From the NCBI RefSeq assembly GCF_002741015.1, contig NZ_CP016617.1, positions 62,001 through 126,000 of the forward strand: a stretch of DNA of 64,000 nucleotides. The letters run 5' to 3'. A model generated the notes under the pieces. The model had not been told where the DNA came from, made no database searches, and saw nothing but the letters and a program-made list of their open reading frames with translations. The stretch comes from Microvirga ossetica. Lineage in GTDB: Bacteria > Pseudomonadota > Alphaproteobacteria > Rhizobiales > Beijerinckiaceae. Made by a program: the position numbers and the translations under genes. Position 1 is the first letter of the stretch. Each line of letters opens with the position of its first letter. Positions 1 through 64,000 of this stretch are shown piece by piece.

Positions 1-189
1 ATCCTGAATTGCTTGCGGCAAGGAGCGCCTAACAAAGCCATCGCTCGCAGACTGGATGTGACTGAGGCCGCGGTGAAAGTCCACATCCAAGCCATCCTGC
101 GCAAGACTGGTTTGGCCAATCGCACTCAAGCCGCCATATGGGCCTCCAAGTGCATGTCACAGCGAAATGGGGCATCTATGAATGTCTGA
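1..189 (+). CDS. LuxR/NarL-type transcriptional regulator, C-terminal end (partial)
   Basis: The reading frame is open from the first base and stops at 187-189, leaving 62 residues of a C-terminus. The visible part carries the second half of a LuxR/FixJ-type helix-turn-helix: a segment reading NKAIARRLDVTEAAVKVHI, then ILRKTGLANRTQAA. These are the recognition helix and last helix of the four-helix GerE domain. Proteins of this family are DNA-binding regulators, usually with an N-terminal receiver or ligand domain that lies outside the window here. The target genes cannot be inferred because everything downstream is insertion-sequence debris. Family assignment is confident; the subfamily is not resolved. 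Confidence 0.85.
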   Translation: MLNCLRQGAPNKAIARRLDVTEAAVKVHIQAILRKTGLANRTQAAIWASKCMSQRNGASMNV

Positions 190-439
190 GGTGGGGATGA
201 CTGAGATTGCGGTCGGAGTTCAGGTTAGCATCAACTTCAATCCCTCCGAAACCGATGAAGAGCTTTTCCGAGGGCATAGTCAGGCGGGTAGATGTGACCA
301 TTCTGGCAGGGCGCTCCTTTGTGCTCATAGTCAGGAATGAGGTCATTCTTGACCAATCGCACCGGATCAGGCCCGATTTCCCTGTTTTCGTCCGGTATGA
401 ATGCCGTAGAGGCTGAGCGGAACATCGTGCCAGCTCGGA
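190..439. other. Spacer with no recognised gene
   Basis: About 250 bases lie between the regulator and the IS110 remnant. Short open frames exist on both strands (for example 62 codons on the minus strand, 237-425), but neither has a convincing ribosome site or a recognisable family. It may be flanking DNA of the truncated transposon. Confidence 0.4.
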
Positions 440-866
440 CGCAGGGAAAGCCGTGAGGCTGCCGCCGCGACTGCGATGTTGATGGGCTTGAAGGGACTTG
501 GGGCAGAGTTTGCCAGCGTGCTCTTGTCAGAGGGGTTGTTCCGGACGTTTTCCAATCGCAAGGAGGTCGCAGCTTATGCAGGGTTGGTTCCCACGCGGTG
601 GCGAAGTCGGTCTGTCAGCCATGAGCAAGGCATCTCGAAAGCTGGCAATGCCCGGTTGCGGACGAGCATGATCCAGCTGGCCTGGCTCTGGCTCCGCCAT
701 CAGCCGCACTCCCGTCTGACCCAATGGCTCTACACTCGTGTGGAGCTCTAGCGCAGCCGTGGTTGGAACGAGGATTGTGCCACTGACTCGAAAGCTCTTG
801 ATCGCGCTGCGGAAGTATATCTCTGCCAGGGTTGCGATCGAGAGCGCTGTCATCAAGGCAGCATAG
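440..866 (+). pseudogene. IS110-family transposase, C-terminal remnant
   Basis: The frame around 440-751 encodes the C-terminal transposase_20 domain of an IS110-family DEDD transposase. The motifs GLKGLGAEF, AAYAGLVPT and SKAGNARLR are typical of the RuvC-unrelated helical domain that follows the catalytic N-terminus. A stop at 749-751 is followed, in a different frame, by the expected end of the family (RKLLIALRKYI... to a stop at 864-866), so one frameshift lies near 750. The N-terminal catalytic half is missing. It cannot be active alone and is a decayed fragment. Confidence 0.8.
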
Positions 867-901
867 CTCCCGGATCTCCCATTGCTCCCATCTTCCGAGG
901 T

Positions 902-1393
902 ATGATTGATCCAGGTGGACGAACCGATGCCCGAGGCGCTGGAGACGACGACGCTCTTGAGTCGGAAATCCAGAGTGACCCTGGCTTGGACGAGACCACC
1001 CAGCGGGCCGTAATCGAGGCAAGGCGCGGCCAAGACCGTTTCCGCCTCAATGTCGAAACCGTCGAGCAGCCCTGCCGCGTCACTGGCGTGACTGACCCAC
1101 GCCTACTCCGGGCCAGCCACATCAAGCCCTGGCGGTCCTGCGCGACCAGTGCCGAGCGGCTCGGCGGGAACAACGGGCTGCTGCTCTGCCCGAATGTCGA
1201 CCACCTGTTCGACCGGGGCTATATCTCCTTCCACGATGACGGGCGCATCCTCGTCTCACCTTTGGTTGATGCCACCCAGATTGCGCGGCTCGGGATTTCG
1301 ACGGCACCGCAGCTGAACGTGGTCGCCTTTAGCGCGAGACAGGCCACATACCTCGCCTTCCACCGTGAAAGCGTATTTCTTCATGGTCGCTGA
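902..1393 (+). CDS. HNH endonuclease domain protein, possibly N-terminally shortened
   Basis: A 163-residue protein with an HNH_2-type nuclease domain in its second half. From about residue 58 it reads CRVTGV, then ASHIKPW, then NGLLLCPNVDHLFDRGYISF. These are the conserved His, Asn and His/Asp metal-binding and catalytic positions of the HNH fold. The first 50 residues are charged and have no recognised domain. The frame stays open upstream without a start codon, so the original protein may have been longer and cut by the IS110 insertion. Family members act as DNA endonucleases, often in restriction or phage-related systems; no methyltransferase partner is present here, so the role is unknown. 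Confidence 0.75.
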   Translation: MIDPGGRTDARGAGDDDALESEIQSDPGLDETTQRAVIEARRGQDRFRLNVETVEQPCRVTGVTDPRLLRASHIKPWRSCATSAERLGGNNGLLLCPNVDHLFDRGYISFHDDGRILVSPLVDATQIARLGISTAPQLNVVAFSARQATYLAFHRESVFLHGR

Positions 1394-1494
1394 GCAGCAA
1401 GACAGGGCTGTAGGAAGGGAGGCTCGCCAATCCACGATCATGGACCCGGACTGGTGCAACTTGGTGTGGACACCATGGGTGCTTCACTCCGGTA

Positions 1495-1990
1495 TCAACA
1501 CACCTGTTCGCCGATGGCGCTTATGATCGGGGCCAGCTGATGAGTGAAGCCGCCTACCGGGATCTCGTGATCGAGATCGTGCGCAAGCTGCCCGACCAGC
1601 AGGGCTTTTAGGTGCTCGCGCGAAGGTGGGTCGTTGAGGTAGTCTTTACGCAATAGACAAAAGCGGACGTGCTCACTCTCCGGGCTGGTGGGCAGCACAT
1701 AGCGGATTTCGACCTCGTCATTCGTGACTACAACACGGTCGACCAGCAATAGCACGAGCTGTCGACGCAGCTCGAAGGTGGCATTCGCCAGACCGTGCTG
1801 CACCTGCTCACGAAAAGCCTCCAGTGAGGTCGCCAAACCGGCGAGTTGTTGCTGGCGTTGTGCATCGTTGTACAGAAGCTCCTCCTGGTCAGCCATCGCT
1901 TGCATGCGGTGCTCCAGGTCGCGGCCACGCCGTTCTTCCACTCTGAGCGAGCCAATGAGGCCGGTACCAAGCGTTAGATTGCAACCACTC
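1495..1990 (-). pseudogene. Large serine recombinase, C-terminal fragment
   Basis: The frame encodes the coiled-coil and end region of a large serine recombinase. A charged helical stretch (RDLEHRMQAM...) is followed by LEAFREQVQ, the conserved block RRQLVLLLVDRVVV, then VEIRYVLPTSP and FCLLRKDYL. These blocks follow the zinc ribbon in phage-type and transposon-type recombinases. The catalytic resolvase domain is absent, so this is a remnant. Reading back past the first methionine, a further stretch resembling the preceding helix continues to about 1990. A different copy of the same protein type, cut in another way, lies at the far end of the window. Confidence 0.75.
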
Positions 1991-2104
1991 TCATGTTCGC
2001 CATTTCAAGCAGCAGGCAACAGAAAAGTTCTGGCTTATCTGGCCAGCGGTTGAGGACAGCTGCACCCTGGATTTGCTTCGCTTAAGTGGAGAGCGGTTTG
2101 GTAG

Positions 2105-2962
2105 CTATCCGGCCAGCCTTTCGAACTGAACCGGACTGACATAATCGAGTGTCGAATGACGCCGGACGGGATTGTAAAACCCATCGATGTAACGACCAAT
2201 CGCCTTCTTGGCCTCGGCCCTCGTCTGGAAGACGGTGCGCCAGACCAGTTCGGATTTCAAGGTCTTGAAGAAGGTCTCGACCACGGCATTTTCGAAACAA
2301 TTGCCTGTCCCGGACATGGAGATCCGGATGCCGTGTTTCCTCAACTCGGCCTGATAGGCTGTCGAGCAATATTGACTGCCGCGGTCCGCGTGATGGGTCA
2401 GCCCCTCACCAAGTCTTCGGATCGCCAGAGCCTTGCGCAGCGCCTCCAGCGCCAGCTCCGTGTGGAGGCTGTCACTGACCGCCCAGCCGACCACCCGCCG
2501 AGCAAAGAGATCGAGAATCACAGCCAGGGAGAGCCAGCCCTCGTTCGTCCACAGATAGGAGATATCCGCGGCCCACTTCTGGTTCGGGCGCTCGGCCGAG
2601 AAGTCCTGCTCGAGCAGGTTGGGCGCGATCGGAAAAGCGTGATGGCTGTCGGTGGTGCGCTTGAAGCGGCGCTTCTGCCGGGCCTTGAGGCCGTTCTCGC
2701 GCATCAACCGAGCCGTCCGGCGGCGTCCCACCGTTAGGCCCTCGTCCTGCAACTCACGAGTCATGCGCGGGCTGCCATAGGTCTCATGCGAGAGGGTGAA
2801 GGCCGAGCGAATGTGGGCCAGAAGCACCAGATCCTCGCGCTGGCGCGGGCTGGCTGGACGCGAGCGCCAGGCGAAGTAGCCGCTTTGGCTGACACCGAGA
2901 GTCTGGCACAGGCGCGTGACGGGGAAGCTCTCTTTCGCCACATCGATGAACTGAAACTTCAT
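2105..2962 (-). CDS. IS3 transposase OrfB (DDE integrase-type), copy 1
   Basis: This 285-residue protein is a standard IS3-family OrfB. It has an N-terminal HTH_21-type region (QSGYFAWRSRP), then an rve integrase core with the DDE residues in ADISYL, HADRGSQY and the Glu in ENAVVETFFKTLKSE, ending with YNPVRRHSTLDYVSP. Its start overlaps the orfA stop by four bases (ATGA). A run of six T followed by C just upstream is a possible -1 slippery site that would give an OrfAB fusion. This copy belongs to the N-terminal variant reading IDVAKESFPVTRLCQTLGVS, which is shared only with the copy near 33.2-34.1 kb. Confidence 0.93.
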   Translation of the reverse strand: MKFQFIDVAKESFPVTRLCQTLGVSQSGYFAWRSRPASPRQREDLVLLAHIRSAFTLSHETYGSPRMTRELQDEGLTVGRRRTARLMRENGLKARQKRRFKRTTDSHHAFPIAPNLLEQDFSAERPNQKWAADISYLWTNEGWLSLAVILDLFARRVVGWAVSDSLHTELALEALRKALAIRRLGEGLTHHADRGSQYCSTAYQAELRKHGIRISMSGTGNCFENAVVETFFKTLKSELVWRTVFQTRAEAKKAIGRYIDGFYNPVRRHSTLDYVSPVQFERLAG

Positions 2963-3249
2963 CGACTTCCCTCCTTGGCGAAAAAAGCCGTAGCCTTCTT
3001 CAGGATCTCCCGCTCCTGGCGCAGGATCTCGTTCTCGCGCCGCAGCCGCTTCAGCTCGACCGCCATGTCCTCCTGGCGTTCTTCCGGCGGATCGTCGATC
3101 TCACGCTCGCGGCGGCGATCGAGCCAGTGGCGCAGGGTCGACAGGCCGACGCCGAGATCAGCGGCAATCGCCCGTCGGCTGCGGCCACTGGTCAAGGCGA
3201 GCCGTACAGCCTCATCCTGAAACTCTTTCGTAAAGCGTGTCTGGGGCAT
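2959..3249 (-). CDS. IS3 transposase OrfA, copy 1
   Basis: A 96-residue OrfA with a TnpA-type helix-turn-helix (KEFQDEAVRLAL, then AIAADLGVGLSTLRHWL) followed by a leucine-zipper-like coiled coil (LKRLRRENEILRQEREILKK). In the family OrfA binds the terminal repeats and can be fused to OrfB by frameshifting. It is identical in sequence to the orfA of copy 3 (18,496-18,786) and differs from the orfA of copies 4 and 5 at several positions (DDPPEE versus DAPPEE; MAVELK versus MAAELK). Confidence 0.92.
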   Translation of the reverse strand: MPQTRFTKEFQDEAVRLALTSGRSRRAIAADLGVGLSTLRHWLDRRREREIDDPPEERQEDMAVELKRLRRENEILRQEREILKKATAFFAKEGSR

Positions 3250-3300
3250 GGAGATCCTCCTGCTTCATGAGAGGCTCTCCATCTTTTCGGAGCAAGTCCA

Positions 3301-3491
3301 GGGTGAACCGTTCGACGCTCGCGCGCTGGATGGCGGAGCACCAGGATATGCGGCCTTCGTCGGCCACGCCGCCCAATGAGGACATCGTGGACGAGCTCAA
3401 GCGCCTCCGCCGCGAGAACGAGGTGCTGCGCCAAGAGCGCGACATCCTCAAGAAGGCCACCGCTTTTTTCGTCAAGGAGGGAAGTCGATGA
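3301..3491 (+). pseudogene. IS3 OrfA, C-terminal fragment (copy 2)
   Basis: The fragment encodes RSTLARWMAEHQ followed by a coiled coil, ELKRLRRENEVLRQERDILK, ending KEGSR. The N-terminal DNA-binding half is missing because the copy is joined to the right terminus of IS3 copy 1. The open frame reads through the junction into copy 1, but that upstream part is not coding sequence. The sequence differs from the other OrfA proteins in the window, so this copy came from a divergent lineage at its 5' end. Confidence 0.8.
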
Positions 3492-3894
3492 GGTTCAAGC
3501 TCATCGATGCGGCGAAAGCGGAATTCCCCATCCAGCGCCTGTGCCAGGTTCTTGAGGTGAGCCAGAGCGGGTACTTTGCCTGGCGAAGTCGTCCGGCGTG
3601 CCAGCGTCAGCGCGACGATCGGGTGCTGCTCGCCCATGTCCGGTCCGCCTTTCGAGAGTCGCATGGCACCGATGGCAGCCCACGGATGACGCGCGAACTC
3701 CAGGATCAGGGCCTGCCAATCGGTCGCCGTCGGACGGCCCGACTGATGCGCGAGAACGGCCTCAAGGCCCGGCAGAAGCGCCGCTTCAAGCGCACCACCG
3801 ACAGCCACCACGCCTTTCCTATTGCGCCCAACCTGCTCGAGCAGGACTTCTCGGCCGAGCGCCCGAACCAGAAGTGGGCCGCGGATATCTCCTA

Positions 3895-5609
3895 GATACT
3901 GTCGGCGAATTCCCTGTTGGCTATTCAGCAAGAGGAGGAATCCATGAGCCTTCATCCCGAGCCGATTGGTGAGATCCCGGCCGAGACCGTGCGAGTTGCC
4001 CGGGCAGCTTTCCCTAAGGGCAACATTGTGGCCCGGCTCCGGGATGAATTTAGCATCCTCTACCAGGATGAGGACTTCCGACGGTTCTACCCGAGCCGGG
4101 GGCAACCCGCCCTTGCGCCGTGGCGGCTGGCTTTGATCACGATCTTCCAGTTCCTCGAGCACCTCAGCGATCGACAAGCCGCTGACGCTGTCCGGGCCCG
4201 GATCGACTGGAAGTACGCCCTGGGGCTCGAGCTGACTGATCCCGGGTTCCACTTCAGCGTGCTCACCGAATTTCGGGCCCGCCTTGTCGCCGGCCAAGCG
4301 GAGCATCTGCTGTTGGACACCATGCTCGAGCGGTTCAAGGCCCGCGGTCTGATCAAAGCGCGCGGCAAGCAACGCACCGACAGCACGCATGTGTTGGGGG
4401 CCGTGCATGACCTCCATCTTCTCGAACTTGTCGCTGAGACGCTGCGCGCCACTCTCGATGATCTGGCCGCCGTTGTTCCGGACTGGATTCGCGTGATCGC
4501 TCAGCCGGCGTGGTTCGAGCGCTATGCACATCGCATTGAGGACTATCGTCTGCCCAAGAGCCGGGAGAAGCGTGAAGCTCTCTCGCTGGAGATTGGCACG
4601 GACGGGTTCTTCCTGCTCGACGCCTTGGACGATGCGAGCGCACCGGCTGCGGCTCGAGCGGTGCCGATGGTGCAGACGCTGCGCGACGTGTGGCGGGTGC
4701 ATTACGCACGGGACGATGGGCGGCCGCGCTGGCGGGCGGGAGCGGAACTGCCACCGGTCGGCGAACGGCTGCAGTCGCCCTATGATCCCGAGATGCATTA
4801 CTGCACAAAGCGTCAGATGGAGTGGTCCGGCTACAAGGTCCACGTCACCGAGACCTGCGATGACGATGCCGCGCACCTGATCACGCACGTCAAGACCTGC
4901 CCGGCCATGGAGCAGGACATGACGAGCACGGCCGAGATCCATGCGTGCCTGGCCGCCAAAGGCCTCCTCCCTTCTGAGCATTACGTGGACTCGGCCTACA
5001 TTGATGCGGCCTTGTTGGTCAGCAGCCGGCGGGACCACGGGATCTCGCTCGAGGGGCCGGTGCGGGGCGTATCGTCCTGGCAGGCCCGCACGGGACAGGG
5101 ATATGATCTGCCCAACTTCGTGATCGACTGGGAGCGCGAACAAGTAACCTGCCCACAGGGTAAGGTCTCCGTGACGTGGCGCGTCGCGCGCAGAGAGGAT
5201 GGAAGCCCGCGCATCAATGCCGTGTTCAGCCGCTCTGATTGTGGAGCCTGCGTCGTCAGAGCGCTGTGCACGCCCGCGAAGGAAGCCCGCCGCGCCGTCT
5301 ACTTCCACACGCGCCAGGAGTACGAGGCATTGAATGCAGCCCGATCCCGGATGCACGATCCCACATGGAAGGAGCGGTATCATATCCGGGCTGGCGTCGA
5401 GGGCACTCTCTCACAGGGTGTGCGGGTATTCGGAATGCGCCGGAGCCGGTATATCGGGCTCCTGAAGACCGGCCTCCAGGAAGTGTGTTCGGCGGCTGCG
5501 ATGAACGTCTTGCGGGTCGTACACTGGTTGGACGGATGGCCGCGCACCAAGACGCGCGTGACCCGCTTTGCTGCGTTGGCGCCAGCCCTCTGAATTCGCC
5601 GACAGTATC
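3895..5609 (+). mobile_element. IS1182-like element, copy 1
   Basis: The element is 1,715 bp, with terminal inverted repeats GATACTGTCGGCGAATTC. It is flanked by a 7-bp direct repeat TCTCCTA (3888-3894 and 5610-5616), showing a clean insertion into the orfB of IS3 copy 2. A second, closely related copy lies at 21,725-23,439 and a more divergent one at 18,826-20,632. Confidence 0.92.
3944..5593 (+). CDS. IS1182-like transposase, copy 1
   Basis: A 549-residue transposase. The start at 3944 is chosen because a strong ribosome site AGGAGGA lies at 3932-3938; a longer frame begins at a TTG further up. The N-terminus has the DUF772-type domain (PWRLALITIFQFLEHLSDRQAADAVR and DWKYALGLEL). The middle has the first catalytic region (QRTDSTHVLG) and VDSAYIDA, with a cysteine cluster SDCGACVVRALC near residue 440. 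The C-terminal DDE_Tnp_1_6 domain reads RAGVEGTLSQGVR, which carries the catalytic glutamate. All expected residues are present, so it may be active. Confidence 0.9.
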   Translation: MSLHPEPIGEIPAETVRVARAAFPKGNIVARLRDEFSILYQDEDFRRFYPSRGQPALAPWRLALITIFQFLEHLSDRQAADAVRARIDWKYALGLELTDPGFHFSVLTEFRARLVAGQAEHLLLDTMLERFKARGLIKARGKQRTDSTHVLGAVHDLHLLELVAETLRATLDDLAAVVPDWIRVIAQPAWFERYAHRIEDYRLPKSREKREALSLEIGTDGFFLLDALDDASAPAAARAVPMVQTLRDVWRVHYARDDGRPRWRAGAELPPVGERLQSPYDPEMHYCTKRQMEWSGYKVHVTETCDDDAAHLITHVKTCPAMEQDMTSTAEIHACLAAKGLLPSEHYVDSAYIDAALLVSSRRDHGISLEGPVRGVSSWQARTGQGYDLPNFVIDWEREQVTCPQGKVSVTWRVARREDGSPRINAVFSRSDCGACVVRALCTPAKEARRAVYFHTRQEYEALNAARSRMHDPTWKERYHIRAGVEGTLSQGVRVFGMRRSRYIGLLKTGLQEVCSAAAMNVLRVVHWLDGWPRTKTRVTRFAALAPAL

Positions 5610-6104
5610 TCTCCTATCTGTGGACGAACGAGGGCTGGCTCTACCTGGCCGTGGTCCTCGATCTCTTTGCTCGGCGGGTGGTCGGCTGGGCGGTCAGTGA
5701 CAGCCTCCACACGGAGCTGGCGCTGGAGGCGCTGCGCAAGGCTCTGGCGATCCGAAGACCTGGTGAGGGGCTGACCCATCACGCGGACCGCGGCAGTCAA
5801 TATTGCTCGACAGCCTATCAGGCCGAGTTGAGGAAACACGGCATCCGGATCTCCATGTCCGGGACAGGCAATTGTTTCGACAATGCCGTGGTCGAGACCT
5901 TCTTCAAGACCTTGAAATCCGAACTGGTCTGGCGCACCGTCTTCCAGACGAGGGCCGAGGCCAAGAAGGCGATTGGTCGTTACATCGATGGGTTTTACAA
6001 TCCCGTCCGGCGTCATTCGACACTCGATTATGTCAGTCCGGTTCAGTTCGAAAGGCTGGCCGAATAGCTAACAAACCGCTCTCCACTAAACTGAAGCAAA
6101 TCCA

Positions 6105-6555
6105 GAGAGCTGCTGACGGGCTTGGCGCAAGGCCCGCACCGCCGCCAGACGGGCCCGGGCCAGGTCTCGCAGGGCCTCATGGGCCGGATCCGGAACCCAG
6201 ACGGAGGTGAGTTCGCCGGCCCGATGCAGCCTGGCCAGATTGCTGGCATCGCGTCGGTCGGTCTTGATGCGCTCGCCCGGCTTGCGCGGGATCAGCGAGG
6301 GAGCCACCACCACACACTCGTGCCCGGCCGCCGTTAGTTGACGCTGGATACCATAGCCGCACGGACCCGCTTCGTAGCAGAACCGCAGGGTGCGGCCTGT
6401 GCATCCCAGCTTGTCCGCCAGCTTTTTGAGATCTGCAGGCGTGTTGGTGATCCGACCATACTCGCGCACGTCGCCGCGCTGGCCCTCTTCCGCCAGCGCC
6501 ACCGTGATGGTGTCTTTGTGCACATCCAGTCCGACAAAGATGATAGGCTGATCCA
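6105..6555 (-). pseudogene. IS110-family transposase, N-terminal remnant
   Basis: The frame encodes the DEDD catalytic domain of an IS110-family transposase: FVGLDVHKDTITVAL, YEAGPCGYGIQRQL, SLIPRKPGERIKTDRRDA and VPDPAHEALRDL. It ends at LRQARQQLS, where the right end of IS3 copy 2 begins, so the C-terminal domain is lost. The start is placed at the ATG before DQPIIFVG, although an in-frame ATG lies 31 codons earlier. It belongs to a different stretch of the family from the C-terminal remnant at 440-866, so the two cannot be confidently joined. Confidence 0.85.
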
Positions 6556-6661
6556 TGACCCGTCTCCGATGCATGAGGCTCGGCACCGAACCATCCGGCG
6601 CAATCCTCGAACACCTGCATACTGCGAGACGGGTCGCCCCAATCTCAGGCGAACATTTGGT

Positions 6662-7797
6662 CTAAGCAGCGATTCGGTGGTTGGCCAACGGATGGCGACT
6701 TCGCTCGCAATTGAGCATCGCGACCGCCTCGTGGATGGCATCATCGAGGTTCTCTGGACCCGCGAAAGTCTGGTGAGCAAGATGATGCTGCTTCAGATCG
6801 CGCCAGAGCTCTTCGATGGCGTTGAGTTCGGGAGCGTACTTTGGCAGCCATTCGACCGTGAGCCAGGGCGCCCGCTCGGCGAGGGCGGCGCGCGTCGCCT
6901 TGCTGGTGTGGATCGGGCCATTATCGAGGACGAGCACGATCGGCTTCGTCGCACGAGCGGACGTTGGGCCATACTGCGTGTCGATCTGGTCCAGCAGCGC
7001 GATGAAATCGGCACTGCGCTTGCTCCGGCTGGTGCGCACGATCAGGTCCCGCGGGGCCCAGTCGAGCAGACCGAGCATCGCCACCTTGGCGGCTTGGCCG
7101 GGCGCGGGAATGCGCAGATCCGCGCCCTTCTTGGCCCAAGCATGGGCGAGATAGGGGTGGGTGAGCGCTTGGCCGGGCGCGGGAATGCGCAGATCCGCGC
7201 CCTTCTTGGCCCAAGCATGGGCGAGATAGGGGTGGGTGAGCGCTTCGGATTCATCCCCGAACAAGAGCACGATATCGCCCGCCTCGGCCTGCGCCTTCAG
7301 GAGCTTGCGGCGCAGGCCGGCGCGATCCACGGCGTCTGCATCCTGGCGGCCCTTCAGGGTATGGCGCGGCCGGCGCCAGCGGAAATCCCCCTTTGGCGCA
7401 ACACGACCGAAAGCCGTGAGCGCGAGATGCGCACGCCGGAGCGCTTCTCGATCTCGTCGGCCAGCCGCGGCAAGGTCCAGTTGGGGCGATTTGCGACCGA
7501 TCCCGCCAGAACCGCCTCGGCCACCGCGAGCGCCCGCTCGGCCTTGACCGGTGCCGGTCCCGGGGCAACGGATCGCCGCAGCGCGTCGACCCCACCCGTC
7601 ATGAAAGCGCTGCGCCAGAGCCGCACGGTATCCTCGCGCACGCCGAAGGCCTCGGCGATCCGCGGGCTCGTCCAGCCCGCCAGGGTCAGCAGGAGCGCCC
7701 GCGCCCGATCCGCCTCGCCCCGATCGCGCGAGTGGCTGAGAGCCATGAGCTCACGCCGCTGCGCGGCGCTTGCGACAACAGGGGATTTGCCCGCCAT
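6662..7797 (-). pseudogene. IS630-family transposase with frameshift and internal 25-residue duplication
   Basis: The first frame encodes the helix-turn-helix half (GWTSPRIAEAFGVREDTVRLWR, then WTLPRLADEI) and stops near 7354. The second frame begins with RRPRHTLKGRQ and carries the DDE half: LLFGDESEALTHPYLAH, VLVLDNGPIHTS and KYAPELNAIEELW. The two overlap, so either a programmed frameshift or a mutation separates them. Within the catalytic half a 75-bp unit occurs twice in frame, repeating ALTHPYLAHAWAKKGADLRI plus PAPGQ. The insertion falls between the first and second catalytic aspartates and probably disturbs the fold. The stop codon is made by the terminal TA target site. Confidence 0.85.
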
Positions 7798-7870
7798 GAT
7801 CCGCATCCCGAACCAAACTATGAGATGGAATCACAGACAGCATCCGTTGGCCACCCCGCTGAAACCTGCT
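6665..7870 (-). mobile_element. IS630-family element between TA duplications
   Basis: The element is bounded by TA dinucleotides at 6663-6664 and 7871-7872, as expected for IS630. Imperfect inverted repeats are seen at both ends: AGCAG at the outer edge and a shared inner block TGGCCAACGGATG. Its right edge touches the stop codon of the neighbouring EthD-like gene. Confidence 0.82.
7092..7241. repeat. Two tandem 75-bp copies inside the IS630 transposase
   Basis: Units 7092-7166 and 7167-7241 appear identical base for base. The length is a multiple of three, so the reading frame is kept. An exact duplication implies a recent slippage or recombination event, or an assembly artefact. Confidence 0.9.
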
Positions 7871-8181
7871 TAGGTCAGGTCTTCGGTAATCTGCACGATA
7901 GGCTGCACACTGGTGAAGTTAGGAATATCATCAAGAATTTCCTGACCATGGGCTTGAACCGCATTCTGGAAGTCTTCCAGGGTGCGGAAGGTGAGCAAGG
8001 CAATCACCTGATAGGGTGCAGGACTGCCATCTAGCGAGCTAACCCCCCGCATTTGACGCTGGTCTTCCAGGCCCATAGATCGCCAGCGCTCCCTCACAAA
8101 GGGGACGTGCTTGTGCAGGTAGTAGTCATAATTGAACGATGAACCGGGTTCGTTCGGATACAGAGCACTGATAACAACCAT
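7870..8181 (-). CDS. EthD-family protein
   Basis: A 103-residue protein of the EthD (PF07110) dimeric alpha/beta-barrel type. It begins VVISALYPN and contains FNYDYYLHKHVPFVRERW, the family's hallmark segment in which the Y-x-x-x-H-x-P stretch lines the pocket. The C-terminal half predicts a beta-alpha-beta unit (PYQVIALLTFRTLEDFQNAV). The length fits the family. A strong GGGAGGGAG ribosome site precedes the ATG at 8181. The name comes from an ether-degradation cluster, but most members have unknown roles. Here it stands alone between elements, and its stop codon overlaps the TA target of the IS630 element, so the last residues may differ from the original. Confidence 0.8.
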   Translation of the reverse strand: MVVISALYPNEPGSSFNYDYYLHKHVPFVRERWRSMGLEDQRQMRGVSSLDGSPAPYQVIALLTFRTLEDFQNAVQAHGQEILDDIPNFTSVQPIVQITEDLT

Positions 8182-8336
8182 CGCTCCCTCCCTGAGCCAG
8201 TAGGATCCAGCTTCCCATGAGGTTCTGCTTCAGATGTTCGATCAGCAAGAGGGTTTAAGCTGCGTCCGTTGGGCCTGTCTCAAAACAGAAGATCCCCGGT
8301 TCCATAAAGGCGCTTATCGGAAATTCACGTGTAGAA

Positions 8337-9754
8337 CCCCGTTAGAAAGGTCACTCCTCTCCCCGTTACAAATGTCACTCTCCCTGGGTGATGGTGCTGG
8401 GGAGATTGGGTCTGATGACGGTGATCGGGATGAGCCGGCCGGAGATCGATCGGGTTCACATTCTGCGGGACGTCGTGGCGGAGCGAATTACGGTGCGCGA
8501 AGCTGCCCAACTGCTGCGGATCACACGGCGCCAAGTGTTCCGATTACTCAAGGCCTATCAGACCGGTGGTCCCACGGCCTTGGTGTCGCGCCGGCGCGGC
8601 AAGCCCAGCAACCGCTCCTACCCGGCGGCGCTGCGGACCGAGGTGCTGGCGCTGATCACAGCCAACTATGCCGATTTCGGCCCGACGCTCGCCTGCGAGA
8701 AGCTCGCCGAGCGGCACGGCATCGATCTGGGTGTCGAGACGATCCGGCGCTGGATGATCGCGGCGGGTCTCTGGCAGGAGCGCCGGCAGAAGCTCAAAGG
8801 GGTGCACCAGCCGCGCTATCGGCGCGACTGCGTCGGCGAACTCGTCCAGATCGACGGCTCCGAGCACTACTGGTTCGAGGATCGCGGCCCACCCTGCACG
8901 CTTCTGGTCTACATTGACGATGCCACCAGCCGGCTGATGCACCTGAAGTTCGTCGAGACCGAGTCGACCTTTGATTATTTCCGATCGACCCGGGAGTACC
9001 TGGAGGCCTACGGCAAGCCGGTGGCGTTCTACTCCGACAAGCATGCCGTCTTCCGCGTCAACGGCAAAGGAGCGGTGGGCGGTGACGGCATGACCCAGTT
9101 CGGGCGAGCCCTGCATCAGCTCAACATCGACATCATCTGCGCCAACTCGCCCCAAGCCAAAGGCCGCGTCGAGCGCGCCAACGGCACCTTGCAGGACCGC
9201 CTGGTCAAGGAGATGCGACTGGCTGGGATCTCGACCCTTGAGGCGGGCAATGCCTTCCTGCCGGCATTCATGGCGGACTTCAACCGCCGCTTTGCCAAGG
9301 CGCCCTACAGCGACAAGGACCTGCATCGCCCGCTCAGCGAGGACGATGAGCTGGATGACGTGTTCGCCTGGCGGGAGGAGCGGACGGTCTCGCGCAATCT
9401 GACCCTGCAGTACGACCAGGTGCTGTTCATCCTCGAGCCGAACGCGATCACGCTGTCCCTCGCCCGCCAGCGGGTGACCGTCTACGACTATCCGGATGGG
9501 CGCTTTGCCATCAAGCACAAGGGCCTGGAGCTGCCCTACAGGCCCTTTGACCGACGCCAGCAGGTGGATCAGGCGGCGGTCGTCGAGAACAAGCGGCTGG
9601 GTCCGGTTCTGGCCTACATTGCCGAGCGGCAGAAGGAGCTCGACATGAGCCGGAGCAACAGCGCCCCGCGGCGGCGCGGCCAAGGCAAGAGCCTGTTCAA
9701 GGTGGGTTGAGCTCTCAGCAGTCACTCCCCGGAGGTGACATCTCTAATGAGGAC
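8337..9754 (+). mobile_element. ISNCY-like (rve-domain) insertion sequence
   Basis: A single transposase gene is flanked by inward-facing similar ends. The left end reads GTTAGAAAGGTCACTCC and the right end, inverted, ATTAGAGATGTCACCTCC. The exact edges and target duplication could not be fixed by eye, so the bounds are approximate (within about 10 bp). Confidence 0.6.
8415..9710 (+). CDS. ISNCY-like transposase
   Basis: The protein has about 431 residues from the ATG at 8415, which has a GGGGAGA about 11 bases upstream; a start at 8388 is also possible. It has an N-terminal helix-turn-helix (ITVREAAQLLRITRRQVFRLL), then a winged segment (LACEKLAERHGIDLGVETIR), then an rve-type integrase core. 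Catalytic candidates are the Asp in VQIDGSEHYWF, the Asp in FYSDKHAVF, and the Glu in KGRVERANGTLQ. The C-terminus has a short beta barrel ending KSLFKVG. This layout matches transposases filed as ISNCY in Rhizobiales. It appears intact. Confidence 0.85.
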   Translation: MTVIGMSRPEIDRVHILRDVVAERITVREAAQLLRITRRQVFRLLKAYQTGGPTALVSRRRGKPSNRSYPAALRTEVLALITANYADFGPTLACEKLAERHGIDLGVETIRRWMIAAGLWQERRQKLKGVHQPRYRRDCVGELVQIDGSEHYWFEDRGPPCTLLVYIDDATSRLMHLKFVETESTFDYFRSTREYLEAYGKPVAFYSDKHAVFRVNGKGAVGGDGMTQFGRALHQLNIDIICANSPQAKGRVERANGTLQDRLVKEMRLAGISTLEAGNAFLPAFMADFNRRFAKAPYSDKDLHRPLSEDDELDDVFAWREERTVSRNLTLQYDQVLFILEPNAITLSLARQRVTVYDYPDGRFAIKHKGLELPYRPFDRRQQVDQAAVVENKRLGPVLAYIAERQKELDMSRSNSAPRRRGQGKSLFKVG

Positions 9755-9862
9755 AATCAGAGACTTGTCTAACGAGTTCTGACATCACGTGCCCTCACAA
9801 ATGACATCAGAAGTGCAAACGAGAGATGCACAGTCTCGGCGCAATCGGCTAAACCAACCAAG

Positions 9863-10207
9863 ATGACACCCAAGGCTTTCTTCCGCTGGGTCGCATGGCT
9901 GCTCCTGCTTGCCATTGCGGTCTTCACCCTCACGCCAATTGAACTTCGGCCCGTCACTGGGGCTTCGGTCAGCTTGGAGCGGTTTGCCGCCTTTGCTGCC
10001 ATTGGAGCCGCCTTTTGCCTCGGCTATCCAAAACACCGCCTCTCCATCCTTGTTCTGCTGGTCGGGATCGTCGGGTTCCTTGAGGTCGCCCAGAACCTTG
10101 TCCCGGGCCGCCATGGTCACCTTCCGGACGGCTTGGTGAAGGCATCAGGCGCTCTCCTCGGAGCCGCGTTCGCCACGTTCGTTACCCGCCGTGAGCGCGT
10201 TTCATAA
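9863..10207 (+). CDS. VanZ-like small integral membrane protein
   Basis: A 114-residue protein with four predicted membrane segments: about residues 8-26 (FRWVAWLLLLAIAVFTLTP), 40-55 (FAAFAAIGAAFCLGY), 61-77 (LSILVLLVGIVGFLEVA) and 92-108. The segment LTPIELRP and the motif FLEVAQNLVPGRHGHLPD match VanZ-like proteins. VanZ proteins confer low teicoplanin resistance in Gram-positives, but in Proteobacteria the family is of unknown function and is common near envelope genes. The ribosome site is weak. The gene sits next to two proteins with an unusual C-terminal membrane anchor, so a joint envelope role is possible but only inferred. Confidence 0.7.
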   Translation: MTPKAFFRWVAWLLLLAIAVFTLTPIELRPVTGASVSLERFAAFAAIGAAFCLGYPKHRLSILVLLVGIVGFLEVAQNLVPGRHGHLPDGLVKASGALLGAAFATFVTRRERVS

Positions 10208-10242
10208 AGCATCTTCTCGGAATCCGTCGACGAAGCTGTTCT

Positions 10243-10577
10243 CTATTCGGCCTTGCTGCAATTGCGGTAACGGCGCACCAACACATAGCCGCCAGCCAAG
10301 AGCAGGAAGGGCAGGCCAGCCCCTGCAATCGGGCCAAGTACGCCTGTGCCGCCGCCCGGCTTGCCCCCAGGTTTCTCCCAGGCTTGCCGCCGCCATGAGA
10401 GTTCACGAACTCGGAGATCCATTTGACCCCTGCCCCCACTTGGGTCGGAACCACATAGGAAACGCTCACGGCGCCGAACAGGGTCGCCGCTGCAAGGATA
10501 TTTAGCCAGGAGCGTATCAAGACATCCTGTGAGGTGACTTCATCTCTATCGGCCAACGTCGGACCTTGAGGTTTCAT
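10243..10577 (-). pseudogene. Frameshifted small secreted protein with C-terminal GPIAGAGLP anchor
   Basis: Translation from 10,577 (ribosome site GAGAGGCAGG) gives a short cytoplasmic tail, a membrane segment (WLNILAAATLFGAVSVSYVV) and a glycine-rich linker NSHGGGKPG. In that frame the rest is nonsense. In the next frame, from about 10,385, the linker continues GGKPGGGTGV and then GPIAGAGLPFLLLAGGYVLV followed by RRYRNCSKAE and a stop at 10,243-10,245. The join falls in a G-rich repeated stretch, where a single-base slip would restore one frame. The restored protein would be a paralogue of the divergent gene at 10,715-10,990. It may be a true pseudogene or a sequencing slip. Confidence 0.7.
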
Positions 10578-10714
10578 CCTGCCTCTCAGCCAAAGGTGTT
10601 GAGGCCAACCTGCCGGAGGTACCTCCCTGGAGACTCATTGCATTCATAAGGGCAGTTGCTAATCGGCCTTGAGAGGCGTTGTCCTTTCAGGGGTCCCTTT
10701 CCATGAGGTGTGTT

Positions 10715-10990
10715 ATGTTAAAGCAAATTACCTTGGCCACATTGCTTGTGGCGGCAACGGCAACCGTGCCCGCTCTGGCCCATCATAAGGCAGGCCATAG
10801 CGGCGGCGGTGGAGGCGGTGGAGGCTCCATAGGCGGCGGCGGCGGTGGAGGCGGTGGCAATAAAGGGGTTCCTGGCCCGATTGCCGGAGCCGGGCTGCCG
10901 TTCCTGCTGATCGCAGGCGGCTATGTCTTGGTCCGCCGCTACCGTACCCGTAGCACGGCAGAAACCAGCTCACCGACAATCGTTAGTTAG
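10715..10990 (+). CDS. Small glycine-rich exported protein with C-terminal GPIAGAGLP membrane anchor
   Basis: A 91-residue protein, started at 10,715 because GAGGTG lies five bases upstream; upstream in-frame starts are less well placed. It has a signal peptide (MLKQITLATLLVAATATVPA, cleavage likely after ALA), a His-containing segment HHKAGHSG, a linker almost purely of glycine, then VPGPIAGAGLPFLLIAGGYV and a basic cluster RRYRTR. The plan of signal peptide, low-complexity linker, conserved proline motif, membrane helix and arginine cluster resembles PEP-CTERM-type sorting signals. No named CTERM family was recognised, and no exosortase is in the window. The paralogue on the other side of the shared promoter region has the same tail. 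Confidence 0.65.
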   Translation: MLKQITLATLLVAATATVPALAHHKAGHSGGGGGGGGSIGGGGGGGGGNKGVPGPIAGAGLPFLLIAGGYVLVRRYRTRSTAETSSPTIVS

Positions 10991-11155
10991 CCTCACAGCA
11001 TGCACTGTCGGGTCGAGCGCCCGAAGCGCTGAAGCATTCACACAAGTATTCACGCTAGCACTAGCGGCTAGCCTTTGCATGATGAGGGGCCGATGCCGGA
11101 TGTACACACGGCCCCATCTGCCTTTTGGCCTACTTCTGCCGGCGAGAGCCAGCGC

Positions 11156-12886
11156 TCATGCGAACAGGAAATAGCCACTACTCAGGTCTGTCACGCCCTT
11201 GACGGTAATATCGTCGGCAGCAGCGAAGTGGATGACACTGCTGTCCCCGGACGTGTCGATGCTCAGATCGGTAAAGGTGTGGATCCCCTCAGCCGCAAAC
11301 GCGGTCAGGTCGATCTTGTCCTTGCTGGTCTGAAAGTCTCCAATCGTATCGTGTCCGTTGGGCGGAGCGAACACGAAGACATCGTTTCCACCACCGCCGG
11401 TCATGCTGTCGTCACCCGTGCCGCTAACCAAGGTGTCCTTGCCGGGCCCGCCGTCGAGCACGTTGTCCGTGCCACCGATCACCGTCAGCTGGTCGTCTCC
11501 GGCCCCGCCATCGAGCCGGTTCTCGGCAAAGGAGCCTTCCACGGCATCCGGAGAAGCCTTCACCGACAGGAAAGCCTCGAGCGTGTCGTCGCCGAAGCCT
11601 CCGTTCAGGATGTTCGACAGGTGATAGGAGGTGAGAAGATCCTCTGGCTGTGTACCGCTGGCCTCAAGGTGGGCGGTCAGGGTGTCGTTGCCCGTGCCGC
11701 CGTCGAGATGGTTCTTGGCCGTGGAATTATCTACCCTGTCGGGAAATTCTGACGTGATCGACAGGGTAGCCTCGAGGGAATCGTCGTCGGCACCTCCGTT
11801 CAAGATGTTCGACAGGTGGTACAGATCCCCGCCCGCGAGTCCCCCGAGGGGGATGGCATCGATGCTGGCATTCAGCGTATCCCGGCCCGTATCGCCCTCT
11901 AATTGGTTTACGGAGAGAATTTGGCCGTCACCGGAGTGAATGGATTCGGCCGCGAGAGTGTCATCACCTATCCCGCCGTTAAGGTAGTTGGTTGCGTCGA
12001 TGAAGCCGTTGCCGCTGGTATTATGGCGCGCCTCCAAGGTATCGCTGCCCTGGTCGCCCCAAAGTTCGTTGATCGCAGGAGCACTTGACGAGTTGGTGCC
12101 CGTTGTGGCGGAGGCCGTCATCAGATCATCACCAGAGCCGCCATGCAGAGAGTTCTTCACCAGTTGGATGGTGTTGGAATTGCCGATGGCCGTGGCATCC
12201 ATGACATCATTGCCGCCGCCGCCATCGAGGATATTGATAGCTGTACCTCCTATGCCGTCGAATTCCGTTCGAGCGCGAGCGGTAATGTCGTCACTCCCAG
12301 CTCCACCGTCGACGATATTCATGGCTGTATGTGGGTCACGGACAGCGCCTTGCGCATCCGCATCGGCGTTGATCGTATCATCGCCTTCCCCCCCGAGAAT
12401 ATGGGTCTCGACGTTTACAGTTCCGGTTGTAGCGCCATTCAACTTGGCAGTCGCGTTGATGGTGTCGTCGCCTGAATCGCCATTGCTCAGAACGTCGGCG
12501 GTCAACACTTGCTGGGTCGGGAGATCCAAGCCTCCCTGAAGGGCAACAGTCGCATCGAGCGTATCATTGCCTGCTCCACCGAGCTGCACGGCTACGCCGT
12601 GAGCGGATTGGCTATCCTGCACCGTAACGGTGTCGTTGGTAGTCAGCGTATCGTTGCCGCGTCCGCCGATCAGGGCCGTGCGGTTCAAGGTACTGCTCAG
12701 GTCATCATCGCCCCCCAGGCCTAACACCACATCGCCATCAGCGGCTGTTCTGAGAGTATCATTGCCACGTGTGCCGACGATCACGTCATGAATTGGGGTA
12801 ATCAGGGACAGCCAATTGCGGGATGTTGCATCACCCCCGATTTGGTTGTCGTCCTTGCTGGTTGTGTCAGTGAAGGTCGCCATCAT
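11156..12886 (-). CDS. Large RTX (hemolysin-type calcium-binding) secreted protein
   Basis: The start is placed at the double ATG (12,881-12,886) because AGGAG lies at 12,891-12,895. The protein has about 576 residues with no signal peptide, as expected for type I secretion. It has many nonapeptide-like repeats (GGRGNDTL, GGAGNDTL, GGEGDDTI, GGSGDDLM, GGFGDDTL, GGGGNDVF). Through most of the chain single repeats are separated by about 30-45 residues of Asn/Thr/Ala-rich spacer, and only the last 100 residues have tandem repeats. The C-terminus (HDTIGDFQTSKDKIDLTAFA ... SSGYFLFA) is a typical RTX/T1SS end with a hydrophobic terminus. No enzymatic domain was recognised; a role in adhesion or matrix is inferred. 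Confidence 0.85.
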   Translation of the reverse strand: MMATFTDTTSKDDNQIGGDATSRNWLSLITPIHDVIVGTRGNDTLRTAADGDVVLGLGGDDDLSSTLNRTALIGGRGNDTLTTNDTVTVQDSQSAHGVAVQLGGAGNDTLDATVALQGGLDLPTQQVLTADVLSNGDSGDDTINATAKLNGATTGTVNVETHILGGEGDDTINADADAQGAVRDPHTAMNIVDGGAGSDDITARARTEFDGIGGTAINILDGGGGNDVMDATAIGNSNTIQLVKNSLHGGSGDDLMTASATTGTNSSSAPAINELWGDQGSDTLEARHNTSGNGFIDATNYLNGGIGDDTLAAESIHSGDGQILSVNQLEGDTGRDTLNASIDAIPLGGLAGGDLYHLSNILNGGADDDSLEATLSITSEFPDRVDNSTAKNHLDGGTGNDTLTAHLEASGTQPEDLLTSYHLSNILNGGFGDDTLEAFLSVKASPDAVEGSFAENRLDGGAGDDQLTVIGGTDNVLDGGPGKDTLVSGTGDDSMTGGGGNDVFVFAPPNGHDTIGDFQTSKDKIDLTAFAAEGIHTFTDLSIDTSGDSSVIHFAAADDITVKGVTDLSSGYFLFA

Positions 12887-13143
12887 CGTGCTCCTGGTGC
12901 TGCAAGCCCCCAAGGAACCGGAAAGTGGAACGCCGTCTCAATGATCGGGATGGCGCGTCTGCAAGTTCACTGTGCTCCTCGACTCTACGGTTATGTAATC
13001 AGTCACGCTTAATGCGACAAAGTCATGAGAATTGGCAGGTTATAGCGCTCCATGCCATATTTCTAACCCGAATGATTAGCTCACTACACCCGGCTATTTG
13101 CCAAGCTCAATTGGGTATGCGAGGTAATCAGTAAGTCCGATAA

Positions 13144-13404
13144 CTAACAAATCGGCAGCATTTTCTTTCGACTAAGGCTGCCATATTCTCCGATTGCTAC
13201 GGTTGTTGTATTGTCACCGCCGCACGTGCTGCACCGGGTTGATCCGGTAAAGACGCACCAGTAGCTCGCGCCCATGATGTCGTCGGTTTGCCAAACCCCG
13301 ACGGTGACGGGAAAGACCGGCGGCGCGGCGGTGTCATCGATCCAGAGGACCACGGGCGTGCCGTCGCGAGGTGCAGTGCTAACTGGGCCCCAGCCGCCGC
13401 TCAT
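13144..13404 (-). CDS. Small conserved protein of unknown function (WxPxxTAPxDGTPV type)
   Basis: An 86-residue protein beginning MSGGWGPVSTAPRDGTPVVL, then WIDDTAAPPVFPVTVGVW and YWCVFTGSTRC. The opening W-x-P-x-x-T-A-P-x-D-G-T pattern occurs in many short proteins of phages and alphaproteobacteria whose function is unknown. The fold is likely a small beta sheet with a Trp-rich surface. The last 25 residues, with two cysteines (CSTCGG), do not follow the family's usual ending, so the 3' end may be altered. No operon partner is visible; the left end of the IS1595 element lies about 80 bp past its start. Confidence 0.5.
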   Translation of the reverse strand: MSGGWGPVSTAPRDGTPVVLWIDDTAAPPVFPVTVGVWQTDDIMGASYWCVFTGSTRCSTCGGDNTTTVAIGEYGSLSRKKMLPIC

Positions 13405-14590
13405 GATCGTTCTCGACCTGGTGGATGAACCTCACCGAGCCTTATCAACGACAGGCAGAAGCCTTTGTTCGCGGTTCCATACTGGGGTCCGGAACAAGAT
13501 CTGCTCCCAAAAACACGCCGGCATTATCAACCAAACGCAGCTTTTCCTTTGCAGCTAAGCTTTTGCGTGAGCTTCTGATCCCGTGATCGATGGCCGGATC
13601 GGGAGGTCAGCATGCAGCTATCTGTAGGTGAGATACTGGGTAGGATCACGACCGTGTCGGATATGATCCGAGTCTTCCAGGATGAGGATCATTGCCGGTA
13701 TCTGCTTGAGGCCATGGCGTGGCCCAAGGGACGGATCTGCGCGGCCTGCGGCTATCGCGGCTCCATCGCCCTGATGGGTCGGCAGAACAGGAGGCGAGCA
13801 CGATCCGGCCTATACCAGTGCTCGAATGGCGTCTGTCGCTCGCAGTTCACAGTCACGACCCGCACGCCTCTGCATGCGACCAAGCTCCCGCTTCGGGTGT
13901 GGCTGTCCGGCCTCTGGCTGATGCTGCAGTCGGACAAGGGCATCTCCTCTATCCGTCTAGCCGAGGCCCTCGGCGTCAGCCAGCCGACGGCCTGGCGCAT
14001 GGGCCATGCCCTGCGCCTCATGGTCGGGCGCGAGCAGGCTCTGGATGGAGTGGCTAAGATTGATGGCCTCTATGTCGGCAGCAAGCCATGGCGGGAGATG
14101 AACTATTCTCCACCCGGCCGTGGACGCAAAGGTGAGCCGAAGACCTTGAAAACACCGGCCCTTGTGGCCGTGCAGCGGCCGCCGGATCTGAGTGTTGGTG
14201 CATCCGCTGGTGAGACTCGGGCCGCGGTGATTGAGGATCTGTCGGAGTCCGAGGCTGATCGGGTTCTCACGGAAGCCGTCGATCCAAAGGCTCATCTGAT
14301 GAGCGATGAATGGAAGGAGTTTGTGTCTCTGGGCGGCGCCTTTTCGGCCCATGACACCGTGCACCATAAGGCTCGCAAGTATGCCCGCGGTCCAGTTCAT
14401 ATCAATTCAGCGGAAGGCTTCAATGACCGGGTCCGCCGCACGGTCTCGGGTGCGTTTCATCACATCAGCCCACATTTGGCGGATCTTTACTTCAATGAGA
14501 TTGGCTTTCACTGGTCCCAGCGGGTGGTCACAGGCCAGGCGCCGCGAAGGACGCGCAAAGGCCGTCAGGTGACCAAGTGAGGATACCGAC

Positions 14591-14672
14591 GAAGCCGTCC
14601 ACTTCGTCCAATCTGAAGCCGTCCAGGCATTCCGATTTCAAGCCGTCCGTGGTTCCGAGGTGAAGTCGTCCA
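14591..14672. repeat. IS21 left-end binding-site array
   Basis: Four copies of a motif ending (C/T)CGTCC(A/G) occur at a 23-24-bp period (copies finish at 14,601, 14,625, 14,649 and 14,672). Each is preceded by AAG or GAAG. They mirror the right-end array. Confidence 0.8.
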
Positions 14673-14727
14673 CCTGAGCGCCGCTCTTCGGGTCGTTGAT
14701 GGATGGTGGTTGAGGCGGTGGCGCTGG

Positions 14728-15474
14728 TCAAGCGTCGGCTTGCGCGTGGCGGGTCTTGCGCAGGCTCTCGCCGGTGAGAGTGATCCGGTAGGCGTTGTGC
14801 ACGACCCGATCGAGAATGGCGTCAGCCAGAGTTGGAAGGCTGCCGATCATCGCGTACCAGTTCTCGACCGGCACTTGGCTGGTGATCAGCAACGAACCGG
14901 CATCATAGCGGTCCTCGACGATCTCCAGCAGATCGCGCTGCTGCTCGCCGGTGAGCGCCTCAGGACCCCAGTCGTCGAGCACCAGCAGCTTGGCCCGGGC
15001 GAGTGTGCGTAACAGGCGAGAGTAGCGGCCATCGCTGCGGGCGAGATCGAGCGCTGCAAACAGCCGCGGCACACGATGGTAGAGCACCGACAGATCCTCC
15101 CGGCAGGCGCGGTGTCCAAGGGCGCAGGCGAGCCAGCTCTTTCCGACGCCGCACGGGCCGGTGATCAACAGATTGCGCCGCTCGCGGATCCAGTCGCAGG
15201 ACGCCAGCTTGAGAAACAGTGCCCGGTCGAGGCCGCGCGCGGCCCGGAAGTCGACATCCTCGACGCTGGCAGGATGGCGCAGTTTGGCTGTCTTGGCCCG
15301 GGTCTCGAAGCGCTTCTGCTGGCGCGTCGTCACTTCATGATCGAGGATCAGGCCGAGCCATTCGGCATGGCCGAGCGCGTCAGCCTCGGGATTGGCGCCG
15401 AGCGCCTTGAAGCCCTTGGCCATGCCGTGCAGGCCCAGCGCGTGGAGCTGGTCGAGGGTGGGATGGGTCAACAT
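14728..15474 (-). CDS. istB: IS21 helper ATPase IstB
   Basis: A 248-residue AAA+ ATPase of the IstB/DnaC type. The Walker A motif is GPCGVGKSWLACAL (about residue 107), and Walker B is KLLVLDDWGPEAL. A sensor-type segment follows (LLITSQVPVENWY). In IS21 elements IstB binds DNA cooperatively with ATP and recruits the IstA transposase to the target. It lies 13 bp downstream of istA in the same direction and is probably translated from the same message. The length and all motifs are normal, so it should be functional. Confidence 0.95.
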   Translation of the reverse strand: MLTHPTLDQLHALGLHGMAKGFKALGANPEADALGHAEWLGLILDHEVTTRQQKRFETRAKTAKLRHPASVEDVDFRAARGLDRALFLKLASCDWIRERRNLLITGPCGVGKSWLACALGHRACREDLSVLYHRVPRLFAALDLARSDGRYSRLLRTLARAKLLVLDDWGPEALTGEQQRDLLEIVEDRYDAGSLLITSQVPVENWYAMIGSLPTLADAILDRVVHNAYRITLTGESLRKTRHAQADA

Positions 15475-15487
15475 GGTCGGTCTCCGT

Positions 15488-17026
15488 TCAGTGGAAATAC
15501 CCCGGTCCGCGGACGTTGGGGTGGGTGATCACGGGCGTGTCGGCCGCCGGGGCGGGAGCACGCTCGTGGTAGGTGTCGAGTAGCGACACGATGCTCTTGT
15601 AGGTCAGCGCCCGGATCGCCAGGGCTTTGGCCGCGACCGCCTCGACACGCTCCTTCGGGATGCCGCGCATGTGCTGCAAAACCCCGATGCAGGTGCGAAA
15701 GCCCTGCTCGGGATGGCGGCGCGCCGACAGGATGGCGGCAATCAGTCCCTCGGTGTGGGGGCCGATCACCGCCGCCCAGGAGCGGAAGCGCTCGGGCGAC
15801 CAGGCGGCATAGCGGCGATGAGAGCTCGGCATGTGCTCGGCCTGCGTGCCGTGCGCCCGTCCCGCGAAACGCCGCGCGTGGGCAGCCACGCGCCCGCCCT
15901 TGTGGAAGGCCTCGATCGTGCGTTGGGTGACGCGCACCTCGACCTGCTGGCCGATGAGGCCAAACGGCACCGAGTAGAAGAAGCCCTCGACCTCGATGTG
16001 ATAGTCGAGCCCAACCCGGGCGAACTGCCAGTGCGCGAAGACGTAGTCCTGCGCCGGCAATGGTGCGAGGGCCGGCTTCTCGATGGTCTCGAACACCTGG
16101 CGCCGGCTGACGCCGAGCCGGCGCATGGGCACACTGTTCATGCGCGTGACGGCCTCGGCGATGGCCGCATTGGCCTCCTGGAGCGAGAAGAAGGTGCGGT
16201 GGCGCAGGCGGCCGAGAATGTAGAATTGGGCGAAGCGCACGCCGGACTCGACTTTTGCCTTATCCTTCGGGCGACGCGGTCGGGCCGGAAGAATGCCGAC
16301 CTCGTAGTGGGCCGCCATCTTGCCGTAGCTGCGGTTGATCTCGGGATCGTAGAACGAGGCCTTGTGGACGCCGCTCTTCAGGTTGTCCGGGACAACGAGC
16401 TTGGTCACGCCGCCATGGAAGCGGAACATGCGCACATGGGCTTCGATCCAATCCGGCAGGGTCTGGGTCCAGGTCGCTTCGGCATAGGTCAGGTTGGAGG
16501 CGCCGAGTACGGCCACGAAGATCTCGGCGTGGCGGATCTCGCCGGTGAGCGGATCGACGATCGGCAGCTTCTTGCCGGAATAATCGACGAAGACCTTGTC
16601 GCCGGCGACGTGATGCTGGCGCATGGTCGGCGTCAGGCGGCGCTCGAAGGAGCGAAACAGATCGCAGAAGCGCGAATAGCCGTATCCGTCCGGATGATCC
16701 GCGAGATATTCCTCGTGCAGGATGGCGATGCTGACGCCAGGCCGCTTGAGCTCCTGGACCAGGTGGGCCCAATCCGGCTCCGGCCGGCGGCGCGTTCCGA
16801 TCCGGGCGCCCGCCCGGGCGAACAGCTTCTCCTCGAGGGCGGTATCGCTCAGGTCCTCCGGCAGGGGCCAGATCAGCCCGGCCGCCTTGGCCCGCTGGAT
16901 GGCGTCCCGCACGGTCGAGCGCGCCGCGCCGACAATCCGGCCGATTGCGCGGTCGCTGGTTCCACTCGCGTGGAGCCGTAGCACTTGCCGCATCTGTCGC
17001 ATGGTCATCTCTCTGTTTGCCGGCAT
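15488..17026 (-). CDS. istA: IS21 transposase IstA
   Basis: The protein has about 512 residues from the ATG at 17,026, which has AGAGAGGG just upstream; a TTG 30 codons earlier is less likely. The N-terminal helix-turn-helix (GTSDRAIGRIVGAARSTVRD) binds the terminal repeats. The rve catalytic core has DYSGKKLPIVDP as the first Asp, VPDNLKSGV as the second Asp, and KDKAKVESGVRF carrying the Glu. A C-terminal beta-barrel region (DYHIEVEGFFYSVP) follows. Together with IstB it performs cut-and-paste transposition. It appears complete. Confidence 0.94.
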   Translation of the reverse strand: MPANREMTMRQMRQVLRLHASGTSDRAIGRIVGAARSTVRDAIQRAKAAGLIWPLPEDLSDTALEEKLFARAGARIGTRRRPEPDWAHLVQELKRPGVSIAILHEEYLADHPDGYGYSRFCDLFRSFERRLTPTMRQHHVAGDKVFVDYSGKKLPIVDPLTGEIRHAEIFVAVLGASNLTYAEATWTQTLPDWIEAHVRMFRFHGGVTKLVVPDNLKSGVHKASFYDPEINRSYGKMAAHYEVGILPARPRRPKDKAKVESGVRFAQFYILGRLRHRTFFSLQEANAAIAEAVTRMNSVPMRRLGVSRRQVFETIEKPALAPLPAQDYVFAHWQFARVGLDYHIEVEGFFYSVPFGLIGQQVEVRVTQRTIEAFHKGGRVAAHARRFAGRAHGTQAEHMPSSHRRYAAWSPERFRSWAAVIGPHTEGLIAAILSARRHPEQGFRTCIGVLQHMRGIPKERVEAVAAKALAIRALTYKSIVSLLDTYHERAPAPAADTPVITHPNVRGPGYFH

Positions 17027-17103
17027 CGCGTCCCTCTCTGGTGGAGAGGTCGAAATGCCCCAATTGGATGACCCGGTGCAGCACGGTTCTTCCGCCTGAG
17101 CCC

Positions 17104-17213
17104 TGGACGGGATCAAATCGGAAGGATGGACGGCTTCAGTTCGGAAGGGTGGACGGCATCAAATCGGAACCATGGACGACTTCAAGTCGGTACACATGGA
17201 CGGATTGCGTCGG
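17104..17213. repeat. IS21 right-end binding-site array
   Basis: Five copies of TGGACGGNNTCANNTCGGAA-like sequence start at 17,104, 17,127, 17,150, 17,173 and 17,197, a 23-24-bp period. The last one merges into the terminal repeat. This is longer than the left-end array. Confidence 0.85.
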
Positions 17214-17641
17214 TATCCGCAACCAAGACCTTGTGGGCGCGAGTACCGCCTGCCTTGCAGCTCCTAGCGGTGTTTCGCTTCACCATTGGACGCGAGATGC
17301 GCCGAACCAAAGTGGGTGCGATTGACCTCGTCTCGAAAGTAGCGGTGTTTGGTTGATAATGCCGGCGTGTCAATGGGAACAGATCTTGCGCTGGCCCCAA
17401 GTTGGAACAAGTGCGGTTCTACCGTGATCTGGAGCCGAAACTGTCTGAGGCGCAGCGCGCCGGGCGCAAGCGCCAGGGCAAGCCCTTCCACGCCAAGATC
17501 GCCAACCGGCGAGAGGACGCGCTCCATAAGTGCGCGTTCCAGGCGATCGTGATTACGGATTCCAGAGGATCGTGATCATCCATTCCAGAGCATCGTGATC
17601 ATGGTGGATTTGCTTCGCTTAAGTGGAGAGCGGTTTGCTAG

Positions 17642-18499
17642 CTATCCGGCCAGCCTTTCGAACTGAACCGGACTGACATAATCGAGTGTCGAATGACGCC
17701 GGACGGGATTGTAAAACCCATCGATGTAACGACCAATCGCCTTCTTGGCCTCGGCCCTCGTCTGGAAGACGGTGCGCCAGACCAGTTCGGATTTCAAGGT
17801 CTTGAAGAAGGTCTCGACCACGGCATTGTCGAAACAATTGCCTGTCCCGGACATGGAGATCCGGATGCCGTGTTTCCTCAACTCGGCCTGATAGGCTGTC
17901 GAGCAATATTGACTGCCGCGGTCCGCGTGATGGGTCAGCCCCTCACCAGGTCTTCGGATCGCCAGAGCCTTGCGCAGCGCCTCCAGCGCCAGCTCCGTGT
18001 GGAGGCTGTCACTGACCGCCCAGCCGACCACCCGCCGGGCGAAGAGATCGAGAATCACAGCCAGGGAGAGCCAGCCCTCGTTCGTCCACAGATAGGAGAT
18101 ATCCGCGGCCCACTTCTGGTTCGGGCGCTCGGCCGAGAAGTCCTGCTCGAGCAGGTTGGGCGCGATCGGAAAAGCGTGATGGCTGTCGGTGGTGCGTTTG
18201 AAGCGGCGCTTCTGCCGGGCCTTGAGACCATTCTCGCGCATCAGTCGAGCGGTCCGCCGGCGCCCGATTGGCAGTCCCTCATCCTGCAGCTCGCGGGTCA
18301 TGCGCGGGCTGCCGTAGGTCTCATTGGAGAGGGTGAAGGCCGAGCGAATGTGGGCCAGAAGCACCAGATCCTCCCGCTGGCGCGGGCTGGCTGGACGCGA
18401 TCTCCAGGCGAAGTAGCCGCTCGGGCTCACTTCGAGGACCTGGCACAGGCGTGTGACGGGGAAGTTCTCTTTCGCCGCATCGATGAACTGGAACTTCAT
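17642..18499 (-). CDS. IS3 transposase OrfB, copy 3
   Basis: A 285-residue OrfB with the catalytic DDE residues in ADISYLW, HADRGSQY and DNAVVETFFKTL. It belongs to the variant with N-terminus IDAAKENFPVTRLCQVLEVS and PSGYFAWRS, shared with copy 4. From the catalytic core onward it matches copies 1 and 5 (YLWTNEGWLSLAVILD). The start overlaps the orfA stop by ATGA. It seems functional. Confidence 0.93.
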   Translation of the reverse strand: MKFQFIDAAKENFPVTRLCQVLEVSPSGYFAWRSRPASPRQREDLVLLAHIRSAFTLSNETYGSPRMTRELQDEGLPIGRRRTARLMRENGLKARQKRRFKRTTDSHHAFPIAPNLLEQDFSAERPNQKWAADISYLWTNEGWLSLAVILDLFARRVVGWAVSDSLHTELALEALRKALAIRRPGEGLTHHADRGSQYCSTAYQAELRKHGIRISMSGTGNCFDNAVVETFFKTLKSELVWRTVFQTRAEAKKAIGRYIDGFYNPVRRHSTLDYVSPVQFERLAG

Positions 18500-18786
18500 C
18501 GACTTCCCTCCTTGGCGAAAAAAGCCGTGGCCTTCTTCAGGATCTCCCGCTCCTGGCGCAGGATCTCGTTCTCGCGCCGCAGCCGCTTCAGCTCGACCGC
18601 CATGTCCTCCTGGCGTTCTTCCGGCGGATCGTCGATCTCACGCTCGCGGCGGCGATCGAGCCAGTGGCGCAGGGTCGACAGGCCGACGCCGAGATCAGCG
18701 GCAATCGCCCGTCGGCTGCGGCCACTGGTCAAGGCGAGCCGTACAGCCTCATCCTGAAACTCTTTCGTAAAGCGTGTCTGGGGCAT
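18496..18786 (-). CDS. IS3 transposase OrfA, copy 3
   Basis: A 96-residue helix-turn-helix plus coiled-coil OrfA, identical in sequence to that of copy 1. The 39 bp upstream of its start, normally the left promoter and terminal repeat of the IS, are cut by the IS1182-like element, so transcription may now depend on that element. Confidence 0.92.
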   Translation of the reverse strand: MPQTRFTKEFQDEAVRLALTSGRSRRAIAADLGVGLSTLRHWLDRRREREIDDPPEERQEDMAVELKRLRRENEILRQEREILKKATAFFAKEGSR

Positions 18787-18825
18787 GGAGATCCTCCTGC
18801 TTCATGAGAGGTTCTCCATCTTTTC

Positions 18826-20632
18826 GATACTGCTGGCGAATTCATCATGCTGGGATGGGAACCATCATGAGCCTGGTGAATGCGGATTGCCGGGTTCGTG
18901 CGAGCGGCGTGCCAGCGAACCAAGCCCCTAGTCGGATGAGGTTCATCGCAGCCGCCGTCAGCACGTGTTGCAGATGCGTTTTGGCAAGACCGATATAGCG
19001 CGAGCGCCGCAGATGCAGGACCCGGACCCCAGCTGAGATTGTGCCCTCGATCCCGGCGCGCTGTTGATAGTCCTGCTTGAAGTTCGGCTGTGCCTCACGC
19101 TCACGAGCCGCTGCAAGGGTCTCGTGCTCCTCCTGAGGGCGCAGCGTCAGAAGTCGCCGATCGCTCCGGGTACACCGTGCCTTCAACGGACAGGGACGAC
19201 AGTGGGTCGTCGAGAAGCGCACCTTGAAGGCCGTCCGCCCCTGCCAGTAATCGGGACGCCAGCTCCGGCTCTCGTGCCCGGCCGGGCAGATCGCGACTTG
19301 CCGATCCCAATCGAAGATGAAGTCCTGCAAGGTGAAGCCCTCACCTGATTGGGTCTGCCACTGATAATTCTGGGGAGCCGGCCCCAGGAGCGTGACGCCA
19401 TAGTTCCGGCGGCTGGCGACGAGTTGATCGGCCGCGACATAGCCGGCGTCGACGAGGTGAGTGCCGGGCAGCAGTCCCTTGGCCTTGAGCCCATCATGAA
19501 TGGTGTTGAGGGCGTCGCGATCCACGACCGGCGCCGGCGTAGTCTCCACATGCGTGATCAGGTGCGGGCCACCCTCGTCACAAGCCTCAGTGAGATGAAC
19601 CTTGTAGCCAATCCAGGTCGTCGTCCCCTTATTGGCATAATGGACCTCTGGATCGTAGGGTGATCCGGCCATCAGCAGGGAGGGTGGAAATCCCTCATGC
19701 TCGGTCCGCCACCGCACCCAGGGAGTGGTCTCAGAGAATGCGCCGGCCCCAGGTTCTCCGGTCTGAGCCTGGTCGGTGAGACAGAAATTCTGCACCCAGA
19801 CCTGCCGCAGCAGCTCAACAGCCGGGATCTCACGCAACCAGATTGGTGCACCAGGAGCTATGATGGCAGCCAGCAGCTGATGACCATCGCGCCCGATCTG
19901 CTCGGCATGGGCGCGCCGCATCGCCTCGCCTTGCGGGACATTATAGTCGTCAGCCCGCCTGCCATACCGCTCGATCCAGGCGGGATTGGCATGAGCGCGC
20001 AACCATGCGGGAGCAGCGGACGCCAAGACATTGAGGGCCGCCCGCATGGTCTCGGTCACGCAGGCGAGACGGTTCAGAGAGCGGACGGCTCCGAGCACAT
20101 GCGTGGAGTCGGTGCGCTGGCGGCCTCGGGCGCTCAGTAGCTTGTGCTCACGACACAGGGCTAGAAGCGTATCGAGGAGATGCTCCTCTAAGCCTCCTGC
20201 CACCAGACGACCGCGGAACTCGCTCAGAACCGAGGCATCGAAGCCAGGGTCGGTTAGTTCCAGGCCCAGCAGGTACTTCCAATCGATGCGGCTGCGGACC
20301 GCATCGGCCGCCCGCCGATCGGAGAGGTTCTCAGCGAACTGCAGCAAGCTCACCAGCGCCAGTCGCCACGGGCATTCGGCCGGCTGCCCGCAAGGGGCGA
20401 AGAGGGACGCGAACTGGGCGTCGGTAAAGATCGTCCCAAGGTGGTCACGCAGGCGCAGATAGGGGCTGCCATTCGGGAACGCGGCACGCGCGACGGCTGC
20501 CGTTGCGGCCGGGACATCACGGCACGGGGTCGGGCGGAGCGACATGAGGACCTCCGGGATGGTGGGGCTGCCCCTCAATCCCAGAACGCCAATCCCTGCC
20601 TCAACGGCTCCGGCCCATTCGCCAGCAGTATC
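18826..20632 (-). mobile_element. IS1182-like element, divergent copy 3
   Basis: The element is 1,807 bp with terminal inverted repeats GATACTGCTGGCGAAT. It is flanked by CTTTTC direct repeats (18,820-18,825 and 20,633-20,638). The ends resemble those of the other two IS1182-like copies (GATACTGTCGGCGAATTC), so the three form one group, though this target duplication reads as 6 bp rather than 7. Confidence 0.9.
18845..20545 (-). CDS. IS1182-like transposase, divergent copy 3
   Basis: The protein has about 566 residues from the ATG at 20,545, which has GGAGG five bases upstream. The domain order follows the other copies: PWRLALVSLLQFAENLSDRR, DWKYLLGLELTDPGF, QRTDSTHVLGAV, then DAGYVAADQLV, a cysteine cluster THCRPCPLKARC, and the C-terminal RAGIEGTISAGVRVLHLRRS carrying the catalytic Glu. 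It shares only part of its sequence with them, mainly in the catalytic blocks. It appears complete and possibly active. Confidence 0.9.
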   Translation of the reverse strand: MSLRPTPCRDVPAATAAVARAAFPNGSPYLRLRDHLGTIFTDAQFASLFAPCGQPAECPWRLALVSLLQFAENLSDRRAADAVRSRIDWKYLLGLELTDPGFDASVLSEFRGRLVAGGLEEHLLDTLLALCREHKLLSARGRQRTDSTHVLGAVRSLNRLACVTETMRAALNVLASAAPAWLRAHANPAWIERYGRRADDYNVPQGEAMRRAHAEQIGRDGHQLLAAIIAPGAPIWLREIPAVELLRQVWVQNFCLTDQAQTGEPGAGAFSETTPWVRWRTEHEGFPPSLLMAGSPYDPEVHYANKGTTTWIGYKVHLTEACDEGGPHLITHVETTPAPVVDRDALNTIHDGLKAKGLLPGTHLVDAGYVAADQLVASRRNYGVTLLGPAPQNYQWQTQSGEGFTLQDFIFDWDRQVAICPAGHESRSWRPDYWQGRTAFKVRFSTTHCRPCPLKARCTRSDRRLLTLRPQEEHETLAAAREREAQPNFKQDYQQRAGIEGTISAGVRVLHLRRSRYIGLAKTHLQHVLTAAAMNLIRLGAWFAGTPLARTRQSAFTRLMMVPIPA

Positions 20633-21249
20633 CTTTTCGGAGCAAGTCCAATGCGCATCGGATTGAACTCAAGGGCGACAGCCTGCGCCGCCGGGCCGGC
20701 GACAGGAGTGTGGCATGATCCGATCGACCTTTGATCGCTGGCGCCGGGCTTGACCTGACGCCTGTTTCCAGACCACCTTACAACTGCCAGCGGTACTGAC
20801 CGCTTCATTCCCGCTCAGCGGACCACCAGGTCAACGCTGACGGTGATCACGATCACCAGAACGAGTGATCATGATCGTGTGGAAGCACTGATCACCATCC
20901 CTGGAATGCGCACCATAAGTTCTCTCGCGCGGTGGTGAACCGTTCGGGAGCCGCCGTTGTCGGCACCATCTCATCCTCCTGGCAGATTGCATCCGGCGCC
21001 GGCAAGGCAACCCTTGATGTGAGTTGGTCCATGTTGCGCCACTTCCTCGACTGCGATCACACAGGAGTGACCTACTCAACGCAGACCTGTTCTGGGTGCG
21101 ATGCGCTCAGCGGCCCACAAGGTCAGGACGGGCTTGCAATCAGGCAGGGGGTTGCGGCGATTGCGGGTCGGTTCACGAGCGCGATCAGTGAGGTGGCTCG
21201 GTTTGTCTGAGCAGCGTTTTCGGTTCGCTAAGTGGAGCCTCTGCCGGGG

Positions 21250-21724
21250 TTAGGCTGCCGCAAGCTGCGGCAGCGGGTTGAAGTAGGCCTGATCGGGTGT
21301 CCTCCGGTCAAGGCTCGAATGAGGCCTCTGGCCGTTGTAAAAGGTCAGATACCGACCAATCGAAGCTCGGGCCTCCGACACGCTGTCGTAAGCCTTCAGA
21401 TAGACCTCCTCGTATTTGATGCTGCGCCAGAGACGTTCGACAAAGACGTTGTCGCGCCAGGCCCCCTTGCCGTCCATGCTGATCGCGATCTCGTTCTTGA
21501 GGAGCACGCTGGTGAAGTCGTGGCTGGTGAACTGGCTGTGATCTTCTGACTATCGGTGTTGAAGATCTCAGGGCAGCCATAGCGGGCGATGGCTTCTTCC
21601 ACCGCCTCGATGCAGAAGGCCGCCTCCAGAGTGATGGACAGCCGCCAAGCCAGAACCCGTCGGCTGAACCAGTCGATCACCGCCGCCAAATAGACAAAGC
21701 CCCGCGCCATGGGGATGTACGTGA
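21250..21724 (-). pseudogene. IS3-family OrfB of a different lineage, 5' truncated and frameshifted
   Basis: The frame from 21,724 reads YIPMARGFVYLAAVIDWFSR, then EAIARYGCPEIFNTD, and then breaks. A shifted frame continues LLKNEIAISMDGKGAWRDNV, FVERLWRSIKYEEVYL and YNGQRPHSSLDRRTPD to a stop at 21,250. The Gln-Ser-Gln segment that should follow NTD is damaged by the shift near 21,545. The first half of the gene is absent: the copy 2 IS1182-like insertion sits at its edge, and on the other side lies IS630 sequence instead. It is unrelated in detail to the six IS3 copies named above. Confidence 0.85.
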
Positions 21725-23439
21725 GATACTGTCGGCGAATTCCCTGTTGGCTGTTCAGCAAGAGGAGGATTGCATGAGCCTTCATCCAGAGGCGATTGGT
21801 GAGATCCCGGCCGAGACCGTGCGGGTTGCCCGGACGGTCTTCCTCAAAGGCAACATTGTGATGCGGCTCAGAGACGAGTTCGGTGCTCTCTACCAGGATG
21901 AGGACTTCCAAAGGTTCTACCCGACCCGGGGGCAACCCGCCCTTGCGCCATGGCGACTGGCCCTGATCACGCTCTTCCAGTTTCTCGAACACCTCAGCGA
22001 TCGGCAGGCTGCCGACGCTGTGCGCGCCCGGATCGACTGGAAGTATGCGCTGGGGCTGGAGCTGACCGACCCTGGGTTCCACTTCAGCGTGCTGACCGAG
22101 TTCCGGGCGCGCCTTGTGGCCGGCCAGGCGGAACATCTGCTGCTGGACATGATGCTCGAGCGCTTCAAGGCCCGCGGCCTGATCAAGGTGCGCGGCAAGC
22201 AGCGCACCGACAGTACGCATGTGTTGGGGGCCGTGCATGACCTGCATCTTCTGGAGCTCGTCGCCGAGACGCTGCGAGCAACCCTGGATGATCTCGCCGC
22301 GGTTGTTCCGGGCTGGGTTCGCGGGATCGCTCAGCCGGCGTGGTTCGAGCGCTATGCGCATCGCATTGAAGACTATCGCCTGCCCAAGAGCCGGGAGAAG
22401 CGCGAAGCCCTCTCGCTGGAGATCGGCGCGGATGGGTTCTTCCTGCTCGACGCCTTGGACGATGCGAGCGCGCCGGCTGCGGCTCGTGCGGTGCCGATGG
22501 TGCAGACGCTGCGTGACGTATGGCGGGTGCATTACGCACGGGATGACGGGCGGCCGCGCTGGCGGGCTGGAGCGGAACTGCCTCCGGTGGGCGAGCGACT
22601 GCAGTCACCCTATGACCCGGAGATGCACTACAGCACCAAGCGTCAGATGGAGTGGTCCGGCTACAAGGTCCATGACACCGAGACCTGCGATGCCGATGCA
22701 GCCCACCTGGTGACGCACGTGAAGACCTGCCCGGCCATGGAGCAGGATATGACGAGCACAGCCGAGATCCACGCCTGCCTGGCGGCCAAGGGCCTCCTGC
22801 CTTCTGAGCACTTCGTGGACTCAGCCTACGTCGATGCGGCCTTGTTGGTCAGCAGCCGGCGGGACCACGGGATCTCGCTCGAGGGGCCGGTGCGGGGCGT
22901 ATCGAGCTGGCAATCCCGCATGAGCCAAGGATACGACATGCCCCAATTTGTCATCGACTGGGAGAACGAACAGGTGACCTGTCCACAGGGCAAGATCTCA
23001 GTGACTTGGCGCGCCGCGCGCAGCGAGGATGGGAGCCCGCGCATCCATGCTCGCTTCAGCCGCTCGGATTGCGGGGCCTGTGCCGCCAGAGCGTTGTGCA
23101 CGCCAGCCAAGGACGCGCGTCGCTCCGTCTACTTCCACCTGCGTGAGGAATACGAAGCGCTGAGCGCCGCACGAGCCCGCATGCGCGACCCCGAGTGGAA
23201 AGAGCGATATCATGTCCGCGCCGGGGTCGAGGGCACGCTCTCACAGGGCGTGCGGGCGTTCGGGATGCGACGGAGCCGGTATATCGGGTTGCTGAAAACA
23301 GGGCTTCAGGAGGTCTGTACAGCCGCTGCGATGAACGTCTCGCGGATTGTGCACTGGCTGGATGGATCGCCACGGGCCACAACGCGCGTGACCCGCTTTG
23401 CCGCCTTGGCGCCGATCGCCTGAATTCGCCGACAGTATC
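21725..23439 (+). mobile_element. IS1182-like element, copy 2
   Basis: The element is 1,715 bp, the same length and terminal repeats as copy 1, flanked by TACGTGA direct repeats (21,718-21,724 and 23,440-23,446). The duplication spans the junction between an IS3 remnant and an IS630 remnant, so that junction existed before this insertion. Confidence 0.92.
21774..23423 (+). CDS. IS1182-like transposase, copy 2
   Basis: A 549-residue transposase, equal in length to copy 1 and differing at scattered residues (for example VGFVRGI versus DWIRVIA in the middle). The AGGAGGA ribosome site before the ATG at 21,774 is conserved. The DUF772-type N-terminus, QRTDSTHVLG, VDSAYVDA, the cysteine cluster SDCGACAARALC and RAGVEGTLSQGVRAF are intact. 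The divergence from copy 1 indicates two separate arrivals or an old duplication. Confidence 0.9.
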   Translation: MSLHPEAIGEIPAETVRVARTVFLKGNIVMRLRDEFGALYQDEDFQRFYPTRGQPALAPWRLALITLFQFLEHLSDRQAADAVRARIDWKYALGLELTDPGFHFSVLTEFRARLVAGQAEHLLLDMMLERFKARGLIKVRGKQRTDSTHVLGAVHDLHLLELVAETLRATLDDLAAVVPGWVRGIAQPAWFERYAHRIEDYRLPKSREKREALSLEIGADGFFLLDALDDASAPAAARAVPMVQTLRDVWRVHYARDDGRPRWRAGAELPPVGERLQSPYDPEMHYSTKRQMEWSGYKVHDTETCDADAAHLVTHVKTCPAMEQDMTSTAEIHACLAAKGLLPSEHFVDSAYVDAALLVSSRRDHGISLEGPVRGVSSWQSRMSQGYDMPQFVIDWENEQVTCPQGKISVTWRAARSEDGSPRIHARFSRSDCGACAARALCTPAKDARRSVYFHLREEYEALSAARARMRDPEWKERYHVRAGVEGTLSQGVRAFGMRRSRYIGLLKTGLQEVCTAAAMNVSRIVHWLDGSPRATTRVTRFAALAPIA

Positions 23440-23446
23440 TACGTGA

Positions 23447-24005
23447 TGAGCGCGGCGTTCGGACAAGTCAGCGGCAGCCGCGCATGCGCCAGCAGCCGCT
23501 CCGGCTGGTGTTTTTGGACGAGACCTTGGTCAATACCAGGAGATTCCTCCTGTGCGGGCGTAGCCGCAAGAGCGAGCGATTATGGGCGAGCCCGCCTTGT
23601 GCGATCGGCGGTCCGATAGCCCGCCGGATCTTCGAGACTTACGTTGAGATCCACCTTGCCCCAATCCTGACTAAAGGTGACGTGGTAATTCTCGACAACC
23701 TGCCGGCGGACAAGAGTGAAAAAGTCGCGCAATGCTTGAATCAGGAAGAGGCGTGGTTCCTGTTGCGGCTATCTTGTAGTTCCGATCACAATCCGATTGA
23801 ACAGGCCTTTGCAAAGCTAAAAGCACACCTACGCGCCGGAGAAGCACGAACTTTGGACGCGCTTTGGCGAGCAATCGGCGACATCCTCAATCTCTTCGAT
23901 CGGCGCGACTGTTGGAACTACCTCAGGGCTGCCCGATATACCTCCGTCTCAAGTTCCGATGGTTTAATCGAGCGCGATTTCCACCATGAGCACGCCGTTA
24001 AATGA
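23447..24005 (+). pseudogene. IS630-family transposase, C-terminal remnant with internal loss
   Basis: The frame starts within the linker (QRQPRMRQQPLRLVFLDET, giving the first catalytic Asp). It then lacks the usual beta-sheet segment and resumes at ARRIFETYVEIHLAP, KGDVVILDNLPADKSE (second Asp) and NPIEQAFAKLKAHLR (Glu region), followed by [15 protein letters not shown]. The loss of the segment between LVNT and the cysteine-rich stretch marks it as inactive. The same transposase type is represented more fully at 38,971-39,943 and as an end fragment at 31,906-32,073. Confidence 0.82.
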
Positions 24006-24045
24006 GCGAACCTAGCATTTCAGCGAAGTGGCCCTGTGGGAGAAA

Positions 24046-24068
24046 GGGCGCGGTGATCAGCCGCGCCC
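24046..24068 (-). terminator. Rho-independent terminator of the beta-helix/RTX gene
   Basis: A perfect 8-bp GC stem (GGGCGCGG / CCGCGCCC) encloses a 7-base loop. On the minus strand it follows the stop codon at 24,075 by a few bases and is followed by TTTCT. Confidence 0.7.
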
Positions 24069-24074
24069 GTGCGC

Positions 24075-25538
24075 TCAAAGCAAGAAGTCGGCCGAGGACA
24101 GCGTGTAGCCAGTGCCAGCCACATCCACAGTCGCGACTGAGCCCCCAGTCTTGATGTACAGGTGCGTCTCGCCTGCCGTCGCATCCTTAACAGCCCAGAT
24201 TTGGCCGTCCAATCCGGTGCCGCTGGCGCTCTTGTACCCGGCCCAGGAGAACGCCTGATTACCGGACGCCGCCGAATTGGCATCGATGCCGGAGAAGTCG
24301 AGCCGGTCGGTGCCGCGCACGAAGTCCATCACCTTGTCGCCGTCCGAACTCCACTTCGACGTGAACTGGAACGTGTCACGGCCCGCGTTTCCCCACAGGG
24401 TATCCGCACCGCCGCGTCCGTTGAGCAGATCGTCTCCCGTTCCGCCCTTGAGTACATTGACCCCGTCGCTTCCGTCGAGGAAGTTGTTCAGCTCATTGCC
24501 AGTGCCGTTGATGGCGCTGGTACCAATGAGCTTCAGGTTCTCGACATTTTTGGTCAACGTGTAGCCAATCGTGCTTTCGATGCGATCGGTGCCTTGGCCA
24601 GTCAGCTCGACAATCGTGTCACCGCTATGGTTGACCATGTAGGTGTCATTGCCAGCAAGACCCTTCATGGTGTCAGGGCCGGTCGTACCCGCGAGCACGT
24701 CGTTGCCGCTCGTGCCGGTAATATCGCCCGGTGTAGGCGTCGGTGTGGGCTCCGGTGTGGGGGTCGGATCGGGCGCAGTACTGTCGCCCAGATTCGGTGC
24801 CTGGTCGGGCGAGAGCGGTGTCTCTACATTGATGTTGCCGATGCGGGTAGGCAGGTTGCCAGCGGCATCGGGCTTCACGTACTCATGGCCCCAATAGCCC
24901 TTGCCGTTGTAGTTCTCCTCCCAGGTGATGTTAGTCATCCGGTAGGTGGTGTTCTTGCTACCATCGAAGTACATAGTATAGCCACCACCATCGACGTAGT
25001 TGTGGCGGATCGTAATGTCATTCATGTTCCCGAAGTAGCTCTGGAGGAAGATCGCTCCAGTCTGACCATGATTGAGGATGATCGTGTTGTTCTCGATCAA
25101 CACGCCGTTCTGACCGCCCTGCACCTGGATGCCGTCGTAATGGGGCGATCCGGCCGCCGCGAAATCGTGGAGGTAGTTGCCCCGCACAACCGATGCTCCG
25201 GCATTCAACGTGATGCCGTTCTCGAAGCCCCGAATGTCATTGCCGGAAAACGTGCCGGAGCCTTGGATACCGTGCGAGCCGGCGTACGCGCCCAGGCCAT
25301 CAATGTCACAGTTGACCACCGATGCTCCCTTGTAGCCTGATTCGACTTTGACGCCCGTATATGAACTGGAGGTGATCTTGCTATTCTTGATGGTCACGTT
25401 GTCGGCGCGGATGACCACCGAGCCCTTGATGTCGAGACCGTCAAGCACAGTCCCTGCCTTGGTGACGATGATATTGCCGGAGGGCGTCAGGGTGATACCG
25501 GACGGAACGCCCGTGTTAACTGCTGTAGGAAAAGGCAT
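24075..25538 (-). CDS. Secreted right-handed beta-helix protein with RTX and type I secretion end
   Basis: A 487-residue protein without a signal peptide. Residues 1 to about 235 form a right-handed parallel beta-helix, seen as short repeats such as GTVLDGLDIKGSVVIRADNV, NVTIKNSKI, GNYLHDF and VLIENNTIILNHGQTG. A Pro/Thr linker (PDPTPTPEPTPTPTPG) follows. Then come RTX repeats (GTSGNDVLAG, GLAGNDTY, GGTGDDLLNGRGGADTLWGN) and a C-terminal block VMDFVRGTDRLDFSGI ending SSADFLL, typical of type I secretion targets. Beta-helix proteins of this layout include polysaccharide lyases and epimerases; no catalytic triad could be assigned. A role on the cell's own exopolysaccharide is inferred from the nearby cluster. 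Confidence 0.85.
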   Translation of the reverse strand: MPFPTAVNTGVPSGITLTPSGNIIVTKAGTVLDGLDIKGSVVIRADNVTIKNSKITSSSYTGVKVESGYKGASVVNCDIDGLGAYAGSHGIQGSGTFSGNDIRGFENGITLNAGASVVRGNYLHDFAAAGSPHYDGIQVQGGQNGVLIENNTIILNHGQTGAIFLQSYFGNMNDITIRHNYVDGGGYTMYFDGSKNTTYRMTNITWEENYNGKGYWGHEYVKPDAAGNLPTRIGNINVETPLSPDQAPNLGDSTAPDPTPTPEPTPTPTPGDITGTSGNDVLAGTTGPDTMKGLAGNDTYMVNHSGDTIVELTGQGTDRIESTIGYTLTKNVENLKLIGTSAINGTGNELNNFLDGSDGVNVLKGGTGDDLLNGRGGADTLWGNAGRDTFQFTSKWSSDGDKVMDFVRGTDRLDFSGIDANSAASGNQAFSWAGYKSASGTGLDGQIWAVKDATAGETHLYIKTGGSVATVDVAGTGYTLSSADFLL

Positions 25539-26212
25539 AATAAATTTTCTTTTTCGCTTGTGAAATGATGAATGCGCATTGACGGGCCGAAGACGAGGGT
25601 TGCTGCAAGCGACAGCTGTCAGCGAGCCTGTGATGTTGACCCGATCAATGGAGGAATACGACGTGGAGATCTCTCGCAGGATCCGGAAAGCCGGGTGCCG
25701 CGACCATTATCCTTCGCAGAGTTGAGACAACGGTCTGCTACGCCATCTGCTATGATGGCACGCAGGAACTTACCTCGGAAGGAATGCCTGGAGTTGCTTA
25801 AGGGGGGGACGGTTTCCGCCATTGTTGACGGACATGGGATGGATTCAGATCCTATCGCATCCTGAGATCAAACGGCATTGCCGATAGCTACCGAAAAGCC
25901 ATCTTACAATGCGCCAACACACGCAGTATCGGCAGAAATTATTGGTTTGTTTTGTGAGATAGAGATTGTCATCATTTGCCCTTTTATCGTTACTATTTGT
26001 TTTAGAGACTGGTCCGAAAGACATAGTGCCTTCGCGTCTCTTATTGGTGGTTAGTAACAAGTAGCCATTTAGAACTCCCTCCATATATGACTTCGTTCCT
26101 GTGAACGAATGCCTTGGTGAAGATTAAGTTCTTATGAAGACTTGTTATGTGCCAAAAAGCAGCAGAATTTGTCCAAAATATGTTAGGCCTGAAGAACGTT
26201 GAAACGGCGCAA
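25539..26212. other. AT-richer intergenic region upstream of the beta-helix gene
   Basis: About 670 bases with lower GC than the surroundings, mainly in the 25,860-26,200 part. Short open frames on either strand have no family resemblance or ribosome site. It probably contains the promoter and control region of the beta-helix/RTX gene; no specific operator was identified. Confidence 0.4.
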
Positions 26213-26249
26213 TGGATTTGCTTCGCTTAAGTGGAGAGCGGTTTGCTAG

Positions 26250-27107
26250 CTATCCGGCCAGCCTTTCGAGCTGAACCGGACTGACATAGTCCAGTGTCGA
26301 ATGACGCCGGACGGGATTGTAGAAGCCGTCGATGTAACGACCAATCGCCTTCTTGGCCTCGGCCCTCGTCTGGAAGACGGTGCGCCAGACCAGTTCGGAC
26401 TTCAAGGTCTTGAAGAAGGTCTCGACCACGGCATTGTCGAAGCAATTGCCTTTCCCGGACATGGAGATCCGGATGCCGTGCTTCCTCAACTCGGCCTGAT
26501 AGGCTGTCGAGCAATATTGACTGCCGCGATCGGCATGATGGATCAGGCCCGCTGATGGCCGCCGGATCGCCACAGCCTTGCGCAGCGCCTCCAGCGCCAG
26601 CTCCGTGTGGAGGCTGTCACTGACCGCCCAGCCGACCACCCGCCGGGCGAAGAGATCGAGGACCACGGCCAGGGAGAGCCAGCCCTCACCCGTCCACACG
26701 GACGAAATATCCGCGGCCCACTTCTGGTTCGGGCGCTCGGCCGAGAAGTCCTGCTCGAGCAGGTTGGGCGCAATCGGAAAGGCATGATGACTGTCGGTGG
26801 TGCGTTTGAAGCGGCGCTTCTGCCGGGCCTTGAGACCATTCTCGCGCATCAGTCGAGCGGTCCGCCGGCGCCCGATTGGCAGTCCCTCATCCTGCAGCTC
26901 GCGGGTCATGCGCGGGCTGCCGTAGGTCTCATTGGAGAGGGTGAAGGCCGAGCGAATGTGGGCCAGAAGCACCAGATCCTCCCGCTGGCGCGGGCTGGCT
27001 GGACGCGATCTCCAGGCGAAGTAGCCGCTCGGGCTCACTTCGAGGACCTGGCACAGGCGTGTGACGGGGAAGTTCTCTTTCGCCGCATCGATGAACTGGA
27101 ACTTCAT
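26250..27107 (-). CDS. IS3 transposase OrfB, copy 4
   Basis: A 285-residue OrfB. The N-terminal third is of the AKENFPVTRLCQVLEVS type, as in copy 3. The catalytic third has a distinct version, ADISSVWTGEGWLSLAVVLD, with AVAIRRPSAGLIHHADRGSQ and MSGKGNCFDN, a version otherwise found only in the partial copy 6 near 50.5 kb. All DDE residues are present. The mixture shows that IS copies in this region exchange segments. Confidence 0.93.
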   Translation of the reverse strand: MKFQFIDAAKENFPVTRLCQVLEVSPSGYFAWRSRPASPRQREDLVLLAHIRSAFTLSNETYGSPRMTRELQDEGLPIGRRRTARLMRENGLKARQKRRFKRTTDSHHAFPIAPNLLEQDFSAERPNQKWAADISSVWTGEGWLSLAVVLDLFARRVVGWAVSDSLHTELALEALRKAVAIRRPSAGLIHHADRGSQYCSTAYQAELRKHGIRISMSGKGNCFDNAVVETFFKTLKSELVWRTVFQTRAEAKKAIGRYIDGFYNPVRRHSTLDYVSPVQLERLAG

Positions 27108-27394
27108 CGACTTCCCTCCTTGGCGAAAAAAGCCGTGGCCTTCTTCAGGATCTCCCGCTCCTGGCGCAGGATCTCGTTCTCACGCCGCAGCCGCTTCAGC
27201 TCGGCTGCCATGTCCTCCTGGCGTTCTTCCGGCGGAGCGTCGATCTCGCGCTCGCGACGGCGGTCGATCCAGTGGCGCAGGGTCGACAGGCCGACCCCGA
27301 GATCCGCGGCAATCGCCCGTCGGCTGCGGCCGCTGGTCAGGGCAAGCCGCACCGCCTCATCCTGGAACTCTTTCGTAAAGCGTGTCTGGGGCAT
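27104..27394 (-). CDS. IS3 transposase OrfA, copy 4
   Basis: A 96-residue OrfA with helix-turn-helix and coiled coil. It has the second sequence version (HWIDRRREREIDAPPEER, MAAELK), identical to copy 5. It overlaps orfB by four bases. Confidence 0.92.
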   Translation of the reverse strand: MPQTRFTKEFQDEAVRLALTSGRSRRAIAADLGVGLSTLRHWIDRRREREIDAPPEERQEDMAAELKRLRRENEILRQEREILKKATAFFAKEGSR

Positions 27395-27488
27395 GGAGAT
27401 CCTCCTGGGTCATAGAAGTGCTCTCCAGCTTTCCGAAGCAAGACCACCTTGGTCTTCATCCAGTAGATCGGCATTCGGTTCTCGCGGG

Positions 27489-27743
27489 TCAGGCTTTCTC
27501 GCTTTCCGCGCCGCTGCCTTCCTCGATCATCTTCACCCGTGCTCGGGTAAACTCGACGACCTTGTTGGCAAACTCGACCGCTTGCTCGGGTGTCGACCCA
27601 GTCTCCTGCATGGATTGGACGTAAATCCCTCGGTACATCGCATAGCGCGCCTCGCGCTGGTCGGCTGGGAGCTTAAGAATCTGCATCGCATATCTGTTGA
27701 TCGCGGTGAGAATCGCATCAGCGGCATTTTGCTGTTTCGACAC
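27489..27743 (-). CDS. Small helical protein of unknown function
   Basis: An 84-residue protein started at a GTG with AGGAG about seven bases upstream. It is rich in Ala, Glu, Arg and Gln and is predicted all-helical: NAADAILTAINRYAMQILKL, QREARYAMYRGIYVQSMQE, STPEQAVEFANKVVEFTRAR. The C-terminus is acidic (MIEEGSGAESEKA). No membrane segment or signal is present. The good ribosome site and non-random composition support a real gene. I do not recognise the family. It stands alone between IS3 copy 4 and an IS1380 remnant. Confidence 0.55.
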   Translation of the reverse strand: MSKQQNAADAILTAINRYAMQILKLPADQREARYAMYRGIYVQSMQETGSTPEQAVEFANKVVEFTRARVKMIEEGSGAESEKA

Positions 27744-27911
27744 CGTTTTCTCCTGCAGTTTCAGAATCTCAATTTGCGCTATCGTTCCTAGCCGTTCTTA
27801 TGCATCGGAAGAGTGATGAGGGCTGGCGGATGTAGCTTAAGCACTTGAAGCAGCGTAGGATTTGGTTGCTGAAGCCGATCCTGCTCTCCGTTCGAGGCTG
27901 CCACACCCGCC

Positions 27912-29126
27912 ATGCCGGACGATACAACCGCAACGTTCCCGTTTCCAGCCGTGGGCCGCAAGAAGATCACCGCCGCTTTCGATGGCGGGCGCTTGTCGTC
28001 CGACGGCGGTGTCATGCTCCTGGCCCAAGCCGAGCGCCGGCTGGGGATTGCCGCGCGGCTGGCGCGCATCATCCCGGATCGGCGCGACCCGACCCGCGTG
28101 ACGCACGCGATCACAGATATGATCCGCGCCCGCATCTTCGCCATCGCGTGCGGCTATGAGGATTGCAACGACTTCGGCCCGCTGCGCGCTGATCCGGCGT
28201 TCAAGCTCGCCTGCGGGCACTTGCCGGAAACCGGGGCTGACCTCGCCTCGCAGCCGACCCTCTCGCGTCTGGAGAATGCGCCTACGATCCGCGATGCGAT
28301 CCGGTTGACCTATGCCCTGATCGAGCAGTGGATGGACAGCTATGCCACTCCGCCCGACGGCGTGGTGCTGGACATCGACGACACCTGCGATGTGGTGCAT
28401 GGGCACCAGCAACTGTCCTTGTTCAACGCCCATTATGACGAACGCTGCTTTCTGCCGATCCATGTCTACGACAGCGCCACCGGCCGACCGGTTGCCGTCG
28501 TGCTGCGGCCGGGCAAGACGCCCTCGGGTGTTGAAGTGCGGGCGCATCTGCGACGCCTCGTGCGCCGCATCCGCACGCGTTGGCCTCTCACGCGCATCAC
28601 GATCCGGGGTGACAGCCACTATGCCCGTCCCGAAGCCATGGACTTCTGCGAGCAGCACGGCCTCAGCTATCTGTTCGGACTGGCCGGTAGCCGGCCGCTC
28701 ACAAGCAAGGTGCAGGGCACCGCTGATGCGGTGCGCACTCAACGGGCGATCGAGGATCGCGAGGTGGTGCGCGGCTTTGCCGAGACGACGCACCGGGCCA
28801 GGAGTTGGTCGTGCGAGCGCAGGGTGGTCGCCCGCATCGAGGCGACCCGCCTCGGGCTCGACATCCGCTTTGTGGTCACCAACCTGAGCGGGACCAGCCC
28901 ACGCGTCCTGCTGTCCCGAAGCCGACCTCTTCCGCGCCATAGCGGCGACTCTCCTGCCCAGCCCGAGAGCAGCCTCGCCCTGAGAGACGGGGCCGCCATC
29001 GCCCCGATCATCCCACCCGATCCTGCAAACGCGTTCCCAACGTTCCAGACCTCGCCGCGGTGGAAGAAACGCAGCGGATCCGCACGCCGGGGCTGCAGAT
29101 CACGTCATCCCGACAAACTCTGGTGA
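27912..29126 (+). pseudogene. IS1380-family transposase with a deletion near the 3' end
   Basis: The first 335 residues follow the family: FDGGRLSSDGGVMLLAQAERR, SQPTLSRLENAP, DIDDTCDVVHG, YDSATGRPVAVVLRPGKTPSG and IRGDSHYARPEAMDFCE, with two Asp candidates. After FVVTNLSGTSPRVL the normal continuation (the conserved Arg/Glu region) is missing. The DNA jumps to what in another frame reads PEADLFRAIAATLLPSP, the usual C-terminal end. The 404-residue frame therefore ends in out-of-frame sequence. A deletion of very roughly 200-300 bp removed the final catalytic acidic residue, so the gene should be inactive. Confidence 0.85.
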
Positions 29127-29424
29127 ATACGATGGGCTAGCCCCCTCGGTTCGCCGAATGCCCTGTAACAATCGCTCCAACGCAGATTCGAGTTTTTGGT
29201 TCGGCTCGACGGCCAATGGAGGAATGCCGCTTTCTTTTACTTGTCCCATAATCACAGACCTCTCCGAGAGATTACTGTTTTTGGGACACTTTGGCGGACG
29301 TCCCCCCTACTGCTCCTCATCCAGGCGGGAGAGACCGGGAAAAGTGTTCCGCTCGGCCTCTCCCACGCCAAGCATTCATGAGTAATCATGCGCCGGCGGA
29401 GACCTGCACAGAAGCGGTTTTTAT
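29127..29424. other. Spacer between IS1380 remnant and IS5 element
   Basis: About 300 bases, part of which is presumably the lost terminus of the IS1380. Short open frames are present but none is recognisable. Confidence 0.35.
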
Positions 29425-29430
29425 TAAATA

Positions 29431-30914
29431 GTTGGCCCTGAATAATGCATCGGCACCGGGCTGGCGCTGGATTTCAGGCGGCTTGAGAAGTATTCGGTTG
29501 CGCAAATGAACTGATCAGAGCTGCAATGATCCAGGCCACAAAAAGCCTGAGCCAGTTCAGGATCAGCCGTAGGTTATGTCCGGCGGCCACGAGCAGCGCG
29601 TTCATCGCATCACCCGCGACTCCGAGCAGGTGATTGCGTCCCAGCCGCCCGTCCGCTTTCATGTGCCCGATCATCGGCTCGATCGCGGACCGGCGTCTCA
29701 GTTCCCGCTTGATCGTGGGCGTCAGACCCCGCCGCTGTCGCGTGATGAACACCCGATCCGTCTTGGCGTAGTCATGCCCACGATAGCCCTGGTCGACGTA
29801 GATGCACGCGGGCTCCACGTCCGTCATGGCCACGACCTGATCCATCGTCGTGCTGAGCGTGTGGCCGTCATACGGATTGCCTTCCAGGGCCTTGGAGGCG
29901 ACGACAAGCCCTTCCCGGTTGGTCACCGCCACCGCGACCTTGCTGCCGAACTCGTACGGCCGATGCGCTTTCCCTTTGGCGATGCACACCACCTCCGGAG
30001 CGTGAAGGCTGTACAGCTTGTTCTTGCTCGTGCGCTCCTGTGTCAGAAGACGCTCGGTGAGCCTCAGCAGAGGAGCAAACCGGCGTGAGAGGGCTGCGTC
30101 ACCAGCGACTTTCCTGGCGATATCGCGATAGACCCGGCCCAAATAGGTCTTGAGCCGCTTCAGTTCGCGGCCCATGCGCCGCATCTGCCGCGCATGGGCA
30201 TAGCGCCCCACCTGCACGGCCGCGCGTTTGGCCACCCGAGTATGAGCCTGACGCAGTTGAAGGCCGTGCCGCTTCGCCTGCCGCACCAGAGCCTGCAACG
30301 CCTTCAGGTACAGCTTGGCATCGGTCGGATGGGTGATGGCCTTGGGCTGCACCGTGGTGTCGACACTGATCCGCTCCAGGCTCGACGATCGCACCGCGCC
30401 GCTCTCCAGCCCGGCCTGGATGGTGGCGGAAAGCAGCGTCTCCACCCCCTTGGGTCCGAGCCGCTTGCGCCAGCGCGTGAGCGAGCTGGGATCGCACGGC
30501 GGCTGATGCTGGAAGTACTCACAGCCGCAGAACCACTGCCAATAGGGATTCTCGATCCAGCGCTGCACCACTGCCTCATCGGAGAGGTTGAAGGTGTGCT
30601 GGAGATACGACAGCCCGACCATCAGGCGCGTTGGCTTCGCAGGCCGTCCGAGCGGACGATAGAAGCGGCCAAACTCTTGATCGAAGCGGTGCCAGTCGAT
30701 GAGAGTGGCGAGCCGAACCAGCTCATGGCGGTGGTCGAGGATCTGATCGAGGCGGCTGCGGTAGAGATCGCCGGAGCTCGGCAGCGATGGCTTGGGTCCC
30801 ATGGCAAAACACCAAGTTTGAGCGGGTCAGTCCCCAGATGCTGGCATTTTACGATGCTTTGTGACGGCGAAGAATCCTTCAGCCTCAACAAGTTGTGGGT
30901 TGTTCAGGGCCGAC
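29431..30914 (-). mobile_element. IS5-family element with 6-bp target duplication
   Basis: The element is 1,484 bp. Inverted repeats GTTGGCCCTGAATAA and, inverted at the other end, GTCGGCCCTGAACAA; direct repeats TAAATA at 29,425-29,430 and 30,915-30,920. It lies upstream of the SGNH hydrolase gene. Confidence 0.88.
29474..30802 (-). CDS. IS5-family transposase
   Basis: A 442-residue transposase. The DUF772 domain (PTRLMVGLSYLQHTFNLSDE and NPYWQWFCGCEYFQH) is followed by the first catalytic region ISVDTTVQPKAI, a long helical insert, YEFGSKVAVAV, IYVDQGYRGHDY with the second Asp, and RRRSAIEPMIGHMKADGRL with the Glu. The C-terminus is hydrophobic (LNWLRLFVAWIIAALISSF). The starting ATG lies 112 bp inside the right repeat. 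It appears complete and active. Confidence 0.93.
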   Translation of the reverse strand: MGPKPSLPSSGDLYRSRLDQILDHRHELVRLATLIDWHRFDQEFGRFYRPLGRPAKPTRLMVGLSYLQHTFNLSDEAVVQRWIENPYWQWFCGCEYFQHQPPCDPSSLTRWRKRLGPKGVETLLSATIQAGLESGAVRSSSLERISVDTTVQPKAITHPTDAKLYLKALQALVRQAKRHGLQLRQAHTRVAKRAAVQVGRYAHARQMRRMGRELKRLKTYLGRVYRDIARKVAGDAALSRRFAPLLRLTERLLTQERTSKNKLYSLHAPEVVCIAKGKAHRPYEFGSKVAVAVTNREGLVVASKALEGNPYDGHTLSTTMDQVVAMTDVEPACIYVDQGYRGHDYAKTDRVFITRQRRGLTPTIKRELRRRSAIEPMIGHMKADGRLGRNHLLGVAGDAMNALLVAAGHNLRLILNWLRLFVAWIIAALISSFAQPNTSQAA

Positions 30915-31194
30915 TAAATAATCGGCGCGACGTTCCATAAAGTTCCGCGAACACTGTCCGAAACCTTCAAATCGCGTTCCACACGAAAGATAGTATGCGC
31001 AGTGAAGCGGAGTTAAAAAGAGATGTGTAACGTGGTATCTTTACGGCCCACAAGTGGGACGTTATTCGAAACGTACGAAGTCTGATCTGCCCCTCTACTG
31101 CGATCCGGGCCCGTAACACGATTGACAGCTCTACTTCAGTCGAAGTGCAATAAGCTTCAGGCTATGATATTCAGCGGCTGGACTCGACACTTGC

Positions 31195-31905
31195 ATGCAC
31201 ACCACCTTACTCTTGGCGACGCTTCTCCTAACAACATTCTGTTGCGGTGTTCTTGTAGGCTACTACGGCTCACCACACTTGGAGCCGATCAAGCGCGTCT
31301 TGAGACCAATCAGACAGTTTGTTTGGGCATCGAAAAAGCGGTCGGTTTATGACCAGCCGATGGCAGGGCGTGTTACGGTCTACGATAGCCTACCAGGAAC
31401 GGCAGAGATCGTGATGCTGGGCGACAGCCTGACTGATTGGGGAAACTGGGATGAGCTTCTGCCCGGTTTGGATATCATTAATAGAGGTATTGGAGGTGAT
31501 ACATCAGGGGGCGTTTTGACCCGATTGAAAGAGATCAGCCAGCGCAACCCAAAGACTGTTGTTCTTATGATAGGCATCAACGACATCCTCCAAGACTCCT
31601 CGCCGGAACTCGTCGCTCTGAATATCAAGCAGACGGTCCGCTCGCTTCGCGAGAACAAGATCCGTGTTATTCTGCAGAGCGTTCTGTTGATGGATGCGAC
31701 TACGGGTCAGAGAGCAAACCGCAAAGTCAAACGGCTTAATACTTTTCTCCGCCACATAGCAGCCGAGGAATCCACCCAATTTCTCGATCTTAATACAGTG
31801 CTCGCGCCCAACGGTACTCTGCATCCTGAACTCACGCGAGACGGTCTGCATCTTGCCGGGCGCGGCTATATCCTTTGGGCAGAATCTCTTCGGCCCCTTC
31901 TTTAG
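31195..31905 (+). CDS. SGNH/GDSL-type esterase, membrane-anchored
   Basis: A 236-residue protein. An N-terminal hydrophobic helix (residues 4-24) suggests a membrane anchor or uncleaved signal. The SGNH hydrolase blocks are clear: VMLGDSLTDWG with Ser78, INRGIGGDTS with Gly99/100, IGIND with Asn129, and DGLHL with Asp216 and His219. These make the Ser-Asp-His triad and oxyanion hole. Enzymes of this kind in polysaccharide clusters often remove or transfer acetyl groups on extracellular glycans; that role is inferred from context. Its stop codon TAG supplies the TA target of an adjoining IS630 remnant, so the original 3' end may have been changed by a few residues. Confidence 0.85.
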   Translation: MHTTLLLATLLLTTFCCGVLVGYYGSPHLEPIKRVLRPIRQFVWASKKRSVYDQPMAGRVTVYDSLPGTAEIVMLGDSLTDWGNWDELLPGLDIINRGIGGDTSGGVLTRLKEISQRNPKTVVLMIGINDILQDSSPELVALNIKQTVRSLRENKIRVILQSVLLMDATTGQRANRKVKRLNTFLRHIAAEESTQFLDLNTVLAPNGTLHPELTRDGLHLAGRGYILWAESLRPLL

Positions 31906-32073
31906 AGCATAGGACGGTTAAACAGACGCATATCCGGCGGCCCTGAGGAAGTTCCAACACTCGTACGGCTCGAAGAGATTGCAGATATCGCCGAGGGCGC
32001 GCCAAAGCGCGTCGAATGTTCGAGCCTCGGCCTTGCGCAAGTGCGCTTGATCTTGGCAAAGGCCTCCTCATCC
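31906..32073 (-). pseudogene. IS630-family transposase, last 50 codons
   Basis: On the minus strand, with one frameshift, the DNA reads FAKIKR then [20 protein letters not shown] and [12 protein letters not shown] with a stop. This is the C-terminus of the same transposase type found at 38,971-39,943. The outer end GAGCATAGGACGGTT resembles that element's inverted repeat. The rest was lost when IS3 copy 5 inserted or recombined at 32,074. Confidence 0.78.
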
Positions 32074-32090
32074 TGGATTTGCTTCGCTTA

Positions 32091-33206
32091 TTGATCCGGC
32101 TTGGGTGATCTTGAACTACGCGGCATAACGGAAAGATGGATGCCCAAAGTAGCTGCGGATCCGTTCGGGCAACTTGGCGAGCCGGCGCATGTGGCTTATG
32201 ACGGTGCGCTTGAGTTCGGGCTTGCTGCGGGCCGGCGGCTTGCGCGTCACGGCGTGCTTCAGGTCAGCATTCAGGCCCTCGTCCGGGTTCAACTCAGGGC
32301 TATAGGATGGCAGGTAGAAGACCTCGATCTGCTCCGTGCGCTCGGCCAGCCAGCCCCGTACCGCTTGGGCCCGATGGACCGGCAGGTTGTCCCAGATCAG
32401 AAACACCTTGCCCGTAGCATCCTGGATCAGCCGGCCGAGAAAGCGGATCAGGCTCGGGGCCTTGACCGCACCATTGAGCACCATCCAGCGCAGCTCGCCC
32501 TTGTTGGTCACAGCCGAGATCAGGCCCAGCCCCGCACGCTTCTGACAGGGGCGCACGACAGGCGTTCGGCCGCGTGGGGCGAAGCTGCGACCGCGCCCAT
32601 CGTCGGAGCGCAAGCCGGTCTCGTCCCCCCCAGAAGACCGTGCCCTTCTCCCCTCTGGCTTGCTCCACGATGGCCGGATAGTCCTGCCGCAGCCAGCGCC
32701 GCACGGCCTTCGGTGACTGCTCATAGGCCCGTCGGAGTGGCTTCTGGGCCGTGAAGCCCCAGCGCGCCAGATAGGTGCCGATGGTGCGCACCGCCAGCCG
32801 GACCCCACAATGCCGCTCGATCAGCATCCGCACCGACGCCCGGCTCCACAGGGCGAAGGGCAGACCGAGTTCGTCGGGCGTGTGCCGGCGGATCAGAGCG
32901 CGGACCTGCGCTTCCTGCTGGGGCTCGAGAAACCGTCCCGTGCCGGGGGCCGGGCCCCGCGGTCCGCTGGCCAATCCCGCCAGGCCCTGCTCGGCGAAGC
33001 GACGGCAGATATCGAATATGCCTGTCCGGGTCAGGCCCACCTGCGCGGCAATGGCATCATAGGTCAGGCCGCTCTCGCGCAGACCAACCACCTGTCGCCG
33101 ACGCTCCTCTTGCGCTGCTGCTGGCAGCTTGCGCATGTCGACATGTTTCATTCCGCCAAACTGGATCGACTGGCCCTAGATTTCAAGATCACCCAAGCCG
33201 GATCAA
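32091..33206 (-). mobile_element. IS630-family element nested in IS3 copy 5
   Basis: The element is 1,116 bp, with perfect inverted repeats TTGATCCGGCTTGGGTGATC continuing a few bases further. The target TA is duplicated (32,089-32,090 and 33,207-33,208). Confidence 0.93.
32116..33151 (-). pseudogene. IS630-family transposase with a frameshift at a G7 run
   Basis: The first frame (from 33,151) encodes the helix-turn-helix half: GLTYDAIAAQVGLTRTGIFD, LGLPFALWSRASVRMLIER and GFTAQKPLRRAYEQSP, reaching KGTVFWGG. The second frame continues DETGLRSDDGRGRS (first catalytic Asp), VFLIWDNLPVHRAQAV (second Asp) and YSPELNPDEGLNADLK (Glu), ending FGHPSFRYAA. The break is in a run of seven G (as C7 at about 32,625-32,631) where six would give a single frame. 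This is either a one-base insertion, a sequencing error, or a slippage site. All catalytic residues are otherwise intact. Confidence 0.88.
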
Positions 33207-33228
33207 TAAGTGGAGAGCGGTTTGTTAG

Positions 33229-34086
33229 CTATTCGGCCAGCCTTTCGAACTGAACCGGACTGACATAGTCCAGTGTCGAATGACGCCGGACGGGATTGTA
33301 AAACCCATCGATGTAACGACCAATCGCCTTCTTGGCCTCGGCCCTCGTCTGGAAGACGGTGCGCCAGACCAGTTCGGATTTCAAGGTCTTGAAGAAGGTC
33401 TCGACCACGGCATTGTCGAAACAATTGCCTGTCCCGGACATGGAGATCCGGATGCCGTGCTTCCGCAACTCGGCCTGATAGGCTGTCGAGCAATATTGAC
33501 TGCCGCGGTCCGCGTGATGGGTCAGCCCCTCACCAGGTCTTCGGATCGCCAGAGCCTTGCGCAGCGCCTCCAGCGCCAGCTCCGTGTGGAGGCTGTCACT
33601 GACCGCCCAGCCGACCACCCGCCGGGCGAAGAGATCGAGAATCACAGCCAGGGAGAGCCAGCCCTCGTTCGTCCACAGATAGGAGATATCCGCGGCCCAC
33701 TTCTGGTTCGGGCGCTCGGCCGAGAAGTCCTGCTCGAGCAGGTTGGGCGCGATCGGAAAGGCATGATGACTGTCGGTGGTGCGTTTGAAGCGGCGCTTCT
33801 GCCGGGCCTTGAGGCCGTTCTCGCGCATCAACCGAGCCGTCCGGCGGCGTCCCACCGTTAGGCCCTCGTCCTGCAACTCACGAGTCATGCGCGGGCTGCC
33901 ATAGGTCTCATGCGAGAGGGTGAAGGCCGAGCGAATGTGGGCCAGAAGCACCAGATCCTCGCGCTGGCGCGGGCTGGCTGGACGCGAGCGCCAGGCGAAG
34001 TAGCCGCTTTGGCTGACACCGAGAGTCTGGCACAGGCGCGTGACGGGGAAGCTCTCTTTCGCCACATCGATGAACTGAAACTTCAT
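33229..34086 (-). CDS. IS3 transposase OrfB, copy 5
   Basis: A 285-residue OrfB of the AKESFPVTRLCQTLGVS type, like copy 1, with ADISYLW, HADRGSQY and DNAVVETFF intact. It combines the orfB N-terminus of copy 1 with an orfA identical to copy 4, a clear recombinant. It ends FERLAE rather than FERLAG, as does copy 2. Confidence 0.93.
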   Translation of the reverse strand: MKFQFIDVAKESFPVTRLCQTLGVSQSGYFAWRSRPASPRQREDLVLLAHIRSAFTLSHETYGSPRMTRELQDEGLTVGRRRTARLMRENGLKARQKRRFKRTTDSHHAFPIAPNLLEQDFSAERPNQKWAADISYLWTNEGWLSLAVILDLFARRVVGWAVSDSLHTELALEALRKALAIRRPGEGLTHHADRGSQYCSTAYQAELRKHGIRISMSGTGNCFDNAVVETFFKTLKSELVWRTVFQTRAEAKKAIGRYIDGFYNPVRRHSTLDYVSPVQFERLAE

Positions 34087-34373
34087 CGACTTCCCTCCTT
34101 GGCGAAAAAAGCCGTAGCCTTCTTCAGGATCTCCCGCTCCTGGCGCAGGATCTCGTTCTCACGCCGCAGCCGCTTCAGCTCGGCTGCCATGTCCTCCTGG
34201 CGTTCTTCCGGCGGAGCGTCGATCTCGCGCTCGCGACGGCGGTCGATCCAGTGGCGCAGGGTCGACAGGCCGACCCCGAGATCCGCGGCAATCGCCCGTC
34301 GGCTGCGGCCGCTGGTCAGGGCAAGCCGCACCGCCTCATCCTGGAACTCTTTCGTAAAGCGTGTCTGGGGCAT
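34083..34373 (-). CDS. IS3 transposase OrfA, copy 5
   Basis: A 96-residue OrfA, identical to copy 4. The four-base ATGA overlap with orfB is retained. The transcription signals lie in the intact right end. Confidence 0.92.
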   Translation of the reverse strand: MPQTRFTKEFQDEAVRLALTSGRSRRAIAADLGVGLSTLRHWIDRRREREIDAPPEERQEDMAAELKRLRRENEILRQEREILKKATAFFAKEGSR

Positions 34374-34487
34374 GGAGATCCTCCTGGGTCATAGAAGTGC
34401 TCTCCAGCTTTCCGAAGCAAGACCACTGGTACGATGCATCTTGATTCAAGACACGCCTCGACCAGTCCTCAACTGCGATAGGGACCG

Positions 34488-35000
34488 TCACCCAGTCTCA
34501 GCGCTCCCCGTGACCTTAGCAGGGCAACCCCAAACCTTCGATCCAGCAGCCACATCGCGATTCACAAAAGACATTGCTCCAATGGTCGCGCCATCTCCGA
34601 TTACAACCCCCTTAGCTATTATACAGCTTGGCCCAATATAAACACCGTTCCCAATGCGGGTAGCCGCGAAGTCGATTGGTTCCTTTCCTAAAGTTGTACT
34701 CCTCCTGACGGTATCATGAGAGTATATCTGCACGCCTGAAGATATCGAACAAAAACTCCCTATGACTAGGCCTCCGGACCCGTCGAGGATAACGTTAGGG
34801 CCGATCCATGTATCTTCCCCGACCTGCACATCGCCTAATATTAGGACATTATCGTAACAGGTGGATCCTCTGCCAAACCCGTATTCCCGAGCGTTGTCTG
34901 AGCGATCAGTGATTAGATCCCCAAAGGAAACTCGCCTTTTGAACCTTTCCATTTTTTCTGCTTGTAGTTCTTTCTGGAGCTTTCGCAATTCATCGAGCAT
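34488..35000 (-). CDS. Left-handed beta-helix acyltransferase
   Basis: A 170-residue protein started at 35,000, with AAGGA about eight bases upstream. After a charged N-terminal helix (residues 1-28) it consists of hexapeptide repeats: VLILGDVQVGEDTWIGPNVI, LVIGSFCSISSGVQIYSHDT, TRIGNGVYIGPSCIIAKGVV, IGDGATIGAMSFVNRDV, closing with VWGCPAKVTG. The His in YSHDT is the likely catalytic base of WbbJ/LacA-type O-acetyltransferases. It would acetylate a sugar, fitting the surrounding polysaccharide genes. It is separated from them by IS3 copy 5 and IS701/IS481 debris and lies on the opposite strand from most of the cluster. Confidence 0.85.
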   Translation of the reverse strand: MLDELRKLQKELQAEKMERFKRRVSFGDLITDRSDNAREYGFGRGSTCYDNVLILGDVQVGEDTWIGPNVILDGSGGLVIGSFCSISSGVQIYSHDTVRRSTTLGKEPIDFAATRIGNGVYIGPSCIIAKGVVIGDGATIGAMSFVNRDVAAGSKVWGCPAKVTGSAETG

Positions 35001-35125
35001 GTTATTAATCCTTCTTGACTGTCTCTTAGCTCGAGTTTGGCCATTTCTGATGGGTATTCAGGAGCGCAGGGCGGAGAAGCGAACGATGCGGTAAGCTGGC
35101 GGAGTTTCCGCCAAGAGACGCTGCC

Positions 35126-35450
35126 ATGTTGCACCTACCCGCCCGCTTCGCTGCGATCATTGTAGCGTTTGCCCCGCTCTTTCGCCATCGGACGTGGCGC
35201 CATGCCGAGATCCTACTCGTCGGGGCCATCCTGGCGCCCGGCAAGCGCACCGTGACCAGCCTCCTGCGCATCACCGGCCTCAGCTGCGCTCGCTGGAGTG
35301 GACGCGAGGCGGCCCGCCTGCTGCTGGGCCCGCTGATCCACGCCTTCGCCCCGACCGGTCCGGTGATCCTCGGCCCGGACGACACTATCGAGCGGCGCCG
35401 TGGCAAGCACATCGCGGCCCTCCCGCGTCTGCACGCTCGTACCCTCCAGG
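35126..35450 (+). pseudogene. IS701-family transposase, N-terminal remnant
   Basis: The frame reads FAPLFRHRTWRHAEILLVGA, APGKRTVTSLLRITGL, then ARLLLGPLIHAFAPTGPVIL and DDTIERRRGKHIAA. This is the start of the DDE_5 catalytic domain with its first Asp pair. A stretch normally present between RITGLSC and the LLLG segment is deleted. After about 35,450 the frame runs into unrelated DNA next to the IS481 element, so the C-terminal two thirds are gone. Confidence 0.75.
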
Positions 35451-35524
35451 AGGATTATTCCGAAATATTTGGTGCACTGCTGCACCAAAACTATCGGAAG
35501 CTCCCATACAGGACTGCGCAACGG

Positions 35525-36514
35525 CTAGCTGTCTGGATGCGAGACCTCCTTGGCGTGAGCGACGACGTGGAGGGCTTGGGCCAACGCGTATCGATCTGGC
35601 GGCTTGAAGCGCGCGTTGGCGAGGTTGGGCTCGGCGGCGAGGCGCCGGTGCACGACTTGCTCGGGTGAAGCCCCCTTGAGCACGCGCTGGCGTCGCCTGT
35701 TGTAGGCCTGGTTGAAGCCTTTGAGCAGCGTCTCGAGATCACGATGGCTATAGATCGTGATCCCCAGCACCTCGCGCTGCACCCGGCCGTTGAAGCGCTC
35801 CACAAGACCGTTGGTCTGCGGCGTGTAGGGTTTGGTCTTGCGATGCTCCACCTTCAGCTTGCGGCAGGCGTGTTCAAAGCCATCAGCCGTGAAGCAGGAT
35901 CCTCTGTCCGTCAGCACGTGGGTGACCTTGAAGGGGAACGCGCGGATCGCCTCTTTCAGGAAGGCGACCGCGCTTGTGGCCAGCTCATCGTCTTTGACCG
36001 CCAGGTGCACCCAGCGCGAGCAGCGGTCGATGGCGACATAGAGGAAGCGCTTGCGGCTCTCGCCATTGGCGGTTTCCAGCTTGGGCAAGTGCTTGATGTC
36101 GATGTGGACGAAGCCGAGATCATAATCCTTGAACGTGCCGCTCTCCCGCTTGCGCTGCTGCGCCGGGGGCAATCGTCCTAGCCCCTCAGCCTTGAGGATG
36201 CGGTAGACCGCATCGCGGTTCAGATGGGGCAGGAAGTGCGTGACCACGAAGGTCAGATCATCGAGCGGAAAGCCGGTGGCCTGGCGCAGGGCGCAGACAA
36301 TGGCCCGCTCTTCCTCAGTGGCTTTCCAGGGCAGCTTGTGCGGCCGGCTGCTGTGGTCCTGGCAGTCCTTGGCCCCGCGCTTGCGCCACTTGCGGACGGT
36401 CTCGGTGCTCACACTAAAGCGCTGGGCCAGCACGCCGGTGGGCTCGTGTGAGCGGGCAATCTCGCTCCGAATGGCCGGGGTGGTGCGGGCTTGCGGATGA
36501 ATGGAGTGCATCAC
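35525..36514 (-). CDS. IS481-family transposase
   Basis: A 329-residue transposase. An N-terminal double helix-turn-helix (SHEPTGVLAQRFSVSTETVR and LPHLNRDAVYRILKAEGLGR) precedes an rve core with FVHIDIKHLPKL (Asp), VLTDRGSCFTADGF (Asp) and TNGLVERFNGRVQRE (Glu). It ends with NRRRQRVLKGASPEQVV. The length and motifs are normal for IS481. The element's outer ends could not be fixed; the right side between 36,515 and about 36,640 is probably its terminus. Confidence 0.9.
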   Translation of the reverse strand: MMHSIHPQARTTPAIRSEIARSHEPTGVLAQRFSVSTETVRKWRKRGAKDCQDHSSRPHKLPWKATEEERAIVCALRQATGFPLDDLTFVVTHFLPHLNRDAVYRILKAEGLGRLPPAQQRKRESGTFKDYDLGFVHIDIKHLPKLETANGESRKRFLYVAIDRCSRWVHLAVKDDELATSAVAFLKEAIRAFPFKVTHVLTDRGSCFTADGFEHACRKLKVEHRKTKPYTPQTNGLVERFNGRVQREVLGITIYSHRDLETLLKGFNQAYNRRRQRVLKGASPEQVVHRRLAAEPNLANARFKPPDRYALAQALHVVAHAKEVSHPDS

Positions 36515-36940
36515 GTCCTCCTTCGATGAGGAGTTCGGCGCCGCAGGCCGTCAAAGCGCCAAGTATACTCCTCAATCGCCCAACGCACCCGGTCCCAACA
36601 ACGTTCCGCCACCAAACAATTAGCATGTGTCCGTCAGAGCTCATCTAGCACCTCCCACACCCCGTGAGGGTTAATCCTTCTTATCTTGATTTATAGCCGT
36701 TGGGGGAGAGCATTTGTCTCGTCGTTGAGCTAACTAGGAAAAATGATGGCTCTTGGCACGGGAAACATTGATCCAGGAGATTTCGAATCTCCTTTTAACA
36801 GAGCGGCAGGTGTCCTTCTGCTGCAAGCTACCCAGACTGGCAGGATAAAGCCGTAGAGGGGGCGAGGAGCAGGTCTTCCAAGGCTCTTGAGGTTCTTCTG
36901 GCTCATTGCGGTAGGACCTGAGAAAACCGTGAGCCAGAGC

Positions 36941-38365
36941 ATGACGTCAGATATGATACTTGATGGTACGCAGTCATCCTTGTCGCGAAAAAGAGGGCGA
37001 CAGGCGCTTAGATCAAATCGGCTTCAGCGCGGACGTAAGAGGCGTGCAGCGGGTGAGGAGGAGGGGCATACAGGCGCCTTCGAAGCGTCGTCATGGACGA
37101 CGCTACCATGGCCCGTTCTCATGTTCCTCACAGCAGTGGTCGTGCCATGGATTATCACGCTCGGCGATATACGTCTGTCCGCCTATCGCATCGTGCTGAT
37201 CGCCACTCTTGTTCCTTCTCTAGTCAAGTGGGTGTCAGGCAAGGCCGGCCCGATCAGGGCTACCGATCTCGCGCTCCTGATGTATTCGGTCTGGTCTGTG
37301 ATGAGCCTCTTCACCGTCCATGGTTGGCGGGCGGGACTTCAGCCCAGCGCAATTCTGTTCATTGAAACGACATCCGCGTATTTTCTCGCCCGCAGCTATA
37401 TCCGCAGTTTCGACGATTTTTACAACATGACACGATTTCTGTTTTGGATCGTTGTTTTCATCTTGCCATTTGCAATCGTCGAGGCATTCAGCGGGCAAAA
37501 TGTCCTTCTGAAGCTTTTCAGCTTAGTGCTGCCCTCAACCCCTTATATGCCTGCCGAACCACGCTGGGGATTGCGTCGTGTACAAGCCTTCGCTGAGCAT
37601 CCCATTCTGTTTGGCGTCTGCGTAGGCAGCATCTTTTCTCTCGTCCATCTCGTTCTAGGCTACGACAGATCTGTGATCCAACGCCTTATGATGTCGGGCA
37701 CTGTTGCGGCAACGGCATTCTTATCGTTATCCGCAGGGCCAATCGGCGCGGTAGCGGTGCAGGGCCTACTGATTACGTGGGATCGGATGTTTAGTCGCTA
37801 CAGGTGGCGCTGGAGGATTATTCTGAGCATCGTGCTCGTCGTTAACCTGGCTATTGCAGCGATCCCCAATCAATCCCTGATTATGTTCTATATCAAGCAC
37901 TTAACATTTGACGAGTTTACAGCTTACTTCCGGGTTCTCATCTGGCAATACGCATCGCAATCAGCTCTGAATCATCCCTTCTTCGGAGTTGGTCTGGGCG
38001 AGTGGGCGCGACCTTACTGGATGCCCGAGAGTATCGATATGTTCTGGCTAATTCACGCAGTGCGCTATGGCATTCCCGCAGCCCTTCTCATGCTGCTCGC
38101 CTTCACATTGGCATTCTACTCCGTGTCCTCTAAGAAAAACCTAAATGACCGGCTCGCCAGTTGCCGCGCCGCCTATCTGCTCTGCATGGCGGGCTTCTTT
38201 ATTGCCGGATGGGCCGTTCACTACTGGAATGCTAGCTACGTCTGGTTCCTTTTCCTGCTGGGCAGCGGCCTTTGGCTGTTAGACGTAGAAGAGCCTTCCT
38301 CTGCGATGGACGGAGATCCGCGAAGCTGCCCCCGGCGAGGCTCACGCACAATGCTCCGGAGTTGA
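36941..38365 (+). CDS. Wzy-like polysaccharide polymerase (O-antigen ligase superfamily)
   Basis: The protein has 474 residues from the ATG at 36,941; a longer frame begins with a TTG and has no ribosome site. After a basic N-terminal region (RKRGRQALRSNRLQRGRKRR) it has roughly ten to eleven membrane segments, for example PWPVLMFLTAVVVPWIITLG, YRIVLIATLVPSLVKW and FLFWIVVFILPFAIVEAF. The large loop holds FRVLIWQYASQSALNHPFFG-VGLGEW, the signature of Wzy/WaaL-type proteins. Such enzymes join lipid-linked repeat units at the periplasmic face. It is flanked by IS elements on both sides, so its promoter is unclear. Polymerase is preferred over ligase because of the EPS context. Confidence 0.8.
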   Translation: MTSDMILDGTQSSLSRKRGRQALRSNRLQRGRKRRAAGEEEGHTGAFEASSWTTLPWPVLMFLTAVVVPWIITLGDIRLSAYRIVLIATLVPSLVKWVSGKAGPIRATDLALLMYSVWSVMSLFTVHGWRAGLQPSAILFIETTSAYFLARSYIRSFDDFYNMTRFLFWIVVFILPFAIVEAFSGQNVLLKLFSLVLPSTPYMPAEPRWGLRRVQAFAEHPILFGVCVGSIFSLVHLVLGYDRSVIQRLMMSGTVAATAFLSLSAGPIGAVAVQGLLITWDRMFSRYRWRWRIILSIVLVVNLAIAAIPNQSLIMFYIKHLTFDEFTAYFRVLIWQYASQSALNHPFFGVGLGEWARPYWMPESIDMFWLIHAVRYGIPAALLMLLAFTLAFYSVSSKKNLNDRLASCRAAYLLCMAGFFIAGWAVHYWNASYVWFLFLLGSGLWLLDVEEPSSAMDGDPRSCPRRGSRTMLRS

Positions 38366-38374
38366 ACCGCTGTG

Positions 38375-38803
38375 TTAGCCGGTCTCAAGCAGACGTTCGT
38401 AGTCCTTGGCGAGCCGCCGACTGGTGGTGAGCCAGACGATCAGTCGTTCAACAATCCATCTTCGCGCGAGCACCTGAAAGCCACTTGATCTCGTCGGCGG
38501 CTCCGCGTCGACCCGCATCCAGACGCCGCCGATCCACCAGTGTCGCGGGATGGACAGCTTCCGGCCGAGGGCTCGGCGCAGCCAATCCTCGGGCCACGAT
38601 AAGCGGTATCGGCCCACATTCGCTCGATCGCCGGAAAGAGATGCTACAGGCCTGACAATACAAGCTCGACCCCCTGCACGGTCGTGGATGTCAGCCGGAT
38701 AGACTTTGGTCTTCAGCAGCGTGCCTTGCGTATCTCCGAGCAGATGGCGCTTGCAACACTTGATCGTCGTGCTGCCCTTATAGCCGCGCGGTCCGTCCAT
38801 CAA
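38375..38803 (-). pseudogene. IS5-family transposase remnant
   Basis: The minus strand encodes MDGPRGYKGSTTIKCCKRHL, LGDTQGTLLKTKVYPADIHD, then degraded sequence, and finally FQVLARRWIVERLIVWLTTS and RRLAKDYERLLETG. These are the second and third catalytic blocks of an IS427-type IS5 transposase. The middle is frameshifted and the N-terminus is missing. Its upstream edge is fused to an IS630 scrap. Confidence 0.75.
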
Positions 38804-38880
38804 GCGCTTGGTATGCCAGTGCTCGCGCGCCTGCCGCACGTCGGAGTGTTCTTGTCCGCTGGCCCGCAGCGTTTTTTCTA
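38804..38880 (-). pseudogene. IS630 transposase scrap
   Basis: The minus strand reads approximately RASGQEHSDVRQAREHWHTK, the linker of the IS630 transposase type seen next door on the other strand. It is cut by the IS5 remnant on one side and by the TA-flanked IS630 on the other. Confidence 0.6.
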
Positions 38881-38970
38881 GAGCATCGGCGGTTCTGAAT
38901 GAATCGGAGGCTATGCGGCGTGACGGCTTTGTGATTCCCTTATCTCGGCCCTCTTTAGAGGAGATGAGCG

Positions 38971-39943
38971 ATGACCAAGTCCTACTCGCTGGATCTGCGG
39001 CAACGGGTGGTGCGCTTTGTTGAGGCGGGGCATTCCTGCCATGAGGCCGCCCGCCATTTTGAGGTGTCGGTCGCGTTTGTGGTGCGGCTCATGGCGGCGT
39101 ATCGGGCCACCGGCAGCCTGGCGCCCAAACCAGAGGGCGGCTGGCGCTACTCCAAGCTCGACCCGCATCGCGACTTCCTGATCCGTCGCGTGGCCGAGAG
39201 GAACGACATTACCATGCCCCAGCTCGCGGCCGAACTGCTGGCCTTGGGCACCAAGATCACGCCGGCTTCCATCGCGCGCTGGTTCATCCGCCACGGCTAT
39301 AGCGTCAAAAAAAACTTTGCGGGCCAGCGATCCTTCGACAAGCTCAGGATGAGGAAGGACGCTCCGACGTGCGCCAAGCCCGCGAGCATTGGCACACGAA
39401 ACGCCAGCCGCGCATGCGCCAGGAGCCGCACCGGCTCGTGTTTCTCGATGAGACCGGCACCTCCACCAAGATGACGCGCTTGCGTGGCCGCTGTCTGAAA
39501 GGGCAGCGCCTGTATGCAAGGGCGCCATTCGGCCACTGGCTGACCCAGACCTTTGTGGCTGGGCTCCGTTGCTATGGTCTGACGGCGCCTTGGGTGATCG
39601 ATGGGCCGATGACCCGTCAGATCTTTGAGACTTATGTGGAGACCCAGCTTGCTCCGACGCTGTCCAAGGGCGACGTGGTGATCCTCGACAACCTGCCGGC
39701 GCACAAGAGTGAGAAAGCCGCGCAGTGTCTGAAGCAATGCGGCGCCTGGTTCCTGTTCCTGCCCCGTACAGTCCGGATTTTAACCCAATTGAGCAACTCT
39801 TCGCTAAGATCAAGGCGCACCTGCGCAAAGCCGAAGCCCGCACCTTTGACGCGCTCTGGCGAGCCATTGGGACTATCTGCGATCTGGTCGAGGCTGAGGA
39901 ATGCCGCAACTATTTCACTGCCGCAGGTTATGGATTCGTCTGA
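38971..39943 (+). pseudogene. IS630-family transposase with two frameshifts
   Basis: Three frames together give a complete transposase. The first has the helix-turn-helix (HSCHEAARHFEVSVAFVVRL, then ITPASIARWFIRHG) up to KKNFAG. There a foreign 24-bp repeat (39,331-39,354) breaks the frame. The second has REHWHTKRQPRMRQEPHRLV, FLDETGTSTKMTRLRG, GHWLTQTFVAGLRCYGLTAP and [19 protein letters not shown]. The third, after a shift near 39,765, has [20 protein letters not shown] and the C-terminus. Catalytic Asp, Asp and Glu are all readable but never in one frame, so the gene is dead unless frameshifted. Confidence 0.9.
39331..39354. repeat. Dispersed alphaproteobacterial repeat inside the IS630 gene
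   Basis: The stretch TCCTTCGACAAGCTCAGGAT followed by GAGG replaces a few bases of the transposase gene. On the opposite strand it translates to the LSLSKD string, known from a repeat common between genes of sphingomonads, caulobacters and rhizobia. Its identity as that repeat is from memory of the motif. Confidence 0.6.
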
Positions 39944-39955
39944 ACAGCCGATGCT

Positions 39956-40485
39956 CTAGGACAGCGAAGTTAACTGACAGGCCTGCTGTTCGAGAGCCGC
40001 CAGGTAGGCGGCAGGATCGTGGCGAAAGCGGGTGCGCAGCGTCCGCGCGCGGCGGCCTCTTTCCAGACTCTGGCGCAAGCTCCTCCAGTGCTCCCGGTTC
40101 GCGGCGCCGAGATCCCGTGCCGTGGGCGCGTGCACGCGGGTCGCGGTGGCGGCGAGCAGCCGGACCGAGCCGCGCAGAACCGCACCGGGGGCTGCCGTCT
40201 TGCGGCCGGTCGCACGCCGCTCGTGATAGCGCTGGGAGCCGAACAGCTGTTCAAGATCGTTGTTGGTGCGCGGTAGGTCCGGCACCGCATAGGTGTGGAA
40301 CAACCCAGGGCGATAGCTGCGCGCGACCTTCTGGACATGATCGATCGCACCGGCCAGCGTCCCGGCCGCGCTTCGATAGCGCTGCATCGCACCCAGCACC
40401 CCGTTCACCCGCCGCCGCACCATCGCGGCGCTCTCCTCGTGCGGGTTGCCAAGCCAACAGCCTCTTACTCCAGTTTCGTGAGTAG
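39956..40485 (-). pseudogene. Transposase-like protein, C-terminal fragment (family not assigned)
   Basis: The frame encodes about 175 residues: RRVNGVLGAMQRYRSAAGTL, AIDHVQKVARSYRPGLF, then PDLPRTNNDLEQLFGSQRYH and ERRATGRKTAAPGAVLRGSV. The T-N-N-D-L-E-x-x-F-G segment is found at the end of transposases and contains the likely catalytic Glu. Upstream of about 40,485 the frame continues to 40,540 without resemblance. The N-terminal half is missing. I recognise the type as transposase-related but cannot name the family with confidence. Confidence 0.55.
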
Positions 40486-40540
40486 GAGAGCAACATCGGT
40501 GCTGGTCGGAGGACGCTCTCTTGTACTGAACATCGGGCAC

Positions 40541-40840
40541 CTACCAGCAGGCACCGGCGCAAATGGCCCGGCTGCATGGCTCAGGCTGCTTCACAGTAGA
40601 TAGTAAGTGCCGTGTATACCCTTTTCGAGGTACTATACCAGCGAGTAGCACGACATGCTACCGCGGAATAGATAAAGAAATTTATTTAACGGTTCTTTGC
40701 CTTTGGCCGTTTCTGCTCCAAGTTCTGAACGTGGATAACAAATTTGATTCGGGCGTCTCTTGCTGCGTAAAGTTTTGGCTTTACCGTAAATAAAGCGGTT
40801 AACTCTTTTCGCGTTCCTGAAATCCATTTGGAGAGCGCAA
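40541..40840. other. AT-rich leader upstream of the priming glycosyltransferase
   Basis: About 300 bases with AT-rich stretches (for example around 40,655-40,690 and 40,760-40,800). It probably holds the promoter of the exoY-like gene. TTGGAGAGCG just before the GTG start is the ribosome site. No further gene is apparent. Confidence 0.45.
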
Positions 40841-41608
40841 GTGCACAACGAACAAGGCTCACGCTCTATATCGTACCCTAATGATTGGCCGAAGGGCACC
40901 TATATCGGGTATCTTAGTTCGAGCCGTAGCAGGAGGTTGCATCCACATAGGGTCGATGTCACGACCGAAGACCTGATTCCAGGGCAACACCATGTAAATC
41001 CGAAGTTAAACTTGGCGTTAAAACGTTGTCTTGACGTTTCAGCGGCGTTCGTCTTGCTTGTTTTGCTTTCTCCGATCCTGCTTCTGATTGCGGCTGCCAT
41101 CAAAATCACTTCAACAGGACCAGTTTTGTTCCGGCAGCATCGCTATGGCCTGAACAAGCACAGGTTCGAAATCGTGAAGTTCCGCACGATGTATCTGAGC
41201 TCATGCGATCAGTCTGGTGTACGGCAGCCTTCCCAAGGGGATGGCAGGATAACACCTGTTGGGCGCATCTTGCGCAAGTCTAGTCTCGATGAGTTGCCCC
41301 AGCTGTTGAATGTATTGCGAGGAGATATGTCACTCGTTGGGCCACGCCCCCATGTTCCTGGGATGCTCGCAGGGGGCGTGCTGTACGAGGAGCTCGTGCC
41401 GGGCTACTTCGAGCGCCTTCGGGTGCTACCTGGAATCACAGGGCTCGCCCAGGTCAATGGGTTACGTGGCGGCACAGATAACCCGGCTGCTGCTGAAGCA
41501 CGTATCGCTGCAGACCTCGAATATATAGATCACTGGTCGCTGCTGCTAGATCTTAAGATTCTCATCAAAACAGTCCAATGTGAGTTCCTATCGGGCAGTG
41601 GCTGCTAA
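40841..41608 (+). CDS. Sugar-1-phosphate transferase to undecaprenyl phosphate (ExoY/WbaP family)
   Basis: A 255-residue protein with a GTG start and GGAGAG seven bases upstream. After a basic N-terminal region there is one membrane helix (about residues 68-92, AAFVLLVLLSPILLLIAAAI). The bacterial sugar transferase domain follows: GPVLFRQHRYGLNKHRFEIV, KFRTM, ILRKSSLDELPQLLNVLRGD and MSLVGPRPHVPGM. These contain the conserved Asp-Glu pair used in catalysis. It moves a hexose-1-phosphate from its nucleotide sugar to the lipid carrier, starting each repeat unit at the inner membrane. The size matches the monotopic ExoY type rather than the longer WbaP type. Confidence 0.92.
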   Translation: MHNEQGSRSISYPNDWPKGTYIGYLSSSRSRRLHPHRVDVTTEDLIPGQHHVNPKLNLALKRCLDVSAAFVLLVLLSPILLLIAAAIKITSTGPVLFRQHRYGLNKHRFEIVKFRTMYLSSCDQSGVRQPSQGDGRITPVGRILRKSSLDELPQLLNVLRGDMSLVGPRPHVPGMLAGGVLYEELVPGYFERLRVLPGITGLAQVNGLRGGTDNPAAAEARIAADLEYIDHWSLLLDLKILIKTVQCEFLSGSGC

Positions 41609-42103
41609 TTGCACCGTTCAATAACGGCATTACTTACTCTCAGCGGTGTTGTGATAGCTAAGATCAACTACTAATCCAACCCGCCCTCAAGTCTGCTATG
41701 CGAATAGCTTTCCATAAAGCTCCCGATCATTTTCCGACTGGCATATTATGATAGAAGGTTCAACGATGCTTGAGCAATTGAAGCATCGGCGATTTATCCG
41801 TAATCGGCGCAATGTCTTTCGTCAACAGCGATGTACTTGCTGGAAAGAAAGCTTGGGGTTGCCCGGCACGAATTGGAGGAGGTGTAAGGCTGTAAGCCGC
41901 CTGCATTTAATGGGTAGCAACAACGATGTCAGCCACGGTACCGCAGCACCGGTATTTCACGCAAAAAATGAGCTTTCATTAGAAATGCCGGTGGCCTCGT
42001 GGTGAGACAAACCAATAGTCCGACGAAGGGGTAAGCCGAATGAACACTTTAACCGACGCACGAGCGAGTTAGCTTGAGATCGAATGAATATTGGGTGGGA
42101 AGA
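41609..42103. other. Intergenic region before the nucleotide-sugar operon
   Basis: About 495 bases. An 85-codon open frame (41,748-42,005) is present but is Arg/Cys-rich with no family likeness, and I do not call it. The region probably contains the operon promoter; GGGTGGGAAGA immediately before 42,104 is the ribosome site. Confidence 0.45.
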
Positions 42104-42610
42104 ATGCCCGTCAATAATGTTACAACGAGCGATGGTGTTGTCATCTCTCATCCGGATCTTGTAAATCTCTATGGATGCAGCATAGGCTCCGGTACAAGAA
42201 TAGGCCCCTTTGTTGAAATCCAGAAGAACAGCAAAATCGGGGCGCGCTGCAAAATCTCCTCTCATTCCTTCATTTGTGAAGGTGTCACCATCGAAGATGA
42301 AGTTATGATTGCGCATGGAGTCATGTTCACGAACGACATTTACCCGCGGGCCGTAAATAGTGCCGGAGAAATGCAGTCCGATCATGATTGGGAACTCATA
42401 CCAACTCTCGTGAGACAGGGAGCCTCCATAGGATCGAATGTGACAATCCGCTGCGGCGTGACAATTGGGCGACACTCAATCGTCGGATGCGGCGCCGTAG
42501 TTACGCGTGACGTGCCCGATTACGCCGTCGTAGCCGGTGTACCCGCTCGCGTCATCGCCGATGTACGCGGTTCAACCGACCCGAAGCCCGAAAAGTTGAC
42601 AAGGATTTAG
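42104..42610 (+). CDS. WbpD-like N-acetyltransferase (left-handed beta-helix)
   Basis: A 168-residue protein started at 42,104 after GGGTGGGAAGA; an in-frame TTG lies 30 bases earlier. Hexapeptide repeats run through the chain: GCSIGSGTRIGPFVEIQKNS, KIGARCKISSHSFICEGVTI, EDEVMIAHGVMFTND and ASIGSNVTIRCGVTIGRHSI. It closes VVAGVPARVI. The motif ahead of FTND and the pattern of ISSHSFICEGV match WbpD/WlbB enzymes, which acetylate the 3-amino group of UDP-2-acetamido-3-amino-glucuronate. The next two genes encode the other two enzymes of that path, which supports the assignment. The start of the next gene follows two bases after the stop. Confidence 0.85.
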   Translation: MPVNNVTTSDGVVISHPDLVNLYGCSIGSGTRIGPFVEIQKNSKIGARCKISSHSFICEGVTIEDEVMIAHGVMFTNDIYPRAVNSAGEMQSDHDWELIPTLVRQGASIGSNVTIRCGVTIGRHSIVGCGAVVTRDVPDYAVVAGVPARVIADVRGSTDPKPEKLTRI

Positions 42611-42612
42611 AG

Positions 42613-43662
42613 ATGATTGGGATCGGCGTTATCGGATATGGATATTGGGGCCCGAACCTCGCGCGCTGTGCGACAGAAGCGGAAGGATGCTACCTCGCAT
42701 CAATTGCAGATTTTTCACCGGCGGCTAGAAAGCGCGCGCTGTCACGCTACCCTTCTGTGGCCATCGAAGAGAGTTGGGCCGCGCTGATCGTAGATCGAAG
42801 AGTTGATGCGGTCATCGTCGCGACACCGACCCACTCTCATTTCGACATTGCCCTTGCGGCGTTGCAGGCCGGCAAGCATGTGCTCATCGAGAAACCGATG
42901 ACCTCCTCATCGCATGAAGCACGTATCCTGATCGAAGAAGCAGACAGGCGTGGCCTCGTTCTAATGGTCGATCACACATTCGTCTATACGGGTGCCGTGC
43001 GGAAGATAAGGGAACTGATCACGAGCGGCCAAGTCGGCGATGTCTACTACTACGACTCGACACGCATCAATCTCGGCCTCTTCCAATCCGATGTGAACGT
43101 GATCTGGGACCTAGCTGTCCATGATCTCGCGATCCTCGATTACACGCTCGATGCGCGACCTGTTGCGGTCTCGGCCACAGGAGCTGGACACATTCACGGC
43201 AGCCCCGAGAACATGGCGCATATTACGCTCTACCTCGAGGGCGGAGCGACGGCACATCTCAACGTCAACTGGCTCGCCCCTGTAAAGATTCGCAGGACGC
43301 TTATAGGTGGTAGCCGTCGAATGATCGTTTACGACGATGTAGAGCCCAGCGAGAAGGTGAAGGTGTACGACCGTGGTGTGTATCACGGCTCAGAGGTAGA
43401 GGTCACCGGAAAGCCAGAAGAGATCCATAGTATGCTACTTAACTACCGCATGGGCGACATTTGGACGCCCCAGTTGCCTGTCAAGGAGGCGCTACTCACC
43501 GAGATAGAGTATTTCCTGCAATGCATCGAGAACAAAGAGATCAAGCCCATAACGGATGGCATGTCCGGGTTGCGAGTTGTTTCGATGCTTGAGGGTGCAA
43601 CGCAGTCCCTACGGCGTCGTGGTCATCCCGTGGAAAATCTAGCTCTGAAGGAAGCATCATGA
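42613..43662 (+). CDS. WbpB-like UDP-sugar 3-dehydrogenase (Gfo/Idh/MocA family)
   Basis: A 349-residue oxidoreductase. The N-terminal Rossmann fold has IGVIGYGYWGPNLARC (NAD-binding G-x-G-x-x-G). It is followed by VIVATPTHSHFDIALAALQA and HVLIEKPMTSSSHEA with the conserved E-K-P, then DLAVHDLAILDY with the catalytic His, and a C-terminal beta sheet. WbpB oxidises C3 of UDP-GlcNAcA with NAD and hands the keto sugar to WbpE. The neighbouring aminotransferase starts inside its stop codon (ATGA), so the two are translationally coupled. A more general inositol-like dehydrogenase is possible from sequence alone, but context favours this role. Confidence 0.87.
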   Translation: MIGIGVIGYGYWGPNLARCATEAEGCYLASIADFSPAARKRALSRYPSVAIEESWAALIVDRRVDAVIVATPTHSHFDIALAALQAGKHVLIEKPMTSSSHEARILIEEADRRGLVLMVDHTFVYTGAVRKIRELITSGQVGDVYYYDSTRINLGLFQSDVNVIWDLAVHDLAILDYTLDARPVAVSATGAGHIHGSPENMAHITLYLEGGATAHLNVNWLAPVKIRRTLIGGSRRMIVYDDVEPSEKVKVYDRGVYHGSEVEVTGKPEEIHSMLLNYRMGDIWTPQLPVKEALLTEIEYFLQCIENKEIKPITDGMSGLRVVSMLEGATQSLRRRGHPVENLALKEAS

Positions 43663-44774
43663 TCCCTTTTCTTGATATTAAGGCTCAATACCAAACAGTG
43701 CAGGGTCCACTCGAACGCGCTGTCCTCGACGTTTTGAGAAGCGGCGATTATGTGCTTGGCGATCCAGTCAGGACGTTTGAACGGGACTTCGCTGCGTATT
43801 GCGGCGCTGGCGAGGCCGTTGCGCTCAATACCGGAACTTCAGCACTTCATCTGGCGCTCTTAGCGGCTGGGGTTGGCCCGGGCGACGAGGTAATTACAGT
43901 ACCGCTGACATTCGTCGCCACTGCCGCTGCCATTGTTTTTACTGGAGCAACTCCGGTCTTTGTAGATGTCGATCCGAAGACATTCACAATGGATCCAGAG
44001 GCCTTTGAGGCCGCGATCACACCACAGACCCGTGCAGTGCTGCCGGTCCATCTGCACGGACGCTTGGCAGACATGGAAGCGATCTGCGCTATTGCCAATC
44101 GCCATGGCATCATGATTATCGAGGACGCGGCTCAGGCGCATGGTGCGGAGCGGGATGGCCGGAGGGCGGGCACCTTCGGGACTATGGGATGTTTCAGCTT
44201 CTATCCAGGCAAGAACCTAGGGGCGTGCGGGGAGGGCGGCGCCGTTGTCACGAGCGACTCGGAGATTGCCGCGTTACTTCGCTGCCTCCGTGACTGGGGG
44301 CAGCAGGGCAAATACAACCACATCCTGCGCGGCTTCAACTACCGTATGGACACGCTGCAGGCTGCGGTTCTGGGAGTTAAGCTTCAATTCTTGCCGGCGT
44401 GGACGGAGGCTAGGCAAAGGATTGCAGCGTCGTACGAGAGCTTGTTGGTGGAAACCGGCGTGGAAAGACCCGGTCTGTGCGGGCGGGATCACGTTTATCA
44501 TGTCTACTCGGTCTGCGTCGAAGGGCGCGACAAAATCCGCGAGATCCTCAATGCTTCCGGCGTCGCGACGGGCATCCATTACCCGAGGCCGGTTCATATG
44601 CAGCCTGCCTACGCATCGATATCAACGACCCCTGGCGGGTTTCCCGTATCCGAGCGCTTAGCCGAGCGATTCCTCTCGCTCCCGATCTATCCTGAGATGA
44701 CGCAGCAGCAAGTGATTGATGTTGCTGATGCACTCTCTCGTGCTACCGAAGGCCGCATCGTCGAGGCAGCCTGA
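43659..44774 (+). CDS. WbpE-like PLP aminotransferase (DegT/DnrJ/EryC1 family)
   Basis: A 371-residue protein of PLP fold type I. The motifs are LNTGTSALHLALLAAGVGPG, VDVDPKTFTMDP, IEDAAQAHGAERDGR and FSFYPGKNLGACGEGGAVVT, in which Lys185 is the PLP-binding lysine. It would aminate the 3-keto uronic acid made by the WbpB-like enzyme, using glutamate. It overlaps the previous gene by four bases. The order here is acetyltransferase, dehydrogenase, aminotransferase. The family assignment is firm; the substrate is inferred from neighbours. Confidence 0.88.
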   Translation: MIPFLDIKAQYQTVQGPLERAVLDVLRSGDYVLGDPVRTFERDFAAYCGAGEAVALNTGTSALHLALLAAGVGPGDEVITVPLTFVATAAAIVFTGATPVFVDVDPKTFTMDPEAFEAAITPQTRAVLPVHLHGRLADMEAICAIANRHGIMIIEDAAQAHGAERDGRRAGTFGTMGCFSFYPGKNLGACGEGGAVVTSDSEIAALLRCLRDWGQQGKYNHILRGFNYRMDTLQAAVLGVKLQFLPAWTEARQRIAASYESLLVETGVERPGLCGRDHVYHVYSVCVEGRDKIREILNASGVATGIHYPRPVHMQPAYASISTTPGGFPVSERLAERFLSLPIYPEMTQQQVIDVADALSRATEGRIVEAA

Positions 44775-44844
44775 TCTTTAGGATGCTTAGACTGATGGCG
44801 TTACGCCTGTGTCCGTTTTCGCCCGGTGCCTTTTGGAGACACTA

Positions 44845-45846
44845 ATGGAATCCTCGGTAAACATCCTGACCGGCAAAAGAGTCCTAGTGACGGGCGGTGC
44901 AGGTTTTGTTGGGTCGCACATTGTCGATTTACTAGTTCAGTCAGGCTGCAGCGAGGTTGTTGTGGTCGACAACATGGTCCGGGGCAGAGCCGAGAATCTG
45001 TTAGAGGCCATAGCCAGAGGGTCGGTGCACATCGTAGAAGGGGACATTCGAGACAGAGCCCTGATGAAGTCGCTCGTGGAAGGGACCGATACTGTGTTCC
45101 ACCAAGCCGCGCTGCGCATCACTCATTGCGCAGCTGAGCCACGGGCCGCGATGGAAGTGATGGTAGACGCCACATTCGACCTTCTGGAGCTGTGCGTCAG
45201 CGAAAAGGTGCGTAAGATTGTCATGGCATCGTCTGCATCCGTTTATGGGATGGCTGATGAGTTTCCAACCACTGAACGTCAACATCCTTTCGCTAACAGA
45301 ACTCTGTATGGCGCAGCCAAGGCATTCGGTGAGGGCTTACTTCGTTCTTTCAACGATATGTATGGCCTGGACTATGTAGCGCTCCGATACTTCAACGTCT
45401 TCGGACCTCGAATGGATATCCATGGGCGCTATACTGAGGTTATGATTCGGTGGATGGAGCGGCTGAACGGTGGGCTCCCGCCCATTATTTTCGGAGACGG
45501 CCTGCAGACCATGGATCTGATCCATGTGAAAGATGTGGCTCGCGCGAACGTCTTGGCTGCGACCTCCGACGCAACGGATATTGCTCTCAACGTCGGCACA
45601 GGAAGCGAAACGTCCCTTCTGGACCTCTCTCGCCTCTTGGCAAAGGCAATGAAGCACGAAGGGCTTGAACCTATTCATGAACCTGAACGCGCCGTCAACC
45701 CAGTTCCACGCCGCTTATGTGACCCGAGTGCTGCGCGGCAGATCATTGGCTTTGCGCCTAAGTTCGCCCTCGAGGATGGCATGTTTGAGCTGGTGGAGTG
45801 GTGGCGTTCAGAAGCCATGAACGGCCTCGAGAAAGGTGTCGCCTGA
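44845..45846 (+). CDS. NAD-dependent nucleotide-sugar epimerase/dehydratase (extended SDR)
   Basis: The protein has 333 residues from the ATG at 44,845, with GGAG six bases upstream. It has the NAD motif VTGGAGFVGSHIVDLL, a Asp-rich second strand (VVVVDNMVRG), GDIRDRALM, the active-site Ser in MASSASVYG and the catalytic pair Tyr155/Lys159 in YGAAKAFGE. RYFNVFGPRMDIHG and GDGLQTMDLIHVKDVARAN are typical of UDP-glucose/GlcNAc C4-epimerases. It could invert C4 of a UDP-amino sugar for the repeat unit. Its stop overlaps the start of the next gene (TGATG), so they are coupled. Confidence 0.87.
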   Translation: MESSVNILTGKRVLVTGGAGFVGSHIVDLLVQSGCSEVVVVDNMVRGRAENLLEAIARGSVHIVEGDIRDRALMKSLVEGTDTVFHQAALRITHCAAEPRAAMEVMVDATFDLLELCVSEKVRKIVMASSASVYGMADEFPTTERQHPFANRTLYGAAKAFGEGLLRSFNDMYGLDYVALRYFNVFGPRMDIHGRYTEVMIRWMERLNGGLPPIIFGDGLQTMDLIHVKDVARANVLAATSDATDIALNVGTGSETSLLDLSRLLAKAMKHEGLEPIHEPERAVNPVPRRLCDPSAARQIIGFAPKFALEDGMFELVEWWRSEAMNGLEKGVA

Positions 45847-47009
45847 TGATCCCGATCGCTTCTCCACTCATAGGGAAGGAGGAGGCTGATGCGGCCGCGT
45901 CTGTCGTGCTCTCGGGATGGCTGACGCAAGGCCCTCAAATCTTGGCCTTCGAGTCGGAGTTTGCGGCTTCTGTCGAAGCCGACCACGCTTGCGCTGTGGC
46001 CAATTGCACGGTAGCTCTTCACTTGGCACTCATGGCAATAGGTGTCGGTCCCGGCGCTGAAGTCATCATGGCCAGCCACACGTTTATTGCCTCGGCAAAT
46101 GCGGTTCGCCAATGTGGAGGTATTCCGGTCTTCATCGATATCGATCCAGTGACCTTCACAATGGATCCAGACAAGATTGCGCCAGCTATAACTTCGAGAA
46201 CAAAAGCTATTATGTGCATCCACCAGATGGGGATGCCGTGTGACATGGAGCGTATCCTGCCGATTGCGCGGGCGTATGGTCTTAAGGTGATAGAGGATGC
46301 TGCCTGTGCCATTGGCTCGGAGATCCAAATCGGTGGAGTGTGGCAGCGGATTGGATATCCGCATGGTGATGTGGCCTGTTTCTCACTCCACCCTCGCAAA
46401 CTCTTAACCGTCGGCGATGGAGGAGTGCTGACGACGTCAGACCCGGAGTTCGACCGGATCTTCCGACTCGGGCGACAGCATGGGATGAGCGTTCCGGATA
46501 CGGTCCGCCACAACAGTTCAATCGTTGTTATCGAGGAGTATCCTATTGCTGGCTTCAACTACCGCCTGACGGATGTGCAAGGGGCTATTGGACGGGTGCA
46601 ACTCAAAAGACTTGATGCCATCGTTGCCCGGAGACGCGAACTTGCAACTGTTTACAAGCGTATGCTCGCCGAGGTTCCAGGTGTTACCCCGCCAGCCGAG
46701 CCGACCTGGGCCCGTACGAACTGGCAGAGCTACTGTGTCCGTCTTCCGGACGGTGCCAATCAAGTCGCACTGATGCAGCAAATGCTCGACCAGGGTATCG
46801 CAACACGGCGAGGCATTATGTGTGTTCACCTCGAACGAGCTTATGCAGATCTAGAGCTACGCTTTCCACTGCCCGAGTCCGAAAGAGCTAGGGACCGCTG
46901 CATTCTCCTGCCTCTCTTCCATTCCATGACGGATGATGAACAGCGGCACGTCGTTTCAGCACTGAAAGACGCCTTGTCGAATTGCCTGGAGCAGAGCGGA
47001 TCTATTTAG
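45846..47009 (+). CDS. Second DegT/DnrJ/EryC1-type sugar aminotransferase
   Basis: A 387-residue protein started at the ATG overlapping the epimerase stop. PLP-enzyme motifs are ANCTVALHLALMAIGVGPGA, IDIDPVTFTMDP, IEDAACAIGSEIQIGG and FSLHPRKLLTVGDGGVLTT with Lys185. It is clearly distinct from the WbpE-like protein. Pairing with an SDR enzyme suggests formation of a 4-amino or 3-amino sugar from a keto intermediate. The hallmark D-G-G in place of the usual E-G-G is seen in several dTDP- and UDP-sugar aminotransferases. It ends the five-gene operon. Confidence 0.87.
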   Translation: MIPIASPLIGKEEADAAASVVLSGWLTQGPQILAFESEFAASVEADHACAVANCTVALHLALMAIGVGPGAEVIMASHTFIASANAVRQCGGIPVFIDIDPVTFTMDPDKIAPAITSRTKAIMCIHQMGMPCDMERILPIARAYGLKVIEDAACAIGSEIQIGGVWQRIGYPHGDVACFSLHPRKLLTVGDGGVLTTSDPEFDRIFRLGRQHGMSVPDTVRHNSSIVVIEEYPIAGFNYRLTDVQGAIGRVQLKRLDAIVARRRELATVYKRMLAEVPGVTPPAEPTWARTNWQSYCVRLPDGANQVALMQQMLDQGIATRRGIMCVHLERAYADLELRFPLPESERARDRCILLPLFHSMTDDEQRHVVSALKDALSNCLEQSGSI

Positions 47010-47173
47010 CTCGAGCGCCGTCGGGAGCAACGAAGTCAGCCTGTGGCAGGTCCCAATTGAGAAATGTGCCAGGTTCAAAGCAACAAGTTTGAGTCAGGCT
47101 TTGTTACAACCTAACAATCGTCACGAAGGTGGTGTAACATCGGGCAGTGTCGATCATCGTGAGGAGGTGCGCA

Positions 47174-47260
47174 ATGGATGGAAACGTCGGACGGCCGGAT
47201 CACATAAAGGAGCGCCGTGTGGCGGCCGCGAGAATCAATTTCAGGAATGGGCTAGATTAA
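47174..47260 (+). CDS. Possible 28-codon leader peptide
   Basis: A short frame (MDGNVGRPDHIKERRVAARI...) starts eight bases after a strong GAGGAGG site, in the 340-bp gap before the split glycosyltransferase genes. The peptide is basic and has no resemblance to known proteins. It may be a translated leader or chance. Nothing else is recognised in 47,010-47,348. Confidence 0.25.
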   Translation: MDGNVGRPDHIKERRVAAARINFRNGLD

Positions 47261-47348
47261 TCCGCTTGCAGTACCTCTCCATCATAATCGACGAACGTCG
47301 CCGGGGAGGCAAGACTGAAAAGAATATGAAGCTTGATTGAGAGCGAAC

Positions 47349-47384
47349 ATGGGACCGGAAAAAGTCATGGGACCGGAAAAAGTG
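47349..47384. repeat. Tandem 18-bp duplication at the start of the PssD-like gene
   Basis: ATGGGACCGGAAAAAGT is repeated twice, differing in the 18th base (C or G). Each unit brings its own ATG, so translation could begin at either 47,349 or 47,367. Confidence 0.9.
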
Positions 47385-47834
47385 CGGCGAAAGATTCTGG
47401 CAATTTCCTCCGGGGGAGGGCATTGGGTTCAGCTGTGCCGTCTCAGGGCAGCCTTTTGCGACTGCGACGTCGTTTATGCAAGCGTTGACCCGATCTATGC
47501 TGAGGATGTTCCAGGCCAACGGTTGTACATTGTTTGTAACGCGACACGGCGTGACAAATTTGCGCTGCCTGTTCTCGTTGCTCAGCTCTTCCTCATCCTT
47601 CTTAGGGAGCGCCCGGAAGTGGTCGTTACTACAGGAGCCGCGCCAGCCCTGATTGCGCTCGCCCTCGCAAAGTTAGTCTTCCGCTCAAGGACGATATGGA
47701 TCGATAGCATTGCCAACTGCGAGCACTTGTCCACATCGGGTGCTTTGGCGCGCAAGTTCTCAGACGCTTGGCTGACACAATGGCCGCAGCTTGCGCGAAC
47801 CGACGGGCCGGAATACTGGGGGGCAGTGCTTTGA
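47349..47834 (+). CDS. PssD/Alg14-like membrane subunit of a split glycosyltransferase
   Basis: A 161-residue protein. After a duplicated hexapeptide MGPEKV it reads ILAISSGGGHWVQLCRLRAA, the glycine-rich first motif of Alg14/PssD. ALPVLVAQLFLILLRERPEV and VVTTGAAPALIALALAKLVF form the membrane-associated part, followed by IWIDSIANCEHLSTSG and the ending WPQLARTDGPEYWGAVL. The family member anchors and activates the catalytic partner (PssE/Alg13), which is the next gene. Together they usually add the second sugar (glucuronate in rhizobial EPS) to the lipid-linked primer. The next gene starts within the stop codon. Confidence 0.88.
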   Translation: MGPEKVMGPEKVRRKILAISSGGGHWVQLCRLRAAFCDCDVVYASVDPIYAEDVPGQRLYIVCNATRRDKFALPVLVAQLFLILLRERPEVVVTTGAAPALIALALAKLVFRSRTIWIDSIANCEHLSTSGALARKFSDAWLTQWPQLARTDGPEYWGAVL

Positions 47835-48355
47835 TCTTTGTCACCGTCGGCTCATTATTTCCTTTTGACCGCCTAACCCGAACCATGGACAATTGGGCTT
47901 ACCTGCATCCAAATGAGAAAGTTATTGCTCAAGTGGGAGGCAGCGAGTATGAGCCAAAGCACATGGAGTGGGTTTCAAAGATCTCCCCTGGCGAGTTCCG
48001 AGCGAGAGTCAAGGACGCCTCAGTTATTGTGGCGCATGCCGGGATGGGAACAATAATCACAGCAGTCGAAAACGGTCGCCCCATTGTTTTACTCCCACGC
48101 CGAGCCGCCCTCGCGGAGCATACGACCGATCACCAGCTGCATACGGCGAATTGGCTGAAGGACAGGCCAGGTATTTTCGTCTGCAGGGCAGAGAATGATC
48201 TCGATTCGATGATTGCGAAGGCCACTACCGCTGCTGCAAGTGAAAAGTGGAGTATCTCGAACGCGGCACCCCTGGAAATGACGGAGCGCATTCGGCAGTT
48301 TATAGCCAGCGCTCCTCAAAGATCGGGGTGGCGGGGATTTCTATTGCGAAGCTAG
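47831..48355 (+). CDS. PssE/Alg13-like catalytic subunit of a split glycosyltransferase
   Basis: The start is placed at TTG 47,831, which overlaps the upstream TGA; translation then begins IFVTVGSLFPFDRL, the usual start of PssE/Alg13. A longer open frame upstream overlaps the PssD gene and is unlikely. The 174-residue protein has the GT28 C-terminal fold: KVIAQVGGSEYEP, VIVAHAGMGTIITAVENGRP (donor-binding glycine loop), and IVLLPRRAALAEHTTDHQLH. It acts with the preceding subunit at the cytoplasmic membrane face. The normal length and coupling show a working pair. Confidence 0.88.
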   Translation: MIFVTVGSLFPFDRLTRTMDNWAYLHPNEKVIAQVGGSEYEPKHMEWVSKISPGEFRARVKDASVIVAHAGMGTIITAVENGRPIVLLPRRAALAEHTTDHQLHTANWLKDRPGIFVCRAENDLDSMIAKATTAAASEKWSISNAAPLEMTERIRQFIASAPQRSGWRGFLLRS

Positions 48356-48784
48356 ATGTCTATCTAGGACATTCGGCTTAAGTCCCATTTTCAACGTAGT
48401 GAAGAAAGGTGCTGCGTTCGAGACGATGATAGCGTCGGGATTATTCGAACTGCTCGAAGCACCAAGAAAGTGCTCGCAGCATGAAGCACTTTAGTCGCGT
48501 TACCGTTCCAATTAAGAAGCTTGATTTACTTCGACAAGTTGGAGTGCCTTTCAGGGCCACGAGGGCACTGGCAACGACCTGACCCGACCGGGGACAGACG
48601 ACCACCGGCAGGCTTACTCGCTTCCGAGAAGTGGCGATCAAATTTGGATTTGTACCCCATTGCGCCGCTGCTCCTAATGCGTAACCCTTGATGCGGGATG
48701 CAATTACATCAAAATACAGCAGACTTCGAGTGCTGCACTCGCAGTTATAGTTTCTCGTTGCTACAACATCGGGAGAGGTTGACT
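48356..48784. other. Intergenic region between pssE-like gene and a glycosyltransferase
   Basis: About 430 bases without a convincing gene. A 66-codon frame on the minus strand (48,441-48,641) lacks support. The ribosome site GGGAGAGG precedes the glycosyltransferase ATG at 48,785. A separate promoter is likely here. Confidence 0.4.
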
Positions 48785-49705
48785 ATGCAGGCGTTTATTA
48801 GTCGTGACCCGCTGGTCAGCGTAATTATCCCTCATCTGAACGAGCCGGACGACCTGCGCCGGTGCCTCAGAGCGCTGGACGCGCAGAAAGCAGACGGCTT
48901 CAACTTCGAGATCATTGTGGTCGACAACGGCTCTCGAGAACTGCCTGAGGAGATCTGCGCGGGCGTCAAACTTGAACGGGAACTCATCCCCGGTCCTGGT
49001 CCAGCCCGGAACCGCGGCGCTGAAGTAGCGCGCGCGGAGATTCTAGCCTTTATCGATGCTGATTGCATTGCCGATGACGGATGGATTCGTGGCATCGTTG
49101 AATTCTTCGATGCTCACCGTGATGTACATTGTCTCGGTGGCGACATCCGGGTTGCACCTACTTCGTCTGGTCCTCCGACTGAGACAGAGGCCTACGAGAA
49201 TATCTTCAGCTATCAGGTACAGCGTTATGTCAAGCGGGACCATTTTGCTGCAACCGGCAACATGGCCGTTCGAAGAAGAGCCTTCGAAGCCGTGGGTCCC
49301 TTCGGTGGAATAGCGATTCGAGAGGACAACGATTGGGGACTGCGGGCAACAGCACTGGGTTTTCGCATCGCCTACGTATCGCAGGTCCGCGTTTTCACTC
49401 CTCCGTGCAAGTCCTTCGCAGAACTCGCGCGCCGCTGGGATCGTCTAGTTGCCCATGAGTTCCAAGAGATTGGAGCTCATCCCAGTAGTCGTGCCAAATG
49501 GTTGGCACGTAGCTTCGCCATAGCAATCTCACCGCTCGCAGAAGTCCCCTCGATCATTCGCTCGGACCGGGTTACCGGTTTCCGGGAATGCTGGCTTGCA
49601 TGGACCTGCCTCACCCGCATCCGTCTTTATCGCGCACAGCGAATGCTTGACTTGATAAGAAGGGGCGATCCCACACGAATAGCCGAAGGCTGGAATCGGG
49701 ACTAA
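48785..49705 (+). CDS. Family 2 glycosyltransferase (polysaccharide)
   Basis: A 306-residue GT-A enzyme. It begins with PLVSVIIPHLNEPDDLRRCL, EIIVVDNGSRELP, then PGPGPARNRGAEVARAEILA and FIDADCIADDGWIRG carrying the D-x-D metal site. Later motifs are TGNMAVRRRAFEAVGPFGGI and REDNDWGLRATALG (acceptor-side E-D). The C-terminal 70 residues are basic and amphipathic, as in membrane-associated members. It transfers a sugar to the growing lipid-linked oligosaccharide; donor and linkage cannot be told. The start follows GGGAGAGG. Confidence 0.9.
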   Translation: MQAFISRDPLVSVIIPHLNEPDDLRRCLRALDAQKADGFNFEIIVVDNGSRELPEEICAGVKLERELIPGPGPARNRGAEVARAEILAFIDADCIADDGWIRGIVEFFDAHRDVHCLGGDIRVAPTSSGPPTETEAYENIFSYQVQRYVKRDHFAATGNMAVRRRAFEAVGPFGGIAIREDNDWGLRATALGFRIAYVSQVRVFTPPCKSFAELARRWDRLVAHEFQEIGAHPSSRAKWLARSFAIAISPLAEVPSIIRSDRVTGFRECWLAWTCLTRIRLYRAQRMLDLIRRGDPTRIAEGWNRD

Positions 49706-49780
49706 GTGGTGCATCCGGTAGGTTGCGGGGTGTAATGACGGCCTTGTCTGCCCTACTGGCGGAGGTGGCCCACGGTACCG

Positions 49781-50246
49781 ATGTGCTTGCGGGATTTAAC
49801 CGCTGAAGAACGCGCGACCGTCGAGCGCCTTGGCTCACTCCCACACGGCTCCAGCCCAATGTGTGCAACGTGCGCAAATCATCTGGCGGGCCAGTTTCGT
49901 CGAGAGCGCCTCTGCGATTGCAGCCCGGGCTGGGCTGGATGGCGAGACTGTGCGCAAGCGCATCCACCGCTTCAATCCAGAAGGACTGGACGCTCTCAAG
50001 GACAGACAGCGCTCGGGTCGCCCGCCGACGTATTCGGCCGAGCAAACCGCCGCCGTGATCGCCACCGCGTTGAGCAAGCCTCAGACGCTCGGGCTGCCGT
50101 TTGCCGCCTGGACGCTTGATCGGCTGGCCGCCTATCTGCACGAGCAGAAAGGCATCGCGATCCAGCGCAGTCGCATTGACGAGATCCTGCTCCACGAGGG
50201 CCTGCGCTGGCGCAAGCACGAGACCTGGTTCGGCGAGCGGGTCGAT
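49781..50246 (+). pseudogene. IS630-type transposase, N-terminal remnant, fused to IS3 copy 6
   Basis: With one frameshift near 49,830 the DNA reads LTAEERATVERL, then RAQIIWRASFVESASAIAAR, GLDGETVRKRIHRFNPEGLD and RSGRPPTYSAEQTAAVIA. It continues LGLPFAAWTLDRLAAYLHEQ and ends LRWRKHETWFGERVD. This is the helix-turn-helix half of an IS630-like transposase. The catalytic half is replaced by the IS3 fragment that starts at about 50,247. It is inactive. Confidence 0.8.
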
Positions 50247-50871
50247 TGGGCGCCGTCGGACGGCCCGACTGATGCGCGAGAATGGGCTCAAGGCCCGGCA
50301 GAAGCGTCGCTTCAAGCGCACCACTGACAGCCACCACACCTTTCCGATCGCGCCCAACCTGCTCGAGCAGGACTTCTCGGCCGAGCGCCCGAACCAGAAA
50401 TGGAACGCGGATATTTCGTCCGTGTGGACGGGTGAGGGCTGGCTCTCCCTGGCCGTGGTCCTCGATCTCTTCGCCCGGCGGGTGGTCGGCTGGGCGGTCA
50501 GTGACAGCCTCCACAAGGAGCTGGCGCTGGAGGCGCTGCGCAAGGCTGTGGCGATCCGGCGGCCATCAGCGGGCCTGATCCATCATGCCGATCGCGGCAG
50601 TCAATATTGCTCGACAGCTTATCAGGCCGAGTTGAGGAAACACGGCATCCAGATCTCCATGTCCGGGAAAGGCAATTGCTTCGACAATGCCGTGGTCGAG
50701 ACCTTCTTCAAGACCTTGAAGTCCGAACTGGTCTGGCGCACCGTCTTCCAGACGAGGGCCGAGGCCAAGAAGGCGATTGGTCGTTACATCGACGGCTTCT
50801 ACAATCCCGTCCGGCGTCATTCGACACTGGACTATGTCAGTCCGGTTCAGTTCGAAAGGCTGGCCGGATAG
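50247..50871 (+). pseudogene. IS3 OrfB, C-terminal two thirds (copy 6)
   Basis: The frame begins at RRRTARLMRENGLKARQKRR and runs through PNQKWNADISSVWTGEGWLS, HHADRGSQY and FDNAVVETFFKTLKSE to FERLAG. It is of the same central version as copy 4 (SSVWTGEGW, MSGKGNCFDN). The N-terminal domain is missing and the frame upstream runs into IS630 sequence out of register. All three catalytic residues remain but the DNA-binding half does not. Confidence 0.88.
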
Positions 50872-50908
50872 GTGCAAAACCGCTCTCCACTAAACCGAAG
50901 CAAATCCA
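50247..50908 (+). mobile_element. IS3-family element, copy 6 (3' two thirds)
   Basis: Only the orfB end and one terminus survive; the terminus reads CTCCACTAAACCGAAG and ends CAAATCCA at 50,908. The left part was lost in a junction with an IS630 transposase gene. It lies between two glycosyltransferase genes. Confidence 0.85.
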
Positions 50909-51111
50909 GTTGCGGGGGTGCTCGCGCGACTGGACCGCCTGCTCCGCACGGCGGTGAGGCAACGACGTTGACCCAGCACCGAGACGAACATTTTGGCCCG
51001 TGAGCCGAATCCACCTCTACCTGCAAGGCGGTAGTGCAGAATGGGGCTGGAACTTCCAATCGATTCACGTAAACTGAAGGTTCGCTCCAGACAGGCTATC
51101 GGGCTTACGCC

Positions 51112-52017
51112 ATGACACCCAATTTGAACCCTTGTCCCTCCATATCGGTTGTAGTCGTCACGTATAACAGCGCTGAGGTTCTACGGGGCCTACTCGACTC
51201 CTTGCCGACAGGTCTCGACGGTGTCTCTAAATTCGAGGTAGTGGTTGTGGATAATGCATCCAGCGATCAAAGCACCGATATTGCGCTTGCCCATCCAATA
51301 AGCCCGAAAGTCATCGATATGGGGCGCAATGCCGGCTACGCAGCCGGCATCAACGCTGCGGAGACAGTCATCCCTCAGGATCGCGCCGTGTTGATTCTGA
51401 ATCCCGATATTCGCTTACGGCCCGGAGCGGCATGGATCCTGCTCGAACGCGCGGCTGATCCTAAGGTCGGCGTCGCTGTTCCGCAGATACTAAACGAAGA
51501 TGGGACTGTTGCCCTGTCTCTGCGCCGTGAGCCTTCGATCGCGACGGCTTGGACAGACGCTCTGCTAGGGGGAAGATACTCAGCCCGCCTGGGGACCAGC
51601 GAAACGATTGGTGATCTGCGGGTCTATAGGCAGGATGGATTAATCGACTGGGCAACGGGGGCAGCCTTGCTCGTTACGCCACAGGCCCGCCGCATCGTCG
51701 GTAGGTGGGACGAGTCATTCTTTCTCTACAGTGAAGAAGTCGATTACCTCCAAAGAGTGCGGGAATGTGGTCTGACTGTCGCGTATTCTCACAAAGCTAA
51801 GGTTACGCACATCGGCGGAGACTACCAAAAAAACCCAAGGCTTTACGCACTGCTGGTAAGCAATCGAATTCGCTATTTTCGGCGCCACCATGGGACATTA
51901 GCAACCGCAGTGTTCCGATTAGCCATTCTGGTAGGAGCTGCAATGCGATACGTGCTAGGCCCCTCCTATCGAGCCGTTTTCCGCGCGGCCCTCGTTCCAG
52001 TTAAACCGCCACGTTAA
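51112..52017 (+). CDS. Family 2 glycosyltransferase (rhamnosyltransferase-like)
   Basis: A 301-residue GT-A enzyme. It starts with SISVVVVTYNSAEVLRGLLD, FEVVVVDNASSDQSTDIA, then NAGYAAGINAAETVIPQDRA and VLILNPDIRLRPGAAWILLE with the N-P-D metal-binding motif used in place of D-x-D. WATGAALLVTPQARRIVGRW and DESFFLYSEEVDYLQRVREC complete the acceptor site. The ending is basic with an amphipathic helix. The pattern G-x-N-x-G plus N-P-D is that of WbbL-type rhamnosyltransferases, though the donor is not proven. It is cut off from the cluster by IS3 copy 6. Confidence 0.9.
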   Translation: MTPNLNPCPSISVVVVTYNSAEVLRGLLDSLPTGLDGVSKFEVVVVDNASSDQSTDIALAHPISPKVIDMGRNAGYAAGINAAETVIPQDRAVLILNPDIRLRPGAAWILLERAADPKVGVAVPQILNEDGTVALSLRREPSIATAWTDALLGGRYSARLGTSETIGDLRVYRQDGLIDWATGAALLVTPQARRIVGRWDESFFLYSEEVDYLQRVRECGLTVAYSHKAKVTHIGGDYQKNPRLYALLVSNRIRYFRRHHGTLATAVFRLAILVGAAMRYVLGPSYRAVFRAALVPVKPPR

Positions 52018-52280
52018 TGCCCATGGATGCTAGAGCAGTTCCGAACCCGATGCACTCAAGTGCTGCTCTAACTAATTAGGTCTCATTCGAGCGATGCACC
52101 GTTCCGGTCGAAGGCGACTGCACGAGATTGACACTTGGTTCTGCGCTCTGAGCAGGAGATTTTGTGTGACAAGCTTGATTGTGATCGATGTCATAATACC
52201 AGTCGACGCGAAGGCTGACTCATTCGGGGTTTCCAAACTAGCGCGGGTCTGACTCCATGGTGGTGACCAGGAGATCCGCC

Positions 52281-53221
52281 ATGCGCCCAGGGATCGAGCT
52301 TCGCACGGACTATGATGCAGCCCAGCTTCGGGCTTTGGCCAGGGTCACCCGCAACGCAGGACAAAGCCGGCGGCTTCTGGCGCTGGCCGAGATCTATGAG
52401 GGCGGCTCACGGACCAAGGCGGCACGGGTTGGTGGTGTCGGGCTGCAGACGGTGCGGGACTGGGTGATGCGGTTCAACGCCCATGGGCCCGAAGCCCTGG
52501 TCGATGGCAACGCGCCAGGCAATGCCTGCAAGCTCCAGGCCTGCCACCGCGAGGCCTTGCTGGCCCTGGTGGAGCAGGGCCCTATTCCAGCCGCCCATGG
52601 CGTGGTGCGTTGGCGGCTGAAGGATCTGGTGCAGTGGGTCCGGGACGAGTTCCGGATCGGAGTGAGCGAGACGACGCTGGGCCGTGAGCTGCGGATGCTC
52701 GGCTATCGCAAGCTCGCGGCCCGCCCGCGCCATCATGCCAAGAGCGATGCCGCGGAGGCGGTTTTTAAAAAGAGTTTCCCGCGCGAGTGGCGGAAATCGC
52801 CTCCAACGAGGCCGATGGCAAGCCGCTCGAGATCTGGTTTGCCGATGAGGCGCGGATCGGCCAGAAGAACAAGATCACCCGGCGTTGGGCCCGGCGCGGC
52901 ACGCGCCCGTCGGCGCCGCGGGATCTGCGAACCGCCTCGACGTACATCTTCGGCGCGATCTGTCCGGCTCAAGGAAAAGCAGCCGGCCTCGTGCTGCCGC
53001 GTTGCACCACCGAAGCCATGGCGCTGCATCTGACCGAGATCTCGCATGCAGTGGCTCCAGGAGCTCATGCGGTGCTGCTGCTCGATCAGGCTGGCTGGCA
53101 CGTCTCGCGCAAGCTGAAGGTGCCGTCCAACATCACGCTTCTGCCGCTGCCGGCGAAAGCGCCTGAGCTGAACCCGGTCGAGAACATCTGGCAGTATCTG
53201 CGGGAGAACTGTAAGCGGTAA
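52281..53221 (+). pseudogene. IS630-family transposase, frameshifted and 3' truncated
   Basis: The first frame encodes the helix-turn-helix half (RTKAARVGGVGLQTVRDWVM, WRLKDLVQWVRDEFRIGVSE, LGRELRMLGYRKL) up to EAVFKK. At the T5A5G run (about 52,761-52,771) the frame shifts by -1, and the second frame continues PARVAEIASNEADGKPLEIW, FADEARIGQKNKI (Asp), VLLLDQAGWHVSRKL (Asp) and KAPELNPVENIWQYLREN (Glu). The slippery-looking run suggests programmed frameshifting, which is known in this family. The last 30 or so residues are replaced by the left end of an IS66 element, so activity is doubtful. Confidence 0.85.
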
Positions 53222-53289
53222 GCTGATCGCATCTGGCGCGGCATGATGCGATGGCTGATCTTTACTGACACAGAAGCAAGGAGCTTTCA

Positions 53290-53694
53290 GTGTCAGTTAC
53301 TATGTCTGCGCCTATGCCTGAGGATAGAAGCTTCCATGTCCTGGAGGCTGTTCCCAGTCGCCTGGACGTTGGACCTGCGCAGGCGCGCCGGCGTTGGTCA
53401 ACTCAGGCCAAGATGGCTCTGATCGAGGAGACCCTGAAGCCTGGGGCCAATGTGTCGGCCATCGCGCGCCAGGCTGGGATCTCGCCAGCACAACTGTTCG
53501 GCTGGCGCCGCAAGGCGATGCAGGCTGGTGTTGTCCAAGGCGAGTCCCATGAGCAGCGGCTCGGATTCGTTGAAGTCACGCCGACATCCTCCTCGATGAT
53601 TGAGATTGTTGTCGCGGACGTGGTGGTTCGCGTTGGTGCGGATATTGATCAGAACCACCTGGTCAAAATCCTTCGAGCGGTGCGTCAGGCATGA
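53290..53694 (+). CDS. tnpA: IS66 TnpA (accessory DNA-binding protein)
   Basis: A 134-residue protein with a GTG start and AGGAG upstream. It has the TnpA helix-turn-helix RRWSTQAKMALIEETLKPGA and SAIARQAGISPAQLFGWRRK, then a small beta domain (MIEIVVADVVVRVGADIDQN). TnpA is needed with TnpB for IS66 transposition but its exact action is unknown. It overlaps tnpB by four bases (ATGA). Confidence 0.9.
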   Translation: MSVTMSAPMPEDRSFHVLEAVPSRLDVGPAQARRRWSTQAKMALIEETLKPGANVSAIARQAGISPAQLFGWRRKAMQAGVVQGESHEQRLGFVEVTPTSSSMIEIVVADVVVRVGADIDQNHLVKILRAVRQA

Positions 53695-54035
53695 TCCCGG
53701 CCGGCGTGAAGGTGTTCCTGGCCAGCCACCCGGTGGACTTCCGCAAAGGACCGGACGGGCTTCTGGCGCTGGTGCGCGAGGCCGGATCTGATCCCTTCAG
53801 TGGGGCTCTTTACGTCTTCCGGGCCAAGCGGGCGGATCGCGTCAAAATCGTCTGGTGGGACGGCACGGGCGTAGTGCTTTACAGCAAGAGGTTGGAGAAG
53901 GCGCATTTCTGCTGGCCGCGGATCGGCCCTCATCGGGTTCAACTCAATCATGCTCAGCTCCTCGCCCTGGTCGACGGCATGGATTGGAAGCGGGTGCACG
54001 CCGTGACTGTCAGGGCCCCTCAGTCGATCGGATAG
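53691..54035 (+). CDS. tnpB: IS66 TnpB (Orf2)
   Basis: A 114-residue protein of the IS66 Orf2 family: VKVFLASHPVDFRKGPDGLL, then PFSGALYVFRAKRADRVKIV, WWDGTGVVLYSKRLEKAHFC and HAQLLALVDGMDW. All conserved blocks are present at the usual length. It is required for transposition in the family. Confidence 0.92.
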   Translation: MIPAGVKVFLASHPVDFRKGPDGLLALVREAGSDPFSGALYVFRAKRADRVKIVWWDGTGVVLYSKRLEKAHFCWPRIGPHRVQLNHAQLLALVDGMDWKRVHAVTVRAPQSIG

Positions 54036-54101
54036 TTGTCCCTGCGGCATGATGATTCAGAGCTGGGGAAGCGCTTCGACTGGCTGGCCCGCCATGCTCT
54101 G

Positions 54102-55535
54102 ATGGACGCAATGACGGCCCATGATTCCACCCTTCCCGATGATGTCGACGCGCTCAAGGCGATGGTGCGCACTATCACCGAGAAGACGGCGCTTCTGGAA
54201 CAGCGCAATGCCCATCTCGAGCAGGTGAACCAAGGCGCCGAGGAGCGGATCGCGCGGCTGATGGCGATCGTCAAGATGCTCGAGCGGGCGCGCTATGGCA
54301 CCCGGTCCGAGAGGCTCGGCAAGGATCGGCTGACGGACGACCAGTATGCCCTCGCGCTCGACGAGATCGAGACCGGCGTGGCCGCCCTGGAGGCCGAAAG
54401 GGAAAAAGCGGCGGGGCCCGCAACGACCAAGCGGCCGCCGCGCCCGCGCAAAGGCTTCGCGCCGCATCTTGAACGGGTCGAGGTGGTGATCGAGCCGGAC
54501 GATCCTCCGGGCTGCGAAGGGCTGGAGCGGGTCCGGATCGGCGAGGATGTCTGCGAGCGGCTGGATGTAACGCCGGCGCAGTTCCGGGTCATCGTCACGC
54601 GCCGGCCCAAGTATGTCTACAAGGGCCGCGACGGCGTCATCCAAGCGGCAGCTCCGGCGCGGATCATCGCCAGCGGTATCCCCACCGAGGCGCTGCTGGC
54701 CCAGATCGCCGTAGCGAAATACGCCGATGGCCTGCCGCTGTACCGTCAGGAGGCGATCTACGCCCGCGACAAGGTTCTCATTGAGCGCTCGCAGATGGCG
54801 CAGTGGATGGGCAAGGTCGGGTTTGAGCTCGCGCCTCTGGCCGAGTATGCCCTGGCGCGGATCAAGCAGGGCGAGCGGATTTTTGCCGATGAGACAACCC
54901 TGCCGACCCTGGCGCCCGGGGCAGGCAAGGCCAAGACCGCATACTTGTGGGCCTATGTGCGCGATGATCGGCCGTTTGGCGGCAGCGATCCGCCGATCGT
55001 GGTCTATCGCTTCGAGGACAGCCGGGCCGGCGACTGCGTGGCCCGTCATCTCGAAGGCTATCGCGGCGTTCTGCAGGTGGATGGCTATACGGCCTATCAT
55101 CGTCTCGCCCGGCCTGAGGGAGTCAATGAAGGCGTGCAGTTGGCCGCCTGCTGGTCTCACGTGCGAAGGAAATTTTACGAGCTGCACGTCTCGGATGCCT
55201 CCATCGTGGCCGGGCAGACGCTGGAGCAGATGGCGGCGCTCTGGGCTCTGGAGGACAGCGTCCGTGGCAAGGCTGCGATGACGCGCATGAAGGCTCGCCA
55301 GGCGGAATCGGCTGCTGTCGTGAGCACGCTGTTCAAGCTGTGGGAGAAAGACCTGCCAAAGCTGTCGCGCAAGTCGAAGCTGGCCGAGGCGATCCGCTAT
55401 GCTCTGACGCGCCGTGCCTCTCTGGAGCGGTTCCTGTCGGACGGACGCGTCGAGTTGGACTCCAACACGGTCGAACGCGCGATCCGGCCTCAGACCATCG
55501 CCCGTTCATTCTGCCCATGTCGGCGAAGAGCGTGA
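54102..55535 (+). pseudogene. tnpC: IS66 TnpC transposase, C-terminally truncated (copy A)
   Basis: The chosen start is the ATG at 54,102; an earlier TTG directly after tnpB is possible. The order is a coiled-coil N-terminus (TEKTALLEQRNAHLEQVNQG), a zinc-finger/linker region, EALLAQIAVAKYADGLPLYR, then the DDE core with RIFADETTLPTLAPG, VLQVDGYTAYHRLARP, AACWSHVRRKFYEL and DSNTVERAIRPQTIARS. After this the usual NALFAGSDGG block is absent and unrelated sequence follows. The final catalytic region is present but the C-terminal dimer segment is lost, so it is likely inactive. Confidence 0.87.
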
Positions 55536-55980
55536 GGTTCATTATCGTTGGCATCCCTACTTTGGCCGAAAGGTCAGCGTGCGGCGGGTCGAGGAGCGGG
55601 CGACTGGCCGGTTTCTCCAGGTGGAAGGCCCATCTGGCATTGTCGTCTCGATTCCGGGCTGGATGTTAGATCCCATCGCTTGCGCCAAGATGAGAATTGG
55701 CCCGCCACAGATTGATCTCGCAGCGTTGTCCGATCTGAAGAGACTGGTCATGCCGACCGCTGCTTCCCCAAACTCCCCGAGCGCAATCAGATTCGCATGG
55801 GAGGAAGTCGATGAAACAGAACAACGTGTCAGCTCCGATCGCGGGCAGGCAGATGAGCCTGATATTCGAACCCCGCAGATTGGACGGGATGCGCGACGCG
55901 GAGCGGGCGAAGACAGTACTGCTTCTTGCCCAAATCCTGATGCAGGCCGCCGGCCTCGTCGTCGAGGAGTTGGGCGATGA
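55513..55980 (+). CDS. Recombinase-associated protein, DUF5372-like (5' end uncertain)
   Basis: The open frame continues from IS66 sequence without a clear start codon. From about 55,525 it reads REVHYRWHPYFGRKVSVRRV, then GRFLQVEGPSGIVVSIPGWM, LDPIACAKMRIGPPQIDLAA and LSDLKRLV. Such proteins (short, W-H-P-x-F-G-R near the start, I-P-x-W-M in the middle) commonly precede large serine recombinases in transposon cassettes; the match to DUF5372 is by remembered pattern. The last 55 residues overlap the next small gene in another frame and look non-conserved. The N-terminus may have been cut by the junction with IS66. Confidence 0.45.
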   Translation, partial: AHVGEEREVHYRWHPYFGRKVSVRRVEERATGRFLQVEGPSGIVVSIPGWMLDPIACAKMRIGPPQIDLAALSDLKRLVMPTAASPNSPSAIRFAWEEVDETEQRVSSDRGQADEPDIRTPQIGRDARRGAGEDSTASCPNPDAGRRPRRRGVGR

Positions 55981-55990
55981 CGAAGTCTGA
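55811..55990 (+). CDS. 59-residue protein coupled to the serine recombinase
   Basis: A short gene with an excellent GGGAGGAAG ribosome site just upstream of its ATG. It encodes MKQNNVSAPIAGRQMSLIFE, then PRRLDGMRDAERAKTVLLLA and a C-terminal helix QILMQAAGLVVEELGDDEV. The second half is strongly helical. It overlaps the recombinase start by 14 bases, so translation is probably coupled. Small helical proteins in this position are common in recombinase cassettes and may modulate the recombinase; that is inference. I do not recognise a named family. Confidence 0.65.
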   Translation: MKQNNVSAPIAGRQMSLIFEPRRLDGMRDAERAKTVLLLAQILMQAAGLVVEELGDDEV

Positions 55991-58049
55991 TCTGATCCCG
56001 ACGGTGCTGCTGAGGCGCAAGGCCGTCGTCTATGTGCGCCAGTCGACGCAATCCCAGGTCATGACCAATCTGGAGAGCCAGCGGCGCCAATATGATCTCG
56101 TCGATCTTGCACGCCAGCACGGCTTCGCCGACATTGAGGTCATCGACGATGATCTGGGCCGATCGGCGAGCGGGACGGTGGCGCGCCCGGGCTTCGATCG
56201 CCTGGTTGCATGGTTGTGCGCGGGCAAGGTCGGCGCTGTGTTGTGCCTGGATGCATCGCGGCTCGCGCGCAATGGCCGTGACTGGCATCATCTGCTGGAG
56301 TTGTGCGGACTTGTCGAAGCCCGCGTCATCGACCATGACGGCGTGTACAACCCCTGCCAGCCCAACGATCGCCTGGTTTTGGGTATGAAAGGCAGCATCA
56401 GCGAGTTTGAGCTCGGCGTGCTCAGGACACGGATGCTCGAGGCCGCCAAGTCGAAAGCGCGTCGGGGCGAGCTGCGCTTGTCAGTACCGTTCGGTTACAT
56501 CTGGCACCGCGAAGCAGGTCTGGGGCTCGACCCTGATCTGCGCTTGCAGGAGGTGATCCGGCTCATCTTCGCCCGCTTCCGCGAACTCGGCAGCGCGCGA
56601 CAGGTGTTATTGTCGATGACGGCTGATCAGATCCACTTCCCACGGCCTTCGGATGAGGGCCGCATGACCAGCTTTACCTGGTTGCCGATCCGCTATCGCA
56701 ACGTGATCGGCGTGCTCAAGAACCCCTTTTACGCGGGCGTGTACGTTTACGGGAAAAGCGAAAAGCGGACCTCTATTGTCGATGGGAGGGCCCGCCGGAG
56801 CTACGGCCACGGCAAGCCGGTCGGGACCTGGGAAGTGTTCATCAAGGATCATCACGAAGGGTACGTCAGCTGGGAGGAATACGAGCGAAACCAGAAGCAG
56901 TTGGCGCTCAACAACTATGGTCGCGCCGACGGGGTAAAATCCGGCCGTGGCGGCAAGGCACTGCTGTCAGGCGTTATGACGTGTGGACGGTGCGGGCGGC
57001 GACTGAGCGTGGCCTATACCGGTAATCCGCAAAGTCGACCTGTCTATCGCTGCGACAAGCCCAACCTGATGATGGGCTTGCCCCGGTGCATGACCTTCGG
57101 TGGCCCCAGGGTGGACGCGGCTGTTGCGCGTGAACTGTTGCGCGCGGTAGAACCCTTGGCGATTGAGGCCGCGTTCGAGGCGGAGCGAATGCACCGGGAA
57201 CGACAAGATGATCAACGCCAGATCCTCGATCTGGAGCTTAAGCAGGCCCGCTACGAGGCCGGTCTTGCTGAGCGCCGCTATGCTGCCTGTGATCCCGACA
57301 ATCGTTTGATCGCTGCGCAGTTGGAGAGAAACTGGGAAATTGCCTTACGCCGCGTGCAAGATCTGGAGGCGCGCCAGCCCGCCGGAACCCCATCGACCAT
57401 TGAGGTTGATCAAGGCGCTTTCGCCAACATGGCGGAAAACCTGTCAGCGGCCTGGAACACTCCTGATGTGACGATGCGTGCCCGTCAGCAACTGCTCCGG
57501 ACGTTGATCGCAGACATCATTGTCGATGTCGACGATACGGTTCGTGATGTCGTGCTCACGATCCATTGGCGGGGCGGCCAGCACTCAGAACTGCGTGTTC
57601 GCAAGCCGCGAACCGGCGAACACGGCTGCGCGACAGCGGAAGATGCGCTGGCAGTCATGCGCAGCATGGCCGGCCGCTGGTCTGACGAGCATATTGCCGC
57701 GTCGCTCAATCGGATGGGCTTGCCTACCGGCCAAGGTAAAACCTGGACGGCGCACCGCGTCTCTTCCGTTCGGCGCGTTCGCGGAATCCACGCCTATCGA
57801 TCCGCGGAGAAAGACGGCGAATGGCTGACCATGACCGAGGCGGCAATGGCGTTAGGCGTTACAAACCACGCGATACGTCGCCTCATCAAAACGGGCGTGC
57901 TTCCGGCTGTTCAGGTTGTCCCCGGTGCACCGTATCAAATCCGAGCCGACGATCTGGCGTCAGAGCCGATCAAAGCTGCGATGGCCCGGAAGGGCCGCCC
58001 GTGTCGCGCTGCTGATGCGGGTACGCTTCCAATGTTTACAGACACTTGA
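55977..58049 (+). CDS. Large serine recombinase with a C-terminal excisionase-like HTH
   Basis: A 690-residue protein. The resolvase domain starts VVYVRQSTQSQVMTNLESQR with the nucleophile Ser23 and continues EVIDDDLGRSASGTVARPGF and CLDASRLARNGRDW with the conserved Arg residues. A recombinase domain follows (PFGYIWHREAGLGLD, VLKNPFYAGVYVYGKSEKR). The zinc ribbon starts at Cys336-x-x-Cys339 (TCGRCGRRLSVAYTG). Then come a coiled coil and the ending RQQLLRTLIADIIVDVDDTV. After this, residues 616-665 form a MerR/Xis-type helix-turn-helix (WLTMTEAAMALGVTNHAIRR, then LIKTGVLPAVQV). All key residues are present, so it should be active. Confidence 0.92.
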   Translation: MTKSDLIPTVLLRRKAVVYVRQSTQSQVMTNLESQRRQYDLVDLARQHGFADIEVIDDDLGRSASGTVARPGFDRLVAWLCAGKVGAVLCLDASRLARNGRDWHHLLELCGLVEARVIDHDGVYNPCQPNDRLVLGMKGSISEFELGVLRTRMLEAAKSKARRGELRLSVPFGYIWHREAGLGLDPDLRLQEVIRLIFARFRELGSARQVLLSMTADQIHFPRPSDEGRMTSFTWLPIRYRNVIGVLKNPFYAGVYVYGKSEKRTSIVDGRARRSYGHGKPVGTWEVFIKDHHEGYVSWEEYERNQKQLALNNYGRADGVKSGRGGKALLSGVMTCGRCGRRLSVAYTGNPQSRPVYRCDKPNLMMGLPRCMTFGGPRVDAAVARELLRAVEPLAIEAAFEAERMHRERQDDQRQILDLELKQARYEAGLAERRYAACDPDNRLIAAQLERNWEIALRRVQDLEARQPAGTPSTIEVDQGAFANMAENLSAAWNTPDVTMRARQQLLRTLIADIIVDVDDTVRDVVLTIHWRGGQHSELRVRKPRTGEHGCATAEDALAVMRSMAGRWSDEHIAASLNRMGLPTGQGKTWTAHRVSSVRRVRGIHAYRSAEKDGEWLTMTEAAMALGVTNHAIRRLIKTGVLPAVQVVPGAPYQIRADDLASEPIKAAMARKGRPCRAADAGTLPMFTDT

Positions 58050-58070
58050 ATATGGAGTGCACAATGAAAC

Positions 58071-59468
58071 CTGCTTCACAAAGATCCGGATGTCGCGCTC
58101 CAGTAGATTGTTGTCGATCGGCATCCTGCCGTCCTCCAGAAACAGCGTGAAGGCAGGCCAGCGATTGAGCGCATAGCGCATCGCCTTGGCGAGCTCGCCC
58201 TTGCCGGGAATGCGCCGGAGCTGAGCCTCGCACCAGGCCTTGAAGGCCTCGACGCGCGGTCGACTGTCCCTCTGACGCACCGCGACACGCTGCTTGGCCG
58301 AGGCTCCCGTGATCGTCCGCTCGATGTCGTAGAGCGCGCCGATCCAATCGAGTGCCTCCCGGGCGATCGGAGAGTTCGTCCCCTTCCAGACATCGTGGAA
58401 ATCCCGGCGCAGATGCGCCCAGCAGGCCGCCTCGCGCACGCGGGCCGTTCCCGTGGCATCACGCTTGTAGAGTTCCTTGAAGCCGGAATAGCCATCCGCC
58501 TGCAGGATGCCGGTGAAGGTGGCAAGGTGGCGCTGCGGACGCTCGCCCTAGCGGTCGGGCGAGAACCAGTACGCGGCGCCGGGCGGACCGCGGCCGGCCC
58601 AGGGCCGATCGTCCCGGACATAGGCCCAGATCCGGCCTTCCTTGACTCCGCGCTCCTTGCCGCCCTTGCGCTGCGACGGGTCAAGCACCCGGATCGGGGT
58701 ATCGTCGCCATGCAGGTGGTCGGAGTTCATGACATGGCGTTTGATCCGAGCGCTCAACGGCCTCAGCGTGGCGACGGCCTGGCCGCACCAGTCAATCAGG
58801 GTCGAGCGTGGAATGTCGGCGCCGTGGCGGGCGAGGATCTCGCCCTGCCGGTACAACGGCAAGTGATCATCGAACTTCGAGACCAGGATATGGGCAAGCA
58901 GGTTCGGCCCGGCCATGCCGCGGCGGGTCGGACGCGTCGGCGCGGGCGGCTGCACGATCGTCTCGCAACACCGGCACGACTTCTTCAGGCGCGCCGTCTC
59001 CACGAGCTTGAGCTTTGCTGCGACAAAATCGAGGAGAGTGGAGACGTCTTCTCCAAGCAGGCGCAGAGAGCCTCCGCAGGCGGGGCAGCATTCGCCGGGG
59101 TCGAGCACGATCCGCTCGCGCGGCGTCGCGTCGGAAACCCGCGGCTGACCCCGCCGTCGTGTTGTCGACGCAGGTGTGCCTTCGCTCGTCGGTTCCGTCT
59201 CAAGTACCGGATGGGCCACGGCGATCGCCAGTTCGAGATCTTCAAGCGCGAGTTGAAGCTGTTCGATCTCGCGCTCGATCTTCTCGGAGCTGCGTCCAAA
59301 CTTCTGCTTTTGCAGCCGTGCGATGCGGATCTTCAACGTCTGTACGAGCGCTTCCAGGGCTTTCTCGGTCGCGGAAAGGCGCGTGATCTCCTCCCGTTGC
59401 GAGAGGATGATCGCCTTCAGCGCCAAGGGATCATCAGGGAGCGAATCGAGCGCGGCTACCATGCTCAA
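58071..59468 (-). pseudogene. tnpC: IS66 TnpC transposase with an internal stop and lost 3' end (copy B)
   Basis: The first 306 residues (from 59,468) hold the coiled-coil N-terminus (ALEALVQTLKIRIARLQKQK), the zinc-binding region CCPACGGSLRLLGE with CRCCETIVQP, LLAHILVSKFDDHLPLYRQG, and STLIDWCGQAVATLRPLSAR. A TAG stop at 58,548-58,550 interrupts the frame after AAYWFSPDR. The same frame continues GFKELYKRDATGTARVREAA, CWAHLRRDFHDVW and MPIDNNLLERDIR before breaking off next to the serine recombinase. It is clearly different from copy A. Inactive. Confidence 0.87.
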
Positions 59469-59760
59469 AATCTACCGCAAGCCGCCTGTCGAAGACAGTA
59501 TTCTGAAGCGATATCAAAAGGATAATCTACACGACGCGCGCCGGTGGCGCGGTCCATGCCGGCCGGCGCCAATCGATGCCTTCCCACAACATCGCCAACT
59601 GCGCCGAGGTCAGCCGCGCGGTCCCGTCCGCCGGCGATGGCCATGGGAAACGGCCTTTCTCGAGAACCTTGTAGTAAAGGCAAAATCCCTGGCCGTCCCA
59701 CATCAGCAGTTTGATCCGCTCCCTTCTGCGCCCCCGAAAGGCGAACACCGCGCCGGAATG

Positions 59761-59786
59761 CGGATATGTGGCGCGCCACATATCCG
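59761..59786. repeat. Perfect 26-bp palindrome at the RIT/IS66 junction
   Basis: The half-site CGGATATGTGGCG is followed immediately by its exact complement CGCCACATATCCG with no spacer. It lies between the disrupted tnpB codon and the RIT terminal repeat (59,789). It resembles a recombinase or repressor site. Confidence 0.93.
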
Positions 59787-59788
59787 TT

Positions 59789-59820
59789 CTTATGTGTCGT
59801 GAGAGATGATGTGGCGGCGG
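59789..59820. repeat. RIT left terminal inverted repeat
   Basis: Starts CTTATGTGTCGTGAGAGAT, then ATGTGGCGGCGG after one variable base. It pairs with 63,130-63,161 with two mismatches in 32 bases. Confidence 0.92.
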
Positions 59821-59927
59821 GATCGCTGACGGTGGAGTTCCAGCGCATTGCGGTTCCTGGCCGCTACATAATCTGAGCCATTTCTCCAGTGGGCGTTGGG
59901 CTATCCGCGCTCGCATGGAGAACGCAC

Positions 59928-61148
59928 ATGCTGGAACGCTACTTCAAGTATCCGAGGGTCCTGCATCGCTTGAGAGGCGGCGGCCTGGGTGACGAGCTCG
60001 ATTGCATCGCAACCCATCTTTTCGAGAGCGGCTATCAGCGCACTTCAGCGAAGATCTACCTCGGCCGATTGGGACGGTTCGGTGGAGTCGTATCACGCGC
60101 AAAGCCGATCACCCAAGCCCTGATCGATGGCTTTGTCGCCGGTTGTCCGACCAAAACCTCACGTGTCGCCGCACGCACCGCGATCGCCCTAGCCCGGAGG
60201 ATTGTTCCTCACCGCTTCGAGATTGGCCGTCACGAGCCCCATCCACATGAGGCCCTGCTGACAGGCTATTCCAGCTACCTGCGTGAGGTGCGCGGTCTGG
60301 CAGTGAAGACGCGGGAGGGTCAGATGCTCCTCGCGCGGCGGCTGCTTGCCTGGTGGGAGCGGCATCACGCCAGCGAGCCGCTCTCGGCCATGACCGGCAT
60401 ACATGTGCTGGCGCTCACCGGTCACCTCATGGGCCTGTCGTCCATGGATAACACGCGGGCAGCGACCGGGTCCTATATGCGCCGGTTTCTGAGGTTCCTG
60501 CACTGGGCCAACCTCAATGACCTGGACCTTGCGCGGTTCGTGCCGCGCACGCCATGCTACCGTCTCGCGCATTTGCCGCGGCAACTGGGTTGGGAGGATA
60601 TCAGGAAGGCGATCGACGCCATCGACCCTGCGACCCCTACCGGCAGTCGCGATCGGGCTATCCTCCTGTTGCTGGCCACGACCGGCATCCGCAACAAGGA
60701 ACTTCGCTCACTCGTCCTCGAGGATATTCGGTGGCGCGATGCGCAGGTTCGGATACGCCGCACCAAGGCGAGGCGCGATCGGAGCGTGCCCCTCACGCAG
60801 GAGGCGGGCGAAGCGCTCGCCGATTATGTCTTGCGGGCCCGGCCCGATTGCCGCAGCCGTCGCGTGTTCCTGGTGCACCTCCCGCCCGTGCGCCCGATCG
60901 ACTGCAGCACCAACATCTCCCGCATCGTCCGCTCCGCACTGCAGCGCGCCGGCATCGTGCTAAACGGTCCCATCGGCGCCCATCTCATCCGGCATAGCTT
61001 GGCGACCCATCTTGTCAACCGGCGACGACCGATCAACGAGATCGCCGACCTGCTCGGCCATCGCAGCATCGATACGACCGCCATCTACGTGAAGGTCGCG
61101 GTGTCGCAACTCGCCGAAGTCGCCCTTCCTTTTCCCGGAGACGCGTGA
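59928..61148 (+). CDS. RIT tyrosine recombinase 1 (RitA-like)
   Basis: The protein has 406 residues from the ATG at 59,928, with GGAG seven bases upstream. The N-terminal half is a SAM-like core-binding region (VRGLAVKTREGQMLLARRLL; MRRFLRFLHWANL). The catalytic domain has Arg255 in TTGIRNKELRSL, a Lys in RRTKARRDRSVPL, His352-x-x-Arg355 in HLIRHSLATHLV, LLGHRSIDTTAIYVKV with the second His, and Tyr387. All six active-site positions are present. In RIT elements the first gene encodes the longest recombinase, as here. Its stop overlaps the next start (TGATG). Confidence 0.92.
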   Translation: MLERYFKYPRVLHRLRGGGLGDELDCIATHLFESGYQRTSAKIYLGRLGRFGGVVSRAKPITQALIDGFVAGCPTKTSRVAARTAIALARRIVPHRFEIGRHEPHPHEALLTGYSSYLREVRGLAVKTREGQMLLARRLLAWWERHHASEPLSAMTGIHVLALTGHLMGLSSMDNTRAATGSYMRRFLRFLHWANLNDLDLARFVPRTPCYRLAHLPRQLGWEDIRKAIDAIDPATPTGSRDRAILLLLATTGIRNKELRSLVLEDIRWRDAQVRIRRTKARRDRSVPLTQEAGEALADYVLRARPDCRSRRVFLVHLPPVRPIDCSTNISRIVRSALQRAGIVLNGPIGAHLIRHSLATHLVNRRRPINEIADLLGHRSIDTTAIYVKVAVSQLAEVALPFPGDA

Positions 61149-62080
61149 TGAGCACATTCTCCAGCAGACTCAGCAAGCATGTCGAGGCCTATGTCGCGCT
61201 TCGACGCTCGCTCGGCTTCTCGCTCAGCAAGCAGGCCACGATCCTGCGCGCGCTCGTCGCCTATGTCGATGGCGAACAGCTCGATGGTCCACTCTGCCGC
61301 CAAACGGTGCTCGGCTTCATAGGCTCCTGGGCGGGCACGGCGAATGGACGGGCCGTTCGCTACGGCGTGGTTCGCAGATTCAGCGAGTATCTCGCCATCT
61401 TCGATCCGCGCACCGACGCGCTTGACCCCAAGGCCTTTCCCAGGAACCGAGCCATCCCGCCACCCAGGATCCTCACCGACGAGGAACTCTCACGGCTCAT
61501 GGCGGCATGCCGCGCGGTGTCGCCCGATTATCCCGAGCGCGCCCGGTTCCTGACGCCGCTCGTCGGCCTGCTCGCCAGCACCGGCATGCGGTCCGGCGAG
61601 GCGTTGCGCCTCGATCGCGGTGATGCCGATCTGGCTCAGGGGATTCTCCACATTCGAAGGACCAAGTTCCGCAAGGATCGCCTGGTTCCTGTCCATCCTT
61701 CGACGCTGGCGGTCCTGCGCGACTATGCAAGACTCCGGGATGGGGCCTTTCCAATGCCGGACATGCCAGCATTCTTCGTCAGCTCGCGTGGGACGCGATT
61801 GTCGAAGTCCGGTCTGAACGCCGCCTTCGGCGCGGCGCGCTCCCTCGCCGGCCTCGATCGCGGCAAGCCGGTGCGTCTCCACGACCTGCGTCACCGTTTC
61901 GCGGTCAGGCGGCTGGCGAACTGGCACCAGCAAGGCGCCGATGCGCGAGCGATGCTGCCGCTGCTCGCGACCTATCTCGGCCATGGCCACTACAGCGACA
62001 CCGCCTATTACGTCACCGCGGACGCCGATCTTTTGGCCATGGCCGCCGAACGGGCCTTGGCCTGGGGAGAGACGCCATGA
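61148..62080 (+). CDS. RIT tyrosine recombinase 2 (RitB-like)
   Basis: A 310-residue tyrosine recombinase. The start is the ATG overlapping the upstream TGA. The N-terminal domain includes HVEAYVALRRSLGFSLSKQA and RRFSEYLAIFDPR, followed by PPRILTDEELSRLMAACR. The catalytic residues are Arg148 in STGMRSGEALRL, Lys in RRTKFRKDRLVPV, His245-x-x-Arg248 in HDLRHRFAVRRL, YLGHGHYSDTAYYV with the second His, and Tyr287 or Tyr288. It overlaps the third gene by ATGA, so all three are made from one message. Confidence 0.92.
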   Translation: MSTFSSRLSKHVEAYVALRRSLGFSLSKQATILRALVAYVDGEQLDGPLCRQTVLGFIGSWAGTANGRAVRYGVVRRFSEYLAIFDPRTDALDPKAFPRNRAIPPPRILTDEELSRLMAACRAVSPDYPERARFLTPLVGLLASTGMRSGEALRLDRGDADLAQGILHIRRTKFRKDRLVPVHPSTLAVLRDYARLRDGAFPMPDMPAFFVSSRGTRLSKSGLNAAFGAARSLAGLDRGKPVRLHDLRHRFAVRRLANWHQQGADARAMLPLLATYLGHGHYSDTAYYVTADADLLAMAAERALAWGETP

Positions 62081-63078
62081 CCGGCCGCTTCTCCTTTCCG
62101 TCGCTGCTGGAGTCCTTCTTCCGCCATCGCATGGCCAAGCAGCGCAATGCCACGCCAGCAACGATCGCCAGTTATCGGGATGCCCTTCGCATGCTGATCC
62201 TGTTTGCCGCCGATAGGACCGGATGTACGCCATGCGATCTCACCATCGGCGACTTGGATCGCGACACCATCCTTGCCTTCCTCGATCACCTGGAGGTCTC
62301 GCGCGGGAACAAGGTCCAGACGCGCAATGCGCGGCTGGCGGCGGTGCGATCCTTCTTCCAGCACGTCGCCGCCAACGACCCCGCCTCGCTTGGCATCGCC
62401 CATAGGATCCTCGCCATCCCGCTGAAGAAAGCGCACACCGAGATCACCCATCACCTCACGCGCACGGAGCTGGATGCGCTCATCGCGGCGCCTGATCAAC
62501 GGACCGTACGGGGCCGCCGCGATCGAACCTTGCTGCTGTTTCTCGGTCGCACCGGCGCCCGGGTAACCGAAGCAACGGGCGTCAATGTCGACGATGTCCA
62601 GCTCGACCGGACCAGGCCCCAGGTGCTTCTGCGCGGCAAGGGGCGCAGGGAACGTGTTGTGCCAGTCTCGGCCGATCTCGCTCAAGCCCTCAGAGCCTTG
62701 ATCGCCGAACATGGCCTCAACCATGATTCGCGGGATCCGATATTCCGCGGCGCCCGTGGTGAGCGAATGACTCGGTTCGGTGTGACGCACGTCGTCCGGC
62801 GCGCGGTAGCCGCGGTCACGCAGCCGGGGTTAGCATGCAAGGTCGTGTCGCCCCATGTTCTGCGCCACACCCTCGCCATGACGCTGCTGCAATCGGGTGT
62901 CGACCTGCTCACGATCCAGGCCTGGCTCGGTCATGCCCAGGTCGCGACGACACATCGCTATGCGGCCGCCGATGTCGAGATGATGCGCCGCGGTCTCGAC
63001 CACGCCGCCATCCCGGGCAAGCACCCCGCCCGGTTCAAGGCAAAGGACGCGGTGCTTCAACTGCTTGAGAGCCTATAA
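62077..63078 (+). CDS. RIT tyrosine recombinase 3 (RitC-like)
   Basis: A 333-residue tyrosine recombinase. The core-binding domain reads RNATPATIASYRDALRMLIL, FLDHLEVSRGNKVQTRNARL and AVRSFFQHVAA. The catalytic domain has Arg162 in GRTGARVTEATGV, Lys in GKGRRERVVPV, His260-x-x-Arg263 in HVLRHTLAMTLL, WLGHAQVATTHRYA and Tyr295. The stop (63,076-63,078) is immediately followed by the right-end repeat motif. All three proteins seem intact, so the element may be mobile. Confidence 0.92.
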   Translation: MTGRFSFPSLLESFFRHRMAKQRNATPATIASYRDALRMLILFAADRTGCTPCDLTIGDLDRDTILAFLDHLEVSRGNKVQTRNARLAAVRSFFQHVAANDPASLGIAHRILAIPLKKAHTEITHHLTRTELDALIAAPDQRTVRGRRDRTLLLFLGRTGARVTEATGVNVDDVQLDRTRPQVLLRGKGRRERVVPVSADLAQALRALIAEHGLNHDSRDPIFRGARGERMTRFGVTHVVRRAVAAVTQPGLACKVVSPHVLRHTLAMTLLQSGVDLLTIQAWLGHAQVATTHRYAAADVEMMRRGLDHAAIPGKHPARFKAKDAVLQLLESL

Positions 63079-63129
63079 TTATGTGGCGGCTGGGAGCCGC
63101 AAAATGCTGGGATGCCGCCATCGGCTCTG

Positions 63130-63161
63130 CCGCCGTCACATAATCTCTCACGACACATAAG
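63130..63161. repeat. RIT right terminal inverted repeat
   Basis: Inverse of the left repeat; read inward it starts CTTATGTGTCGTGAGAGAT followed by TATGTGACGGCGG. Confidence 0.92.
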
Positions 63162-63273
63162 GCCGGGTTCTGATGCAGAACCTCCTGAGCCAGGGCGGCA
63201 AGGCCGGTGATGCCGCGGCGCATGTCGGTCACCCCACAGGCAAGGTAGACCCGAACACCCACTCCCGGTCCGA

Positions 63274-63651
63274 TCATGCGCTCTCCGCAATCCGGATGGC
63301 GCGCATGAGCAGGTTCTCCGGCAAATCCGCTGCGGCGCGCACGATCCGCCCGTTGCGCAGCCCGATCTCCACATGGCGCTCGTTTGCTGGAAAAGCATTG
63401 GAGGTCCCGCCTTGCGGCGGCGCTGCGGCAAGCTCCACAGGCAGAAACCGGGTCTCCTCGACCGGGACCATGCGCTTGTCCCGCGTCTCTCGGCGCCACT
63501 GATAGAAATGCTGGCGCGTGATGGCGTGCCGCCGCGCCACATCCGACACCGTCGCGCCCTCCACGCCGACTTCGCTTAAAATCTGCGACTTCTCTTCGGT
63601 CGACCAGCGCCGACGCCGCTCTATGCCAGTCAGGATCTCTTGCCGCATCAT
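63274..63651 (-). CDS. tnpA: IS66 TnpA (copy B)
   Basis: The protein has 125 residues from the first of two adjacent ATGs at 63,651, preceded by AGGA. The helix-turn-helix reads RRRRWSTEEKSQILSEVGVE and VSDVARRHAITRQHFYQWRR; the C-terminal beta region is HVEIGLRNGRIVRAAADLPE with NLLMRAIRIAESA. It overlaps tnpB by ATGA. It remains intact although tnpB and tnpC are destroyed. Confidence 0.88.
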   Translation of the reverse strand: MMRQEILTGIERRRRWSTEEKSQILSEVGVEGATVSDVARRHAITRQHFYQWRRETRDKRMVPVEETRFLPVELAAAPPQGGTSNAFPANERHVEIGLRNGRIVRAAADLPENLLMRAIRIAESA

Positions 63652-63673
63652 CCACGTCCTTGATGACGTCAAT

Positions 63674-63685
63674 AACGACGTCGTT
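63674..63685. promoter_or_regulatory. Palindrome upstream of IS66 copy B tnpA
   Basis: AACGACGTCGTT is a perfect 12-bp palindrome with a further ACGACG following it, in the short region between the IS66 end and tnpA. It could be an operator; there is no direct proof. Confidence 0.3.
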
Positions 63686-63746
63686 AACGACGGGAATTTA
63701 CATCGTCATGGAACGCCTCAGAAGGCGGCCTAAATCGGCCGGTTAC

Positions 63747-64000
63747 GTTCAATCTCCGCCGTCAGGTCCTGTTCCTGGCGCGCGAGGGCCGCCAACCGCG
63801 CCTCCGCATCACGCCGCCGCCGCGTGTATTCCTCAAGCGACACGATGCCGGCGAGATAGGCTTCGGTAAGCCGTTCGATCCGCTGCTCCAGCGCCGCCAG
63901 TCCGTGCATCAGATTCGTCTGTCGGGCTTGTCGCTCCTGCGGCAGCCAATGCCCGCCCCGCGCCCGCTCCATCGCTTGTGCGATCATCTCAGGCGTCTCG
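63747..64000 (-). pseudogene. Large serine recombinase, internal fragment cut by IS66
   Basis: The minus-strand frame, open to the window edge, encodes RARGGHWLPQERQARQTNLM, HGLAALEQRIERLTEAYLAG and IVSLEEYTRRRRDAEARLAA, then LARQEQDLTAEIE. This is the coiled coil after the zinc ribbon of a large serine recombinase. At 63,746 the IS66 end follows, giving a stop 17 bases later. The N-terminal catalytic part would lie beyond the window. The downstream part of such a protein is what remains at 1,495-1,990, but the two overlap in content and are separate copies. Confidence 0.75.

Follow-up and report, generated by a model that had tools for sequence, protein, structure and literature searches.

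What exactly moves when three recombinase genes enter another mobile element, and where the edges of the moving unit lie, is the question raised by a locus in the window analyzed here, a stretch of 64,000 nucleotides from Microvirga ossetica. An earlier note on this DNA had described the locus as a recombinase-in-trio (RIT) element caught inside an IS66 tnpB gene. The locus was compared with a second copy in the same genome and with RIT trios from other loci.

The recombinase trio and its IS66 host

All three genes of the trio lie on the plus strand. The ritA gene (59928..61148) encodes a tyrosine recombinase of 406 aa, the longest of the three, with its start taken as the ATG at 59928 (the open reading frame itself opens at a GTG at 59889); the product matched Pfam Phage_integrase at 2.2e-31 and carried the motifs TTGIR, TK, HLIRH, LGH, and Y. 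Matches to the same profile were obtained for the tyrosine recombinases encoded by ritB (61148..62080; 310 aa; 1.4e-22) and ritC (62077..63078; 333 aa; 1.7e-33), and the R, K, H-x-x-R, H, and Y catalytic residues were complete in all three proteins, as had been claimed earlier. The ritA/ritB overlap was 1 base and the ritB/ritC overlap 4 bases, the former being below the range of four to eight bp given for RIT genes in the part of PMC3414803 consulted. No other genes were recognized between the RIT ends, and each protein matched the product of the same-position gene in related trios, including those of NGR234, better than it matched the other two, as expected of RitA, RitB, and RitC as separate families. 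According to PMC8138268, RitA proteins of RIT trios contain a pair of core-binding domains, and RitC proteins end in an additional C-terminal helix. The locus displayed the traits of the class, namely, three adjacent recombinase genes in the same direction, terminal repeats, and a size of ~3.5 kb (a block of 3406 bp here); the RIT elements of Cupriavidus metallidurans CH34 and of pHG1 likewise have three adjacent overlapping tyrosine recombinase genes, terminal inverted repeats, and a length of ~3.5 kb. Those of CH34 were inserted into an IS66 tnpA and radC, according to the consulted part of PMC2864759.

Both flanks of the trio contained parts of a minus-strand tnpB gene. The N-terminal part (63161..63277; 39 codons) matched Pfam TnpB_IS66 at 5.4e-07 over profile positions 2-32 and the C-terminal part (59527..59757; 76 codons plus stop) at 1.1e-25 over positions 33-99 of 101, so that the gene was split between adjacent profile positions. 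A RIT element is inserted into tnpB, in agreement with the earlier description. The minus strand also carried the IS66 accessory gene tnpA (63274..63672; NF047595, 84.9 bits) and the 5' part only of tnpC (58548..59468; NF033517, 183.3 bits), both scores being above the respective cut-offs. The host IS66 was damaged elsewhere too, with tnpC spread over two minus-strand open reading frames.

Ends of the element and a detached palindrome

The RIT body, measured from terminal half-site to terminal half-site, extended over 3371 bp (59790..63160), and identity with the second copy stopped at its right end. On the left, a terminal half-site M1, TTATGTGTCG (59790..59799), was followed by a second half-site M2, TGATGTGGCG (59807..59816), the two starts being 17 bp apart; on the right, inverted M1 and M2 half-sites were located at 63151..63160 and 63134..63143. 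The terminal inverted repeats matched at 29 of 32 positions within wider inverted arms of 89 nt with 78% complementarity. For RIT elements, a table note in PMC10214605 gives terminal inverted repeats of 34 bp, and the consulted part of PMC3414803 reports a "28-9 bp inverted repeat and overlapping palindromic sequence" and a poor fit of RIT repeats to the usual recombinase sites.

Exactly 6 bp outside the left end lay a 20-bp perfect palindrome (PAL; 59764..59783) formed by the back-to-back half-sites ATATGTGGCG/CGCCACATAT, which travels with the element. Three 6-bp spacers were distinguished: the inner spacer Z, which separates PAL from the ritA end (59784..59789; CCGTTC), identical in the second copy; the outer spacer Y, a putative coupling sequence (59758..59763; ATGCGG, or CCGCAT in the tnpB sense); and the right spacer X (63161..63166; GGCCGG, or CCGGCC in the tnpB sense), which encodes Pro-Ala and was taken as the native target. 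The edges of 59764 and 63166 proposed earlier mixed different parts of this layout, and the 32-bp inverted repeats, which are present, do not delimit the moving unit, since PAL and 6-bp spacers lie outside them.

Comparison of two copies in the same genome

The second copy was found in another IS66 of the same genome, and intact tnpB genes were found elsewhere. The circumstances that the earlier note had held would count against its reading, a trio always attached to this IS66 sequence or three genes from unrelated integrases, were thus not encountered. Copies 1 and 2 shared 3406 bp with 1 mismatch, a block that takes in PAL and the outer 6-mer, and the same codons were hit in two different tnpB genes. 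The presence of near-identical copies in two host genes points to mobility of the element. The outer 6-mer CCGCAT, the target 6-mer of copy 2, was present in both intact tnpB relatives of copy 2 (2/2). At the corresponding place, the intact relatives of copy 1, identical to it at 96-107 of 141 positions, had Pro-Gly, Pro-Ala, or Pro-Thr codons in 4/4 cases and Pro-His in none. The outer left 6-mer thus looks foreign in type to the tnpB of copy 1. These comparisons suggested that one edge 6-mer is native and the other was brought from the donor, the native sequence of copy 1 being reconstructed from relatives with ~70% identity, and that the moving unit includes the 20-bp PAL and 6-bp spacers outside the repeats, with edge 6-mers of different origin.

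Survey of PAL across RIT trios

A total of 74 RIT trios were examined, and the 43 with a clear terminal repeat pair (at least 21/27) were scored; the other 31 fell below this cut-off. With a palindrome defined by at least 8/10 pairs, PAL was present at an offset of exactly 6 in 32 of the 43, divided equally between the ritA end (16) and the ritC end (16); these counts are not independent because the RIT copies are related and fall into 9 families when grouped by PAL arm and M1. Other offsets between 0 and 40 gave two matches in the 43 trios, both in L135, and the background rate of such palindromes was 42 in 40,589 windows. PAL at both ends was found in none of the 31 PAL-bearing trios with both flanks readable (one flank of L122 is cut). 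Eleven of the 43 trios lacked a PAL of 8 pairs. Weak palindromes of 6 to 7 pairs were seen in L053 (nested), L089, and L096; L029 and L135 had a target N half at both RIT ends and no 8-pair PAL; a flank was absent at one or both ends of L086, L120, and L124; and other repeats had been chosen by the script in L035, L092, and L147. PAL at 6 was also observed in the unscored trios L047, L052, L094, L105, L127, L128, L150, L174, and L175.

In the family that targets tnpB, PAL was on the tnpB C side in all 12 copies in which it still adjoins the RIT end, with the trio in either direction. For the TTATGCCGA-type RIT, all 12 PAL places in eight genomes were 6 bp from the RIT end. Of 397 genomes from the order, 3 contained the PAL pattern, including the source genome of the window. 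PAL arms varied with RIT family and resembled the RIT terminal half-site at a mean of 7/10 positions over 9 families (range, 5-9). PAL was looked for at the pHG1 trio and was absent. In L101, a lone PAL of this element's type lay outside tnpB without a RIT, and in L058 other sequence occupied the RIT side of PAL.

A proposed circle with two junctions

On this sequence evidence, it is likely that RITs travel in circular form, with PAL serving as the partner half-site of both ends. The RIT would leave together with the 20-bp PAL, which would supply the missing partner half-site to each RIT end, and the resulting circle would have two attP sites, each with a 6-bp coupling sequence. The rule that such a circle sets for the 6-mers held in 8 of 9 same-genome copy pairs (7 of 8 scored, plus one judged by eye). 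In other pairs it held in 1/622 overall, 1/254 within family, and 0/134 within family on opposite sides. The members of the failing pair, L168/L169, were each accounted for by L167, whose two edge 6-mers recur one in each, and look like siblings of this third copy. L176/L177, L126/L127, and L121/L122 were excluded as coming from different genomes, L132/L133 had no common anchor, and the absence of PAL from L135 left L134/L135 unscored. Target codons place some constraint on the 6-mers.

The loci inspected in assembled genomes contained neither a circle nor a PAL with a RIT end on each side. As proof of rearrangement, two C halves enclosing a lone PAL were sought in 18 genomes or records and in the eight genomes, and none were found; this reciprocal product, expected for L135, was absent from the L135 genome.

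Four other explanations were weighed. It is possible, if rather doubtful, that the trio is inverted in place by N-[X]-RIT x RIT-[Z]-PAL recombination and that the circle always has one junction. The two sites are mutually inverted and should yield the same 6-mer sets; such inversion is not needed to explain the pairs, and it is compatible with a two-junction circle, alongside which it could act. A conventional element with a single fixed attP, in which PAL simply belongs to the left end and one junction closes the circle as in Tn916/Tn554, is very unlikely. Copies 1 and 2 do share PAL on the ritA side as one block, but half of the 32 trios carry it on the ritC side and, barring assembly errors in several genomes, the side differs between near-identical same-genome copies (L052/L105, L103/L104, L140/L141, L167/L168, L167/L169, L174/L175, and L173b/L181). 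PAL as a fixed left end was ruled out by these switches. It is extremely unlikely that PAL acts as a terminator, forms a miniature element of its own, or stems from the target as a palindrome with no part in RIT movement: the lone PAL of L101 would fit, whereas the exact spacing in the 32 trios and the eight genomes, the family-specific arms resembling the terminal half-site, and the company PAL keeps with the RIT into new targets do not. A terminator or target-derived palindrome was excluded by the fixed spacing and this joint travel. Plain insertion between the 32-bp inverted repeats with CGG at both edges, as first proposed, is almost certainly wrong, since, real as the repeats and both CGGs are, PAL and a 6-mer beyond the repeats are common to copy 2, edge 6-mers differ in other copies, and CGG is a 3-base coincidence between the differing 6-mers ATGCGG and GGCCGG.

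Relation to known systems and implications

The element has partial parallels. Like the RIT here, Tn554 and Tn916 bring along a short donor flank in transposition; their gene sets are unlike that of the RIT, and we know of no detached palindromic partner site for them. A coupling-sequence arrangement of the SE, Tn916, and Tn554 type was recognized at this locus, with a 6-bp spacer, one edge apparently native, and the other apparently from the donor. Strand-biased circularizing integrative elements (SE elements) resemble RITs in having tyrosine recombinases, a carried donor flank of 6 bp, and imperfect inverted repeats but differ in their four genes, intA-tfp-intB-srap, and a detached palindrome is absent from their description in the consulted part of PMC10214605. 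GInts, as outlined in the same part of that source, also need several integrase genes jointly; unlike RITs, they have four genes, ginABCD, and reside on genomic islands. The four-gene module of SE elements and GInts was absent from the RIT here. In the portions of the RIT literature covered, the 6-bp spacing, a coupling sequence, and a two-junction circle did not appear, unlike in the model proposed here. No such mechanism was described in the literature searched, outside which the core RIT papers lay; a palindrome near RIT ends was already in print in 2012.

The architecture defines the substrates exactly (PAL arm, 6 bp, M1, 7 bp, M2) and yields exact junction predictions, which make the question testable with short oligonucleotides, and it provides a rule for locating true RIT ends and for telling parent from daughter copies. 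For RITs as a class, it is probable that a detachable 20-bp PAL is the obligatory partner site of a circle with two attP sites. If so, each integrated copy would carry a third live site, through which the trio could flip, target half-sites could be fused (N-RIT-N'), and the genome could be rearranged around IS66, ArdC, SRAP, and other conserved genes.

Window RIT and its second copy

Three overlapping tyrosine-recombinase genes with complete catalytic residues, ritA, ritB and ritC, were found in the window at 59928-63078 (plus strand), as the earlier note had claimed. Its reading of this recombinase-in-trio (RIT) element as an insertion in an IS66 tnpB gene was confirmed, and the Pfam TnpB model matched on both sides of the RIT body (59790-63160). 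The N-terminal part of tnpB (63277-63161, minus strand; 39 codons) matched model positions 2-32 and the C-terminal part (59757-59527, minus strand; 76 codons) positions 33-99. Upstream lies tnpA; tnpC follows downstream with its 5' part. The 32-bp terminal inverted repeats that the note described are present, with 29 of 32 positions matching, and extend into wider arms of 89 nt. A 26-bp perfect palindrome lies at the left of the RIT (59761-59786), and the 20-bp palindrome within it (PAL; 59764-59783) stands 6 bp outside the RIT end. The genome comprises 9,631,051 bases in six contigs (the window is C2:62001-126000), and a close RitB was detected in 6 of 397 genomes of the family, this one counted. 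The host tnpC is split into two minus-strand ORFs, and its 3' end adjoins a gene for a 690-aa large serine recombinase (region 55977-58439); such a gene also lies beside the tnpB of the second copy (L027:5563 onward).

A second copy in this genome (copy 2; RIT body C2:215140-218510, minus strand) is inserted at the same codons of a different IS66 tnpB. The two copies have 3,406 bp in common with one mismatch. Identity starts with GCCGGA, target sequence that both tnpB genes have; next come ATGCGG, the 20-bp palindrome ATATGTGGCGCGCCACATAT, CCGTTC and the RIT body, up to CACATAA. Beyond this point copy 1 (the window RIT) has GGCCGG and copy 2 has ATGCGG. In the tnpB sense, with N and C as the two sides of the insertion, copy 1 reads N-[CCGGCC]-RIT-[GAACGG]-PAL-[CCGCAT]-C and copy 2 reads N-[CCGCAT]-RIT-[GAACGG]-PAL-[CCGCAT]-C. 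CCGCAT was present in both intact relatives of copy 2's tnpB (L107 and L108). For the tnpB of copy 1, all four intact relatives, identical to it at 96-107 of 141 positions, had CCCGGC, CCTGCA, CCGACA or CCGACG. These 6-mers indicated that CCGGCC suits the gene type of copy 1 and that its CCGCAT was imported, with copy 2 as the simplest source. An uninterrupted version of exactly the tnpB that holds copy 1 was not found.

Relatives at the tnpB site

Relatives from Microvirga, Sphingobium, Methylovirgula, Mesorhizobium, Sinorhizobium, Ensifer and Rhizobium were mostly located within IS66 tnpB at the same site, in both orientations. Flanks not recognized as tnpB were the left flank of L040 and the right flanks of L050, L053 and L055, with other sequence beyond the right RIT end in L050 and L053. 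A PAL adjoining the RIT end was on the tnpB C side in 12 of 12 cases (window, L027, L036, L037, L038, L047, L048, L049, L052, L054, L105 and L106; weak in L054), separated from the RIT end by 6 bp and with another 6-mer beyond. The PAL was on the ritA side in six and the ritC side in five, L106 not showing the trio. Two more PALs of the window type were detected away from a RIT end, on the tnpB C side (L058) and outside tnpB (L101). The latter (L101:3114-3133) stands alone, with no RIT, and its two flanking 6-mers differ; by eye, it connects a degP-like coding sequence with what looks like the 3' end of a large serine recombinase. To the right of their RIT ends, L050 and L053 have similar sequence (TTGGACTAACCCGCTCCG...) in the place of the PAL. 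Further out in L050 come a fourth tyrosine recombinase, a transposase gene of the IS91 family and then the PAL again (L058). A degenerate PAL pattern matched 12 of 18 genomes or records picked for holding relatives, with no matches for a reversed-pattern control. Across the order it matched 3 of 397 genomes (own genome counted), with one genome matching the reversed pattern.

A palindrome 6 bp from one RIT end

RitB profile searches gave matches in 10 of 398 genomes of the phylum, 26 of 248 of the family of genome G593 and 18 of 249 of the family of G398, the centre genome being counted each time. Fetched stretches and earlier loci supplied 74 trios, 43 of which were scored (terminal repeat pair of at least 21/27). 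A palindrome of at least 8/10 pairs was detected at an offset of exactly 6 in 32 of the 43; the rest of the 0-40 range produced two matches, both in L135, and the background rate was 42 in 40,589 windows. The PAL was confined to one end in all 31 trios with both flanks readable (one flank of L122 is cut), at the ritA end in 16 of the 32 and the ritC end in 16. The remaining 11 scored trios had 6-7 pairs (L053, nested; L089; L096), the target N half at both ends (L029, L135), a flank missing at one or both ends (L086, L120, L124) or other repeats picked by the script (L035, L092, L147). L086 and L124 are short contigs stopping 3-7 bases outside the RIT ends, which would be expected of collapsed multi-copy elements. 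Among the 31 unscored trios, a PAL was visible in at least nine (L047, L052, L094, L105, L127, L128, L150, L174 and L175) and weak in L054. A search of eight genomes for the TTATGCCGA-type PAL placed it 6 bp from a RIT end in 12 of 12 places.

Grouping by PAL arm and terminal half-site gave nine families (34 rows: the 32 plus L052 and L105 by hand), and between arm and half-site an average of 7 of the 10 positions were identical (range, 5-9). The RIT end consists of two direct half-sites 17 bp apart, a spacing seen by eye in all seven copy pairs showing edges (window/L027, L052/L105, L103/L104, L134/L135, L140/L141, L167/L168 and L174/L175); the palindrome script partly requires this spacing, so the 43-trio scoring is no independent evidence for it.

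Proposed 6-mer inheritance and mechanism

The 6-mers were labelled X (at the PAL-less end), Z (between RIT and PAL) and Y (outside the PAL). Under a two-junction rule, a circle would hold RIT-[Z]-PAL-[W]-RIT, where W is either X or Y of the donor. A daughter with the PAL on the same side would then keep Z and show W at X or Y; one with the PAL on the other side would have W as its Z, the donor's Z appearing at X or Y. Of eight same-genome pairs, seven fitted this rule, as did a ninth by eye (L173b/L181; 6-mers alike, so less informative). The exception was L168/L169, both of which, judged from their 6-mers under the rule, would be daughters of L167 (L167: Z GGGGCA, X GACCCA, Y AGTGCA; L168: Z AGTGCA, X GGGGCA; L169: Z GACCCA, Y GGGGCA). 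Among all other pairs the rule held for 1 of 622 (L039/L163), comprising 1 of 254 within a family and 0 of 134 within a family and on opposite sides. The rule accommodated daughters whose foreign 6-mer is X as well as those in which it is Y, so no strict strand bias was visible. The direction of transfer between copies is not always decidable.

The implied attP would be CGCCACATAA-N6-TTATGTGTCG-like, with inverted half-sites flanking 6 bp, which is the usual core-site geometry of tyrosine recombinases. The PAL would take the position of the target's N half and the RIT end that of the C half. This scheme predicts integration in either orientation with the PAL on the C side, matching the observed loci. 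Complete tnpB cases had only N-RIT, PAL-C and PAL-RIT junctions, together with intact N-C targets; L101 falls outside the scheme. An integrated element would retain a live RIT-[Z]-PAL site, and capture of another target by that site would be expected to leave an N half on both sides, as seen by eye in L029, L035, L135 and the pHG1 trio. Searches for the reciprocal lone PAL gave none in the genome of L135, and none for L029 in genome G000, which makes the target-capture step weaker. With an element at both sites of every pair, RIT movement may be by cut-and-paste or by copy-out. RitA is described as having two core-binding domains (PMC8138268), which, as a guess, could grip the terminal half-site (M1) and the one further inside (M2).

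Earlier reports and targets of other RIT families

PMC3414803 reports that RITs insert into transposons and that inverted repeats and a palindrome occur close to their ends; insertion into IS66 tnpA and radC is reported in PMC2864759. Terminal repeats of 34 bp are given in PMC10214605, where RIT movement counts as untested. Parts of the PAL and 6-mer scheme may have been described earlier by others.

A RIT of a different type was nested in another's ritC, by eye at the HxxRH catalytic-motif codons, with both ritC parts seen in L053 (6832-9997) and L089 (3903-7068), the first part alone matched in L040 (about 6862-9267), and the first part on both sides in L196 (pHG1; 16433-19607). Targets confirmed by Pfam on flank pieces were an ArdC metallopeptidase (L165), SRAP (L134), an IS66 transposase (L091) and a Strawberry-notch type helicase (L174). 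Judged from these four loci and L135, the sites that RIT families select seem to be codons of conserved proteins, which for SRAP lie at its start.
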